Source of the DNA: Tubulanus polymorphus
Taxonomy: Eukaryota > Nemertea > Palaeonemertea > Tubulaniformes > Tubulanidae
Length of the DNA: 64,000 nucleotides
Reading direction: 5' to 3'
Assembly (NCBI RefSeq): GCF_964204645.1
Contig: NC_134028.1
Coordinates: forward strand, 14,621,263 to 14,685,262
In this document: piece after piece, positions 1 to 64,000 of the stretch
Layout of the letters: every line of letters starts with the position of its first letter
Numbering within the stretch: position 1 is the first letter of the stretch
The notes under the pieces: model-generated
The model's input: the letters and a program-made list of their open reading frames with translations, nothing else
The model's database searches: none
Told to the model about the DNA's origin: nothing
Position numbers and translations under genes: made by a program

Positions 1-186
1 TGTTGAGAAACATCTTGAAGGAGTGCCTTATAATTTCATTGGTCGTCACAGCCTGCCATGAAGCGCTCACCAAATTGATAACGGGCTGGCGTGTTGATCT
101 CGGCTCATTTATGGGTCTAGTAGAATACCAGCTAACCCCTGGTTCTTGTAACCTATCTTTAAAAGGAATACAACAAAGGATATTTT

Positions 187-979
187 TGGATATTAAATGT
201 TATAGATATATTCAGTATTTACGCATGGTCAATTCCAATCAAAAATAAAACAGGTATAGAAGTTACTAATGCATTTAGAAATATATTTAAAGAAGCTATC
301 CCAGATAAGATACAATTTGATGAAGGTGAGGAATTTTATAATAAACATTTAAAAAAATTATTATCTGATAACGATGTAGATTATTTTTCAACACACTCAG
401 ATTAAAAAGCATCTATTATAGAAAGATTTAATAAAACTAGAATGTGGAAATATTTTATTGCCAATGAAACATAAATATATCGATGTGTTAGATAATTTAG
501 TTAAAGGTTATAATAATTCTAAACATTCAAGTATTGGTATGAAACCTATACAAGCTAGAAAAGAAGATAATTCAGAAAAAGTTTGGAATAATTTGTATGG
601 TGCATTTGTTACACATGATTTTGGAGAATCTAAATTTAAAATTGGACAACATGTTAGAATATCTAAATATCGAAAAACATTTTATAAAGGTTATACTCCA
701 AATTTTACTGAAGAAATATTTAAAATTAAAAAGTTAATATTAACTAAACCTTTTGTTTATAAATTAGAAGATTTAAAAGATGAAGAAATATAAGGTCATT
801 TCTAAGATCAAGAATTATCATTTGTACCAAATCCATATGAAATAGAATATAAAATAGAAAAAGTATTGAAAACAAAAACTCTTAAAGGAAAAAGGTATTC
901 TTTTGTGAAATATAAAGGGTATGATGATAAATTTAATGAATGGATTTTATCTAGTAAAGTTAAAAGAATGAATGAATAA
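187..979 (+). pseudogene. Polinton/Maverick integrase (C-terminal two thirds, with chromodomain)
   Basis: Retroviral-type (rve) DDE integrase that would insert the Polinton into chromosomes. Seen: a degenerate core with FDEGEEFYN (second catalytic Asp) near 318-345 and SIIERFNKT (catalytic Glu) near 415-440. After a frameshift around 455 comes the conserved tail with KFKIGQHVRISKYRKTF and a GYTPNFTEEIFKI block. A chromodomain follows (YEIEYKIEKVL, VKYKGYDDKFNEWI, about 832-955). Stops at 791-793 and 803-805 interrupt the tail. The first catalytic Asp region is not recognisable, and the sequence before about 187 does not look like this family, so the 5' part is lost. The end overlaps the ATPase start by 8 bases, as in a compact viral gene array. 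Family assignment from the chromodomain-bearing integrase is firm; the exact 5' boundary is not. Confidence 0.85.
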
Positions 980-1580
980 AGATTTATTTATATTTGAACC
1001 GCATAATATGTTAGTTACTGGAGTAACCAACTGTGGTAAAACGCATTTCCTATTTGATTTAATAGAAACTATTAATACGAATCATTTTGATAATATGATG
1101 TTATTCTGCCCCACTTATGAAATGAATAAAACATATAATAGGGATATATTTAAGATAAAAAAGTTTATCATATTAGACCCTAAAAAAGTAAAAGAAAATT
1201 TAGATAATTGTATAAAAATAGCAATTGATATTTATAAAGGATCAAAAACATTATTCATTGTAGATGATTGTGCTAATTTACATGATTCAAAAATTAGAAA
1301 AAGTGAGTTAGGCTATTTAGCTTTCTCTGGGAGACATTTTGTAATAACAACATGGGTTTTAAATCAAAAATATAATTCAATTGTTAAATATTTTAGGGAG
1401 AATATTAGATTTTTGTTTTTATTCTATAACAAAGATAGAAAATCTATGCAACAATCATTGGAAGAAAATCAAATTATACCTGCTGAATTACATGATGAAT
1501 ATATGAATAAATTAAAGAATAATACAGGTTCAAAATTACTGAGGCTTCAATATCCATATGAATATAAATTTATAAAATAA
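972..1580 (+). CDS. Polinton A32-like genome-packaging ATPase
   Basis: An intact 202-residue FtsK/HerA-type P-loop ATPase, of the kind that pumps genomic DNA into capsids in Polintons, adenovirus-like and other double-jelly-roll viruses. Seen: Walker A GVTNCGKTHF at residues 17-26, Walker B TLFIVDDCANL near residues 93-103, and a downstream Thr-Trp segment (ITTWVLNQKYNSIVKYFREN) matching the sensor/arginine-finger region. Length is normal for Polinton ATPases (about 200-250). The ATG at 972 lies inside the last codons of the integrase gene, and no alternative upstream start is needed. This is the least damaged gene of the leftmost Polinton block and lacks frameshifts. Neighbouring sequence after 1660 is no longer Polinton-like. 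Confidence 0.9.
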   Translation: MNKDLFIFEPHNMLVTGVTNCGKTHFLFDLIETINTNHFDNMMLFCPTYEMNKTYNRDIFKIKKFIILDPKKVKENLDNCIKIAIDIYKGSKTLFIVDDCANLHDSKIRKSELGYLAFSGRHFVITTWVLNQKYNSIVKYFRENIRFLFLFYNKDRKSMQQSLEENQIIPAELHDEYMNKLKNNTGSKLLRLQYPYEYKFIK

Positions 1581-2530
1581 GGTATTTTAAGCATTTATGT
1601 ATTAGATACGTATTAGATACCTTAATACTTAAAACCCCCTTTTTGGTTTAACTGTGTTATGGCTGTTGGTTGGCAGTCTGCCAAAAGTATGTTAAATCGC
1701 GGCACAAAATTTACTGGTAATACTTACGGGGTTGTCTTTTATCGTGAAGCAAGTAGAATTGATGCGCATAGGTCAGGCTGCTAACTTTCGAACGGATGAT
1801 GCAATATTTTTTGAGAAAAACGCGAAAAACATCGAAAATTCTTCGCTTTCTATAAGTTACTTGTGTTGACCTATATTTGAGTTTCTGACGTGAATACGGG
1901 AAATTCTCGGAATTTCCAGGAATTTCGGCACCTGTGACATAATTTTGTGAGTCACAAAATGGCGAGCAATTCATTTTATATTCGTGTACCAAGCTTAGTT
2001 CGCTGTTAGTGTGTTCGGTTGTGAGGATTATAATAGAGTCAGTTATTTAACTAAGTATCTCGAACTTAGTAAATGTGGCAATTTCTATAGTCCTAGCCCG
2101 GCTTTTCATTGTCTTATTTTGACCGACTCGTACAAAATACATTCTTTCTTTGAAAGAGTAATATACGATGGCGCCTGTCCAAGAGCCGGCGTTTTTGGAG
2201 AGAGGCAGTCGACTTAATGTTTGGCATCGTTTTTGTTGAAATGAGAGTTAATTGGTTCCACACAGTTGTGTGCGCTTTTTCATTTGCTATCGCCGTAGGC
2301 TAATTAGTGTGTTTGCCGATGTGTTTGCGGTATATTGGCATTCTTCGCGTAACAACGCATACACGTTAAAATCCGCGCACTATATCCCTATTTTAAGATT
2401 TAAAAAAAAATCCGTGCACTACGTAAATCAGCTGGTATGTAATCCATATATCTAACGAACGTTCTATATAGCATAGTCAAGGTCCGGTAAAATTACTGTT
2501 TCTTGACGTAAAACCATAACAATGTATATT
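1581..2530. other. gene-free spacer between two Polinton pieces
   Basis: After the ATPase there is a short AT-rich tail with a repeated GTATTAGATAC motif (1600-1622). From about 1660 base composition becomes ordinary, with no convincing gene. Short open frames here have no recognisable motifs. This piece separates plus-strand integrase/ATPase from minus-strand capsid and zinc-finger genes, so it probably marks a rearrangement or an inserted host or repeat sequence. Confidence 0.5.
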
Positions 2531-2535
2531 TATAT

Positions 2536-3090
2536 TTAGGTAGCATCAGTTAAATCTAATTCATCTTTACTGAGTTCAGGTTCCTTTGATAAAAATTCGC
2601 CTATTAAACCTTTATATAAATCTTTACCATTTACTTTTTCATTTGAAACAAACTTTGTTACATATCTAAATGGGTGTTCTATAAATTCTCTTAAACCAAC
2701 ACGTTTTATAACATTAGTAATATGTACAGCTGTATTCATATGGTTATTCCAATTTGATGGGCTGTTTGAAAATTCACCTTTACAATAACCACAATAATTT
2801 CTATTTTCACTATAATTTAATATTATTTCATTATTATGTGTAGAAGGTAAAACATTATCAGATGAAGAAGGTATAACATTATCAGATGTAGAAGGAATAA
2901 CATTATTATTAATTTTATTACTTAAAGTATCAACAACGGCACTTTTATCATTATCTATTTTACTTATTCTATATTTGAAATGATTAAAGTATTCTCCAAA
3001 ATACTTACTATATTCATCATAAGGTATCATATAATATATATCTGATATCATTTCACTTGGACTTTGTATTTCATATATTCCTCCTTCCAT
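2536..3090 (-). pseudogene. Polinton zinc-finger protein gene, 3' truncated copy
   Basis: A 184-residue frame beginning with MEGGIYEIQSPSE. Seen: an acidic N-terminal region, a short internal tandem repeat of the NVIPSTSD type (about residues 63-88), then a single C2H2-type finger, C-x2-C with two later His (CGYCKGEFSNSPSNW...H...H, about residues 99-122), and a C-terminal KDLYKGLIGEF block. The homologous copy at 45865-48833 ends about ten codons later (DLTDANRILGS), so this copy is cut at the junction with unrelated DNA at 2536. It lies just downstream of the capsid-protein tail on the same strand, the same order as in the block D copy. Function unknown; a nucleic-acid-binding or virion-associated role is only a guess from the finger. 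Confidence 0.7.
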
Positions 3091-3122
3091 TTATTATAAA
3101 AAGTTTTATTAAAATTAAAATT

Positions 3123-3381
3123 TTAATACATAACGCTGTGTAATTGAGAATTTACAATATATAATTGCGCGTCAGATATAAGATAAATGTGCATTTTGAA
3201 ATTTTTCATTTTTTCTTTCTTTTTCATGAATAATTGTATCCCATCTTTTGTATTTTGTAATTTTTTTCCCAGACCCATGTAATTAGTTATCCTCTGTTGT
3301 TCTAAAATCTAACCATAATGCATATTTATTACCGGTATAATAATCAATTTGATTAATATTACAATCTTCAGATGATTTCAT
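3123..3381 (-). pseudogene. Polinton major capsid protein, C-terminal fragment
   Basis: The reverse strand encodes the conserved end of the Polinton double-jelly-roll major capsid protein: NINQIDYYTGNKYALWLDF, then the TTEDN and LHGSG signature, and a terminal beta-strand block resembling MHIYLISDAQL. The stop lies at 3123-3125. Only about 85 codons remain and frames change within the fragment. The upstream (5') part is replaced at 3381 by the end of a dispersed 1.6-kb repeat. Identity comes from remembered family signatures and from agreement with the second copy at 45286-45832. Confidence 0.7.
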
Positions 3382-4940
3382 TTTTGGTTTACGTTTGTCA
3401 GCGATATGAGGTTGGCATTGAGCCAATTCATGTAAAATCGCGGTACGTTTTTTTATGTGAGCATTTCTTTCATTGATTCTCGGCTTAAACCACATATAAT
3501 CGATGCGATTGAAGACATGACGAACCTCCGTCGATGTACATGGTCAACTGAGTTAAAATTATACGAAAAACTGTTTTTGGCGGGCAAATTCTTAGCTCTC
3601 GCGTATAAATTGCCATTACCTCGATTGGGGGGCGGATATATGGGGAATTCTGGCGCTACTAAATAATTATGGGAAAGCCATAGAATGGCGTACGTTTCAT
3701 TGGACTAGGTGCCGTATACGTGCAAATTTTAAATACTCATTGCTGGTGAGGATGTAATTATATCACACATCCGCCATAGGTATTGTTTCATTTTAATACC
3801 CGGTGATTGTTTTGATTGACATTGAAGTGTAAGCGAGCATTCACTTACACGAGGCCTCCACGTGCGCGCAGTGCTACACGACACACACACAAACTCGTAC
3901 AGTACACTACTCAAGGTGATGCTGTAACGCGTGCGCGTTTGACATGAAAATAGGCTGAATAATCGTAGCAGAAGATGAGTGCTGTGTTTTCTGTTTGATA
4001 GAATTTGTAATAAATTGTAATTTCTTGTGACCTGAAAATATTAAGCAGCAAACTAAAAGTATAGGTCGTGGTCTGAATATTGTAGTCGTAAATTCCAGGA
4101 TTTAAAACGATCTAATAACCGATTTCTTCTGTACCGGTATTTTAACTTCCGCGGCTAACATTGTAAGAGGTTTCCAAGACCCGATATTCAGCCACCCTCT
4201 GATATGTGACATCATATGAATTTTAGGCCATCCCATATAATGGTCTGTTTGCCGTAACCCGACCGACCCGACTCCAAAGGTACAAAGGTAAAAACTTTTT
4301 TTCTGGGATTCATTGAAATAAATTTTAGTTTTGATAAAAATGGCCGACCGACCCACTGCCTACGTATGAGCTACTTATGTTTGAATTCAAGTGTGCATCG
4401 TGTGAAAACATGCCATGACATGTGGCCTAATTTAAGTTTTCCAGGAAACTGGCAGTGTTCGAATAAGCTGCCATTCATTCTCATAGTGACTATATCAAAG
4501 CTGGTTACGTAAAACCGCGCACATATTCAATGTACTGTTTCATTTTTAACACAGAGATGACGCTCTGGACGAAGTTATAATTTTAGAATAATTCTCGAAA
4601 TCTACGCTATTAGACAAATTTCCTGTGCACAACGTAGATGATTTTTGCGATATTGTTTCCATGTAAAAAGGTGATAAATTTGTTTTTTTTGCCCAAAAAT
4701 TAAGCAAAAAAAATTTTTTCTTACCTACCGGCTCATCCTGAAAAGTTGAGTCAGTGTTATGACAAACAGACAATTATTTTGGGATGGCCTTATTTGAATA
4801 TTTTTTTCATATTGTGAAACATATTTTTTTTGAAAATATAAAATAATTTCCCTGCCACGCCTACCTGTACCCTACAAACTTTTGGACGTGGACCGTAACC
4901 AAATGTTTGGTCTTATTTGACTACAAAATAATCCTTTAAG
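3382..4940 (-). mobile_element. 1.6-kb dispersed repeat, copy 1
   Basis: This segment is the reverse complement of 46497-48703 once the MITE in that copy is discounted. Shared landmarks include the ACCTTTGTCAGCGATATG-like end at 3386, the GCCTCCACGTGCGCGCA stretch near 3852, the CATATGATGTCAC stretch near 4205, and the ACGTGGACCGTAACC stretch near 4890. The end at 3382 abuts the capsid fragment; the other copy has the same end abutting the zinc-finger gene, so the two copies inserted independently into Polinton DNA. Copy 1 lacks the last about 117 bases seen in copy 2 (46380-46496), so it is truncated. No transposase is recognisable; class unknown, with one-end truncation hinting at retrotransposition. 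Confidence 0.7.
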
Positions 4941-4954
4941 AACCCCTGTGAAGC

Positions 4955-5075
4955 TGGCTACCGGTTCCCGGTTACCGATGGCTACTGGTTCAGCTACCGA
5001 TTCAGGTTTTCGAATCGGGAGCCGAATCGGGAATCGGTAGCCGGCTACCGGTTCGGCTCCCGATTCAAAATGTGA
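4955..5075. repeat. GGCTACCGGTTC-type degenerate tandem/inverted repeat
   Basis: Repeated variants of GGCTACCGGTTC and GATTCGGGAGCC alternate on both strands over about 120 bases, giving several imperfect palindromes. It sits directly at the truncated end of the 1.6-kb repeat. No coding potential. Confidence 0.6.
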
Positions 5076-5310
5076 AGCTGGCTACTTATTTGCCAGGTGG
5101 CGCTGGTATACACTATGCTGTACACTATGCTGTAGTCCAGACATTTTACGTAACTATGTCTACTCTGCTGATAAACAAACTCGACCTCGACAACAAATGG
5201 CCAGGTGATGGCGCGAGCCAATGCAGACGTCTAAACACGATTGCGTATGCGACCGCGAGAGCGGTCAGCTGTAGCTATACGTCAGTAAGCTGCGTCTATT
5301 AATAACATAA
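5060..5310 (+). repeat. dispersed repeat (partner at 10640-10890, inverted)
   Basis: About 250 bases sharing with 10640-10890 (reverse complement) the blocks around GCGACCGCGAGAGCGGTCA, ACGATTGCGTA, TGGCCAGGTGATGGCG and the flanking GTCCAGACATTT. A weaker third relative lies at 5840-5930. No coding potential is recognised. The remaining DNA up to 5938 holds no gene that I can see. Confidence 0.55.
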
Positions 5311-5938
5311 CTTGGTTTAAGAACGTGTGTATTGCTCGGTCGTTATTCTCGTCACCGAATCGACTTCTTCATATGTTATTCGCCTCTTTAACCATTTAAT
5401 CAATAAACCATCGATTGTTCCCGAGCTATAGGGTATTAATTAGTCAGCACGGAAAGGGTTAACAACAGAGAAAGTTTCTAACGAAAGTTATCGAATCCCC
5501 AAGAAAACAATATCTGCAAGCCAATGAAATTGTAAGATATAGAATTAACAGACGCTTTCTGCCCGCCGTATAAATCACCCTTCATGCAGGGTAAATCCAT
5601 TGAAAGATGAAAAAACAATCACTTCAATATTCTATTAAAGTTAATATTTTCCTATCTATCAAATTCCATAGAAAACATAAAACAACATTTTTCTCATCCC
5701 TAAACCGAAAAAGGCTGGAAACGAGAGCGCACATAAATATGTTCTATTAAATTCTAATCCAATAGTTACCGCGGTTGCATGGTAAAACAGTGAGACCACT
5801 AACATTGGCGCAGAGATAAGATGGTTGTTTAGACGTCTCAATTGACTAGTCGGTCAAGGTCGGGGTTACCGCTCGCCAACAGACACAGTTACGCAATAGT
5901 GTTGGACGTCTTGCATTGATTATGAGCAGATGCGCTTA

Positions 5939-6115
5939 TGAGGAATACGAATACGAATACGAATATTTGATTACGATTACGATTATGATTACGATTACGA
6001 TTTATTTACACTCCAACCATTTCCATGGTATATGGAGGAAAACTATTACACATGTATATACAAATATTTACAAAACAACACTGAAGTGATTAAAATTTAG
6101 AGAATGAAAACGTAA

Positions 6116-6153
<38 letters not shown>

Positions 6154-8340
6154 GAATTATTTACAATACTATATATACTATTGGAGGGATCTATATACAT
6201 CTAAGCCGGACTTAATGAATTTGGCTAAGTTGACCGTTGGTTTTTTCAGAATATCAAGGGTATTAAAGGTATTCAAATTCAAATAATTTTTGCGGGGTTC
6301 GTTAAGTAAGGTACAGTCAAACAGAAAATGGGATTCGTCACCTTAAGTATTACAAGTGGGGCATATTCTATCGGCTCTGTCTAAATGAAGGTTTGAAAAT
6401 TTGTTCACAGGTAAAATATAGGACCTGACCCTAAATTCAAATAAACTAGTTCCTAAGTCATCAAGTTCTATTATATACTTCTCTAACCTACTATCATTTT
6501 TATATTGCCTAAAGTTAGTGTATATCGGATTAGTATTTATGGCAGATACGGTTTCTTGAAGGTGCTGGTCACGGAGTATCTGTTTTATTCGTTTTGAAAA
6601 AGATTTAGTGTTAGTCATGAATTGCTGCGTCCAAATAAAGGACAAACCACAGTCATCAAAGGTTTTCTTTATATATGATAACCAAGGGCTCTTAAATTTA
6701 TCCCTTAGAAATAAATTGAAAGATATTTTATAAAGTATTGAATTAAGTTTGGTTTGCTTTCCAGATACTGTTTTAACCCAAAAGTTAATCATCCTTCGTC
6801 TAACATCTATATTCAAAGGATAATGTCCTAGCTCTGATAAAACTTGTTAGTTGTGAGAATATTTCGTCACTTTCATTAAGATTTTACAGAAGAAGCACTG
6901 AATATTTTCTAATAAATCAAGATTTTCGTATCCCCAGATCTCACACCCATACATGGCTACCGGAGCAACACACATAATAATTTAAACATAACATCTATGG
7001 GCAATTTCAAACGTCTGCCTTTTGAACGATCGAAAACATAGCTCTCATAGCTTTATCGTAAAGATACTTTTTTGCCTTAGCAAAGTTACCATTCCAATTA
7101 AATTTTACTCCGAGATAAACATAATCTTCAACTAATTCCAACTCTTGATCACCAAACATAAATTTCGAAATCGTTTTTATCCGGGATTTACTTCGCGCAA
7201 ATACTAGTACTTTAGTGTAGCTGAAGAGATTTCTCATCCTCAGCAAGAATAACTGTATCATCCGCGTATAGTATTATGAATAAATTCAGTAAAGTATCAA
7301 TATCCTGGTCACGATTCAAATTTAGTTTTTCAATAAATGATAAAGTCGGTTTTCCACGATCCATGAAAAATTCTTCAATGTCGTTTAAGAAAAACGAAAA
7401 GAAGATAGGCGAGAGATTTTCGCCTTGTCTTAAGCCTCTATCAGCTGCAAAGTATTGTGACGTGCAACCATTAAATTTAACACATGATTTTATGGAATTA
7501 TACATATTTTTGACCACATTGATAAAGTTTCCATTAACACTGTTAGCGATTAATTTTCGCCATAACGTTACCCTACAAATCAAGTCGAAAGCTTTCTTAA
7601 AATCAACAAAGGCGCAAAAAAGTCTTCTTCCCTGACAAAGATACAGCTCTACGAATGTTTTTAGCGTGTAAATATGATCAATGGTGGAATATTTCGATCT
7701 AAAGCCAGCCTGGGCTTCACTTATGATGTCATTCATATCTAGGAATGTTGACAATCTTTGATTTAGCATACTTGTAAATAACTTACCAAGACAGCTAACT
7801 AAGGTAATACCTCTATAATTATCGGGATTAGAGGGATCGCCATTCTTTTTGAAAATGGGTTTGATGACGCCGATAGACCACATCTCTGGAACATGTCCTG
7901 TTTTATGAACTAAATTGAATAGTTTTTGTAATATATCAACTAAAAACGGGTACTGACTAACTCCCAACAGCTCATTCGTGATTCCATCAATGCCTGGGGC
8001 CTTATTGTTTTTGAGTAAAGAGATAGCCTTAATTACTTCATCACTGGTTATATCACTGTTCAAAATAGAATTGTCATAGACAGTAGGGTCACCCATGTCT
8101 TGGGGCTCATCATCGTCTTCGGTTTCATTGTTAACATTATTCAAATCATTTAATCTCATAAAATGTTCAAGAAAAATATCAATATCTATATTTGCCTCAT
8201 TATTTTTTGTTCCGCTCGCAGAGTTTAGCATCGATAGACCGAAGTCTTCACTTTCATTACAAACAACAAATGGTGCATTTAGGATACAGATTATATATCG
8301 CATAAAAGAAAAAATTCATTCTACAAAAACGACATGCAGT
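5939..8340 (-). mobile_element. non-LTR retrotransposon, 5'-truncated copy with simple-repeat tail
   Basis: On the minus strand the reverse transcriptase ORF (8303 to about 6300) is followed by a 3' region and ends in a (CGTAAT)n-type tail at 5939-6003, the hexameric tail typical of several LINE clades. A (TA)n tract of about 32 bases at 6120-6151 lies in the 3' region. The 5' end is missing: no endonuclease domain is visible before the RT. A second copy of only the 3' end sits immediately upstream at 8417-8620. Clade not assigned; the RT motifs and the CPTC motif near the end fit the L2/CR1/RTE-X assemblage. Confidence 0.85.
6300..8303 (-). pseudogene. reverse transcriptase of the non-LTR element
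   Basis: RT polyprotein remnant. Seen in order: NNKAPGIDGITNELL, PIFKKNGDPSNPDNYRGI (fingers), EAQAGFRSKYSTIDHI, CAFVDFKKAFD (first catalytic Asp, motif A), RGLRQGENLSPIFFSFFLND (motif B), and the catalytic box IILYADDTVIL near 7250. After a frameshift around 7215-7260 come KFMFGDQELELVEDYVYLGV (thumb), then YGCEIWGYENLDLLENIQ (6985-6930). The C-terminal zinc knuckle RICPTC is near 6350, where a stop interrupts it. At least two frameshifts make it inactive. The N-terminal endonuclease is absent because the copy is 5'-truncated. Confidence 0.88.
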
Positions 8341-8416
8341 CAATAACAATATATACATATAAAAGCTTCAGTTACACACATGTTTTATAACTATTCGATC
8401 AGATTGCTCTCAATAC

Positions 8417-8620
8417 TTTTAATACGAATACGAATATTCATTACACTCCAACCATTCTATGGTATACGGAGGAGGAAAAACAGCATTCATTTAGGAGGTA
8501 AATGAAAACGTATCTTAAAACATAACAAACGTTATTTACAGAACATACTATTTACATATTTCCCGATGGATTCATATACATCTAGACTTGATTTGACAAG
8601 TTTAGCAGTAATACTTCCCA
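8417..8620 (-). mobile_element. second, severely truncated copy of the same LINE (3' end only)
   Basis: The tail unit AATACGAATACGAATA at 8417 is followed by TTACACTCCAACCATT and GGTATACGGAGG, matching 5945-6040 of the neighbouring LINE. A further match is TATACATCTAGACTTGATTTGA against 6193-6215. The similarity fades near 8620. Two copies in the same orientation head to tail suggest one inserted at the edge of the other. Confidence 0.7.
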
Positions 8621-11600
8621 TTGAGCAGCGTTATCTGGCGGCTTAGGTTTGGGAAGGTTACAGTTATTGATATGTGAGGTGGGTGTAGGCCTGGTATCTG
8701 ACCCAAATCAAATGCGTTCCAATCAATTCCAAACTAAAATCGGTCGGACCGTGTATTTCTCATAGATAATAGACAAAGCTTATTATGGTAATGATACCGT
8801 GGTTAGTCTTGGTTCTCGTAGCCCCAAACATTCAAAAATGTGAACATCGAATTTGTCAATCCTCAAGAAATGAATCAGTGCTCTGCCACATCATTCCATG
8901 ATTTCATGTTCGATTGGAAACGATTTTGCTGTTTTCACACCTCTCAGCACAGCGATGCGTTTACACCAAGTGATGTAGTAATACGCCGCAATTAATTGAC
9001 TTCATAGATGAATGTATATATCTTTTTTCATCTCTCTTATAATCTTTATTCTCTTTTTGATGGGTTTCGTCGTCAGATGGCATCGTCGTCATGTCTGTCT
9101 GTCTGTCCGTCTGTGGATGTTTCTTTATGACACGATTTAAGCTGTTTGTGTGGACCGACAATTCTGTAATTTCACACAGGTATTCTCTACTTGATGTAGA
9201 TGGTGCAGCTTGGTTTATATTTGATTCCGATGGTTATAAGTGCTCTAATTTGGTTAAAAGATAATTAACGTTACTCGCTAGTTCAAGCCGCTGTATAGCG
9301 CGTTGCTACGACGACGCTCGATCAACATACTGGTACTCGCTGTGTAATACTGAACACGTATATACCTGTAGATATTGATCGTACTAGCACCGGTTTTAGA
9401 TAGCGCGCGCGCTGATCGGTCTTAACACTTCTCGGAACTGCTGTGCTAAATGCTGAGAGGCCGAATCTATGCGCAATCATTTATTGGGCTCGTCACATTT
9501 GATAGTGAATGGATAAATAACCGGTGTCAATGACGGTCGCTACTCCCCATCAGTATAACTCATCAGTATAAGAAATAATTCTTTCGAGTTTTTTTTTTTC
9601 AATCCCCGAAGTTGTTGTTACTATGTTGACCTCGCCGTTTTATAAGCTTACCGATGATTCTTCTAGTATTTTCAGGGTCACAAGACATGACGAAGTCGCA
9701 AAGTTTTGTACAAATTTCACGAAACAAACAATTAATTAGGCGGCACCTGATCTATTGATTAATTATGATAAATAATGGTTATTTCATTAAAAAGTTGTTT
9801 TATTCAAACACTACTTTCATCGCACATAGCGTGATCGGTAGGCCATACTATTCTACGGTAGGCCATGGACTCTTTCATGTGGTAGGCCTATTACAAATGA
9901 TACAATCCGCGTGTCCGTGAATAAGTGACACGTGGTGGGGCGGGTTGTGAGGAGCATCGAAACTAATCCGTCACAAATAATAGATAGAAAACAATACCTT
10001 AAGAGGTTAACTTTTATTAACATCATTACCAAATCAAAACCTGCACATCCTATCATAAATAGAAATTCTAAGAATTTATTTCAAAGAATAATAAAGTACG
10101 TCTAAATATTGGGATTCGAACTCGTAGCATCGATTCAGGTGCCTTTCCCAAAGCGGGTATCCCGCGGGGAAAACCCATTACTATTTATATCGAGAATCGC
10201 CTTTTTGACAGCGAGTTCGGTGAATGAAACAGAAACAATTACACAGAAACCCATCATGGAAAGTTTCTTTCTGGTTGTATTTTGACTTAATTTGCGTCAC
10301 AATTTACCCCTTCGTTACCGTATATCCACTATGTTATGTTTAAAATTCTCATGTCTTTAAACATTGAAAACAATGAATTGTCAACGACTTGCTGATAAAC
10401 TATTATTTACAATATTTCTTAATTGATTGTGATCAATTATCTTCACGATCCAGTTAGATAGAATGCTAAAAACTTGATAACATTGTTGCGATGTTTACAT
10501 TAAGGATGACATTTACGTTAATTTCGCTTAATTCACAAATCATTCAATGAATGCAAGAAGATGTACATATGTATGTATCTATGCGGTTCACACCTGTAGT
10601 ATATTTATATAAGTAACCGATTTCCATAGCTAGATATCAATATACGCAACTTCGTTACGTGTAGTGACCGCTCGCGGTCAGTAGACATGCTTACGCAATC
10701 GTGTTTAGACGTTATGATTGGCTTGCCCCATCACCTGGCGATTTGTTGTGTCGATTGACCGCGGTCGAGGTCAACGTTGTTGATGTTTAAAGTTCAATGT
10801 TTCAATGTTTAATGTTTGGATAACCGGTTTATCAGATAGAGGAGATCGCCACCTAGCGAATAAGAAACAAGAAATGGACCAGACATTTCAATAGGTAACA
10901 AGACTCTTGAGGGGTAATGAGAGGTCACCTGTATTTGATACTAGAGGACGCACCTTACTGCAACCATAGTGTTGGATCAAGTGTTTAAGTGAAGTCTAAG
11001 TGGATGGATTAGAAATACAGATTATCAGTTAATTGTAAATCACATCAGCCGTCATCACAACGAGGCCAATTGGGCGTGGAACACATGTAAACCACGCTCA
11101 CCGGATACAAAAAGCAAAAAGTGTCACTTCCGGAACCTATAGATTTGGCTTGAACCTGGTCCAGCGTTTTTATTCAGGGCTCATTTGGCACCCATGAAAA
11201 TAGTTGTTACGGGGCAATTTGGCCGGGTAGCAATCGGTCTCACTCTGATTAATGTAAGGACGGTGATAGGAATTAGCCGATGTTGACTGCGTGAAAAACT
11301 GTGAACCCTTTTATTGGAGTAATCCATTACTGCAATAAAGGGTAACTGACACTTTTTTAAAGATTTTCTACTTTTTACACTAGACGATATATTATAGTAT
11401 ACAATAAGGCTAGGTGATTTCATAATTGGAAAAATCTTTTCAATCTAATTGATGATTTTGATGTTCGCGCACCTGTTCAGTGTATACATTGCTTTTGCTG
11501 AACGCGTGGTACTGTGTCTATTAATAGAACTACGTCACTAAAGTGACGGCTCGGAAATGATGTTTATAGAAATGAATAGGAAATAAGCTACAAGAGCAAT

Positions 11601-12657
11601 TCAACTTAATTTTATACCTATTTGGCATTCGAATTGAGACAAAATGCCTCTTGATTTTGAAATCTTTTTTAGCAGAATTTTTAGCATTGGTTAACGTCAT
11701 GCCAATGCTAGTAAAATGGATCGAAAATAGTAGTACGAAAAAATAGGGCCGACTCTTCTCATTTTCATAGTAACTTCAAATTGTCACTCCGTTCACGTAA
11801 AACATTAGAAACAGCTGAAAATGACCGTAAAAAAAATGTTTCAATTATTCCCCACAACATATCGTCGCCAGATTTCTGATTTAATGGTCCAAAAAGTTAT
11901 TCGATCGCATTTTTCTCGTTCATTATCTGGTAGATGAGAGCGGGTTAAATAATCGCTTAGCGATATGTCCGCATTGACATTGGCAGTAAAGAATCGGGAA
12001 CAGCCTCTTCTGAATAGAAAAACATAAAATTATGTACCTCCGGTTTATAAATATCACGGTGTTTGGATATCACTGTTATTCCAACTATCAATATCCATGG
12101 GATTATTTGGGATTAATTCTCAGCGTCTGAATACGTATTTCTAGAGCAGTGGAACGGCAGCCTTCTCGTGACTGAAACCCGAATGTGATCGTGCGGGAAC
12201 ACCTTTACTAAAGTTAAAACCATTTAATGATGACACGAAACATCAAACGGTAAACGGTAGGCTACCACCATGATACGATATCACCAATAAAGATAGATCA
12301 TTTTATTCAATTTTACCAGAGTTGTTTATTGGAGGAAAATATCATTGTTAAGTACGCCGAGAACAACCATGTTGTATCATCAATCAGTTGACTGACATTG
12401 TGAAATTCGATTCGGCTATATTCTAATATAAGTTTTCACTTTAGGACGCCCTACCCGCCTGCTGCGCACTCATAAGGCGGTAGCACCCTCTTACGCACTC
12501 GGCAGAGTTTCGCTTTGTAATGCGCGCCGGGAAAAAATACCTTTTATTATCTTTTCCATGCGTTAAACAACAGTGATTGAATTTACGCGTTGTTTGTCGT
12601 AAATTGCAATATTGCGATGGTTATTTGCCGCTGCTGTAGTTTTTTGGAATTGAATCG
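8621..12657. other. gene-free region (probable intron or intergenic DNA)
   Basis: No coding region recognised on either strand. Visible items: a short TCTG/GACA microsatellite at 9095-9116; a poly-T run near 9589-9600; a reverse-strand B-box-like GAGTTCGAATCCC at 10104-10116, suggesting a decayed tRNA-derived SINE; and a dispersed repeat at 10640-10890 (partner of 5060-5310). If the sphingosine kinase gene extends leftward this could be intronic, but I could not find upstream kinase exons here. Confidence 0.5.
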
Positions 12658-12890
12658 AGCGGCCTCGGTAGCTCAGTGAGATAAGGCGTGATGCTGTTGA
12701 ATCCACTATCAATGCTGAGTGACAAGTGGGTTCGAGTCCTGCTGGCTGCGAACAGTGTGCGGGCAACACTTCAAAGGCCGTACCGTCGTGAGGTTAAATG
12801 AGCAATCCAATAGGAATAGTCTTGTAAACCAAGATCCAAACGACGTACATAAAGCCAAACAAACAAAAAGACAAACAAACTATCATCAGC
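12658..12890 (+). mobile_element. tRNA-derived SINE
   Basis: A tRNA-like head with A-box-like TAGCTCAGTGAG (12668-12679) and a B box GGGTTCGAGTCC (12728-12739) is followed by an unrelated body. It ends in an A-rich AAACAAACAAAAAGACAAACAAAC tail, cut short here, at about 12855-12880. The head cannot fold as an intact tRNA gene over the usual 73 bases, because box spacing is expanded and the acceptor stem is not closed. Hence the call of SINE, not tRNA. Confidence 0.7.
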
Positions 12891-13189
12891 CGGCCTCAGT
12901 GACACCAACGCCGGCATCGCTCTCTGCGACGTTTTGCATGCGTACATGCATCAGAGCTTGGAGCTCTAAGATCAGAGGGTCTTGCAATTGCATTCAGAAA
13001 AATCGTTCTGTTTTTGTTTTCATTATTCAGTGGGGCCTAACAGTTCATGCGTAAAAATGGGTTTTTGTATCCAAATCTTGATTGATATAAATATCTTGGC
13101 TGGGACATGATGGAAAACTTCAGAATAAACTAGTTTCGTATTTTTAACAGAATCGCATTAATGAGGTTTAACAGTACAAATAGACTAGG

Positions 13190-13376
13190 CTAAATCGTTC
13201 GGCAGAAAATAAATTCATTTTCAGGAATAAAATCGTACTAGACAAATAGACCTTTAAGTGTGTGGTCCTCCCAATCAACATCGTGATAGAAGATTTGCCG
13301 GCAGATGTAAAACATTATAACCACTTAATACCACAGTATAATCTACCAATGCTTCAAGGCCCATGGGCCTCTTGTT
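13190..13376 (-). repeat. bivalve-type repeat end containing GGCCCATGGGCC
   Basis: Read on the minus strand, AACAAGAGGCCCATGGGCCT at 13376 starts a segment that abruptly replaces the Polinton gene. A closely related AAGAGGCCCATGGGCC sequence is a very abundant repeat start in bivalve genomes as I remember it. The repeat explains the odd C-terminal codons of the short frame 13472-13275. The intervening 12891-13189 shows no gene. Confidence 0.5.
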
Positions 13377-13472
13377 AAATTCTCTATCTAATTGTACTAG
13401 TAAATTATGTGATTTATAATTTGTCTGTCTTCTTGAATCAACAAATATTCTGTATTCTTTTAATTCTATCAT
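13377..13472 (-). pseudogene. Polinton capsid-like gene, first 32 codons only (block B)
   Basis: The start MIELKEYRIFVDSRRQTNYK and LVQLDREF match the starts of the block C (28753) and block D (41985) genes almost residue for residue. Homology stops at 13377 where a dispersed repeat begins. It lies 17 bases after the block B small OB-like gene, the same arrangement as in the other blocks. Confidence 0.75.
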
Positions 13473-13489
13473 TTATTTTTCAAATTTTC

Positions 13490-13843
13490 TTATTCAAAAT
13501 CTATTTCATGGTGCCCTTTTTCATTCTTACCTTTGTATATAAAATAGAAATCACCTGAACATAATTCTTCTAGATCTTCACTTGATAATCTATGGAATCT
13601 ATCTGGTAAATATGTTCTGAATTTATATTTATTTCCTTTTAATCCTTCATATTTTAAGTGAATAACTAATTTATCTCCATATTTGTTTGTAATTGTCTCA
13701 ATATTTGTAATTGAATATTTCTTATGAATTGTTAGTTCATTTAACTTCTTAAATTTATAATCTACAGATTTAGCATTTGTGATATCTTTTATTCTATCTA
13801 GAAATGATTTGTTGTTCTCACTGTGTACTTGTATACTCTCCAT
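13490..13843 (-). CDS. Polinton small conserved gene (possible OB-fold/ssDNA-binding), block B copy
   Basis: Intact 117-residue frame, one of three copies here (others 28382-28735 and 41620-41970). Pattern: acidic/basic N-terminal 25 residues, KKLNELTIHKKYSITNIETI, a strand-turn-strand region GDKLVIHLKYEGLKG, YKFRTYLPDRFHRLSSEDLE, and GDFYFIYKGKNEKGHHEIDF at the end. The beta-rich pattern with basic residues resembles a single-stranded-DNA-binding OB fold found beside polymerases in other Polintons, but that is inference from pattern only. All three copies keep their frame although neighbours are broken, which may reflect small size or selection before insertion. An AT-rich leader with the palindrome ATTCATATATATGAAT (13885-13904) lies upstream. 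Confidence 0.7.
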   Translation of the reverse strand: MESIQVHSENNKSFLDRIKDITNAKSVDYKFKKLNELTIHKKYSITNIETITNKYGDKLVIHLKYEGLKGNKYKFRTYLPDRFHRLSSEDLEELCSGDFYFIYKGKNEKGHHEIDFE

Positions 13844-13915
13844 TTTAATAACATATTTTTTATTAAAATTGATTTTAGAAGTTATTCATATTCATATATA
13901 TGAATATTTTAAGAT

Positions 13916-14025
13916 TAATAGGGAATAAGTTGTTCCAGGCTAAAGGTTGAAGGGTCCGAGAGTGTGCGAGAATTTATTTTTTGACCCTTCGACCTTTGGC
14001 CTGAAACAACTTATTCCCTATTACT
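13916..14025 (-). repeat. Polinton terminal hairpin (block B)
   Basis: Near-perfect inverted repeat with arms of about 45-50 bases (TAATAGGGAATAAGTTGTTC ... its complement ending ATTCCCTATTACT) around a loop containing GAGTGTGCGAGAATT. The same structure, in the same orientation relative to the Polinton genes, starts block C at 25636. The outer edge begins AGTAATAGGG when read toward the genes, compatible with the AG-starting termini of Polintons. It most likely marks the element end. Confidence 0.65.
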
Positions 14026-15104
14026 TAGTTAGAACTGTAAGAGGTTTCAATATAAACAGGTTATATAGGAGATTTCTCCTGTCAACGTGGATGAAATCAC
14101 TCTTGTTGCAAAGCGCCAGGAATGTGTTCACATTAAGGCATTCAGCAGTGTGTGGTCAGTCAAAGTCCAGTTCATATGGTGTCTGATTCGGGCCATACTA
14201 AAAAGATTTTCTGTATGGCTAAAGCAACGAAAACGTTTTGTCATCGGCCCGTTTTTTTTTTTGTTTTCTCGCGCGAGAATTCAAAAAGTTTGGCCAAAGA
14301 AGAACCTGTACCTCAGTCAAATTGCATACCTGGACGTATCGGCCCCACTCCGCTCGGTGGCGCCACCGCGCGGGATTTACGCGAAGCAGCAGAACACAAA
14401 CACGGCCACTCTCTCAATTTTCAATGATAGAAATCGTGTGTGCATTTCAATTATTTCGGCTGTTAGGGTTTTAAGGCACAATATAAGTTGATGATGTGAT
14501 ATGGCGATGTTAATTAATGATAATTCCGCAGTGAAGCTAGTCACGAACGGTGCCGATTGAGTGTACAGCTGCCAAAAACACTAATATGTGCGTAGTTGCG
14601 TAACTATTTGCAGTGAATTGCAGACGAAACATGAAGCCTTAACGGCCATTTAAAAACAATTTATACCAATCGCAATTGTAAAATAAAAATGAGATAGAAC
14701 CTAAGTTAAAATTCTGGCCATTTCTAAAATGTTATTAATTATCATTACTAATTTTTAGTCAGTGCGGAACGTTTACTTTTCCAACAATAATGAGGGGTGG
14801 TAGGTAGTCATGCAATTCAAGTCATCATTTATTACACGTTACTATCGTGTTGTTGAAAATCTCGCGAGTCCTGGACTAAACCCCAATGAACAATGTGATC
14901 TGTGTGCTGGCCACAAATGCACACAGATCACACTACACTACCCATTACACACTCCAGTACCCACAGCTTTCATATATCCATCCAAATATTTAGAGTGTCT
15001 TTCTTCCTGGATTTAGTAATCAGTGAAAGATCAATTGCCCACTTAGTCGTGATGTATATAATCCCACTGCATCGCTAATGACATATATTTTTTAAATTTT
15101 TCAG
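14026..15104. other. gene-free region, probably intron of the kinase gene
   Basis: Several overlapping short open frames at 14087-14491 are mutual shadows with no recognisable motif. A T-run plus CTCGCGCGAGAA palindrome lies at 14250-14280. A polypyrimidine stretch (TTTTTTAAATTTTTCAG) ends at 15104 as the acceptor of the kinase exon. Confidence 0.5.
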
Positions 15105-15970
15105 AATTAAAACAATATCATGGTAAAGTGTCCTTTTTGCCAGCAAAACCATACACAACCTGTAAACAACATACATTCTCAGGGAAAGATGATACCCATA
15201 ATTTCGCAGCCGCTGCCTGCCAAACTGATAAAACATGGGACGAAATATATGGTGAACTTAGCAATTATGGCAAGGATGAAGTCAATCCAAAGGATCAAAG
15301 TTTGCCTCACACAGACGAACAATCAGAAGTGACAAAATCTAGCTCAGTTATTGATGCCGAAATGAAAGAGCAACTTGAAGATATAAATAAACAATCAGCA
15401 CAAGTTGCAGCTGGCGATCAGTTTTCCAGTGATCGACTTCTTGATGTTCCTTTTACTGGTAATACAGATCATCCAACTGATGAACTTTCCACTCAAAATC
15501 ATAATAGAGGTTACAATCCTACCAGTTATAGCCCCATTAGTGAACAGGACTCTAATTGTGGTAAGGAAAATTGTAACTTGTTAGTTGGTTTAGGTGAAAA
15601 ATTACCTGATAATTGGGTAACAATAGAAGATGATTTTATATTAGTGGTAGCATCGTATCAAAGCCATTTAGCCCCTGATTTATGTCCATGTCCTAAAGCC
15701 AGATTTGATGATGGTATGATATATTTGTCATTAATGAGGTCAGGCATTTCTCGTACTGCTTTACTCAATATATTAGGTTCTATGGATGTATCTCATCAAC
15801 AATCTTCTTATATTGAAGACATACCATGCTATGCCTTTAGAATTGAACCAGCTACTGATGAAGGTAGAATGACAGTTGATGGAGAACTTGTGAATACTGA
15901 GGCAATACAAGGACAAATACTTCCTAAAATGATGAATCTAATTGCATGTGATGAATGCGAAGATATATAA
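15105..15970 (+). CDS. sphingosine kinase, terminal exon (host gene)
   Basis: The only confidently host coding exon. Sphingosine kinase phosphorylates sphingosine to sphingosine-1-phosphate. A TTTTTCAG acceptor ends at 15104; the exon opens in phase with LKQYHGKVSFLPAKP, matching the end of the N-terminal catalytic half. A long Ser/Gln/Asn-rich insert follows (about residues 20-165), as in other animal enzymes. Then comes the conserved C-terminal block: LPDNWVTIEDDFILVVASYQ, SHLAPDL, RFDDGMIYLSLMRSGISRTA, the conserved DIPCYAFRIEP, and GRMTVDGELV with AIQGQILP. The stop is at 15968-15970. The diacylglycerol-kinase-type nucleotide-binding exons (SGDG, GGSGNA motifs) must lie upstream and were not found in the window. 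No damage is seen. An element begins 15 bases after the stop, so the 3'UTR is probably repeat-derived. Confidence 0.88.
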
Positions 15971-15985
15971 ATTATAACTACACTT

Positions 15986-16303
15986 AATAAAATAACGAGG
16001 ATCCCACAACAGAAATCATGAAATATATATGCAATCCCGAACAAAGTGACTAATCTAAGTAATCAAAGGTGATACAAACTAAAGGTAAATTAAATGGAAA
16101 CAGTTACACGCTAAAACAGATCAAAGAGGTGCAAGCTAAGCATAATTATGTAATACATTAGTGAATCCCCATAATTTCTGTTGTAACTCAGTATTCCTGA
16201 AGATGACTATTAGAATATAGTCGAAACGTAAAAAAAAACTACGGGCTCTAGAAAATATTTTAGGACTTTGTCTTTCATTATCACTGTGGGATTATCGTTA
16301 TTT
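15986..16303 (+). mobile_element. short element with terminal inverted repeats and a Penelope/hammerhead-like motif
   Basis: About 318 bases bounded by AAAATAACGAGGATCCCAC (left) and GTGGGATTATCGTTATTTT (right), an imperfect 19-bp inverted repeat. Inside, at 16196-16229, is CTGAAGATGACTATT...AATAGTCGAAACGT-like sequence: a GACTAT/ATAGTC stem flanked by CTGA-like and CGAAAC bases. That arrangement resembles the decayed hammerhead ribozyme core carried by Penelope-like elements. Class assignment is tentative. Confidence 0.45.
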
Positions 16304-18189
16304 TATCGCCATAACACGGATATGGTGTTTTAGCAATGGTGATTAATTAAAACTATTTCAGTTAGCCATTTAAGGCCACACAGAAAATACCCTAGTTTCT
16401 CATCAGATATTTTTCTGGAAAGTGGTGAGGGCAAGCCACTTTTTATCTTTATTGCTGTTTTAAATGAAATAGTTGAATTAAAAAGCTCAAACCGAGACTT
16501 TTAGAACAGACACGGGAGAGAAGTTATTTTTACCAATGCCAAACAAATACCAGTTATGCAAGTAAATGATATGCAAAAAAATCTATTCAGAATTTGAGTA
16601 GCTTCCCAAAACCTATAGAATCAAATTACGAAACTGAGACAATCTTTTCGCTATTTTCACGCTTCCTCGAAGAACCTGGCGCTGTATTTGTCACCGTAAA
16701 TGTGGATTACCAGTCAGTAGAGGATGAATACATGAACGCCCCAAGAAATAAACCAGTCGTACGCTATTACAGCCATGCATGCGAGCAATTTTATTAAAAA
16801 ATGCGATTGATGTTTCGCCGATGTTGCCTAGTGCATTTTTTTTTTTGAATGTTAGTTTGGACTTTTTCATGACGCGGGCGGCATATTAATTTCTGGAGAA
16901 ACTAGGGTATTTCTTTGTCTGGCGTAAGGGGCAAGTATTTTTCAGCCTGTCACCGATTTTGGACGATGCAACTGGAAAACTTTATAACTTAGTGGATATG
17001 AGGGAAACCCTATAATAGTATGTATTTTATTGAGACTCTTTTCACAAGCTTTTGAATAATCACAAGCTTGTTAACTCTGGTGGTTACCTTTAGTCTATGA
17101 CCCCCTGGTCAGAGACCATTATCATTACTATCATCGGATACATCCCAAAACGAATTATCACCAGAATCTTTCATTTCATGTCCAAAATATCAGCCAGACT
17201 CGCTAGAGAGCGTCTCAAGTGTATTGCTCCAGTTCTACTGACGATCTTCTCAACTTCAAAAATCTAATCTGCATGATGTGTTGTCTATATCCTTAATTAT
17301 ATGCCAATTGTATGGAGAATGCTTTGCTAGACATAGTTTGGTTTGCCATCTGCTCATAATAAAATGAGTTAGAATGCTTCACAGAAATCAATACCTGACT
17401 ATTCTATCTATTCACTATACCTGGTCTATTCAAATCGGTTGCTAGCAACCATCTGCTGGTTAAACGCTTAATCTTTTCATGGCAAAATCATATAAGTGCT
17501 TATAAGTGTAGAAAATGTTAAAACATAAGTTATGTGGAAGTAATGTTTTCTCCTTAAATTTCTGTGTGTGGTCTGTAACTGTATAATCTTTTTTTTTCAC
17601 TGATTCAATAGGATATTTCTACAAAAATACCGAGTGTTATCGGTCAAATGCCTTCTATATAAAATATTATGTAAAACCTATTTTTTGAATGTTATATATT
17701 TATAAATGATGGGTATGTTACTATTTTTGATTATTGTACAGCTGTTACGGAGAAGTATGACTTATAAGTCGGCTTTTTTAACCAGGTGCCACTGCACAGC
17801 GGGATCATTCCATATGATCCCAACCAATGCATATCCATGCGTAGTTACAGATTTTGTTCATATTTATTTTATTGGTATCACAAACAGTTTTCACCTAGCT
17901 CTCCCAAAAGGTTGACCCCTATTAATATTGACTGACAGTAGTTCATTGCAAAAAAGTATTGTGGTGACATCAGATATAGCGTTTTGATGTTCATATCAAA
18001 TGCGCTCTTGCGCTTTGCCATTGTTTGTGCATGCTACATGTAACCAAATGGCGCATGACTGGGGAAGTTTATCTTGAGCTGAGCTCCGGCTAGTTATATT
18101 TATGAAAGAGGATTTTAGGACAGTTGAAATATCCGCAGCCGGTTGGCTGAAGGAGATGTCATAAGGTTTCAGTGCGTTTGTCAAAAATG
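16304..18189. other. gene-free region
   Basis: No coding region recognised. Short frames at 16594-16797 and 17706-17915 have no family signature and no splice context that I would trust. Confidence 0.5.
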
Positions 18190-18500
18190 TATAGTCTCTT
18201 ATTTAATCTCCGTCGAAGTGGCCGAAACAGTAAACTTCGGGAAGATATATTAACTCGATTGGTTCATGGTATTGAATAAAGAGCTTAGCGACAAAATCCT
18301 ACAAAAGAAGTTACGCAAAAACTATGGCATCACCGTAACAATCTCAACAATCAAATGTCATACGAGAAAATCGGGGTGGAGATATACAGGTACAAGGATT
18401 TGCCAACTTGTGAGAGACGTCAATTATAGTATTCTACAGGTCGTTTGTTAAGAATCCCTGACATCAGATGATACATTCGAAACGTCATGTTCTCATATGA
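18190..18500 (+). pseudogene. fragment of a transposon helix-turn-helix protein
   Basis: Two overlapping frames join as a remnant: LRRSGRNSKLREDILTRLVH (18205-18265) then, shifted, LRKNYGITVTISTIKCHTRK and SGWRYTGTRICQLVRDVN (18310-18430). This resembles the homeodomain-like DNA-binding head of invertebrate DNA transposons (motif GWxYxGTRxCQLIR). No catalytic domain is seen downstream. At 18465-18500 another TTCGAAACGTC motif is flanked by CTGACATCAGATGA, reminiscent of the 16196 motif. Confidence 0.4.
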
Positions 18501-20249
18501 AACATCAATCGCACTCAGCAAACCTCAGAAAATGATTCAGATGAATAGGAGAGCCTAAACCAAAGCATCCTTTGAAGGTATGAACGCACATACACACAGT
18601 TAATGTAAACAAATGAAATAAAGTTCAACTTATTAGCACTAATGCCGCTCGTATCCATTCGCCCTGCCTATTTTTTCTCAAGCTGCCTGGACACTCTTAT
18701 GTCTGCTGCGTAAAAATGGCTAGAGTCGGATTTGAACTCCATACCTACCCTTGAATTTTCCCGAGGAGCAATACACGCTACATAGTGAAATTCCTTTATG
18801 TGTGCTAATAGGTTGAACAAGGAGAGAGTTGCACGAACGTTGGTTAAAGATAACCTCTGGATAAATATCATAACAACAATGGACTTGCAATTGTCACCAT
18901 GTCAGCTATCTGATAGTTATCTCTAACCAACGTATGCGTAACTGGCCCCTGCTGGGTATCTGTAGTATGCACCACGAACCGGTAGCTATAAAATACGGTC
19001 CAAATTTACAAATTTACTCAGGCATTTGCTCGGCCGAGCATTATATCAGAAAGTTGTTTACCCGGGTTGGTTGGTGAAAGAGTCAGTGAAAGTGCATACT
19101 GTAAATTGTTAAATGAATGAAACCATGCATGATGGAATAATTAAGCCAATTAAAGGTAATTCTCCCTGCATTTATTTGTTCACATGTATTTTTTATTACC
19201 TTGCGTTTTCGTGATACTAGGTGTAAGAATTTTGCTAGGTGAAATGTCTACTCCTTATTGAAAATCGAGTTGAAGTATGGCCACCAGGGTTGCCATCCAT
19301 CTTGGATTTCTTTTCAGCACGATGCCTACACCAATTCTTGATGCCTTTTTACATGTAGTGTGATCTTTGGGGCAGCTAAAATTGGCTTGACTTTTCATGT
19401 AAGGATATATTAACAGAAAATGGACATTATCACCACATAGCCTATACCATCTTAACTATTTTGAAACTTGTTACATCGTTACAATGTAAATCTTTCTGTA
19501 AAAATTTGAATACTGAATCATTCTTCTACTGCGTCTTGAAGGTATAAGGCCTTGTTCTTTCATGTATTCCAAACAATTTGACAGTGCTTAATATCATTTT
19601 AGTTTGTTATCGACCGACTACAGGATCGTGTGACTGTAAGCTTCATTTTGATGATTAATTTAAACTATGCATATTTTGTAGATTATCGGCCATTGTTTAG
19701 ATACTTATTTAGCAAAGCTATTTTCTGTCCTATTCTCGAAGAATGGTCGACGTTGGAAATCCGGAACAGAGCGAAAGAGTAACGAGCGAACTATTAGTTT
19801 GGAATATTAAAACTGGAATTGATATATTTTTAAACACAAACTATTTATATACATTGAGATACGAGACAGGTGGAGACATGGAAAATGATAGAAAAACAAA
19901 GGTGACGAGTAGTGACATGACAGAGACAAACAACGATCAACACATTCCGACACAGACAAACGGTCTCAGAGGACAATGGGTAATTAGATAGAGACATAAA
20001 ACAATAAGGAGATATGAAATATAGATGAAATATGTATAACAATTATCAGTGACATTTAGTGTTGTTAAACTTACATCTGATGGTTGAGGGACGCAACACA
20101 TTTTCAACATTTCAAAGGTATGCTATCGAACTGTACATTAAAATGAAATGTAAAAAAAGTGGAATCTTTATCAAGATTTTCGTGAACATTTTACACGAGG
20201 AAATATTATTATCAAATAGATATTTTTTTTATTTTAAGGGCACTGTCTC
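18501..20249. other. gene-free region
   Basis: I see no coding region. The frame at 19743-19991 is low-complexity and has no recognisable homology; no repeat structure stands out. Confidence 0.45.
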
Positions 20250-20830
20250 GAACTTCTGTGAATCATTTTATTGAACAGGTGATTCCCCTACATGTATTGC
20301 AGCGAAGCTGGAATGTATTTATCAGGCTACTCTCGTTCAACTGGAATGACGAGTTCATGTGTCCGAAATGTCTTTCCACTCCGCGTGTAATAATTTGTGA
20401 TGGGGTAGATACTGGCTTCAGGAAAGACTTTATTAAATCTGAGTCTTCCACATCATCAGATTCCCCAGAGTCATCACTAATTTCTGGAACTAAACATCTA
20501 GACCGAGTATTAGTCCCATTACTAAAGCTTGAACGCTTCTACGGCAGTATGCGAGTCGTCAGGTGGCCGGATCAGCTCTGAAGGTACATAAGGAACCAGT
20601 TCCGTTAACACAGGCATAAAATGCAGACCTGAATAACTGTCTACACATGGAACATCTTCGTAGCTTATCCATGTTAATTTTGGAAAATGAATCGTTGACT
20701 GCTAAGGAAAATGAGAGAGAATTGTGTAGAGCGCTTTCTTGTAATGGGCGTGTTTGTGCCCTTGTTCAGTCAAATAATCTAGAATTGACTACAGTTCCTA
20801 CAGTCCTGCTTGAGGCAGGTTGACTGTTTT
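20250..20830 (+). pseudogene. transposon-associated Cys-rich protein remnant
   Basis: An exon-like segment preceded by a pyrimidine-rich ATTTTAAG (20229-20239). The frame 20258-20581 carries WNVFIRLLSFNWNDEFMCPK, a CxxC pair, VIICDGVDTGFRKDF, then in a shifted frame LLRQYASRQ and later ENERELCRALSCNGRVCALV (20700-20770). The pattern CPxC...VxCDGxxxGFRKDx is one I associate with HMG-box-protein-3-like proteins carried by invertebrate mobile elements. At least one stop and shift disrupt it. Function unknown. Confidence 0.35.
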
Positions 20831-21084
20831 CAAGTCGAGTGAGATTGCGAAATTGGATCAGTCACTCGGCCGAGTAAAGAACTTCTTAAAATGATGCTCG
20901 ACGTTGGTGGTTGGGTGTTACTAAAGCTATGCACTACTAAAACGAAGGCCGAAGACCTATGTGCTTTGCGAGACAAAAACTATGCATGACTAAAATAAAG
21001 ACTGAAGATCTATTAGAGACTTAAACTATAAGGGATGAAAACATGGTATTTTGAAAAACGCGGAAGTAAGTAAAACTACAAAAA

Positions 21085-21215
21085 ACTGCAGTCGCGAGCA
21101 CCAAAGGTGCTAAGCCCCTTACGGGGGGGTTGGGGGTCCTCCCCCAAGAAAATTTGTGAAAATTCAAGGGGTTCTTGGCCCATCTGAGGTCCATTATCCA
21201 GCATTGACTAATGAC
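21085..21215 (+). repeat. GCGAGCACC...GGGGGGTT...CCTCCCCC dispersed repeat
   Basis: A G-run and C-run cluster (CCCCTTACGGGGGGGTTGGG then GGTCCTCCCCC) of the type recurring through many marine invertebrate genomes, followed by an A-rich AAGAAAATTTGTGAAAATTC. Downstream, GGTTCGAATCCC at 21329-21340 looks like an isolated B box of a decayed SINE. The remainder to 21769 has no gene. Confidence 0.45.
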
Positions 21216-21769
21216 AAAATAAGACTGCTACCACGCGCGGTCGATCGTTTGCTGTTTATGTCTGGAGTCAATGAAAAGGATGGCTCCGACAATATCCAAA
21301 TCTTAGATACATATAGTGAGACCAGTTAGGTTCGAATCCCTAGCTGCATGTTTCAAATATTTTATAGCGGTAATTCCCTCAATTTGAATGCGAATGGTGC
21401 TGCTACGCAGGAAGTACGTTACTTTTCAAAAATATTTTAGGTTATTGTTCCAAATGTTTCAAAATTCTGATAAAAGCATATTGTATTCCAAAATGCATGT
21501 GTAAATTCTTTATAAATCAATCGCATGTTAACAAATTAATGTCTACTCACTTTCTATAAAAAAATTGTTGAATGATTCACCAATTATAGGAAAACTAATA
21601 TGAGCATACAAACCAAAATTTTTTATTGATTTTTTTCAAATGCCTATAACACGAAGTGAAATTAAAAATAGTTTGTAACACTTCGATCAGACTATGGTCC
21701 TAATTGTGTTGATACTTGTTTCTCCGTTTTTCCCCAATTTTTTAATTTTCTCCAGACGTTCTGCTCGTT

Positions 21770-24170
21770 TTACCTTCGCTTGAAGCGCACTTGCAATGTC
21801 CGTGCCCTTCGTTTGGCGATTCTGGTCGTTTCCAGAGCTTGATGGTTAGTTAACCTTTGTTTTTGTTGGGTCCTTGCTTCTTCGAGCTCATTCTTGTGTC
21901 GCTCAGCAGCTTTAGACATGTTTACTGCCAAGCCAGGATAAATTTGATCATGTTTGACATCATTCCGGTCAAAGAAATCAATAGCATATTTTTCAGCCAG
22001 CGAATGTCTAACAGTCTGCAATGCACTATACGTAGATATGTGCATCCTATTTGTCGTGGAGTCGACAATATCATACATCTCACTGAATGAGCTTTCCACT
22101 AGTGGACAGCTGAAGCAACTCATCAGTGCGAAAGCCATCTTCGACGGTATAGGGTAGTCATCATTTAAGTCAGTCCAACCAATCAGCGATATTTTGTTCC
22201 TCATTCACAGACAGTAACTGGCCACCATTGTACCGATGCACGTCGTAAAGGTACTCGTCTTTCTCATCCTCTTTCAAAATATTTGGTGCTATATTAGGTA
22301 GGTCTTTGAGATAACATAGAGTGAGCTGGTGACCACGGCATGCTGGATCGATCGCAGATATTCTGAGAAGTGCTTTGTTATTCAACTGCAACTTGCTCAA
22401 AAGGTATTTAGCGCCAGATACATGTGCTTGTCGAACTTTTTGGTAGATGTCCCTAACAATCGGGTCTGTTGAACTTTTTTCAATAATTTTTGGTACCTGG
22501 TCTCCCATAAACATATCTTTTGCCGACATTGTACTGGCATCAATATCCATTTCGGCTAACTTTCTGTCGGATACCGGAATCAGCTCAGGCTTGACGAAGC
22601 AGCACAAAAAATTTCTACATAATTTAACCTGCTCGTCTATCAACTTAGAAACTAATGGTTCGTTTTTTTGGAATTTGAGAACATATTTCTGCAAAACGGG
22701 AAAGACTGATATTAGGAAGTTCATATAGAGCATTTGTTTACGATCAACAAATAATTTGGATGTGATGCGTTGCTTTCTAGATTTTCCGTCCACTATAATC
22801 TTTCCAATCGAAGTCTGTATTACTCTGATGCGAGTGTTTGCCGCCTCCGAGACACCCCATTTCTACACAACGGCTCAGATACGTAATTTGATCTCCTGAA
22901 TCCAAGAAGACATAATAAAATATCGTATACAAATCGAATTTCATTCGAAGGTCAACGGCAGCATCATGTACAGACAGCCATCTAGTACTGACATATCTTT
23001 CTGGCATAGTAAATGTTCCGCGAATGAGGCAGCTAATTTCCATCATGTAATCGCGCAAATCGGAAGACCATTTTAAATCATTATACAAGTCCGAGATTAA
23101 AGTTTCTACAATTTTACCAAAGCAGCCTGTGATCTGTTTAGACGCATTGTGGACATGATGGACAGAGTCGCCATCAATATCTAGAAGGTGCGGGATCTCT
23201 TCACGGAGCCTGGTCTCCACACCACTCTCCTTGCCCCTCATTACATTGCAGCTATCGGACAGTACCGACACAAGTTGGTCATATGGTATTCCTCGTCTGT
23301 TCAACTCTCCCAAAATTGCATTGAATATGTTTTCGCGGTTTGCGGTGACAAGTTCAACTGATGTCAGATGGCGGAAAACAACATTCTTCTCACTGGGCGA
23401 GTAATAACTGACAAGAATAGTCAGCACCTTTTTAAAATTCAAACTCGTTGCTTCGTCCACATTTAACGAAAAGTAGTTTTTATTCAAGTCGGTGCTGAGA
23501 ACATCAACTAAAGTTTTGGCAAGACCCTGCTTCATTTTATATGATGCAGTTATACGAGACATTTTCAAACGAGACAAAGCATTCCTGTCCTTGGCAAATG
23601 ATTTTGAAAGTCTTATTAAATCCGGAGCTATTGAAAATGGTAAATTATGTTCTGCAATGAATCCGAGTAAAATAGCTTCAGAATTATGAATATGGTCTTG
23701 GATAGGGATCAACGGTGCGGGTGCAGGCCGGTTATGACTGGAACTTGATGATAAACATTTCTGAAACATGGGGTGGATACCATATGGTTCATTTCGACCC
23801 TGAGATTTCTCTGCAAGACAAGAAAGGCCATTATCCGTCAATGTAGGCTCCATATTATGGATGGATCTTGGAATTAAATGATAAATCCATGAATTAGGCC
23901 TAATAATAATTTGCGACTGAAAAATGAATGAGATCTACCTGATCCGGGTAAAGAATAATTCGTCTTTCTTACCATGATAATATCTCGATGTTTCGTTGAT
24001 TTGCAGTGATCGGACAGTGCTGCCTTTCCTCTTCCACCATATTTGATTTCAGCATTACACCATAGGCAAATAGCTTTAGCAGGTATATTAACCTTTCTGA
24101 TACACTAGTTCAAAGTGATTTCCTCAACCTCAGTCTCCAACCAGGACCAGTTCCATTTATACTTAATCCC
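21770..24170 (-). pseudogene. hAT-like transposase pseudogene
   Basis: Minus-strand gene in three frames plus an upstream exon. At 24170-23975: a YKWNWSWLE segment and a BED-like finger (AICLWCNAEIKYGGRGKAAL then H..H). Main frame 23853-22777 carries the RNase-H-like core: YFSLNVDEATSLNFKKVLTI (first Asp), LVSVLSDSCNVMRGKESGVE (second Asp region), HLLDIDGDSVHHVHN, and ERYVSTRWLSV. The frame 22793-22170 continues it after a shift. The frame 22204-21770 gives the hAT dimerisation end FALMSCFSCPLVESSFSEM, then a basic tail. Two frameshifts (near 22785 and 22190) inactivate it. Such sequences are often annotated as uncharacterised host proteins; the architecture is transposase. Confidence 0.72.
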
Positions 24171-24284
24171 TGAGTCAATGGTTGAGGGGTCCAAAGCGGA
24201 GCCCCTATCTATAATTTTCCTATCCATTGCTCAGAACCAACACAAAGTGCGTGGATTGAAACAATGACTAATTTTATTATTGAT

Positions 24285-24393
<109 letters not shown>

Positions 24394-24419
24394 CTTGTTG
24401 AATGAATGCGCGACCGCAA

Positions 24420-24987
24420 ATTCTAAATATAAATCTTCCGTGCAGCGCCAGCGCTATCATTTACAATTATTGATTTGTTGAAACTCGCACTGACAGGTGG
24501 CTTTAGACAATAATGATGATTCGCAACGATGTTGTATATGAGAGTTTTAGAGATCGTAGCACTGGTTTTATAAGACGCTTTTACGGTCATCATCATCATC
24601 ATCTTTATTTTCCTTCACAATTTCAGTTACATATAATGCAAAATCATCATTACCGGTAATACACAGATATACTTGAATAGATATTTCAATATAAGTGAAT
24701 AAATAAATGGATTTATTTCACAGTATATATAACAGAATTAGAGAGGAGGGAGCAGTAACAGGGTTCCTGCACATTAAAATCAACCAAATTCCATGACTTT
24801 CCATGATATTTTTAGTCAATTTTCCATGACTTTCCCTGACAAACAGCCATAAAATTATATGACTTTCCAGAAAATCAAGGAATTTCAACCCCAAAATTCC
24901 ATGAATTTCCAGAAACTCGCCCTGAAATGTAAATTTACACTTACCAGACAAAATATTTACAACTATGTACAACACTACTAACAGTTC
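24420..24987. other. gene-free stretch with CATCAT run and TE 3' region
   Basis: (ATC)n at 24590-24603. At 24775-24925 is a repeated CCATGACTTTCCATGA-type sequence which, with the remnant frame that follows on the minus strand, looks like the 3' untranslated part of the hAT-type element at 24988-25506. Confidence 0.5.
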
Positions 24988-25506
24988 TTAAGCTAGTTCA
25001 TCTGATCTTAGTTGCTGTTCCAGCTGCTCAATCTTCTTTTGAGCTTCTGTTATTTCAGCATCCTTTTCTTTTGCTGATTTTCTGAGTGCATTTGACTCTA
25101 GTAACAGTTTTTTTATTTCTCTACTGGTTTCAGCCTTTTCGCAGAGTTCATCTGCAGATTTTATCAGAGTAGCTTTACTTGATTCAAGATGACGTTTCTT
25201 CTGCTTTACAACTGATATCTCATCTGTAACCAATTACCGCTTCTCAGCAGAACTAGAAGTTTGGCTAGACTTCTTTAGGTCATCCAGGTACTTGCGGTAT
25301 TTTGTCCGTGCATTAGAAACATATGAGAGGCATGCGAAAGATATTTCAATCTTTTCTAATCCACCTATTTCACGTAGATGGTCCACAATTGACCGCTGAG
25401 CTACAAGTGTATTTTCTTTCATACTTGTAGTGAGGATTTCTTTGTTGAAACAAAATCCCCTTTCAACTTGGCTTTGGCCATGAGATAGTATCAGTATCAT
25501 TTTCAC
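24988..25506 (-). pseudogene. hAT-type transposon-derived protein, C-terminal remnant
   Basis: A continuous minus-strand frame interrupted by one in-frame stop at 25234-25236. First part: MILILSHGQSQVERGFCFNK, VAQRSIVDHLREIGG, SNARTKYRKYLDDL. Second part: a Lys/Glu-rich coiled coil (VVKQKKRHLESSKATLIKSA, KDAEITEAQKKIEQLEQQLR). The SHGQ...VERGF motif followed by a long coiled coil is the C-terminal dimerisation end of a widespread invertebrate hAT-derived protein family, as I remember it. The N-terminal and catalytic parts are absent. Confidence 0.55.
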
Positions 25507-25635
25507 TATAGTGACCAGGGAGCTGTAGTTGTTCTACTCAAAACAAGAAATCAAGAACTTGTCCAGACTTCAACTCTTAAGTGCATCGTACTTGGAGAAT
25601 AGATCTCTTTCAGCGGAATCATGTAATGCACTAAC

Positions 25636-25757
25636 AGTAATAGGGTTTTAGTTGTTCTATACCAAAGGTCATGAGGTCGAAAAATAAATTCTCGCACACT
25701 CAAATTTATTTTTCGACCTTCCAACCTTTGATATAGAACAACTTAAACCCTATTACT
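25636..25757 (+). repeat. Polinton terminal hairpin (block C)
   Basis: Inverted repeat beginning AGTAATAGGGTTTTAGTTGT and ending in its near complement AAACCCTATTACT, arms about 50 bases, loop with CTCGCACACTC. It matches the block B hairpin (13916-14025), including the asymmetric loop and inner AAATAAATTCTCGCACACTC, in the same orientation relative to the genes. The polymerase region starts about 300 bases downstream. Interpreted as the terminal structure of the Polinton. Confidence 0.65.
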
Positions 25758-25769
25758 TTAAATCTAAAT

Positions 25770-25910
25770 ATGTTAAATTCTTGATTTTAACATAAAAAGT
25801 AACGAGTAATTAACAAGTGAAAACTTGCGTCGAGAAAACAGTGAATATCTATATTTATATGTGTTAAATTCTTATTTTAACATAAAATTAACGAGTAATT
25901 AACGAGTTGA
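25770..25910 (+). repeat. subterminal direct repeats
   Basis: Two copies of a roughly 48-base unit, TGTTAAATTCTTGATTTTAA... and TGTTAAATTCTTATTTTAAC..., each ending in AACGAGTAATTAAC, about 92 bases apart between the hairpin and the first gene. They could be replication- or promoter-related; no direct evidence of function. Confidence 0.5.
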
Positions 25911-26056
25911 AGAAAATATCAGCCCAATAAGGGTAAAAAAATATTTTAAAGCGTAAGGTTTCAGCGAACTCTAACTCTTTTTCAATTTTTAACTAATTTT
26001 AATAAAAATTTGATATATAAATGTGCTCAAGATTGATTTAAGTTCCCGCAAAAGAC

Positions 26057-26595
26057 ATGAATAATAAATATATGAATTCAATATTGTATTATTTAACTGT
26101 TAACAATAATTTAGCTGATATTTCAGGAGTAAATATACATAAGTATTATAAATCTGAAAATAATGAATTAATTGAAACGTCAGATATATTTTGCGATAAT
26201 ATAATGCTTTATAAAATCATGTTAGAAAAAGAAATTATTAAAGAAAATAGGCCAACTTTTCTTAATGTTAATCAGAGAAAGATAACCCATTATGAAATAG
26301 AATGTTTTAATCATGGAAATATTATATTGGATAACTTAGCTATAAAAATTACACGTGTTTTAACAATTCATGATGATAATTCAAAATCATATATCTTAAG
26401 TAGAATTAATCAAGAATTAAAATTAACAGATTATAAAGCAGTATTTAAAATTTCATTATGCAATCAAAAAATGGATAATATTGAAAAATTATTGAATGAA
26501 AAAAATTACAATATATTAGATGTAGATGTTACACAAGATTTTAAAGGATCATTTAATTCAGATGAAATAAAATCAATTCCATATTCATTTTATAA
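26057..26595 (+). pseudogene. unidentified Polinton gene, 5' part, fused in frame to the polymerase
   Basis: About 180 codons with no family that I can name. Visible: an N-terminal YYLTVNNNLADI, a middle part ITRVLTIHDDNSKSYILSRI and YKAVFKISLCNQKMDNIEKL, and VDVTQDFKGSFNSDEI near residue 170. The remainder of the open frame (after about 26595) is clearly polymerase, so a deletion seems to have joined an upstream gene to the middle of the polymerase gene. The segment follows the terminal hairpin and subterminal repeats and so was probably the first gene of the element; a replication-initiation role is speculation. Confidence 0.5.
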
Positions 26596-28352
26596 ATCAC
26601 ATAATGTTTTCAATATTACTGAATTATTAAAAGAACAATTCTATGATGAATTAAAAAATGAATATGTTAAAGATGAAGACTATAATAGAACATTGAATAT
26701 TTGGAATCATTTTAAAATAACAAATTGACAATTAGTAGATTTATATTTAAAATCTGATGTATTATTATTAACTGATATATTCGAAAGGTTTAGAGATGTA
26801 AACCTAAAATATTTTAATATTGATCCTTGCCATTGTTATTCATCACCAGGATTAACTTGGGATTGTGGTTTAAAATTTACAGATATAAAAATGTATTTGT
26901 TAACAAATATAGATCAATTATTATTATTTGAAAAATCTATAAGAGGAGGAGTTTCAGGTGTATTAGGGGATAGATATTTCAATGTAAATGATAACCCTGG
27001 ATATAAGTTATTATATATAGATGCAAATAATCTATATGCTTGGGCAATGATGGAACCACAGCCATATGGAGTATTTGAAATAAGTGAAGTTTTACAACAT
27101 GAAAATAATGATAAATTTGATTGGAAGAAAAGAATCCTAGATATTGCAGATGATTCAGAGACTGGTTACTTCTTTGTTGTAGACTTGGAATATCCCGAAG
27201 ATAAAAAATTTAAATCTAGAAATCTAGCATATTGTCCCGAACATAAAACTGTTACGCATGAAGAATTATCAAATTATCAAAAAAGAATTTAACCTGAAAA
27301 TCATATTCATACAGAAAAGTTAATGGTAACTCAGGAAGATAAATATAATTATGTAGTGCATTATAGAATGTTGAAGTTTTATTTGAATCAAGGAATGGTT
27401 CTAAAAAAGTGCATAGATATATTTCATTTAGTCAATCTAAATGGTTAGAAAAATATATAGATTTTAACACCAAACAGAGAACTAAAGCTAAAACTGATTT
27501 TGAGAAAGATTTCTTCAAACTAATGAATAATGCATTCTATGGTAAGACTTGTGAAAATATTAGAAATAGAAATGATATTGAGTAAGTTAGTAATGGTAAA
27601 AGAATTAGACATTTACAAACATATCCTAAGTTCATAGGTAACAGAATATTTGATGATATTTAGCTGCAGTTAAAATGAGGAGAACATCTATGAAATTTAA
27701 TAAACCAATTTATGTTGTAGCTACAGTTTTAGAAATATCGAAGTTATTAATGTATGAATTCTATTATAACGTATTACAACCTCATTTTGGAGAAAAGCAT
27801 ATAGAAATCTTATATTTTGTTACAGATTCTTACATATTAAAGATAAAAACTAATAACATAACAGATGATTTAAAAACATTAAAACATCATTTTGATTTTA
27901 GTAATTATCCTAAAGATCATGAATTGTTTAACAATGATAATAAAAAGGTGCCTGGTAAATTCAAAGATGAATTAGAAGGTGAAGAAATGATAGAATTTAT
28001 AGGTATTCGATCTAAAATGTATTCATATAAAACTAAAACTCATGAATCAAAGAAATTGAAAGGAATAACCAAAAGTGTAGTAGAAAAGAATATTCATTTC
28101 AAAGATTACATCAATTGTTTATTCAATGAAGAAGTTAGAAAACATAAGATGAGATGTTTAAGAACTGAAGATCATGAAATTTTTATTGAAAAGGTAGAGA
28201 AGATAAGTCTAAACCCATTTGATGATAAAAGATATATTTTAGATGATGGTATACACACAGTTAGTTATGGTTGCAATTTAGATGAATACTTAAGATTTAA
28301 AAGAGAAGAAACAAAAGAGAATGAGATAATGAAAAGAATTCTAGCGTGTTAA
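26596..28352 (+). pseudogene. Polinton protein-primed DNA polymerase B (middle and C-terminal part)
   Basis: Family-B polymerase of the protein-primed type that would replicate the element. Seen in order: YLKSDVLLLTDIFERFRDVN (ExoIII-like Y-x3-D, with a stop just before at 26726-26728); a SSPGLTWDCGLKF block; GGVSGVLGDRYF; motif A LYIDANNLYAWAM (27011-27050); in another frame, motif B LMNNAFYGKTCENIRN (27520-27565); then motif C as VTDSYILKIKT (27820-27850), where the usual first residues of YxDTDS are changed. It ends with GIRSKMYSYKTK and GCNLDEYLRFKRE (stop 28350-28352). Stops and shifts lie at 26726, about 27290, about 27410, about 27585 and about 27665. The N-terminal exonuclease half is missing. 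This copy has no intein at motif C, in contrast to block E. Confidence 0.88.
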
Positions 28353-28381
28353 TAAAATTTTAATTAAAATATGTATTATAA

Positions 28382-28735
28382 ATGGAGAGTAAACAAGCAC
28401 ACAGTGAAAACAACAAATCATTTCTAGATATAATAAAAGATATCACAAATGTCAAATCAGTAGATAATAAATTTAAGAAGTTATCAGAATTAACAATTCA
28501 TAAGAAATATTTAATTACAAATATTGATACAGTTACTAATAGATTTGGTAGTAGATTAGTTATCCACTTTGAATATGAAGGACTGAAAGGAAATACATAT
28601 AAATTCAGAACATATTTACCAGATAGATTTAATAGATTATCAAGTGAAGATTTAGAAGAATTAAGTTCAGGTGATTTCTATTTCATATACAAAGGTAAGA
28701 ATGTAAAAGGGCACCATGAAATAGATTTCGAATAA
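28382..28735 (+). CDS. Polinton small conserved gene (possible OB-fold/ssDNA-binding), block C copy
   Basis: Intact 117-residue frame 30 bases after the polymerase stop, closely similar to the block B and D copies. The conserved core is ELTIHKKYLITNIDTVTNR, YKFRTYLPDRFNRLSSEDLE and GDFYFIYKGK. Position beside the polymerase supports a role in replication; the fold assignment is inference. Start ATG at 28382 follows an AT-rich TAATTAAAATATG leader. Confidence 0.72.
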   Translation: MESKQAHSENNKSFLDIIKDITNVKSVDNKFKKLSELTIHKKYLITNIDTVTNRFGSRLVIHFEYEGLKGNTYKFRTYLPDRFNRLSSEDLEELSSGDFYFIYKGKNVKGHHEIDFE

Positions 28736-28752
28736 GAAAATATGTAAAATAA

Positions 28753-30751
28753 ATGGTAGAATTAAAAGAATATAGAATATTTGTTGATTCTAGAAAACTG
28801 TTAAATTCTAAATCACATAATTTACTAGTACAATTAGATAGAGGATTTAAGAATTGTGTTGATTTAAAATCAGTAAATGTAAGTTTATGTAATTCTTTTT
28901 AGCCCACTTGGGAATTTAGTCCCAGCGGGCTATTGCGTTCACTTTTCGTCCGTCGTCCGTTCGTCCGTCCGTCCGTAGACGGAATCCAGTTATTTTGGGA
29001 AGTTTTGAAGACGCTTCAAGGTAATGTCTTGATATTTGGGTTACACATGTATCTACCCTAGACACATCTTCAGCCCAAAAACTGGCCCTGTCAGATTCAA
29101 GATGGCCGACTGGCAGCCATTGTTGTTCGCCAAAATCAGCACTTTTTACACATTTTTGAACTTTTTGAGGGAAATTTTGAAGACGCTTTGATCAATTACC
29201 TTGATCTTTCGGATATATGTGAATTCCCCCAGGGCCCATCAGCATAAAAAAAATTAGGTCGATCGGACTCAAGATGGCCGTCCTATGACCTTTTTAGTGC
29301 CCAAAATGTCCTGTAGCTTCCTACTGGTTTATCATTTCTCATTGCAATTTGTGATGGGTATTCTTTGGAAAGGGATGTTTTATACCTGAGACAGGTATTT
29401 TTCATCAGCCAATTATGACGCAATTGGCGGCCATCTTGGTGTCAGCAGTACTCGTTCGTAAGTGAAAAAAGTTTTTCACATTATATTGATACCAAAGCGT
29501 ATTTTGTTACCACAATCATTTAGAAAGTTGTAGCTCATAACGTGTTCTATGATTGTGGTGAGTTTCAAGGTCATTGGTTTTTGTATATGGCGACCAGTGG
29601 GCGTTGAATAATGCAATATCTTAGTATTTCTATATTATATTCGTATCAATGCATATTTTGTAACCACAATCAATTGCAAAGTTGTAGCTCATGACATCAT
29701 CTATAATTGTGGCAAGTTTTAAGGCCATTAGTTATTCTATATGGTCACCAGGGGGCGTTAAATAGTAGAATAACTTAGTATTTCCTTATTATATTGGTGC
29801 CTAGGCATATTTTGTTACCATGATCAATTACAAAGTTATAGTTCGTGACATTTTCTATGATTGTGGTGAGTTTCAAGGTCATTGGGTTTTGAATATGGTC
29901 ACCAGGGGGCGTTGAATAGTAGAATAACTTAGTATTTCCATATTAAAGTGGTAACGAGGCATATTTTGTTATCACAATCAATTACAAAATCGTAGCTGCT
30001 GACATGTTCTATGATTGTGGTGAGTTTCAAGGTCATTGGATTCTGTATATGGTCACCAGGGGGCGTTGAATATTGAAATTGTTAGATTGTTGAGCATTTG
30101 GAACCACTTCCCAAGTGGGCATGGTGACCCTGGACCCCTAGTTATAATATATGGGATAAAACCTTTGAACATAAAGGGTTTATGATTTATATGAGAAATA
30201 AAGATAAATGGTTTCATCTATTTTTAAAACCAGGATTATATAATTTAGAATTATTAGCGCAGGAAATTAATAGAAGAGCTCGGTTGAAAATCGGGGGCAC
30301 TTCTGTATTTGAAATTAAATTTAATAAAATTGATAGTACTAATAAAATAAGAATAAAGATATCTAATGAACAACATAAATTTATGGTAAACAAACCAATG
30401 GCTAAAATGTTAGGAATTAAACCGCTTACAGTTACTGGAAACGCAGAAGGCATCTCAGATATAATACCTTTTACACACTTTTATATTTATTGCAATTTAA
30501 TCGATCCTACAAAAACTTTCGAAGCAACTAAAGAAACAATTTGTAGTTCTAATATATTAAATATTTTACCGCTAAAAAATGTTAAACAATATGGAACTCA
30601 AATAAATTATAATTTAACAGAATGTGATTTCAAACCATGCATTCCTCATTTTAATAATTTTAGATTAGAAATTAGAAATCATAATGGATATTTAATTGAT
30701 TTAGATAATTTTCCTGTGATATATGAATTAGTTATAAGATGTAGAGAATAA
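28753..30751 (+). pseudogene. Polinton capsid-like (minor capsid/penton candidate) gene, block C, split by a repeat
   Basis: 5' part 28753-28900 (VELKEYRIFVDSRKLLNSKS...) and 3' part 30143-30751. The 3' part carries KWFHLFLKPGLYNLELLAQE, a MAKMLGIKPL block, THFYIYCNLIDPTKTFEATK, QINYNLTECDFKPCIPHF, and the terminal NHNGYLIDLDNFPVIYELVI. The architecture of short beta-strands ending in a D-x-NG-x-x-ID-x-x-x-xPV-x-YEL pattern recurs in Polinton minor capsid/penton-type proteins as I remember them; treat the structural role as inferred. A 1.24-kb repeat is inserted between codons for CNSF and YNIW. Copies: 13377-13472 (start only), 41985-42726, 52885-53173 (end only). Confidence 0.68.
28901..30142 (+). 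mobile_element. 1.24-kb dispersed repeat with four about 152-bp internal units
   Basis: Begins AGCCCACTTGGGAATTTAGT, then a GTCCGTCCGTCCGT tract (28958-28978). It ends CCAAGTGGGCATGGTGACCC and TGGACCCCTAG. Between 29470 and 30070 about 152-bp units recur, each with ATTGTGGTGAGTTTCAAGGTCAT and a GGTCACCAGGGGGCGTT end (29589, 29740, 29891 and 30049). No coding capacity. A second, partly truncated copy is inverted at 57126-58106 inside the minisatellite. The ends of the insertion in the capsid-like gene are clear from the uninterrupted block D copy; a target duplication is not obvious. Confidence 0.75.
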
Positions 30752-30767
30752 TTTTTTCACTATATAA

Positions 30768-31124
30768 ATGAATATAACTGTTGGGCCGAGCATATGTTTT
30801 GGATTTGATTTTAAACATGAGAAAGAAATAAAATTTAGCATTACTGATGAAATTACACATATTAGAAATATTGCATTTTCTAATTAAACAACATTTGAGT
30901 ATGAAAAAACAATAGATAAAGAAACTTTAAATGTAGAAAAGATTACTAATTTAATTAGAGAATCTTTTAAGATTTTATGAATTAGATGAAGATTTTATCA
31001 TTGATGATATTAAAAGAATACTAACTGAAATATATGAAAATGAAACTAATAATACTGTAAATGTTGAAATAATTATAACTAAGATAAATGAATATTTTGA
31101 AGATAGTAATTTTTTTGATAAATA
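30768..31124 (+). pseudogene. Polinton gene of unknown function (about 118 codons), block C
   Basis: Starts with NITVGPSICFGFDFKHEKEI, continues THIRNIAFSN (a stop follows), then after a shift YELDEDFIIDDIKRILTEIY and a VNVEIIITKINEYFEDSNFF end. Acidic, helical C-terminal part. Copies at 42744-43096 and 53190-53545. No family recognised; lies between the capsid-like gene and the first membrane-protein gene, with 16 bases or fewer between genes. Confidence 0.6.
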
Positions 31125-31125
31125 A

Positions 31126-31347
31126 ATGAGTGATAATAAGTGGATAATAACTGGATTATATAATGGAGCATTATTATCAGTTGGAACTGTTGGTTATTCA
31201 ATGGTATAAAAAAAAGTATTTAAAATGGGAAGTGTTAATGTTGATAGATTTGATATCAATGATATTTTAAAATTAACATTAGCAGTTACTTTATCTAATT
31301 TAACTATTGATTATTTGGAAAAACAAAAATATATTCCTCCTATATAA
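31126..31347 (+). pseudogene. Polinton small membrane protein 1, block C
   Basis: About 73 codons: a hydrophobic Gly-rich segment WIITGLYNGALLSVGTVGYS, one stop (TAA at 31207-31209), then VDRFDINDILKLTLAVTLSN and YLEKQKYIPPI. One N-terminal membrane segment predicted by eye and a second weaker one. Copies at 43097-43342 and 53546-53771. Likely a virion or membrane-associated protein; function not known. Confidence 0.6.
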
Positions 31348-31370
31348 ATGTATAATTTTTTGCTAAATAA

Positions 31371-31410
31371 ATGGCATCTGCAATTATAACGATTATAGGA
31401 TCGGCAATTG
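31371..31410 (+). pseudogene. Polinton small membrane protein 2, first 13 codons (block C end)
   Basis: ASAIITIIGSAI matches the starts of the genes at 43344 and 53796, then homology stops at 31410. It is replaced by sequence containing a tRNA-like SINE. This is the right end of block C. Confidence 0.7.
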
Positions 31411-31570
31411 CCACTCGCCGTGTCGCGTACTCCCACTAACGGTAAAAGACGCGTCCTGTCCTGTGGCAGGGTGGATAAGGTGTTTGACTCACAACTGAGA
31501 GGTTGAGGGTTCGAATCCTAGTGACACCATGCATTCAGGCAGGACACATATCAGTACAGTGCCGGCGCGT
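31411..31570 (+). mobile_element. tRNA-derived SINE-like sequence
   Basis: A GTGGCAGGGTGGATAAGG A-box-like start and AGGGTTCGAATCCTAG B box (31507-31522), flanked by direct CCTGTCCTG and GCAGGACAC inverted elements. Cannot be closed into an intact tRNA. It sits exactly where the Polinton copy breaks off. Confidence 0.55.
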
Positions 31571-34107
31571 AACAATTGTTTTATTAATGAAACAACATGG
31601 TGGATGGTTGAAATCATTTTCGGCTTAAATTTATCGCGAGTTTCAGGACTTAAATGAATTTCACGAAACCATGATTTCTAAAATGAGTCAATTGATTAAT
31701 TCTATTCGTAAATTAATTCACGTTGGCTACATTTCCCGAAGATTTCGGGCTCAAATCAACGTGATATGGACAGAAATTGTAGGAATTTTCGCACAGAATT
31801 TTACTTCCGCGTTCAGTTGACGACTCGGATCGATGACAACGACAGCGGAGTTTATGTATTTTAAGGTGAGAATCCGTTAACCAGGGAATGTATTAAATGA
31901 TTTCTTTAATAATATGAGTATGGTAGCAAATGAGTACTCGGTGAAGCAATGATCATTGTTGGCTACTTACTTAATGCCTAGCTTTTCGGGGGGATGCGTG
32001 TAGAATAGATTTAGGCCTGGTTTACACTGAATGTGCACGACAATTTATTTTGATTACTTTCTTTCCAGCTATGTATTATTCGTGGAATGAACTGGTCACT
32101 ACGGTCTTCAATTCCTTTGTGGATTCTTGCAGGAATATTAAACCACAGTGCGCAAATGCTTGATTCAAATTAGGCTTTTTCGACATTGACAGCCAAAGAC
32201 GTAACTTAACACTCTAACTGAAGCGCAACTGTCTCATATGCGGTAAGTACTTGACGTATTGCGTAATTGTTTTTTTTTGTAATGCAATATTTGGATAAGT
32301 AATCAGTCGTGCTAACGTACATGCAGAATTGGTTTCATTGTTATTATGGGATGATAATTCATGGGCGTCACGAGTCCTGTGACATACCCTTGATATGAAG
32401 CTTTTTTTAATGTTAATCATAGACTTGTTTTGGAGTAAACTGAATAGAATAAAATACCAATGCCACGTGGCTTGGTGTCTATGCTCTACGAGACTGTAGT
32501 AATAGATTTTCACAACAAACTCATGATTTAAATTAGTCTCCTAAGATATCTATATTTTATTTCGCTCCTTAACTAAGTAATTCTTACATTTGATTGCTTA
32601 ATTACAGATGGAAAGAGGTCAGATGGCATGAAAATCGACTGAGGCTGACTAATTGGCGCGAGTAACCAAAATGCTTCAATCATCAGGGGTAGACAAATTA
32701 GCCGAAGATGAATGAAAACTTCACCTAGATGATCATCAGTTGATTTTGCTGTAATTATTTGCCTGGATATATCCTTCATTTCAAAATCTGTCTCCAGTAG
32801 AATTTCTTTCGATAAAATAAAAATTTATTTGACTAATTTTTATGTATTGAAGATTGAATTTGAATTGATCTTAAAACCAGAGAAAGCATTCAGAAATTTA
32901 GAAAATCCTTGACTCATAATCAAATTCTGTGAAGTCAGTTAAGGTCTTTTTGCTCGAATCAAGCCGAGGGCTCAGGTGGCTAAAACTCAATTCCTCACTG
33001 TCTTATAATGCCCAGTACGACAGAGTTTACACACTGAAACACGTTGGGCTGTGTAAGTGTAATTTGGATAAGTCCACAATATAATGACCGCCCTGCCCCG
33101 CTGCAACAGACGTCAACAAGTTAGACTGTATTGCTTCGATGACAAACTGACTCCTACGCAAGATGACCATCCAAATCAAATGTTAATTAAGAAAACAACA
33201 AAACTAGTTGCGTTGATCGACAAAAATAAAACCAATAGTTTATTACAATACTTCAATTTCAAAATAAGGATAGGAAAAAAGTGAACAATAAGTGTGTTTG
33301 CCATGCGTCTTTAAATATTTCCCAAGAATATTTCTTTTTCTGGCCACCAACTGCCTCGACGTCAGACTTTTTCGAGATGATTTCGCTAAAAATACGAAAC
33401 AAGACAAAATTGATGGATGGGAATCATACATTCACTTTTACTGCGAACATTGGAATGAGCTAAAGCAATTTTCTAGGAGGAAACATTGAGTCAAATGATG
33501 TTTCAAAATCTGGACGGGAAAAGTTTTACTGAATTTTATGGCTAATGGCAAATACATGTTTATATTGATAAGGTAAATATCTGTATAAAAGGTTGAATAG
33601 CAACTTGAATTGAAGGATTAATGATTTCTTATTCTAAAAGACGAGTGAGCCATACTTACTAGATTGGTCATGTGAATCAACATCAAATTTAGAACTATCA
33701 TCCATTTTTAGTTTTCAATCAAAGACAAATCTATGAAATAAAGTACATATTTTTCTGATAACAACGTGGAATAAATTAAAATAAATCTGAGGAATTCACC
33801 AAATTTCTGTATCGAACCCCTAATATATAACCCATAGATTGATACTTACTTACGACAAATTGACGAAGAAACTTCATTTGACAGTATACAAACTCGCAGA
33901 CAAACTCCCAAAATGAATCATGTCCTATTCATGATAAACACCTAGAATCAAACAAAATACAACTAAAAAATTCACAATACAGATTTCGGTTTCGTATCCT
34001 TCAAATAGCTGTTTACTTACATGAAACGAATTTTCAAACTACTTTTACCGACAGCATACCAACTCGCTGAAAAACCCCCAAAATGAACCGTGTCATGATA
34101 AACATCT
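31571..34107. other. gene-free region
   Basis: No coding region recognised. Frames of about 60-99 codons on both strands (32214-32513, 32573-32779, 33243-33489) overlap each other antisense and have no motifs. A mildly repeated pattern (GACAGTATACAAACTCGCAGACAAACTCCCAAAATGAA near 33880 and again near 34050, quoted in part) suggests about 170-bp local duplication. Confidence 0.5.
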
Positions 34108-34302
34108 GGGGCCGGTTGCTCAAAGGTTGTTTATGTCTTAAACAGTCGTTAAATTGCTAAACGAGTCGTTAAAAATTAAACAGTCGTTATTTCCGGTTGC
34201 TCAAAGATTTAACGGTCGGTTAAATCACTTATACGACCGTTATAGTTAAACGGTCCAAGGTAGGTTGTTTATCTCACCTAACGACACGTTAAATCAACAA
34301 AA

Positions 34303-37071
34303 ATGGCCGACGACATAGGTTGCTTTCTTCCAAATTTTCAAAATGAAAGACATTTTAGACATAATTTCCACAGGGGCTCGTTACGATAGCTGGGGGTCCA
34401 AAATCAAAGATTTGACCCAGTATCCTAGGTACCACCTATAAAAAAAGAAAATGGAGCTAACATTTTGACATACAAGAATTGACCTTCTCATTTCAACCCC
34501 TCATAACTTCGTAACCGATCGACCGATTTACACGAAATTAGATTCGTTTCATTCCCAAGAGGTGACTTTTTCGTTTGAGACCTTCCCCGATGAAATCGGA
34601 CCGGAGACGCCCGAGAAATCACGACTCAAATCCGAAAAAAACGGGTCAAAATATCCAAAGCCGGAATTACTAGGACGGCTTGAAGTGCTCAATTTCCGAC
34701 GAAAAACGATGATTTGACGCGGTTCCCGGACGTTAATCTTCACATATCATACATCGCTGGAAAGCTTATGAACTGACCTTATTGAAAGACGCGTTTATTT
34801 GATAATCCGTTCCGATACCCGCGACTGGCGAGCTGATAATCCAGATTGATGCGATAAATACGATTTCCAAGTGTATTCCGGCCGCCATTAACTGCGTGAC
34901 GTCATGAGAAATCCCAGCATGCAACGCTAGATAATTGACATATTCAGTCGACCAATCACGTATCGCGATTTTATCAGTCCTCAGAGCCCGTGACGTCACA
35001 CCCTCAATGGCGGTTCAGTGACGCTTAAAGTGCGTATTTATCGGTTCGGTGCGTATTATCACCTCGCTTGTCGCCGGTTTCGGAACGGATTATCAAATAA
35101 ACGCATTTTTCAATAAGGTCAGTTCATAAGCTTTCCAGCGATGTATGATATGTGAAGATTAACGTCCGGGAACCGCGTCAACTCATCGTTTTTCGTCGGG
35201 AATCGACTACTCCGAGACGTCCTAGTAATTCCGGCTTTGGCTATTTTGACTCGTTTTTTCGGATTTGAGTCGTGATTTCTCGGGTGTCTCTTATCCGATT
35301 TTGTCGCGGAAAGTCTCAAACGAAAAAGTAACCTCTTAGGAATGAAACAAAACCAATTTCGAGCGAATCGGTCGATGGGTTACGAAGTTATGAGCGATTG
35401 AAATGAGAAGGTCAATTCTAGTATGTCAAAATGTTAGCTCCCTTTTCTTTTTTTTATAGGTGGTACCTAGGATACTGGGTCAAATCTTTGATTTTGGACC
35501 CCCAGCTATCGTAACGAGCCCCTGTGATAATTTCGAGCAATATGGGGAATTCACTGATGATCAATTGCGGCAAAGATTCAGATTTGGTCGGCATGGTCTG
35601 GAATTCATCAAAAACCTAGTCGGAGACGATATGAACAGGGCAACTCACCGTAATCATTCAATTAGTGTTTCAAACCAGATTCTGATAGGACTCCGATTTC
35701 TCGCCTGCGGTTCATTCTTGGAAGTGGTTGGTGATGGTTTTGGTGTGCATAAGAGTACAGTTTCACGTATTGTACAGCGGTTCGTTAATAGTATTTGCGA
35801 ACACGCCGATGAATTCATTAAATGGCCGGCAGTCGACGATTTGAATGACCTGAAGAGAGGCTTTTTTGATCTGGCCGGATTTCCGAACGTTGTTGGTGCC
35901 GTCGACTGTACGCACATTCGCATTCAGGCTCCAACAGAAAATGAGCCAGCTTTCGTCAACAGAAAGAGCTTTCATAGCATCAATGTTCAGGCAATATGTG
36001 ATCACAAAGGTAAAATATTATTCCCAGTTAATGTTTTGTTTCTCCCGTAATTTATATATTTCCGGGTACTTGCGACTAGATGCAGCAAGCGACAGTTTTA
36101 TCTCAGTCTTAGCATTACAGTAGAAGGCGCTACTATACAGTCCCTAATCTTCCCCGCTTCAATACTGGTTCGAATCCCAAGATAGGTCTACCATCATGAA
36201 GCATACCCTACTTATGTTTGTGTCAAACTTTACCCTCAGTGATTATACGTAAAAAATGTCTATTAGTAGGCCTATTGATCACGCTGTTTTTCTTCTTTCT
36301 TGCAAGATTTACCAACATCATTGCAAAATGGCCTGGATCGACTCATGATAGTCATATATTCCGATCATCTCCAATCAGCAGGTATGAATGTCTCCGTCTC
36401 ACTTGAACTATGTGTTCGCCCTCCCTTGTTTCTGTAATTTATGAACTATAAAAATAACCTTTTCACAGAAATCAAATCTTGCATATTCTAAAGTGTTACG
36501 TTATTGGAAAAACCAGAAGGAAAATAATTTTCCCATGAGTCGAAATCTAAGAAAAAGTCCATTTGACTGAGAATTGCTATCAATCATTGGAATCTTTTCT
36601 TATTGAAGCTTAGAACCATTCACCATCTATAACTCACAACTTGATTTAGGGATGGCTGATTTTTTCTTTCCTAGATATTTGGAAGCACATCCAGAATATG
36701 ATGGCTTCATTTTAGGAGATAGTGGATATGCGTGCCGGAGGTTTCTGCTTACTCCGTTTTTACATCCGCACTCAAGGGCAGAGAGAAGGTACAACGGCTC
36801 TCATAAAAGTACCAGAAGCATCATCGAAAGGGCTTTTGGAATCTTTAAACGCCGATTCCACATTCTACACGGAGAGATTAGAATGATACCCGGACGTGTC
36901 TGTAAGATCGTTTTGTGCTGTGCCATACTACACAACATAGCTATACAGTTGAATGAACCAGAGCCCGCAGATTTCGTCGACGAAATGGAGTTTGATGACG
37001 TCTTTGCACCACCAAATGTTGATGGCGTGGCATTCAGAGCCAGATTTGCGGCCAGGCATTTCAATGACTAA
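34303..37071 (+). pseudogene. Harbinger (HARBI1-like) transposase, split by a MITE
   Basis: Exon 1 starts ATG at 34303 (22 codons to 34368), is interrupted by the MITE, and resumes in frame at 35535 to 36009 (AG^GTAAAA donor). It carries FRFGRHGLEFIKNLV, the helix-turn-helix GVHKSTVSRIVQRF, and the first catalytic Asp in GAVDCTHIRIQAP. Exon 2 (about 36306-36381) gives [15 protein letters not shown]; its acceptor lacks a correctly phased AG (AA-G at 36304-36306), a likely point mutation. Exon 3 (36675-37071, acceptor TTTCTTTCCTAG) gives the second Asp in [11 protein letters not shown], the catalytic Glu in [17 protein letters not shown], and a CAILHNIA helix. All three catalytic acids are present. 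Apart from the insertion and the acceptor change, the protein looks undamaged. Confidence 0.87.
34369..35526. mobile_element. fold-back hAT-type MITE inserted in the Harbinger transposase
   Basis: An 1158-bp non-coding palindromic element. TIR CACAGGGGCTCGTTACGATA at the left and its complement at the right, and the inverted arms extend about 460 bases each (34369-34830 and 35065-35526) around a roughly 230-base spacer. It is flanked by a perfect 8-bp target duplication ATAATTTC (34361-34368 and 35527-35534). An 8-bp duplication and a CA-GGGG terminus are hallmarks of hAT elements. Arms remain highly similar, so the insertion is relatively young. Confidence 0.9.
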
Positions 37072-37170
37072 AATCAATCTAATCATGGGAACAATCTTTA
37101 ATAAAATTGAAGAAAACATTAAATCATACGTTGTATTGGATAATTATAAACATGAAACGGAATCTTTAAA

Positions 37171-38366
37171 TTATTCTTCTAATTTTCTAATTTCCAGAAG
37201 TAATTTTTGTTTTTGGAGTTCTGCCACTTCTTTCTGGACAATCAGCAACTCGCACTGAAGCTGCAATCGGTCATCAGTGGTAAACTTCCTCCGTTTTGGC
37301 AGTTTTGCTACTACTGACTCCGGCAGCGTAGGTGTCAGCTTCTCTTGCTCCTCTGTAACTTTCGGCTCTGGTTCCGAATTTCTGTAAATCAGCGATTGTA
37401 ATTTTGTAATTCATAAGCATCTGAAAATGAGAAATCAACCCAATGAGTAAGATGAGGTAATAAAAAGCTGATTGACATAGAATTGAATTGGACCGAGCCA
37501 AATTCCAAATCCGTAACCGCAATTTAGGTACACCCTTCACTAGTAGTTTGAGTTCTTCTTGAACTTTACTGTACATGACTGTCATGTTGCCTAAGTTAAC
37601 AGTTATAATGGCCGGAATCTAGCATTGATTTTCATATCAGACATTGAGAAAGTATGTAAAGGTAAGCATTTAAACAATCAGTAAGTCCAGAGGGCTTTAA
37701 TTAGCTCTTATAGGCCTATGACATGTGCGAACTAAATCACAGTCACTAGAAGCCGGTCTGAAGATCGTTGGCTAGAAACCAAAACAAAGGCAGACGATTG
37801 AAAATATGTTACCAAATTAGACCCAAAAATCATTAAAAGCCCTTTTAATAGTATTTGAATAAAATGATACACGATAGATTAACTCACCAATAGTTGCTAA
37901 ATCGCTCAAAAAGGTAGTTTGCACACCACCTTCTATTCCAAAAAAAGGATGGATTTCCTCGCTCTTGGATGGCAATAATCTCGTTGATAACTGGTGCCGG
38001 CTGAGTAGGTGCAGGTCCTCCTCCAGTTTTCCGGCTCTCCCGCTGATAGCCTCCTACTGTGGCATTTACAGTTACACAAAGCTGCCGCCACTTTTCCTTT
38101 ACAGCAGCAGGTGTCCTCTCACAAATTCAAAGAGAACTCACTGACTTACTTATCTCCACCCACTTATCATGTTTTTTTTTCCGATTTGTAACACTGTTTG
38201 TGAAGCTGCTGGTCAATAAATCGTAGTTTTCTCTCACTAGGCTAGTTAACAGATCGATTTCTTTTACACCGAAGTTAGTTTTATTTCTACTGTTTTGTTG
38301 AGCAGGTTTAACTGACACAGATTCCATGTTTGCAGCCATTTTCATTTTGAAAATGAGGCTAAACAC
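37171..38366 (-). CDS. Harbinger Myb/SANT-like (MADF-type) DNA-binding protein
   Basis: Second gene of the Harbinger element, convergent with the transposase; such proteins bind the transposon ends and help import the transposase. Exon 1 (38366 to about 38147): TNFGVKEIDLLTSLVRENYD and NRKKKHDKWVEI, the tryptophan-bearing Myb-like helices. Exon 2 (about 38111-37888): VKEKWRQLCVTVNATVGGYQ, then a Gly/Pro linker; GTGAGT donor. Exon 3 (37381-37171): a basic KLPKRRKF nuclear-localisation-like segment followed by a Leu/Gln/Glu coiled coil ending in LEIRKLEE. The start codon is ambiguous among several in-frame ATGs at 38366-38327. The tiny intron between exons 1 and 2 is inferred. Confidence 0.78.
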
Positions 38367-38557
38367 TGTTTAGGACTTAACTACTAGTTAAAAAAAAGAT
38401 AACGACTCGTTAGTTAACCAAAGGCTTAAACAGTCTTTGAGCAACTGATCTATACAGTCGTTAAACGAGTGTTTAAGTAACGACTCGTTAGGGATTTTAA
38501 CCAGTCGTTAGTCTTAACGACTGGTTAAAATTAAACAACCTTTGAGCAACCGGCCCC

Positions 38558-40635
38558 GTAATAAAGCTACAAAATGTCGGTTTCGAATCCCTCAAATAGC
38601 TTTACACAAAAGATGGATTATCAAACAACTATGAACTCCTACAATGCCACATGCCAATAATCTACAGTGAAAACCTGGAATTAAATGAAATAAATCTTAG
38701 AATTCCGATTTGAACCCAACGTAGGCCCTCTCTCTACTTGTAAGCCTAAGATCTTGAAATAGGATAAATAATGTTATGATGAAAGAGGCATAATGGTTCG
38801 GAAAAAATTGAATTCAATATGGCTCTCGGCCCGGCAAAGTTTGCTTTTGAAATATCCTTTTGATTAGGCCTAGTTACACATTTTAAAAGCAAATGACATT
38901 TTGCATCAAACTAAAAGCGGCTTTTTTTGAGAAAAAGATTCCTTTGAGTCGTAAAATTTATAGCCTAGAACCAATGTCTTTGTCAAAGCGTGATGCACAA
39001 TTTTGACTGGGTCTTTTTTCCACGTGGTAATGGACAGAAAATTTGAATAGGCCTAAATAATAGAATAATCTTTCTTAGGTTTCATGATAAAGATGCAGCA
39101 TTAACTTAGATTAATGCTTATCTTTTACAATTAGGCTTATATTTCAAAGGAAAACGCCCAAAGTTGGTCGAACAGGGGTAGAGGGGCTGTGTGCTGAAAC
39201 AGAGATAAAAATGCACGGGAACGAGTTTGTCGAGTGGAGCTTATTATTCCATCAGGGATAGTGTACTATGGTCATGTTATATATCGAAAGGTTCCTTATT
39301 AGTTCCGCTGCATCGTTTAAAACAAATTGAGATAGGTTTCCTTGTATTTTTTTTACATATTACATCACTTACAACGATAAACGTCCGTCGCCGACTGAAA
39401 AATTCGGAATGACAAAAACTTCCGCATTGAGAGCCCCATCGCACCAATTCAAATTCAATTATATGGATCGGAAATCCTCCAGCGATGCACTCTATGATCT
39501 TTAGAACCTGTCTCTGCTGACTGATATTTCTATAAGGTCTGAGAATAAGCGACACTCGATGCTAGTGTTTAAGGCCCGTAAACACGAGTTCTCAGCGCGA
39601 AGGGGCGGGGCGCAGCGTCACGTGGTCCCGCTCTGCGAATAAGCGTCCGGGCACCGGTACCCGCTCGCTAGATTTTCAAAGAAATGAGTGCACGCAAACA
39701 GCCGTGACCACTTGTTAGTGACGTCACCAGGACGGATGCTCCGAGAATCGCCAAATCACAGGTTACTGTGAATAAATGGGATTCGACCATTAAAAAGTTC
39801 AAAATGTACTTTCTTGTTTTGTAAAACAAGTTTATTCATGTTGTTATATAAAGCATTTTGTTTGAAACATTCTTTAATAATGTTTGTTGAGTTTAAAGCC
39901 AATTGTCGTTGTGTAATTCCATACTGGTCACTGACATCAAAGTTTTAGTTTTTGTTCACATATTTCGACTTATAAATATCCAACTTGTATGTTCTATCTT
40001 TAAATACAGGCCATGTGATTAATTGCGTATCACTCCATTAGTTTAAAAAGAGAGCACATATTTCGATATTGTAAAATAATTAACTACATTTTTTCGGTCA
40101 CACGTTGATTTTTACCCATCACTTATAAAATTCAAATTAACGTGATGTATTCTGTAAGCTATGTAAGCTTGTTCTTAAAAATACACTGTGCATTTTCAAT
40201 TTGTACTGACCATAATAGTTTATTTTTCATAAATAAAATTCATATTTTAATTGAATAATTTCAAAATCTTTTCTATGCCCTCTGCAACGGAAAGTTACCA
40301 AGGACTATTACATATTCAGATGCACGTTGATAATTGATTTCAATCGTCCCTTCGAATAATTCTATGAACATTATTTCGGAAAATGCAGGTGGCGCACAAT
40401 CATAATACATACAACTCATCAAGCTGACGAGTCGTTTCCGTAACCAATGTTACAGACGGGTAAACAATCTACTCGACTCCACAGACAACTAAACGACCCG
40501 AGTAACCCCCAATTTGACTATAACTATAAGTTATGTTATGTTAAACCGTATTGGTGTGACTTGACACATCAAATGCGTATCCCGCATTGATATATTTCTA
40601 TTATCCACTTTTCAAATTATGAATAGCACGCCTGC
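38558..40635. other. gene-free region
   Basis: No coding region recognised. A GC-rich patch at 39600-39665 (GGGGCGGGGCGCAGCG) stands out against AT-rich surroundings but has no associated gene. The frame on the minus strand at 39277-39555 has no motif. Confidence 0.45.
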
Positions 40636-41494
40636 TCAGAAAACCCGTTATCGCTGCTTTGCAGCTATATTTATTATCATTATTTTTTTCCACACTTTCT
40701 GTCAAAAGTACACAGGGTTTTTTACTTTACCGCTTTTGCCGATACAATCCGTCTGATATCATTCAGCTCACTTCGATCTACAAATACTCCGTGCGTATTT
40801 TGAAGAATCAACGTTACAAAAGCAATGTCGGGCCGTAAACATCGAAAATTGAGCCCCATTCAAAGAGCCGACATGTTTTTCTAGGTCGTCTTTCCGAAAT
40901 CTACCGCACGTTTCTTGCCACGTCGATTATCAATTCAAGTATAAATTAACAAATTTATTACCCAAAGATTGCACATTCTGTCGCGGTTTTTAAAAACTAA
41001 TTTTAACAATAGCACATTTTCCTCATCAAATCATATTATCGATACACAGGAAATTTACTACTTTATTTTTTAAAAGCACTGTCGAGCCGTAAACGTGTGT
41101 CGCTACATCGTCGTTCCGGGGATCAGCTGCGAGTTTCTCCTCATCATGAGAATCAAATCGAGTACAAATTAATTTATTACTACCAGTGATTTGGCAGCGG
41201 GTTTCAAGGAGTTAGTTTTACAATACCTATTTTTCTTTACCAAATTAACCGTGTATTTACTAAGGTAAATCTTTTGTGTACCGGGGAGTAGTAGGCCTAA
41301 AATAAACACGCCGAAGAGATATAGCGGAGAAAAGCTGTTGTGTCGACGAGGTATCAAAATAAAAGAGTATATTACTTTATTCGGCCGCGGGCTTCAACCT
41401 CTACATCAATAACATCAATACTCTATATTTCCTACAGCACATACCGATCATTGTCAAACGCACGAGGTATTTATTAAATACAAGTATATAACAC
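40636..41494 (+). repeat. left arm of about 0.86-kb inverted repeat
   Basis: Begins CAGAAAACCCGTTATCGCTG and runs to AACACAC at 41494. It is the reverse complement of 59395-60280 with moderate divergence; shared landmarks are ACATCGAAAATT.AGCCCCATTC, GTTCCGGGGATCAGCTGCGA, CATCATGAGAATCAAATCGA and CAATACTCTATATTTCCTAC. Two internal sub-repeats about 250 bases apart each carry GCCGTAAAC...CGACAGTGCTTTT on the reverse strand. No coding content. Confidence 0.8.
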
Positions 41495-41619
41495 ACCATT
41501 ATTTACCCATATTCCCAATTACTCCCAATAATATTCATATATATGAATGACATATAAATGAATAAGATATATAAATGAATAACTTCTAAAATCAGTTTTA
41601 ATAAAATGTTATTAAAATT

Positions 41620-41970
41620 GTGAGCAAACAAGTACACAGTGAGAACAACAAATCATTTCTAGATAGAATAAAAGATACTACAAATGTCAAATCAGTAGAT
41701 TATAAATTTAAGAAGTTAAATGAGTTAACAATTCATAAGAAATATCTTATTACAAATATTGATACAGTTAATAATAGATATGGAGATAAATTAGTTATTC
41801 ACTTAGAATATGAAGGGTTAAAAGGAAATAAATATAAATTCAGAACATATTTACCAGATAGATTTCATAGATTATCAAGTGAAGATTTAAAAGAATTATG
41901 TTTAGGTGATTTCTATTTCATATATAAAGGTAAGAATGAAAAAGGACACCATGATATAGATTTCGAATAA
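41620..41970 (+). CDS. Polinton small conserved gene (possible OB-fold/ssDNA-binding), block D copy
   Basis: 116 codons closely matching the copies at 13490-13843 and 28382-28735. The initiating ATG of the other copies is altered here (frame opens at GTG 41620), so the copy is probably not expressed. Otherwise the frame is intact to the IDFE end. The upstream AT-rich leader retains the ATTCATATATATGAAT palindrome found before the block B copy. Confidence 0.7.
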   Translation: MSKQVHSENNKSFLDRIKDTTNVKSVDYKFKKLNELTIHKKYLITNIDTVNNRYGDKLVIHLEYEGLKGNKYKFRTYLPDRFHRLSSEDLKELCLGDFYFIYKGKNEKGHHDIDFE

Positions 41971-41984
41971 AATATGTAAAATAA

Positions 41985-42726
41985 ATGGAAGAATTAAAAG
42001 AATATAGAATACTTGTTGATTCTAGAAGACTTACAAATTACAAATCTCATAATTTACTAGTGCAATTAGATAGGGAATTTAAGAATTGTGTAGATTGTAG
42101 TTCATGTAATTCTTTTTATAATTTATCGGATAAAAGTCTTGATCATAATTCTTCTATGATTCACGTTAGGAGAAATAATAAATGGTATCATCTATTTTTA
42201 AGACCAGGATTATATAATTTAGAGACTTTAGCGCAAGAAATTAATAGAAAAGCTAAAACAAAAATGAGCGCAGCTGCTGGATTTGGAATTAGATTTTTTT
42301 AAAGTGATAATAATAATAAATTAAGAACAAAGTTAGGTAATGAAGAACCGCATACATTTATAGTGAGAAAACCATTAGCTAAACTGTTAGGAATTACACC
42401 AAATAAACTTTATTCAAATGTTGATTCTACACCAAATATAATGCCTTTTACACATTTTATATTCATTGCAATTTAACTGATCCTACAAAAACATTTGAAG
42501 CAACTAAAGATACAATTTGTAATTCTAGAATATTAGATATTTTACCATTAAAAAATGTAAACAATTTGGAACTCAAATAAATTATAATTTAGCTGAATGT
42601 GATTTCAAACCATGCATTCCACATTTTAATAGTTTTAAATTAGAAATAAGAAATCATAATGGATACTTAATTGATTTAAATAATTTTCCTGTAATTTATG
42701 AATTAGTTATAAGATGTAAAGAATAA
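41985..42726 (+). pseudogene. Polinton capsid-like (minor capsid/penton candidate) gene, block D
   Basis: Opens EELKEYRILVDSRRLTNYKS, carries KWYHLFLRPGLYNLETLAQE, stops at 42300-42302. It continues in other frames as KPLAKLLGITPNK, then the conserved CDFKPCIPHFNSF and NHNGYLIDLNNFPVIYELVI end. At least three shifts or stops (42300, about 42465, about 42560). It lacks the 1.24-kb insertion of block C and so shows the uninterrupted site. Confidence 0.68.
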
Positions 42727-42743
42727 TTTTTTTCACTATATAA

Positions 42744-43096
42744 ATGAATATAACTGTTGGACCGAGTACATGTTTTGGATTTGATTTTAAACGTGAGAAA
42801 GAAATGAAATTTAACATTAATGATGTAATAACTCATATCAAAAATATTAAATTTTTTAATGAAACAACATTTGACTATGAAACAACAATAAGTAAGAAAC
42901 TTTAAATGTAGAAAAGATTACTGATTTAATGAGGGAGTCTTTAAGATTTTATGAACTAGAAGATTTTATTATTGATGATATTGAAAAAATAATAACTGAA
43001 ATATATGAAAATGAAACTAATAATATTATAAATGTTGAAATAATTATAAATAAGATAACTAAATATTTTGAAGATAGTAATTTTTTTTCTAAATAA
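42744..43096 (+). pseudogene. Polinton gene of unknown function, block D
   Basis: Homologue of 30768-31124: NITVGPSTCFGFDFKREKEM start, frameshift near 42892, then YELEDFIIDDIEKIITEIYE and a Lys/Phe end. The stop codon TAA (43094-43096) directly abuts the ATG of the next gene. Confidence 0.58.
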
Positions 43097-43342
43097 ATGG
43101 CGGATCAGAAGTGGATAATAAATGGATTATATAATGGCGCCTCACTATCAGTTGGAACTGTTGGTTGTACAATGGTATTAAAAAATGTATTTTGAATGGG
43201 AAGTATTAATGTTGATAGATTTGATATCAATGATATCTTAAAATTAACATTAGCAGTTACTTTATCTAATTTAACTATTGATTATTTAGAAAAACAAAAA
43301 TATATTCCTCCTATAAAAATGCGTAATTTTTTTACTAAATAA
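43097..43342 (+). pseudogene. Polinton small membrane protein 1, block D
   Basis: ADQKWIINGLYNGASLSVGT then a TGA at 43192-43194, then INVDRFDINDILKLTLAVTL and YLEKQKYIPPI. The stop used in block C is replaced by AAA, so the frame would run about 8 codons further. Hydrophobic N-terminal segment. Confidence 0.58.
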
Positions 43343-43343
43343 A

Positions 43344-44578
43344 TTGCATCTGCAATTATAACTATTATAGGATCAGCAATTGTTAAAGGCCGAGGAGCAG
43401 TATAAAAGCCCAATCAAAGATGTCAAAGATGGCAGTACCCATGAAGCAAGAGTGCAGTAGAGAGCTCCAACGGTTGAAACTAGAAATCTCCTATTTTCTC
43501 TGTCAGTTATCCGATTTTGACCCTCCTTTTTGTCAGACATATGTATTAATGTGTAATATATTCATTTCTGCAGTCAAAAATGTGTTTTAGGCCCTCCTCT
43601 ACGAGAAATTAAGCTTTTTAGTTGGTATTTCCTTCAAAATTTGAATCTTTGAATGACATAGAGGGAGGAGTTATCCGGTGAATTAGTATAGCTCACAGAG
43701 CACAGTAACAGTAATTTGATACCTATAGTCATCAGTATACATAAACAAAACATAGCCTCATTCATAGTACCAAAATTTGGCAACATCAAAACTTTTTCTA
43801 TGGTCAATGGATCAGTCTGAAATTTCGTACACTACTTTAGCTATCAACTATCAATGTTGTGTCCAAATTTCATCGAAATCGGATAAAAATTAATGATTTT
43901 CAAAAAATTTGAAATGTCTCTAAAATCTTTAATCTTGGCCCTATCTCTACAAAAAAAGATCGCTAGCATCAGATTTTCATTCCCACTATGACATTATTTA
44001 AAATTAGTTCAGAACTTAATATGAAAACTTTTATGAATTTGTCAAATTTAACTGTGTGTGACCTGCTTTTCTGTTGTGAGCCAACCTCGCTCACTCTAAA
44101 CATTATAAACAAGATACTGTAAAAGTAGGACGGCCGATCTCAAGTGTTTGCCACCCGGTTAACTAGCATCCATACTCCTCGGCCTTTAACGCTTTAGCAT
44201 TTACTGGTGGCGGGTATTTATTTAAGCATATTGATAAAAATAGTTCATTAGGAGAACAAAGAAGACATAACTTAGCATTAGAGAAATATTATAAAGCTGC
44301 AGAAGAATACAGAGAAAAGAGACAAAACTATATGGATTATATCAATAAAGAATTATACAATCAGCAAATTACACATTGAAAATCTCAATCAGTTGATGAA
44401 GATATGAGTTTATATAACGCAGTAACAAATAAAGAAAAATTACATCTATATCAACCTAAATTATCAGATTATTATGTATAATTTATGAACAGAAGAAATA
44501 TGAAATAACTTGGATTTTAGGTGGAACAGTTATTGTTATATTTGTGGCATATAAATTTACTAATTAATTATATATTAT
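43344..44578 (+). pseudogene. Polinton small membrane protein 2, block D, split by a MITE
   Basis: The start codon is TTG where block F has ATG. First part SAIITIIGSAIV to 43386, then a 799-bp TTAA-type MITE, then from 44186 ALAFTGGGYLFKHIDKNSSL and a long amphipathic helix (YYKAAEEYREKRQNYMDYIN, 44285-44347), LYNAVTNKEKLHLYQPKLSD, and a frameshifted C-terminal membrane helix. The helix-rich protein with two membrane segments and the LxxPKLSDxYxPSxEQKK pattern recurs in many invertebrate Polintons as I remember it; function unknown. Confidence 0.68.
43387..44185. mobile_element. TTAA-type MITE inserted in membrane protein 2
   Basis: A 799-bp non-coding insertion with TIRs AGGCCGAGGAG (left) and CTCCTCGGCCT (right), flanked by TTAA on both sides (43383-43386 and 44186-44189). 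Block F has a single GTTAAC at the equivalent uninterrupted site (53836-53841). TTAA duplications are characteristic of piggyBac- and Kolobok-type transposition. No transposase; non-autonomous. Confidence 0.88.
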
Positions 44579-44592
44579 TTTTTGTTAAATAA

Positions 44593-45006
44593 ATGGGCGA
44601 TAAAGTTGATAATAATGATATTATTCCTCATGATATAAATAAAACTAAATTAAAAATGTAGTTGGAAAAACAAATATTAGAATTTGAAAATGATTTAAAA
44701 GAAAAAATATTTAAAAATTAAAATTATATAATATTTTGTTATTAGTGGTTCGGTTACAATTAGTTCTGTTATAACATTTTTAGCAATATTCAGTCCATTA
44801 ACTCCTTTAGCTATATCAATTGGTATGTTAGGGTTAAGTTCAAGTGTTTTAACCGTTCAGAATTAAATATAAAAAGTAACAAAGAAAAAATAAAATGTAA
44901 TATAGAAATTAATAAATTAAAAAATACACTAGATTATATAATAAGTTTAAATGGTAATATAACAATTAAAGAACAAGATAAATTATTAAAAGAATTAATT
45001 ATTAAT
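44593..45006 (+). pseudogene. Polinton small membrane protein 3, block D
   Basis: GDKVDNNDIIPHDINKTKLK, stop, then EKQILEFENDLKEK, a frameshifted hydrophobic double segment (GSVTISSVITFLAIFSPLTP-like, then a second Gly-rich helix), and a charged tail EINKLKNTLDYIISLNGNIT. Two membrane helices in a hairpin with flanking coiled coil. Block F has the same gene at 54237-54654. Confidence 0.55.
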
Positions 45007-45019
45007 TTTTACTATATAA

Positions 45020-45285
45020 ATGGCAGATAGTTTTCCAAAAGCTTTCCAATATAATAAATCATTTAAATATAATATTCCTGCTATAGATTTTAATAAAAAT
45101 ATCACATATAGAAATGAAGTTTGAAATTCATTAATTAATTTAGATATTTATGTTACTGAAACTAATAATTTTAATATTAAAATGGAAAATTAATTTCATG
45201 TATATTTAATTAATTTAAAAAAAATGAAAGATGAAAAACAATGGTTATTTAAATCTAATATGAAGTATTGGCAGAACCAATTGGC
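45020..45285 (+). pseudogene. Polinton virion-type protein, N-terminal 90 codons, fused to the capsid protein
   Basis: ADSFPKAFQYNKSFKYNIPA, ITYRNEV, LINLDIYVTETNNF, then SNMKYWQNQL, matching 54671-54930 in block F with three stops in this copy. At 45270-45285 homology to that protein ends and the sequence continues as the major capsid protein in the same frame. So the rest of this gene and the first part of the capsid gene have been deleted. Confidence 0.62.
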
Positions 45286-45832
45286 AGAATTTTCATTATT
45301 ATATGATTTTATTGATAAATTTAAAACTGTTACTATTAGTGCAAATGATGAAATAATCAATGAGAATAATAACTTCCCAAGAAAATCTATTAAAGGTATA
45401 TTGATATTTATTACAATTGCAACATATTCTAATGGTGCAATACAAGTTGATGATTATAATAATCCTAAAATAACAAAAGTAGAAATAACTATCGAAGGTA
45501 TAGCAAATAAAATATTTTGCCAAGGAATGAGAATGATAGATCAGTGGCCAGAAATTAGAAAACATTTTGTGAATGAAAAAAATTTTTTCATCTGAAAATT
45601 GTTATATTAATCAAATTGATTATTATACCGGTAATAAATACGCATTATGGTTAGATTTTTGAACAACTGAAGATAATTTATTACATGGTTCTGGGTAGAA
45701 ATTACAGAACACTAAAGATGGAATACAATTATTCATGAAAAAGGAAGTTTAAATTTCAAAATGCACATTTATATCATATCTGACGCGCAATTAAATATTA
45801 TAAATTCTCAATTGAATAGTGTTATGTATTAA
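45286..45832 (+). pseudogene. Polinton major capsid protein (double jelly roll), C-terminal part
   Basis: Seen: FPRKSIKGILIFITIAT, ITKVEITIEGIANKIFCQGM, RMIDQWPEIRKHF. After a shift near 45590 comes QIDYYTGNKYALWLDF, TTEDNLLHGSG and a terminal MHIYIISDAQLNI with stop at 45830-45832. These are signatures of the second jelly-roll of Polinton capsid proteins, as I recall them. Stops at 45660 and 45697 and other changes disrupt it. The same C-terminal part occurs at 3123-3381. The N-terminal jelly roll is absent from the window. Confidence 0.75.
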
Positions 45833-45910
45833 AATTTTAATTTTAATAAAAAATTCTATAATAAATGGAAGGAGGAATATATGAAATACAAAGCCCAAGT
45901 GAACTGATAT

Positions 45911-45915
<5 letters not shown>

Positions 45916-45973
<58 letters not shown>
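45916..45973. repeat. (TA)n microsatellite in the zinc-finger gene
   Basis: About 29 TA units replacing the codons for the SDIYYMIPYDE region of the block A copy; probably grown from a short ATATAT run in the original gene. Confidence 0.95.
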
Positions 45974-45975
<2 letters not shown>

Positions 45976-46379
45976 CGTAATACCTTATGATGAATATAGT
46001 AAGTATTTTGGAGAATACTTTAATGAATTCAAATATAGAATAAGTAAAATAGATAAATAATAAAAGTGGTGTTGTTGATATTTTAAGTAATGAAATTGAT
46101 AATTATGTTATTCCTTCTACATCTAATAATGTTATACCTTTTACATCTGATAATGTTTTACCTTCTACATATGATAATGAAATTATATTAGATTATAGTG
46201 AAAATAGAAATTATTGTGGTTATTGTAAAGGTGAATTTTCAAACAGTCCATCAAATTGGAATAACCATATGAATACAGCTGTACATATTACTAATGTTAT
46301 AAAACGCGTTGGTTTAAGAGAATTTACAGAACACCCATTTAGATATGTAACAAAGTTTGTTTCAAATAATAAATTGCCC

Positions 46380-48703
46380 ATGGGCAAAGTGTGGTATACC
46401 TTGAAAGCTAGAGGTTGTTTGGAATAAGGGCATTGCTTGAAAAATCTTTTAAATTCGTGACTTCAAAGTTCTAGAAGTTTATATTGTATTTTATCTTTCT
46501 TAAAGAATTATTTTATAGTCAAACAAGACCAAAGATATACATTTGTTTGCGGTCCACGTCCAAAATTTTGTAGGGTACAGGTAGGCGCGGCAGGGAAACT
46601 ATTTTATATTTTCAAAAAAATATGTTTCACAATATGAAAAAATATTCAAATAAGGCCATCCCAAAATAATAGTCTGTTTGCCGTAACACCGACTCAACCT
46701 TTCATGACACTTTTCATGAGTCGGTAGGTAGGTAGAAATTTTATTTTACAAAATTTTTGGGCAACAAAAAAAAATTGCACCTTTGGGCTTTTTTACATGG
46801 AAACAATATCGCAAAAAATCATCTACGTTGTGCGCGGGAAATTTGTCTAATAGCGTAGAGTTCAAGAATTATTCCAAAATTATAACTTCGTCCAGAGTGT
46901 CATCTCTGTGTTAAAAATGAAACAGTACATTGAATATGTGCGCGCTTTTACGTTAAAGTCTATCCCAGTAGTTATGACCGCGGTGCATCAAAGAGTTGTT
47001 ACACTAACATATCAGGATCCCTGTGGTTTTTATCACTCAGCCTTACGAGTAATTGAGGTCAAGCGACTACTGCATTCAAGAGTGAATAATATACCATCAA
47101 CTGGCCATTCATTAAAGGATATAAAATTCCAATTTTTATAATTTTACAAAATCCTTTCTTGGATTTTTAGTTTCATTTTGGGAACAATCATGTCATGTGG
47201 CAAATTCAATCTGATTGATTTTGTACATCTATTAACTCCTCAGAGTGTGAGCATATATAATCTGGAATCATCTCATGAGTCGAGTGGTGTTGTTTTGCTT
47301 GAAACACCATCTAAATATAATCTTTCAACTTGGAAATTGGTTTTAACACTTCATAATGTAAACACTGACTTCAGCATCCAGCGAAAATATTCACTCTTGA
47401 ATGCAACAAGACTTCAAAACTGAATTTTCATTGCTTATTACTTCATTTTCTTGGATTAAGTGTGGAAAAGTTTTGCTCTTTATTCACTCTTGCCTGTAAC
47501 CATAGCAACAAGCAGCTGGGGTCCAGCGAGTCAGCGATGCTCATGGTGAGTTTGACCACTTAAAGCTGTCAGTATCAATTAAATTGTTGTTGATACTGGC
47601 TCTTTGAGAGTGAAATGCCGCGGTCATAACCACTGGGATAGACTTTACCAGCTTTAATATAGTCACTATTAGAATGAATGGCAGCTTATTGGAACGCTGC
47701 CAGTTTCCTAAGCCACATGTCAAGGCATGTTTTCACTTGAATTCAAACATACGTAGCTCATACGTCAAATAGTTTCCACTCGTACCTCTGAAGTCGGGTT
47801 GGTCGGGTTACGGCAAACAGACCATTATTTTGGGATGGCCTAAAATTCATATGATATCACATATCAGAGGGTGGCTGAATATCGGGTCTTGGAAACCTCT
47901 TCCAATGTTGGCCGCGGAAGCCAAAATACCGGTACAGAAGAAACCGGCTATTAGATCGTTTTAAATCCTGGAATTTACCAGTACAATTTTCAGACCTCAT
48001 AGTTTGCTGCTTAGTATTTTCAGGTCACAAGAAATTACAATTTATTACAAATTCTATCTAACAGAAAACACAGCGCTCATCTGCTACGATTATTCAGCCT
48101 ATTTTCATGTCGAACGTGCACGCGTTACAGCATCACCCTTAGTAGTGTACTGTACGAGCTTGTGTGTGTATCGTGTAGCACTCCGTGCGCACGTGGAGGC
48201 CTCGTGTAAGTAAATATTCGCTTACACCTCAATCAAAACAATCACCGGGTATTAAAATGAAACAATACCTATGGCGGATGTGTGAAATAATTACATCCTC
48301 ACCAGCAATGAGCATTTGAAATTAACACGTATACGGCACCTAGTCCAATGAAACGTACGCCATTCTATGGCTTTCCCATGATTATTTTAGTAGCGCCGGA
48401 ATTCCCCGTATATCCAAAAAAACAGCGAATCCCATTCGCTCGTAGAGACGACGCCCCCCAACCGAGCTCATTGCAATTTTATACGCGAGAGCTAAGAATT
48501 TTCCCGCCAAAAACAGTTTTTCGTAGAATTTTAACTCAGTTGACCATGTCATCGACGGAGGTTCGCCATGTCTCGCATCGATTATACGTCGTTTAAGCTG
48601 AGAACTAATGAAACAAATGCACACATAAAAAAACGTACCGCGATTTTACATGAATTGGCTCGATGCCAACATCATATCGCTGACAAAGGTAAACCAAAAA
48701 AGT
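46380..48703 (+). mobile_element. 1.6-kb dispersed repeat, copy 2, carrying a nested MITE
   Basis: Starts with the palindrome TTGCCCATGGGCAA (46380) and ends GGTAAACCAAAAAA at 48703, inside the zinc-finger gene. Homologous to the reverse complement of 3382-4940. Without the 690-bp MITE it is about 1.63 kb. A frame on the minus strand (48624-48382) is shared with copy 1 (plus strand 3457-3666): TWSTELKFYEKLFLAGKFLA followed by LAYK. The conserved piece looks like part of a former exon or promoter region, but no family is recognised. Confidence 0.72.
46956..47645. mobile_element. TA-type MITE nested in the 1.6-kb repeat
   Basis: A 690-bp insertion absent from copy 1 of the surrounding repeat. 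TIRs of 28 bp, AAGTCTATCCCAGTAGTTAT... left and its complement right with one mismatch. Flanked by TA on both sides (46954-46955 and 47646-47647). TA target and short TIRs point to the Tc1/mariner/pogo group. Non-coding. Confidence 0.88.
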
Positions 48704-48842
48704 AAGTGGTAAAGATTTATATGCAGATTTATTAGGCGAATTTTTATCAAAGGAACCTGAACTCAGTAAAGATGAATTAGATTTAACTGATGCTAATAGA
48801 ATATTAGGATCAAACATTGTAATTCAATATTAAGGTCAAACA

Positions 48843-49060
48843 CTAATGAGTAAGAGGATAAGGAAAATATAGTTACTGGAAAGCTTATTGATAATGAAGA
48901 TTATATAGATACAGATTGGATGAAACGGAAAGTAGTGACTATTGATGACCCGGTAGATAGGTTGAATAAAATGTTAGTCCGATGATGAATTGGAGGATGG
49001 TGATGAAAATGATGTTAGTTATTACAAACTCACATAATATATTAGTTGAAAATGAGTAAT
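48843..49060 (+). pseudogene. remnant of an acidic Polinton frame after the zinc-finger gene
   Basis: In two frames: KENIVTGKLIDNEDYIDTDW, MKRKVVTIDDPVDRLNKML, then SDDELEDGDENDVSYYKL. Acidic and AT-rich like neighbouring Polinton genes. It may be the start of the next gene or a spacer-derived frame; no family recognised. Confidence 0.4.
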
Positions 49061-49330
49061 TGTAATATGGCGTTTTCGTACCAGAGCACGAGGCACTAAC
49101 GAGAACGGTCGGCAGCGTTGTGCTATAAGAGTAGTACAGTGATTGCGCAACCAGCCATGCTCGGATAGATCGATGCAGTGAGGCATTGACGAGAACGGTT
49201 GATAGTGTATTTGCTATTTACAGGGGGAAGGTGACCGCGCTCAGATGATCCAGGTTTATTTAATTGTTTAATGAATTAAATTTTTTTTTTGCTTTTTTTA
49301 ATCGCCACAAGTAAATGTTTTCCCTTATAA
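49061..49330. other. non-Polinton insertion between blocks D and E
   Basis: About 270 bases of ordinary composition with two related halves (GAGGCACTAACGAGAACGGT at 49089 and GAGGCATTGACGAGAACGGT at 49181, a direct repeat about 92 bases apart). No coding content. It separates two Polinton copies that both lie in the plus orientation. Confidence 0.55.
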
Positions 49331-49340
49331 ATGGGAGATA

Positions 49341-50268
49341 GTGAGTACCAGACAGAAAACAATAATGTTAATAAAAAATCAATATTATTGTGCATATTGT
49401 AAAAAATTCATCGATAAATCTAATCATGAAAAAACTGCAAATCATATAAAAAATGTTATAGATTTTGAAACTCCAGAAAATTCCAATGAAAGAAAAGGAC
49501 GATTAGAAAATATGAATGTGGATGAAATAAAATGTGAAGTTTGTAACGAATTTGTAACAAAAAGGAATTATAAAAGACATCTCGAATCGCAAAACACAAA
49601 CAAAATTTAAGTAATAATGTTTTAGGAACAGATTATTTTGATGATAAACCTCAACAAGTAAAAAAACCAGTTTTAAAAACTAAATCTATTTCAAATAAAC
49701 CTTATATGGAAAATGTTAGAAATTATATCAATTCACTAGAAATAAAAGATGTAATTGAAATTTTAGAAACATTACGTAGTAAAATTGGTCCTGCAGCTAT
49801 TATATCTAGATTTTTTAAAGGTACCACAATAGAAGATTATAGTAAATTTATTGAAATAATGGAAAAAACAATGGACTTTATTACAGTGAATATCCAAAAA
49901 ATAGTATTTCTGGGAAAGTTAGTTTTATGAAATCAGGAGAAAAATGGATTATAATATTCAAAAACACTCTGAAGAAATAATTTCAAAAACACAAATAAAA
50001 GAGAAGTTAGAAAAAATATTCAATGAATTTAAACGAAAAATTGAAGAAAGATATTTTCAGGGTTCTGGCTTATCATTAAATGAAATTATATTTTTAGATT
50101 TAAATGTTTATAATACAAAAAGGAATAAAGCATCAAAAAGTAAAACAATGTTTAAAAATGATACAAACTTTACAACAGAAAAGGATATTAAAGCATCATC
50201 TTATATTAAATTACCAGTTACAACAAAAGCAGTAATAAATGTTAAAAAATAGGATAATAAATGTTTTC
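49341..50268 (+). pseudogene. Polinton DNA polymerase B, N-terminal region with zinc fingers (block E)
   Basis: Frames 49341-49610, 49610-49930 and 49944-50250 read as one broken coding stretch. First come two CxxC-H-H fingers (YYCAYCKKFIDKSNHEKTAN...H, then CEVCNEFVTKRNYKRHLESQ). Next is VRNYINSLEIKDVIEILETL. Then comes a block typical of the start of Polinton polymerases, ERYFQGSGLSLNEIIFLDLN and YNTKR, SSYIKLP and, after a stop at 50250-50252, the DNKCFLWSI motif (50253-50280). Right after that motif the sequence jumps to the intein, so the exonuclease and palm motifs up to motif C are deleted. Whether the zinc fingers belong to the polymerase or to a separate small gene is uncertain. Confidence 0.65.
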
Positions 50269-50280
50269 TATGGTCAATTA

Positions 50281-51201
50281 TTAGTTGTGGATGGAAAAAA
50301 TAAAAAGAATATTACTAGGCATAAAAGAAATAAGAAAATCTATAGAGTTAGAACTAAATTAGGGTTTGTAGATGTTACAGAAGATCATAGTTTAATTAAA
50401 CGAAATGGTGATGAAATAAAACCAACTGATGTAAAAATTAGAGATGAATTATTACACAAAAGATTTTTCCAAAGAATGGATCATATGTCATTTGATGAAA
50501 TAATTGATAATATTTATAATATGGAACCCAAAACATTAGAAGAAAAAGAATATTTTATTAAAGGATTTTTTATGGGTGATGGTTCAGCAGGTGTGTATAA
50601 TTATGTTAGTTGCAATAAATATTGTGGGTATTTATGTAATCAAGATTTGAAATTATTAGAAAGAATTAAGAAATATTGTGAAAAAGTTTACCCAAATAAA
50701 ACATTTAGAATCGTGGATATTATGAAATCATCAGCAGTTTATAGAATATACATGTATGTAAATAATCCAAAAGATTTTGCAATGAAATATAATGATGAAT
50801 TCTATATTCCTGCAATAGTTAAAAGTAATACTTCAACAAAAGAAAAGATAGTGCCAGATTGTGTATTAAATGCAAAATATAATTTAAGAAAATGGTTCTT
50901 CATTGGATTCTATGCCGCAGATGGTGCTAAAGATTTACGAGTTCTCCAGTAATAACATTTGCACAAAAAGGAAAAGTTGCTATATCAGGATTAAATATAT
51001 TATGCAATTCATTAGGTTTTAATGTGAATATTGCATTGATTAAGTCTAAACCAAATTGTTTCAATCTAAAGGCATGTAGAAAAAGAATTAACAGATGAAG
51101 TTAAAGATTTATTTGAAATATATAACCCAACAGATTATGTTTATGATTTATCAACTGAAGGTGGAACATTTAACTGTGGATTTCCATTAATTTTTCTCAA
51201 T
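50281..51201 (+). pseudogene. LAGLIDADG intein in the Polinton polymerase
   Basis: Protein-splicing element with an embedded homing endonuclease. Seen: the Hint block-B region RHKRNKKIYRVRT then FVDVTEDHSLIKRNGDEI (50365-50420); the first dodecapeptide YFIKGFFMGDGSAGVY (50550-50600); the second, WFFIGFYAADGAKDL (50894-50938). A frameshift near 50940 leads to SPVITFAQKGKVAISGLNIL, and another near 51075 to the block-F end TDYVYDLSTEGGTFNCG. The last residue is Asn (51199-51201) preceded by Leu where inteins normally have His. The next residue is Thr of TDAYILKIKT, the polymerase motif C. The N-terminal Cys block is lost in the deletion that also removed polymerase palm motifs. So this copy is dead, but the intein identity rests on five collinear motifs at a classical intein site (YGD/TDS). 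Confidence 0.85.
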
Positions 51202-51655
51202 ACGGATGCATACATACTAAAAATCAAGACAAATGACATAAAAAAAGACTTAAAAACATTAAAACATCATTTTGACTTTAGCAATTATCCAAAAGATCAT
51301 GAACTATTTAGCAATGATAATACAAAGCAGCCTGGTAAGTTTAAAGATGAACTGGGGGGTGATGAAATGATTGAATTTGTTGGGATAAGAAGTAAAATGT
51401 ATAGTTATAGAACAAAAGATCATGAAGCTAAAAAGTTAAAAGGAATAACAAAGCATGTGGTTGATAAACATATACAATGATATAAAGTGTTTATATAACT
51501 CAATTGTAATGAAACATAAAACGAATTGTTTAAGATCAGAAGATCACGAGATGTATATTAATGAAGTTGAAAAAAACTAGCTTAAATCCATTCGACGATA
51601 AAAGATATATTTTGGGTGATGGAATAAAAACATTACCTTATGGCCATTTAAAAAG
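51202..51655 (+). pseudogene. Polinton DNA polymerase B, C-terminal part (C-extein side)
   Basis: Starts at motif C as TDAYILKIKTNDI and continues collinearly with 27826-28300 of block C: LKTLKHHFDFSNYPKDHELF, KFKDELGGDEMIEFVGIRSK, YRTKDHEAKKLKGITK, stop at 51478-51480. Then in shifted frames KHKTNCLRSEDHEMYINEVE and SLNPFDDKRYILGDGIKTLP. The catalytic TDS reads TDA here, so one catalytic-motif residue is altered. Thumb region present; the last about 20 codons are missing. Confidence 0.82.
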
Positions 51656-51659
51656 AAAA

Positions 51660-52866
51660 TCAATATCATCATACTCGAAATCACTATTCTTCATTTTCAT
51701 TTAATTGTTTAGGTTCCTTCATTTCATTTTTCTCATTTAAATAAAGTTCTATATTATTCCACATTTCATCTAGCTCTCTTTGTTTCTTTTTGTTCGTTAA
51801 TTCATCTAATGGAATTATAATATAATCAATCAAAGGAATCATAATTAATTGAATCTGTTATTTTATTATCCACATGATATTTTAATATGTTTGTGAATGT
51901 TTCTTTTATATTTTTCATATCTTCTTCTGTTAATTTAGGTTTTTTATAATAATCGTTAAATAATAAATATAAATACATTTTCTTTTCTTTTGTGTTAAAT
52001 GTTGATGGAATAATTGTTTTTATTATATCTTTTTTAGTTATTTCCCCATTTTTATTTTCTATCATTTTCATTTTTTTAAGCCATTGCTTATATTCTGGTG
52101 TATGATCTTCCATTATTTTAAAAATTTCATCTAGATATTTTAATTTTGTCTCTATAAGAATATCTCCTAGTTTTTTCATCACCCCATAAATTTTTTTGCC
52201 ATCCACATTCATTACAAAATATCACAGGATCTTCTTGTCTTAAGTACACATAAATACATTGTGGGCATTTCTTGGCAATAGATCTTCATTAAGTTTTTGG
52301 TATTTTCTTACACGTTTTCTTTATGTTTTATTATTTTATTATGTAGATTTGAATTACTTGTTGTAATAATCAATTTACAATATTTGCAATAATATGTTTT
52401 TCTTACTAATTCATTATATTGTTTTTCTAACTGTTCAAGTGTTTCTTCATTATCTGGTAATGTTTTCTCGTATTTCATTTTTTCTAATATATTATTTTTT
52501 CTTTCATTGAATTCTGCTTCAAATTTATTAGAAATTTTATCTATATGTGCTTTACGAAATTGATGATTTTCCCAATCTTCTATTTTTTCAGGGCTATATT
52601 TTATTCGACAAGGCTCACAGAAATGATCTTTTATATTATTCTTGTCATCGAATAAGAAAGGTCTTTTCCAAATAATTTCAGGTTCAGTTTCAACAGAATT
52701 ATTATTACTTTCGTTACCATCAACATTAACCGTTGAGTTATTTATTTTACACTTCTCTGAATGTTTTTTAACATAATTTCTTGAGAATAATTTATTACAA
52801 TTTGGGCAGTTTATTTTAGGGGGTTTATAATTTTTATCATTTTTTTCATATGTCGAGCCATTTTAC
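51660..52866 (-). pseudogene. Polinton multi-zinc-finger protein gene (minus strand)
   Basis: Minus-strand frames read as one protein. Starting at about 52860: an N-terminal C2HC finger CPNCNKLFSRNYVKKHSEKC; an acidic Asn-rich linker; a second finger CEPCRIKYSPEKIEDWENHQ...H; a helical region; a third CKYCKLIITTSNSNLHNKII...H. After a frameshift near 52325 comes a zinc-ribbon-like CPQC...CNECGW, then the frame 52212-51826 (KYLDEIFKIMEDHTPEYKQW, KKMYLYLLFNDYYKKPKLTE), and a shifted acidic tail to about 51660. AT-rich and flanked by Polinton DNA on both sides, so probably an element gene, but its position in the intact element is not known. Its start abuts the truncated capsid-like gene of block F, implying another rearrangement. 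Function unknown; nucleic-acid binding likely. Confidence 0.55.
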
Positions 52867-52884
52867 TTTTTCTTTGAAGTTCAC

Positions 52885-53173
52885 ACACTTTTTTACACAC
52901 TTTTATATTTATTGCAATTTAATTGATCATACAAAAACATTTGAAGCAACTAAAGGTACAATTTGTAATTCTGGTTTATTAACTATTTACCATAAAAAAA
53001 ATGTTAAACAATTCGGTACACAAATCAATTATAATTTAGCTGAGTGCGATCTTAAGCCTTGTATTTCACAATTTAATAATTTCAGATTAGAAGTAAGAAA
53101 TCATAATGGATACTTAATTGATTTAAATAATTTTCCTGTAATTTATGAATTAGTTACAAGATGTAAAGAATAA
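52885..53173 (+). pseudogene. Polinton capsid-like gene, 3' half (block F)
   Basis: Begins abruptly at THFYIYCNLIDHTKTFEATK and runs to the NHNGYLIDLNNFPVIYELVT end with stop 53171-53173. It is homologous to the ends of the genes at 28753-30751 and 41985-42726. The 5' half and the preceding small gene are missing; the break lies near 52885. Confidence 0.7.
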
Positions 53174-53189
53174 TTTTTTCACTATAAAA

Positions 53190-53545
53190 ATGAATATAAC
53201 TGTTGGACCGAGTATATGTTTTGAATTTGATTTTAAACGTGAGAAAGAAATGAAATTTGATATTAATAATGTAGTTACACATATTAGAAATATTGCATTT
53301 TCTAATGAAACAACATTTGATTTTGAAAAAACAATAGATAAAGAAACTTTTAATGTAGAAAAGATTACCGATTTAATTAGAGAGTCTTAAAGATTTTATG
53401 AATTAGATGCAAATTTTATCATCGATGATATTAAAAAATAATAATTGAAATATATACAAATGAAACTAGTAATGAAATAAATGTTGAAATAATTATAACT
53501 AAGTTTACTAAATATTTTGAAGATAGTATTTTTTTTTCTAAAGAA
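53190..53545 (+). pseudogene. Polinton gene of unknown function, block F
   Basis: Best preserved start of the three copies: NITVGPSICFEFDFKREKEM, VVTHIRNIAFSNETTFDFEK, EKITDLIRES, then a single-base loss near 53388 and RFYELDANFIIDDIKK. The acidic C-terminal part is degraded further by a stop at about 53440. Confidence 0.6.
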
Positions 53546-53771
53546 ATGGCGGATCAGACGTGGATAATAACTGGTTTATATAATTGAGCATTATTATCAG
53601 TGGGAAGTGTTGGTTATACGATGGTATTAAAAAAAGTATTTAGAATGGGAAGTATTAATGTTGATAAATTTGATATCAATGATATTTATTTTGTAATTAA
53701 CATTAGCAGTAACTTTATCTAATTTAACAATTGATTATTTGGAAAAACAAAAATATATTCCTCCTATATAA
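53546..53771 (+). pseudogene. Polinton small membrane protein 1, block F
   Basis: ADQTWIITGLYN, TGA, ALLSVGSVGYTMVLKKVFRM, INVDKFDINDI; a short frame shift near 53690 and a LTIDYLEKQKYIPPI end (stop 53769-53771). One clear hydrophobic segment. Confidence 0.6.
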
Positions 53772-53795
53772 ATGCATAATATTTTTACTAAATAA

Positions 53796-54236
53796 ATGGC
53801 ATCTGCAATTATAACTATTATAGGATCGGCAATTGTTAACGCTTTGGCATTTACTGCTGGTGGATATCTATTTAAACATATTGATAAAAATAGTTCAATA
53901 GGAGAACAAAGAAGACATAACTTAGCATTAGATAAATACAATAAAGCTGCAGAAGAATATAGAGAAAAGAGGCAAAATTATATGGATTATATCAATAAAT
54001 AATTATATAATCAGAAAATTACACATAGAGATTTTCAATCAGTTGATGATGCAGTGAGTTTATATCACGCAGTAACAAATAAAGAAAAATTACATCTATA
54101 TAAACCTAAATTATCAGATTATTTTACCCCAAGTAGTGAACAGAAGAAATATGAAATAATTTGGATTTTAGGTGGAACAGTTATTGTATTATTTGTTGCT
54201 TATAAATTTACTAATGGTAATTTCTTTTCTAAATAA
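53796..54236 (+). pseudogene. Polinton small membrane protein 2, block F (one nonsense codon)
   Basis: A 146-codon reading frame interrupted only by TAA at 54000-54002; block D has GAA at this position, so it is a single substitution. Seen: N-terminal membrane helix ASAIITIIGSAIVNALAFTA, the long charged helix YNKAAEEYREKRQNYMDYIN, FQSVDDAVSLYHAVTNKEKL, LYKPKLSDYFTPSSEQKKYE, then the C-terminal membrane helix IIWILGGTVIVLFVAYKF. It shows the uninterrupted target of the TTAA MITE found in block D. Confidence 0.72.
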
Positions 54237-54654
54237 ATACATGATAAAGTTGACAATATTGATATTATCCTCATGATATAAATAAAACTAAATTAAAATT
54301 ATATTTGGAAAATCAAATATCAGAATTTGAAGATGATTTAAAAGTTAAAAAGAAAAAATATTTAAAAAGTAAAATTATATATTATCTTATTATTAGTAGT
54401 TCAGTTACAATTAGTTCTGTAATAACATTTCTAGCATTATTCTCACCATTAACACGTTTAGCTATCTCAATTGGAGCTTTAGGTTTAAGTTCAAGTGTAT
54501 TAACCGGCATAAGTTCAAAATTAAATATAAAAAGAAAAAATAAAATCTGATATAAAAGAAATTAATAAATACATTAGATTATATAATAAGTTTAGATGGT
54601 AATATAATAGTTGAAGAACAAGATAAATTATCACAAGAACTAATTAATTATTAA
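54237..54654 (+). pseudogene. Polinton small membrane protein 3, block F
   Basis: The start codon has decayed (ATACATG where block D has ATGGGC). Open segment 54305-54550: ISEFEDDLKVKKKKYLKSKI, then IIYYLIISSSVTISSVITFL and FSPLTRLAISIGALGLSSSV, two adjacent hydrophobic helices, and a basic end. A shifted LDYIISLDGNIIVEEQDKLS follows to the stop at 54652-54654. Confidence 0.62.
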
Positions 54655-54670
54655 TTTTTTTATTATATAA

Positions 54671-55960
54671 ATGGGGTTTCCAAAAGCTTTCCAATTATAA
54701 TAAATCAATTAAATGTAATATTCTTGCAATAGATTCCAATAAAAATATTACATATAAAAATTTAATTTTAAATTCATTAATTAATTTAGAAATTTATGTT
54801 ACTGAAACGAAGTTTTTTATTTCTAAAATGGAAAATATATTTCATACATATGAAGTCACTTTTACTCGAGAAGAATATCGTATATATAAAGTAAAATCTA
54901 ATATGAAATATATGCAAAATCAATTAAATTTTGCTGTTTATTGTGCAACAACAGGGTGTGGTATAGGTTGGAATGATCATTTAAATAACAAAAATTTGAA
55001 TTATTCTGATTTAAAATTATTTCATACGTATTTTCAAATCAGAACTATATTAAACGAATTTGAATGCCCTTTGCCTGGATCTAATTATACTAAAGAATTG
55101 GATAATAATATTAATCTATCTAAGTTTTATAAAATATGTAATGAATTTAATATAGATATTTATTCCGATTTTAGAGCGCATGGTAAATTTCAAGGTATTG
55201 GTGAACAGTATGAAATAAAAAGAATTGATTATATGCATACAATTGGAGCTTATCATAATTATGAAATTGATAATAATAATGGTTGGATTGATTTCATTTT
55301 AGAAAATAGTGAAGGTTTTACAAAATCAGGTATACAAAGAATAAATCAATCTATAAGAATATATTTAATTTGTATATTAGGTGCACAAGTTGAAACAAGA
55401 TCCCCGATAGTTGGAAATGATAGTACTTCATTTGATACACAGAAACAATTTAAAGTTTTATTTGAAGATTCTATTCATAATGATAAGAATAGATCGATTC
55501 CAGAAAACATTGTAAGATATCAAAATTATTTAGATAAATTACATATTAGATTAAACTATTGTAAAGGCCCTAATTTATTAATTATTTCTAATGATTTAGT
55601 TTTAAAAATGGGAAATATAATTGGTTATAATAATCTAATTAAAACTGCTACAGTCAATAATAAGTTTCGATTAAATGATATAAATAAAAAGATTATTACT
55701 GTTCCAAAACTAATGGAAGGTGAAAAAATTAAAAAACATATTCAGTCAACAGAAACTAAAACTAAAAATATTAAATTGGATAATGATTCTAAAATAAAAA
55801 AAGATTACAATACTACAGAAAATATAAAAACTGATAATATTCAACATGAAATAATTAAAAGTAATAATGATAATAAATCACATGAAAATACTAAATTATC
55901 ATCGATGATATTACTTGTATAGGAATCGTAATAGGAGGAATATTTTATTTTAAATTTTAA
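54671..55960 (+). pseudogene. Polinton virion-type protein of about 400 residues (block F)
   Basis: N-terminal 50 codons (GFPKAFQ..., LINLEIYVTETKFF) contain frameshifts. From 54828 an open frame of 364 codons: HTYEVTFTREEYRIYKVKSN, MKYMQNQLNFAVYCATTGCG, SDLKLFHTYFQIRTILNEFE, LSKFYKICNEFNIDIYSDFR, GFTKSGIQRINQSIRIYLIC, ILGAQVETRSPIVGNDSTSF, SIPENIVRYQNYLDKLHIRL, YCKGPNLLIISNDLVLKMGN. This pattern recurs in Polintons of many invertebrates as I remember it, next to the capsid gene, and is annotated there only as uncharacterised. A Lys/Asn-rich low-complexity tail follows. A frameshift at about 55910 gives the original end, a hydrophobic GIVIGGIFYF anchor. The role is likely structural (virion), not proven. 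Confidence 0.7.
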
Positions 55961-56649
55961 TTGTTGTAATGGGTCCAAAAATCGCATTTTTGCCTACAAA
56001 TGCGGGTGTAACTTAGACACGAAGTCATGCTTGCTACTAACTTAAGATAAGACATAATATAAGACATAACAAACACACATAGATTTATCATTACTGAATC
56101 AAATATATATAATAAATATGTGAGATAAATAAATCTATGATATTTATTACATCTATGTGTGTTTGTTATGTCTTTATTATCTTTAGTACTTTTAGTACTT
56201 TGAGTACATAAAGAATAAATCTTTATTTTATTAGTACTTAGAAAAATAAATATATAAATAATTTTATATATGATAAATCTATGATATTTATCATTATTGA
56301 AACAGTAATATATAATAAATATGCGTGATAAATAGATTTAATTATTGAAACAGTAATATATAAAATCCATCAGATGAATAAATATAATTATTGAAACAGT
56401 AATATGTATATATATTTATGTCTTTATTGTCTTTAGTAGTTTAGTAGTTTTAAAAATAATTTTATTCACTACTAATAAAATAAAGATTTATTCTGTATGT
56501 ACTAAAAGTACTAAGCCTACTAAAGACAATAAAGACACAAGGGGTATTATATTCATATTTTAAATTACTTTTCTGATTCTAATTCTGAAAACAATTTGAG
56601 CCATGCATCTTTCTTGTGATCTTCTTTCACCTAATAGTTTAGTATGATA
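55961..56649. repeat. AT-rich nested palindromes after block F
   Basis: Two nested inverted repeats. The first, about 27 bases, is GACATAACAAACACACATAG (56064) with its complement ending at about 56176. The second, about 85 bases, has a left arm at about 56178-56265 (containing AGTACTTTTAGTACTTTGAG, AATAAATCTTTATTTTATTA) and a right arm at about 56447-56530. Between them ATTGAAACAGTAATATATAA recurs three times (56297, 56344, 56389). No gene. Possibly the decayed right end of the Polinton, since it directly follows its last gene. Confidence 0.6.
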
Positions 56650-57125
56650 ACCAATACTATTCAAACCGCGGGCAATAAAACCAAAATAATGAATTATCGC
56701 GGGCGATAAAACCAGAATATTGAATTGTCGCGGACGACAAAACCAGACTAATGAATTGTCGCGGGCGAAAAAACCAAAAAAAAGAATTGTCGGGGCGACA
56801 AAACCAAAATAATGAATTGTCGCGGGCAATAAAACCAAAATAATGAATTGTCGCGGGTGACAAAACCAAAATGTTGAATTGTCGCGGGTGACAACACCAA
56901 AATATTAAATTGTCGCGGGCGACAAAACCAAAAAAAAATTGTCGCGGGCGACTAAAACAAACTATAAAACCAAAATAATGAATTGTCGCGGGCGACAAAA
57001 CCAAAAAAAAAGTTGTCGCGGGCGACTAAAACAAAATATAAAACCAAAATAATGAATTGTCGCGGGCGACAAAACCAAAAAGAAGAATTGTCGCGGGCGA
57101 CAAAACCAAAATAATGAATTGTCGC
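56650..57125 (-). repeat. 31-bp minisatellite, first array
   Basis: About 15 units of a 31-base consensus GAATTGTCGCGGGCGACAAAACCAAAATAAT, shown here only as its halves GAATTGTCGCGGGCGACAA and AACCAAAATAAT. Each unit has a TTGTCGC-GG-GCGACAA palindrome. Because 31 is not a multiple of 3 and the unit has no stop on the minus strand, all three minus frames stay open and give artefactual Phe/Trp/Arg-rich proteins. The array continues at 58107 after an inserted repeat. Confidence 0.92.
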
Positions 57126-58106
57126 CACAATCGACAATCACCACAATCGTAGTACATGTAATGAAATACAACTTTGCAATTGATCATAGTAACAAAACAT
57201 GCCTAGGTACCAATCTAATAAGGAAATACTAAGCCATTCTACTATTCAGCGCCCCCTGGTGACTATATGGAATAACTAATGTCCTTAAAAACTCACCACA
57301 ATCATAGACGATGTCATGAACTACAACTTTGCAATTGATCATGGTAACAAACTATGCCTAGGTACCAATCTAATAAGGAAAAACTAAGCTTTTCTACTAT
57401 TCAACGCCCCCTGGTGTCTATATGGAATAACTAATGTCCTTAAACACTCACCACAATCATAGAAGATGTCATGAACTACAACTTTGCAATTGATCATGGT
57501 AACAAAATATGCCTATGTACAAATATAATATACCGATACTAATACTAGCGATATAATACCCCCTGATGGCCACATACAAAAACCAATGACCTTGAAACTC
57601 ACCAAAATCATAGAACACGTTATGGGCTACAACTTTCCAATTGAATATAGTAACACAATATGCTTAGGTATCAATTTGATGTAGAAAAACTTTTTCCCAC
57701 CTACGAATGAGTACTGATGACACCAAGATGGCCGCCAATTGCGTCATAATTGGCTGATCAAAATACCTGTCCCAGGTATAAAACATCCCTCTCTAAAAAA
57801 TACCCATCAGCAATTGCAATGAGAAATGGCAAACCAAATTGACATTTTCAAAATTTCCCACGAAAACTTCGAAAATGTTTAAAAAGTGCTGATTTTGGCA
57901 AACAACAATGGCTGCCAGTCGACCATCTTGAATCTGACAGGGCCAGTTTTTGGGCTGACGATGTGTCTAGGGTAGATACATGTATAAACCAAATATCAAG
58001 ACATTACCTTGAAGCGTCTTCAAAACTGGATTCCGTCTATGGATGGACGGACGGACGAAAAGTGAACGCAATAGCCCGCTGGGACTAAAGTCCCAAGTGG
58101 ACTGAT
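57126..58106 (-). mobile_element. second copy of the 1.24-kb repeat, inverted, inside the minisatellite
   Basis: Reverse complement of most of 28901-30142: several about 152-bp units with CGCCCCCTGGTG (57248, 57406), GATGGCCGCCAATTGCGTCA, TGGATGGACGGACGGACG and an AAGTCCCAAGTGGACT end at 58103. Minisatellite units flank both sides, so it inserted into the array. The inner end is truncated relative to the block C copy. Confidence 0.75.
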
Positions 58107-59194
58107 AAAGAATTGTCGTGGGCGACAAAACCAAACTAATGAATTGTCGCGGGTGATAAAACCAAAATATTGAATTGTCACGGGCGACAAAACCAAACTA
58201 ATGAATTGTCGGGGGCGATAAAACCAAACTATGAATTGTTGCGGGCGATAAAACAAAAATATTGAATTGTCGCGGGCGATAAAACAAAAATATTGAATTG
58301 TCGCGGGCGACAAAACCAAAATGTTGAATTGTCGCGGGCGACCAAACCAAAATAATGAATTGTCTCGGGCGACAAAAACAAAATATTGAATTGTCACGTG
58401 CGACAAAACCAAAATAATGAATTGTCGCGGGCGACAAAACCAAAATAATGAATTGTTGCGGGCGATAAAACCAAAATAATGAATTGTCTCGTGCGACAAA
58501 ACCAAAATAATGAATTATCGCCGGCGATAAAACCAAAATATTGAATTATCGCGGGCGATAAAACCAACAAAAAAAATTGTCGCGGGTGACAAAAACAAAA
58601 GATAAAACCAAAATAATGAATTGTTGCGGGCGACAAAACTAAAAAGAAGGATTGTCGCGGGTGACAAAACCAAAATAATGAATTGTCGCTGACGATAAAA
58701 CCAAAATAATGAATTGTCTCGGGCGACAAAAACAAAATATTGAGTTGTCACGTGCGACAAAACCAAAATAATGAATTGTCGCGGGCGACAAAACCAAAAT
58801 AATGAATTGTCGCGGGCGATAAAACCGTAATAATGAATTGTCGCGGGCGATTAAACCAAAATAATGAATTGTCTCGGGCGACAAAACCAAAATAATGAAT
58901 TACTGCGGGCGATAAAACCAAAATATTGAATTGTCACAGGCGATAAAACCAAAATATTGAATTGTCGCGGGCGACAAAACAAAAACAAAAAATTGTCGCG
59001 GGCGACAAAAACAAAATATAAAACCAAAATAATGAATTGTCGCGGGCGACAAAACTAAAAAGAAGGATTGTCGCGGGCGACAAAACCAAAATAATGAATT
59101 GTCGCTGGCGATAAAACCAAAGTAATGAATTGTCGTGGGCGATAAAGTCAAAATATTGAATTTTTCGCGGGCGACAAAATCAAAATCATTGTTT
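58107..59194 (-). repeat. 31-bp minisatellite, second array
   Basis: About 34 further units of the same 31-base repeat as 56650-57125, with common variants GCGGGCGATAAAACC, TCTCGGGCGAC and TCACGTGCGAC, and occasional longer units containing AAACAAAATATAAAACC. Higher-order repetition is visible: the block around 58540-58700 recurs at 58925-59110. Decayed units continue to about 59235. Confidence 0.92.
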
Positions 59195-59394
59195 TCTCGC
59201 GTTATTTTAGTTTTGTCGTTTTGTCGTTATGTCGCCCTCATTTGCATATTCGTCTTATCAGCCACTATACTAAAGCCTTAAGGTCGCGTAAAACTCTTAC
59301 TCGATAAACACTTCAAGCGACACAGCGAACGATCTCCTTTCCTCCACAGCGAACGCTTACTCCGAATGTCAAGTGTGAGTCCAGCATACAGATA

Positions 59395-60280
59395 GGAGTG
59401 TGTTGTATACTTATATTTAGTAAATACGTTGTGCATTTGACAATGATCGGTATGTACTGTAGGAAATATAGAGTATTGATGGTATTGATATAGAGGTTGA
59501 AGCCCGCGGCCGAATAAAGTAATATATTTCTTTATTTTGATACCTCGTCGACATAACAGCTTTTCTCAGCTATATCTCTTCGGCGTGTTTAGTTTAGGCC
59601 TACGACTCCCCGGTACGCGTATGATTTATCTTAGTAAATACACGGTTAATTTGGTAAAGAAAAATAGGTATTGCTAAACTAACTGCATGAAACCCGCAGC
59701 CAAATCACTGGTAGTTATAAATTAATTTGTACTCGATTTGATTCTCATGATGAGGAGAAACTCGCAGCTGATCCCCGGAACGACGATGTAGTAACACACG
59801 TCGAGTCGTCGATGTTTACGGCTCGACAGTGCTTTTAAAATCTAAAGTAGTAAATTTCCAGTGTATCGGTAATATGATTTTATGAGGAAAATGGGCTATT
59901 GTTAAAATCACTGTTTGAAGACCGCGACTGAATGTGATGTCTGCAGCAATAAATTAGTTCATTTATACTTGAATTCATAATCGAAGTGACAGTCGGCCTG
60001 CGGGTTGATTTCGGGATGACGAATCGGAAAAAAACATGTCGCCCCATTGAATGGGGCTAAATTTTCGATGTTTACGGCCCGACAGCGCTTTTGTAACGAT
60101 GATTCGTGAAAAAACACGCGGGCTATTTGTAGATCTCAGTGAGCTGAACGATTTTATATTCAGATTGTATATGAAACAGCGGTAAGGTAACAAAGCCTAT
60201 GTTCTTTTGGTAAAAATGGTGTGGAAGAAAATAATAATAATAAATATAGCTGCAAAGCAGCGATAACGGGTTTTCTGCAC
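59395..60280 (-). repeat. right arm of about 0.86-kb inverted repeat
   Basis: Reverse complement of 40636-41494; ends CGATAACGGGTTTTCTG at about 60280. Two internal units about 256 bases apart share GATGTTTACGGCTCGACAGTGCTTTT (59811, cut) and GATGTTTACGGCCCGACAGC (60067). With the left arm it encloses about 17.9 kb containing Polinton blocks D-F and the minisatellite. Confidence 0.8.
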
Positions 60281-60294
60281 AGTCTTAGAATCCT

Positions 60295-60545
60295 GTTCAA
60301 CGGTGGATTTTGACGAAGCATTTGATAAGGCACAACATCAGCCATTACTAAACAGGCTATTAGGAAACAGTATCAATGATAGGTCGCCCAAATGGCTCAG
60401 CAGTTATCTCTGAACGAAAACTTGTAGCTGAAATCAACGGAACGCCTCATCTTGGAATAAGTCGGTCAAACTAGTGGAGTCACTCAAGGTAGTATCCTAA
60501 GTCGTCTTCTGTCTAATGTCCTGACAAATGGAATACACAGTAATC
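60295..60545 (+). pseudogene. non-LTR reverse transcriptase fragment
   Basis: About 80 codons with TVDFDEAFDKAQHQPLLNRL, WLSSYLSERKL, VAEINGTPHLGI and SGVTQGSILSRLLSNVLTN. These correspond to RT motif A (DF.KAFD) through motif B (SGV.QGS.L.P) of a CR1/L2-like element, with several changes from consensus. The fragment starts right at the edge of the inverted repeat arm. Confidence 0.65.
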
Positions 60546-60599
60546 CAAAATAAAAATTGTGAGTTAGAGTTAACTCTGAGTTAAAGTTAGTTCATTTTC

Positions 60600-61544
60600 G
60601 ATGAGTTAACTCGGAGTTAAATCTTAACTCGGAACTGTGGAACTGGACCCTGGAGATTCAGAAAATGAAGAAGTCATTGGGCCGTATCTATACGAACCGG
60701 AGCCAGATGAGACAAATGAATCCATTGTTCCGTCGAACAATCCCAACAGACTCAATAGGCTGAACCTGGATAATTTACACGAATGGTGGGTTTTATATTT
60801 GCTAATATGTGTTTGTATCTTTATATATAAATGCATTTTTGATAATGCACATTTTATGGTTAAAACAACCAACCCTAATAGAAACTTACCCTGTTTTTTT
60901 TTATCATTGATGCATGCCATGCAATTCAATAACAATAAGACCAAAAATAAATTTTCATAGCATTGTACCGTCGTCGTGTACTGTGTCCGTACTGGGTTGC
61001 TTGTTATTTTCTTGTCAGTAGAAATCTATAAGGTTAGGGCCGAGCTGAACTTATGGACACTTTCTAGAACCCAAGTCTAATTTTCGCAATGATTGTTTTT
61101 ATTTTAAGGTGTTCGTGTACTCACTGCCAGGTGTTGCCCACAGAACCAGAATGTAGCTGTTGCCAGGAGAGTCCAGAGGTCACTCAAAAATTGGCAGAAA
61201 TTTTGGAATTTGAACACCACGAGGCCGTTCCTAAATGCATTACTGACACTAATGCATTTGCCTCTGTTTGTACAGATAGATGGGTGTTGCAGGTAGCCTG
61301 GTTAACATTCAAACAACAATATGGAAATAAAGCGTTTGAAGGACCCATCGAAGAGAAGTGTAGACACATAGCCTATCGACAATTTACCCGATGGTGTTTG
61401 GGATACTGTGGCAGAAAAAATCGTGTTATTTTGCCGTCCTGTGTCGTTTCCTGCATCCGGGCTCATTTTCCTTCTGAAGATGGGGATGAGGATTTGTACA
61501 AAGGTTTCCGATGGCCAGCGTTAGAAGAAGAAAACGAAGACTGA
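60600..61544 (+). CDS. P2X7 C-terminal (ballast-type) cysteine domain protein, transposon-associated
   Basis: Two exons. Exon 1 (about 60606-60786): acidic/Asn-rich VIGPYLYEPEPDETNESIVP and RLNLDNLHEW; its start is not certain. The donor is GAATG^GTGGGT. Exon 2 begins after TATTTTAAG at 61109: CSCTHCQVLPTEPECSCCQE (zinc-binding cysteines), ITDTNAFASVCTDRWVLQVA, RHIAYRQFTRWCLGYCGRKN, RVILPSCVVSCIRAHFPSED, YKGFRWPAL; stop 61542-61544. This is the Cys-rich intracellular domain named after mammalian P2X7, widespread in invertebrates without any channel part. No channel segment is present here. Convergent with the transposase at 62100-64000, so both may belong to one element. GAGTTAACTC repeats just upstream (60562-60632) may be an end of it. 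Confidence 0.68.
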
Positions 61545-62099
61545 TTGCCATAGCATTTCATTTAGTTAAATAACCTCAGTATTAAATTTTCTATATGAAA
61601 TTTTATCACAGAATAAAAATTTTTCATCTTTCTACATTTCATTTTCAACTCATTTCATATTCTTTACAAATCTACTACGATGCAGTTCCAACACCTCTTC
61701 CTTTGAAACTCGTTCTCGACCACTGGTCAGGCTTTGAGGAGCTCTAACAATATTTTTTTTGTATGTTGTTTCTTTTTGATATCTCCTATGATTTCATTCA
61801 AACAATCATTGACATAATCTGAAGAAAATAGAATACTGATTTAAAATATGCTATTCAATTGACATTAAGACACCTTAAGTGACAAAGTTATCTTTGAATC
61901 ATTTAACTGCAGACGTCAGTGCAAATCTAATATGGATTTCTTACCATAAGTTGCATCATTTAGCAAAAATCGAAGCACATGACGTTTCTTATATTTTGGG
62001 TATATCAATGACACACGACCAGTTCCATCTTTTTTTAGTTTTTGCATCCTGGAGCTGTTTTCATTGAAATGCATTGCTGCAATGTGGAGCCTAGAATGA
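61545..62099. other. intergenic stretch between convergent genes
   Basis: No coding region recognised; A/T-rich with an AATAAAA polyadenylation-like signal at 61612-61618 serving the plus-strand gene. Confidence 0.45.
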
Positions 62100-64000
62100 T
62101 ATTAAAATATGTTAATAGCATATTAGAATAGAATTAATAGCATAATTCAGTTTTGAGCTTTTGCCTGACCTTGAGAGGAGTCCTCTGTATGAAAACTGAA
62201 GCATTTTCGGGGCAAAATGGTTGAAGACAGAATGTAAACATTCTAATTGGCTTGTCTGTCCATATGGTGACATTTTGGTGACCTTGTTCACTAATCTTGT
62301 TCCTTTCAAAACTTCTTCAATCTTGTCACCTGCTGGCGTACCTAGACGATTAAATTGATAGATTACTTCCACATTTTTCTAAATCAGGATTGGGTATAGA
62401 ACTATTCTATCTAGTACATGGTTTTCAATTAAATACCTGGTAACAACCACTTTTTCTGAGCCACATAAGGTTTGTGTTGACAATTGACGTGTACCCCCTG
62501 AACATGTTCCACAGCTGAGAGCCATTTTTCTTGATTGATTCCTTATCGTCTTTCGGGGAAGACGAAACACACCAGTATAGATGATATTTTAATGATTTCA
62601 CCCAGTCTTGAATGTCCACAAAGGCTTTGGTCTTCGCTAATTTCTCTAACTTTTTTGTTATACCTGAAATTATAGATTATTAGATTTTTCAAGCTATCCA
62701 ACGATATAAAAAGTGATTGCTGAAAGACCCAAAATGTGAAGAAAAACTAAGAGGGTATTTGACATTTTGACTCAATTCTATGCGCAATTTTCGAAACTGA
62801 TCTATCAATTCAATCAAATAGTTTTGAAAATCATAGATTTGAGTCAAATTTGTATTTTTGCATTTATAATTTATACAGACATTTATGCAAAGATTTTTTT
62901 AACTTACTTTTGACAACGTGCCAGCAGTCATAATAGTGACTAACTTTCCATACTGTCCTTATCCATTTTCCAATCTGCAAATGCATATCTGATATAAATG
63001 CCTTTACCGGTATATTCCCTAATTCTGTTGTGCAGCGTTTTAGGCCCTCCAACTCCATGGCATTTGAGTTTTTAACTTCAGTTGACTAGAAAGGAATTGC
63101 GCAATATGGCATTTTTTATCAATGGCTATTAAAAAATAGATTTTAACTCACAACTTCAATCTGAAAACTTTTACGTCAGTATATCTACCTGCACTAGTTG
63201 CAGTGAAACAACTTTCTTCGCCTCGATGTCCATGATGGAGTAACTCCCAAATTTGGCAGAGTGTCCCATGGAGTCGCATCTCCCATCACCACCGAGTAAT
63301 CGCTCACCATTTAGACCATCCAAAATTGTTTTTCTGCTGACTTCCCAAACCCGGTTAATTGCTCCATGAAAGAAATTTCGTTGGTAGCGGAAAAAACGAT
63401 CTCGTTGAATGAATGGCAATATTTAGCAACCTGGAAAAAAATTATGTTCCCACTATCAAATTTCAACCATCGAAACAGAGGATATTAGGCCTAAATGAAT
63501 TTAGGACACAATTTTGAATATTTAACAATATCAGAAGTTCACATCTCTGGTGACTTACTCGAACAACCGTATAGATTTTGTTGGCCAGTTTCCAGTAAGC
63601 AAGATCATCGCACTTATCAAAATATTCAAAACTGGTTTCCCTGCAATATAATCCTGGTTCTGCCAACTACTCTGTTTCCAGCACAACTGGCATGTTGTTT
63701 GAACAACTAGTAATGTGCCTTTGGTTCTTTTCTCTATCTTGTTATAACCACCGCAAGAATTACAATGACGGAAAAGTTCAAATAGTTTATGCTCGAAAAC
63801 GATTACTTTAGCTTGTTTCCCATAATCTAGCTGGCTGTCATCTCTGAAAATTGGATAGATAGATCGTTGTAGGGTGGCACTAGTAATCATCAGCAATAAG
63901 CATTACCTGAGACATACTCATAAAAAAGTTACCTCATTTCATCAAAAATAATATTTTCTTCATCAGAATCATAGTTATTATCACTACCCGAGTCAGATTC
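62100..64000 (-). CDS. DDE transposase of the GDGRCDS family (Kolobok-like?), 3' exons
   Basis: Minus-strand multi-exon gene running off the window's right edge. Exons by homology: 64000 to about 63931 (acidic SDSGSDNNYDSDEENI, AG^GTAACT donor); about 63907-63559 (FRHCNSCGGYNKI, CQLC, ISAMILLTGNWPTKS); about 63429-63190 (LLGGDGRCDSMGHSAKFGSY with the first catalytic Asp, KKVVSLQLVQ); about 63088-62915 (NAMELEGLKRC, VKAFISDMHLQIGKWI with the second Asp, HYYDCWHVVK); about 62666-62440 (WVKSLKYHLYWCVSSSPKDD); about 62372-62130 (VTKMSPYGQTSQLECLHSVF and FAPKMLQFSYRGLLSR, presumably the Glu region). The order matches a transposase family common in cnidarian, mollusc and echinoderm genomes and usually left uncharacterised; superfamily is tentative. 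No frameshift is evident, but exon boundaries are inferred. Confidence 0.62.

What the first reader, a model, noticed from the sequence alone, without database searches (positions are those of the whole stretch)
50281..51655. LAGLIDADG intein in a Polinton DNA polymerase, with an intein-free copy of the same site in the window
The block E polymerase has, directly before catalytic motif C, a collinear set of intein blocks: VDVTEDHSLI, KGFFMGDGSAG, IGFYAADGA, YVYDLSTEGG and a terminal Asn, followed by Thr+1 of TDAYILKIKT. Block C has VTDSYILKIKT with nothing inserted (27820-27850). That is the YGD/TDS insertion site known for polymerase B inteins of archaea and giant viruses. Inteins in animal nuclear genomes are, as far as I know, not described apart from Hedgehog-type Hint domains, so a homing intein spreading within virus-like transposons of an animal would be new. 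The copy here is dead: N-terminal Cys block deleted, two frameshifts, His to Leu before the terminal Asn, and TDS to TDA.
Basis: partly seen in the sequence, partly recalled or inferred. Interest (0 to 1): 0.88.

Follow-up and report, generated by a model that had tools for sequence, protein, structure and literature searches.

The report
Self-splicing homing intein in animal Polintons
Hundreds of virus-like transposon copies in this animal genome carry a self-removing protein insert (an intein) in their DNA polymerase, related to inteins of giant viruses, and the DNA around the insertion point looks as if it has been exchanged again and again between transposon copies; the copy in the window itself is a broken relic.

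Summary
The window copy (50288-51201) is a dead remnant: one deletion of about 2.7 kb removes most of the polymerase N-part and the first ~52 intein residues; two frame changes follow. The same genome (268 Mb, animal by its Wnt genes) holds 265 exact intein N-junctions and 499 exact intein-free sites. Intact copies have a 355-aa intein (Ser1, TxxH, two LAGLIDADG Asp, Asn355, Thr+1) at YFD|TDS, the pol-c site of Mimivirus, under purifying selection (dN/dS 0.25). Polinton-type inteins form one clade (100/100), are patchy on the polymerase tree (at least 5 changes), and one sits in a very different polymerase (intein 48%, extein 21-27% identical): horizontal spread. All fetched intein copies belong to one of two Polinton lineages. 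Silent diversity peaks at the insertion site in both lineages (rank 1 of 1328 and 1 of 1295 windows), with variants shared between them: consistent with homing-driven gene conversion or target evasion, not proof. A 2018 survey calls metazoan genomes intein-free; a 2024 paper already mentions endonuclease insertions in Polinton polymerases.

The parts
49301..50287 (+). Remnant of the polymerase N-terminal part (codons 1 to about 324 of intact copies), frame broken
   Evidence: 88.8% nt identity to L014 103-1103; ORF pieces
50287..50288 (+). [quoted passage not shown]
   Evidence: two blastn blocks abut here; L014 1104-3836 has no counterpart in the stretch compared
50288..51201 (+). Intein remnant, residues about 53-355, in three frames (50239-50952, 50931-51098, 51070-51480); ends ...FNCGFPLIFLN
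   Evidence: 87% nt identity to L014 over 50288-52300
51202..51480 (+). C-extein start TDAYILKIKT..., lineage A type, directly after the insertion point in catalytic motif C
   Evidence: same flank type as the fetched intein copies
26042..28352 (+). Intein-free, broken polymerase of lineage B (frames 26042-26728, 26729-27292, 27657-28352)
   Evidence: DNA_pol_B_2 E 4.1e-7 on 26729-27289; its last frame has 150 scored genome matches out of 1908 candidates
27819..27830 (+). Empty counterpart of the insertion site, codons GTT ACA GAT TCT (V TDS); insertion point 27821|27822
972..1580 (+). Polinton hallmark elsewhere in the window: A32-type packaging ATPase
   Evidence: PF04665 E 2.3e-10, 40.8 bits against cut-off 22.8

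Best explanation
The window holds a dead copy of a mobile pol-c intein that sits, intact, in the DNA polymerase of a high-copy Polinton lineage of this animal. Shown by sequence: a 355-aa insert between YFD and TDS of motif C, with Ser1, block B TxxH, two LAGLIDADG motifs with their Asp, block F, Asn355 and Thr+1; purifying selection on both splicing halves and on the endonuclease; membership of a Polinton intein clade; patchy presence; transfer into a very different polymerase. Inferred: the precursor splices itself to restore the polymerase; the endonuclease cuts the intein-free motif C; repair from an intein copy carries the intein and short flanking tracts across, which would explain the silent-diversity peak and the variants shared between lineages at the site. 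The window copy lost its splicing N-half by deletion and can no longer act. The stated confidence covers the identity, the site and the dead state; for homing inside this animal I would say about 0.55.
For: Copy numbers: 265 exact N-junctions, 499 exact empty sites, 226 exact lineage A C-junctions, backward-pattern controls 0 in each. Of 150 scored matches 122 have no stop in the matched stretch and 10 lie in frames of 1686-1690 aa (my count). In 15 open copies S1, T and H of TxxH, both LAGLIDADG Asp and N355 are 15 of 15 (N355 was a filter). dN/dS over 105 pairs: intein 0.251 (1-100: 0.201; 101-300: 0.308), exteins 0.154 and 0.149; residues 301-355: 0.125 over 98 pairs. Polinton intein clade: 8 of 56 hand-picked rows, support 100/100; SH-aLRT 99 in 118 rows. 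Presence needs at least 5 changes on a 41-row polymerase tree, and P0002 (intein) is 92-94% identical to intein-free P0133/P0135 over the N-extein, 88% over the C-extein. P0003: intein difference 0.52 against extein 0.78, ratio 0.31 (0.23-0.41). The silent-diversity window at the site ranks 1 of 1328 (B) and 1 of 1295 (A) and diversity decays with distance; shared A/B silent variants in 15 of 83 codons within 50 of the site, 10 of 767 beyond.
Against: No splicing, cutting or expression was tested. The usual block F His is absent and the penultimate residue is Lys or Val, not His, in the 15 copies, although Lys is the commonest penultimate residue among 114 relatives. All 26 distinct fetched intein copies have lineage A flanks, so no case of A homing into B was seen. 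Four exact lineage A empty-site matches could not be read. The 8-codon window was chosen after seeing per-codon values; at 6, 10 and 12 codons the site ranks 2-4 (B) and 2-6 (A). Silent diversity is also raised at motif B; copies recombine elsewhere too, and codons -5 to -2 keep some linkage to the distant tree. The shared-variant test is modest by circular shifts (25 of 849 as extreme). Copies were chosen for similarity and long frames: 20 of 494 and 20 of 1908 candidates; choosing open frames lowers dN/dS.
Confidence: 0.9

Rival explanations
1. Passive passenger: a real, splicing intein entered the ancestor of lineage A once and has since been copied only by transposition; it does not home in this animal, and the diversity peak comes from ordinary recombination at conserved motifs.
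For: All 26 distinct fetched intein copies are lineage A, and the 150 scored matches to the lineage B piece run across the site without an insert (uninterrupted copies score best, so this is biased); raised silent diversity also at motif B; recombination elsewhere.
Against: The best 8-codon window is the insertion site in both lineages; shared silent variants cluster there; the endonuclease is under purifying selection (0.31); related elements differ by presence at 92-94% N-extein identity.
Confidence: 0.33
2. Target evasion without much conversion: the endonuclease cuts, and selection favours silent recoding of ILYF-D-TDS; old alleles are kept by frequency-dependent selection.
For: Silent variation at T, D and S next to near-fixed codons in 67 empty sites listed by position (T: ACT 26, ACA 22, ACC 19; S: AGT 40, TCT 27; D-1: GAT 66 of 67).
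Against: Raised diversity and sharing reach 40-50 codons away, beyond a homing site of at most ~40 bp (site length recalled); D-1 at the centre hardly varies.
Confidence: 0.2
3. The insert is a normal part of the polymerase or a spliceosomal intron, not an intein.
For: It stays in frame in the long copies.
Against: 499 exact sites without it, 17 of 20 fetched intein-free copies with frames of 1353-1360 aa; splicing blocks conserved; ends TCT...AAT, not GT...AG.
Confidence: 0.02
4. Giant-virus contamination or a single endogenous viral insertion.
For: Most relatives sit in family B polymerases of the PF00136 kind, among them Mimivirus.
Against: Most listed copies lie on chromosome-size contigs C1-C12, several of which also hold Wnt exons, and the host polymerase is Polinton-type.
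Confidence: 0.01

Closest known systems
Mimivirus PolB intein (pol-c allele; PMC549080, passages; P0315)
   Same: Same site YGD|TDS, Ser1, terminal Asn, Thr+1, LAGLIDADG; P0315 ends in KN
   Different: Different polymerase family and host type; outside the Polinton clade (100/100); P0315 is 37% identical to P0002's intein
P0001, intein-bearing polymerase from a JGI contig of 12,969 bases
   Same: Intein 63% identical, same site, polymerase 57-61% identical
   Different: Source organism unknown; site reads YGD|...ISN|TDS
Homing endonuclease insertions in Polinton pPolBs, as noted in PMC11071308 (passages), citing Jeong et al. 2023 (not held)
   Same: Endonuclease domains inside Polinton polymerases; intein invasion suggested
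   Different: No site, residues, copy number or dynamics in the passages seen; that text speaks of diverse domains at different positions
Fungal nuclear and algal inteins (survey PMC5784728, passages)
   Same: Inteins in eukaryotic genomes, often at highly conserved sites
   Different: The survey states absence from metazoan genomes; 'transposon' and 'Polinton' occur 0 times in its main text
Hedgehog Hog/Hint domains
   Same: Similar self-processing chemistry; related fold (recalled)
   Different: No Hint/Hog family among Pfam matches at E 0.01; here a C-extein follows

Membership tests
Intein, Asn type, pol-c allele | Nucleophile at position 1 (Ser) | tested here: met
   15 of 15 open copies; lost by deletion in the window copy
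Intein, Asn type, pol-c allele | Block B TxxH | tested here: met
   TEDH 13, TGDH 2 of 15; TEDH in the window
Intein, Asn type, pol-c allele | Terminal Asn and Ser/Thr/Cys+1 | tested here: met
   15 of 20 fetched long-frame copies are open and end in Asn at 355 (filter); Thr+1 15 of 15
Intein, Asn type, pol-c allele | Penultimate His in block G and His in block F | tested here: not met
   Copies end QKN 11, AKN 2, AVN 1, KKN 1 of 15; block F reads DGTFN. The penultimate His is not strict in the family: KN 55, HN 36 of 114
Intein, Asn type, pol-c allele | Inserted at YxD|TDS, exteins collinear with an uninterrupted homologue | tested here: met
   YGD before the intein in 102 and TDS after it in 96 of 114 relatives
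Intein, Asn type, pol-c allele | Profile match to splicing region | tested here: met
   TIGR01445 33.5 bits over cut-off 24.5; but PF14890 30.7, below 35.8
Intein, Asn type, pol-c allele | Protein splicing | not testable with these tools
   needs expression
LAGLIDADG homing endonuclease | Two motifs with the acidic residue | tested here: met
   15 of 15 for both; PF14528 over cut-off
LAGLIDADG homing endonuclease | Cleavage of the empty site and gene conversion | tested here: inconclusive
   indirect signature only
Polinton/Maverick | Protein-primed type PolB (DNA_pol_B_2) | tested here: met
   PF03175 over cut-off on block C and listed for relatives P0001 and P0002; not among the Pfam matches of the L014 or L041 frames at E 0.01
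Polinton/Maverick | Packaging ATPase, capsid, protease, integrase, terminal repeats in the same element | tested here: inconclusive
   A32 ATPase elsewhere in the window; none of 9 ORFs tested around blocks C and E matched a capsid or integrase family; the 3 inverted-repeat pairs in 46000-60000 are local and none flanks the element
Hedgehog Hint | Hint/Hog profile match | tested here: not met
   no such Pfam family at E 0.01 for the intact intein

The most novel reading that the evidence does not exclude
A natural gene drive acting on transposons inside an animal germ line: the intein's endonuclease cuts intein-free Polinton polymerases, so that competing lineages keep exchanging and silently recoding their catalytic motif C. 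The homing site would be the fastest-changing silent stretch of the gene in carriers and non-carriers alike, and intein carriage would be a weapon between Polinton lineages.
Probability: 0.42. Interest if true: 0.9.

Novelty: new variant of a known kind. Interest (0 to 1): 0.76.

Why it matters
Inteins were held to be absent from metazoan genomes, and the search for intein inhibitors as antimicrobials is motivated by that (PMC5784728, passages). Hundreds of copies in one animal, at least ten of them in whole reading frames, with the intein under purifying selection, change that. One genome that holds hundreds of filled and hundreds of empty copies of the same homing site makes intein homing, co-conversion and target evasion testable in a nucleus, and the Polinton intein clade ties animal transposons to the intein pool that giant viruses share.

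Tried and rejected
Viral contigs: the window piece found three distant loci; L011, the one whose frames I listed, reads as a phage-like PolB with a different, short intein. Scans with P0001, P0009 and P0003 found no relative. Phage records gave weak matches, best E 1e-6. Amino-acid entropy at motif C in 104 related polymerases is not raised, so the site signal is silent, not at protein level. P0017 as sister in the quick tree did not hold in the careful tree. In one search I had labelled P0134 intein-free; it carries a truncated intein start, as does P0167; one search relabels P0134 and replaces the count (P0167 was not in that tree). Rows dropped or chosen: 6 of 120 proteins with odd intein spans, 4 of 8 own copies left out, 17 of 98 new proteins dropped and 56 rows hand-picked; the polymerase trees used the 28 best of the 118 new proteins plus own copies and known carriers. 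I delimited relatives by searching for an Asn before T, S or C, which favours a terminal Asn. No structure prediction was run: the intact copies come from a tool that the structure tool does not list as a source.

Rejected: intron, fixed polymerase domain, contamination (see rivals).

Full report
What is in the window. The polymerase of block E is a wreck. Compared with an intact copy (L014), window 49301-50287 matches polymerase codons 1 to ~324 and window 50288 onward matches from intein residue ~53: a single deletion of about 2.7 kb took away most of the polymerase N-part and the first ~52 intein residues. The rest of the intein lies in three frames (50239-50952, 50931-51098, 51070-51480) and ends at Asn 51199-51201, followed by TDAYILKIKT. 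Profile matches of the relic alone are weak. Block C has the uninterrupted site at 27821|27822, with VTDS in place of DTDS.

The genome. The window lies in a 267.8-Mb genome of 77 contigs. It is an animal: 39 matches to Wnt exons, with 0 of the tool's 14 control genomes matching. The intein piece has 150 scored matches out of 494 candidates; by my count 122 of 150 have no stop in the matched stretch, and 10 lie in frames of 1686-1690 aa. The intein-free polymerase piece has 150 scored matches out of 1908 candidates. Exact patterns, each with a backward control of 0: 499 empty sites, 265 intein N-junctions, 226 lineage A C-junctions.

Anatomy of intact copies. I fetched 20 long-frame intein copies and 20 long-frame intein-free copies. 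In ten of the former one frame of 1682-1690 aa runs through polymerase and insert; 18 of the 20 intein-free copies have frames of 1324-1360 aa and two of 1256 and 1297 aa. In 15 of the 20 intein copies the 355 codons of the insert are open and end in Asn. The site is ILYFD|SVTADTP...PLIQKN|TDSYILK. Of the 15, all have Ser1, T and H of block B, both LAGLIDADG Asp, and block F YVYDLST; 271 of 355 positions are invariant. The insert's ends (TCT...AAT) are not those of a GT-AG intron. intein_Nterm and LAGLIDADG_3 match above cut-off, Intein_splicing below; the best solved relative is PI-PkoII, E 4.5e-6.

What counts as broken. In 114 delimited relatives (6 of 120 dropped) position 1 is Ser in 111, and the last two residues are KN in 55, HN in 36, FN 7, VN 5, SN 4, LN 2. 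Lys, not His, is thus the commonest penultimate residue of this family, and the relic's Leu proves nothing. TDA follows the intein in 9 of 15 open copies. The relic is dead because of its deletion and frame changes.

Selection. Over 105 pairs of the 15 open copies, dN/dS is 0.154 (N-extein, last 500 codons), 0.251 (intein) and 0.149 (C-extein, 150 codons); within the intein 0.201 (1-100), 0.308 (101-300) and, over 98 pairs, 0.125 (301-355). Both splicing halves and the endonuclease were constrained while these copies multiplied. The copies had been chosen for open frames, which favours low values somewhat.

Two lineages. Intein-bearing (A) and intein-free (B) copies are 97% and 95% identical within and 76% between (N-extein). 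All 26 distinct fetched intein copies have A flanks.

Relatives and spread. The protein search gave 275 relatives (120 listed), mostly in PF00136 family B polymerases, which I take to be largely of giant viruses, and some in GyrB; few are named, Mimivirus PolB among those of a later search. In a careful tree of 56 hand-picked inteins the eight Polinton-type ones form one side of a branch with 100/100; Mimivirus, an Asgard archaeon and GyrB lie on the other. The root is not known, so the direction of transfer is not shown. Of the 120 listed polymerases nearest to ours only four carry the intein, two of them cut off by the end of the sequence; the three nearest (70-71%) lack it and group with lineage B. 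On a 41-row polymerase tree intein presence needs at least five changes (quick tree, some long branches). P0002 (intein) and P0133/P0135 (none) have N-exteins 92-94% and C-exteins 88% identical. P0003 has an intein 48% identical to ours in a polymerase only 21-27% identical; the distance ratio intein/extein is 0.31 (0.23-0.41), against 0.85-1.37 for the ten pairs without P0003. That is horizontal transfer. For A and P0001 the ratio is 0.85 (0.66-1.11), not conclusive.

The homing site. Per-codon values drew my eye to codons -5 to +2 around the insertion point; in a scan of the whole gene these eight codons have the highest silent diversity in both lineages: B (20 copies) 0.460 against a mean of 0.078, rank 1 of 1328 windows; A (14 copies) 0.459 against 0.046, rank 1 of 1295. 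Windows of 6, 10 and 12 codons at the fixed offsets I used rank 2-4 (B) and 2-6 (A). Diversity falls with distance: circular shifts as extreme 23 of 5000 (B) and 7 of 5000 (A) within 110 codons; without the nearest 8 codons 205 and 262 of 5000, so the wider slope is weaker. In same-residue codons, 15 of 83 within 50 codons carry the same silent variants in A and B, against 10 of 767 farther away (Fisher 3e-10; circular shifts 25 of 849), and fixed codon differences are fewer near the site (9.6% against 20.5%, p 0.019; shifts 22 of 849). 67 empty sites listed by position, not by similarity, show the same for the C side: ACTGACAGT 26, ACAGATTCT 22, ACCGACAGT 12, ACCGATTCT 5, ACCGATAGT 2, with neighbouring codons nearly fixed. 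In B the serine codon's state is random with respect to the tree of a distant gene part (6 changes, as low in 85 of 200 shuffles); codons -5 to -2 are less so (0 to 32 of 200 in B), and codons 60-148 away also change often, above all at motif B.

Reading. Repeated double-strand breaks at the site, repaired with short tracts from other copies, fit best; selection for silent evasion of the endonuclease fits too; neither is proven. Against: no A intein in B flanks seen, a second peak at motif B, recombination elsewhere, a window chosen after a first look, selected copies.

Literature. [quoted passage not shown] PMC11071308 (passages, outline with abstract, first part of the reference list) says Polinton pPolBs contain diverse homing endonuclease domains and suggests intein invasions, citing Jeong et al. 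2023, which is not held. PMC549080 (passages) gives the Mimivirus site. PMC12220804 (passages and one section) has GIY-YIG and HNH genes in polinton-like viruses; PMC10120064 (one passage) has HNH in a figure legend. PMC5871332 (passages) proposes endonuclease warfare between giant viruses. PMC5718144 and PMC3671162 (passages) mention inteins only in general or in giant viruses. Judged by their listings, my ten searches brought up no other paper on inteins in animal Polintons; most subscription papers are not in that library.

Verdict. A real pol-c intein in animal Polintons, mobile by its distribution, dead in the window and intact elsewhere in the genome. The novelty lies in host, scale and the site signature, not in a new kind of element.

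Noticed in passing
L022, L023, L024, L027 (C-junction): Four of the 20 long-frame intein copies have lost one A from the A-run in the last intein codons, shifting the frame at the splice junction: a slippage hot spot, or possibly a programmed frameshift.
   Followed up: no
L012-L031 and window, intein codons 353-354: The two residues before the terminal Asn vary by several bases at once (CAAAAA, GCCAAA, GCAGTC, GCGGCC; TTTCTC in the window) while codons 350, 351 and 355 are fixed in 15 open copies.
   Followed up: partly
L032-L051, codons -108 to -97: Second silent-diversity peak of lineage B lies at polymerase motif B (FEKDFFKLMNNA), the region of another known PolB intein site (pol-b, recalled).
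   Followed up: partly
P0136, P0137, P0168 and others: Intein-free relatives often have Cys in place of the motif C Thr (35 of 95, DCDS), and some read DTDA or DTDG.
   Followed up: partly
P0105: DNA polymerase delta of the alga Chloropicon primus is listed with an intein domain (PF14890) that falls in the same wide family.
   Followed up: no
P0126: A Polinton-type polymerase is filed in UniRef under the bacterium Sulfurimonas: probably eukaryotic contamination of a bacterial assembly.
   Followed up: no
G000 contigs C1-C4: In the lists by position (first 100 places each), filled and empty Polinton copies lie mostly in the middle of the large contigs, e.g. C1 12.5-22.4 of 32 Mb.
   Followed up: no
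window 61068-61544: P2X7 C-terminal-like domain (PF20478, E 1.7e-12), often spread with transposons in invertebrates (recalled).
   Followed up: no
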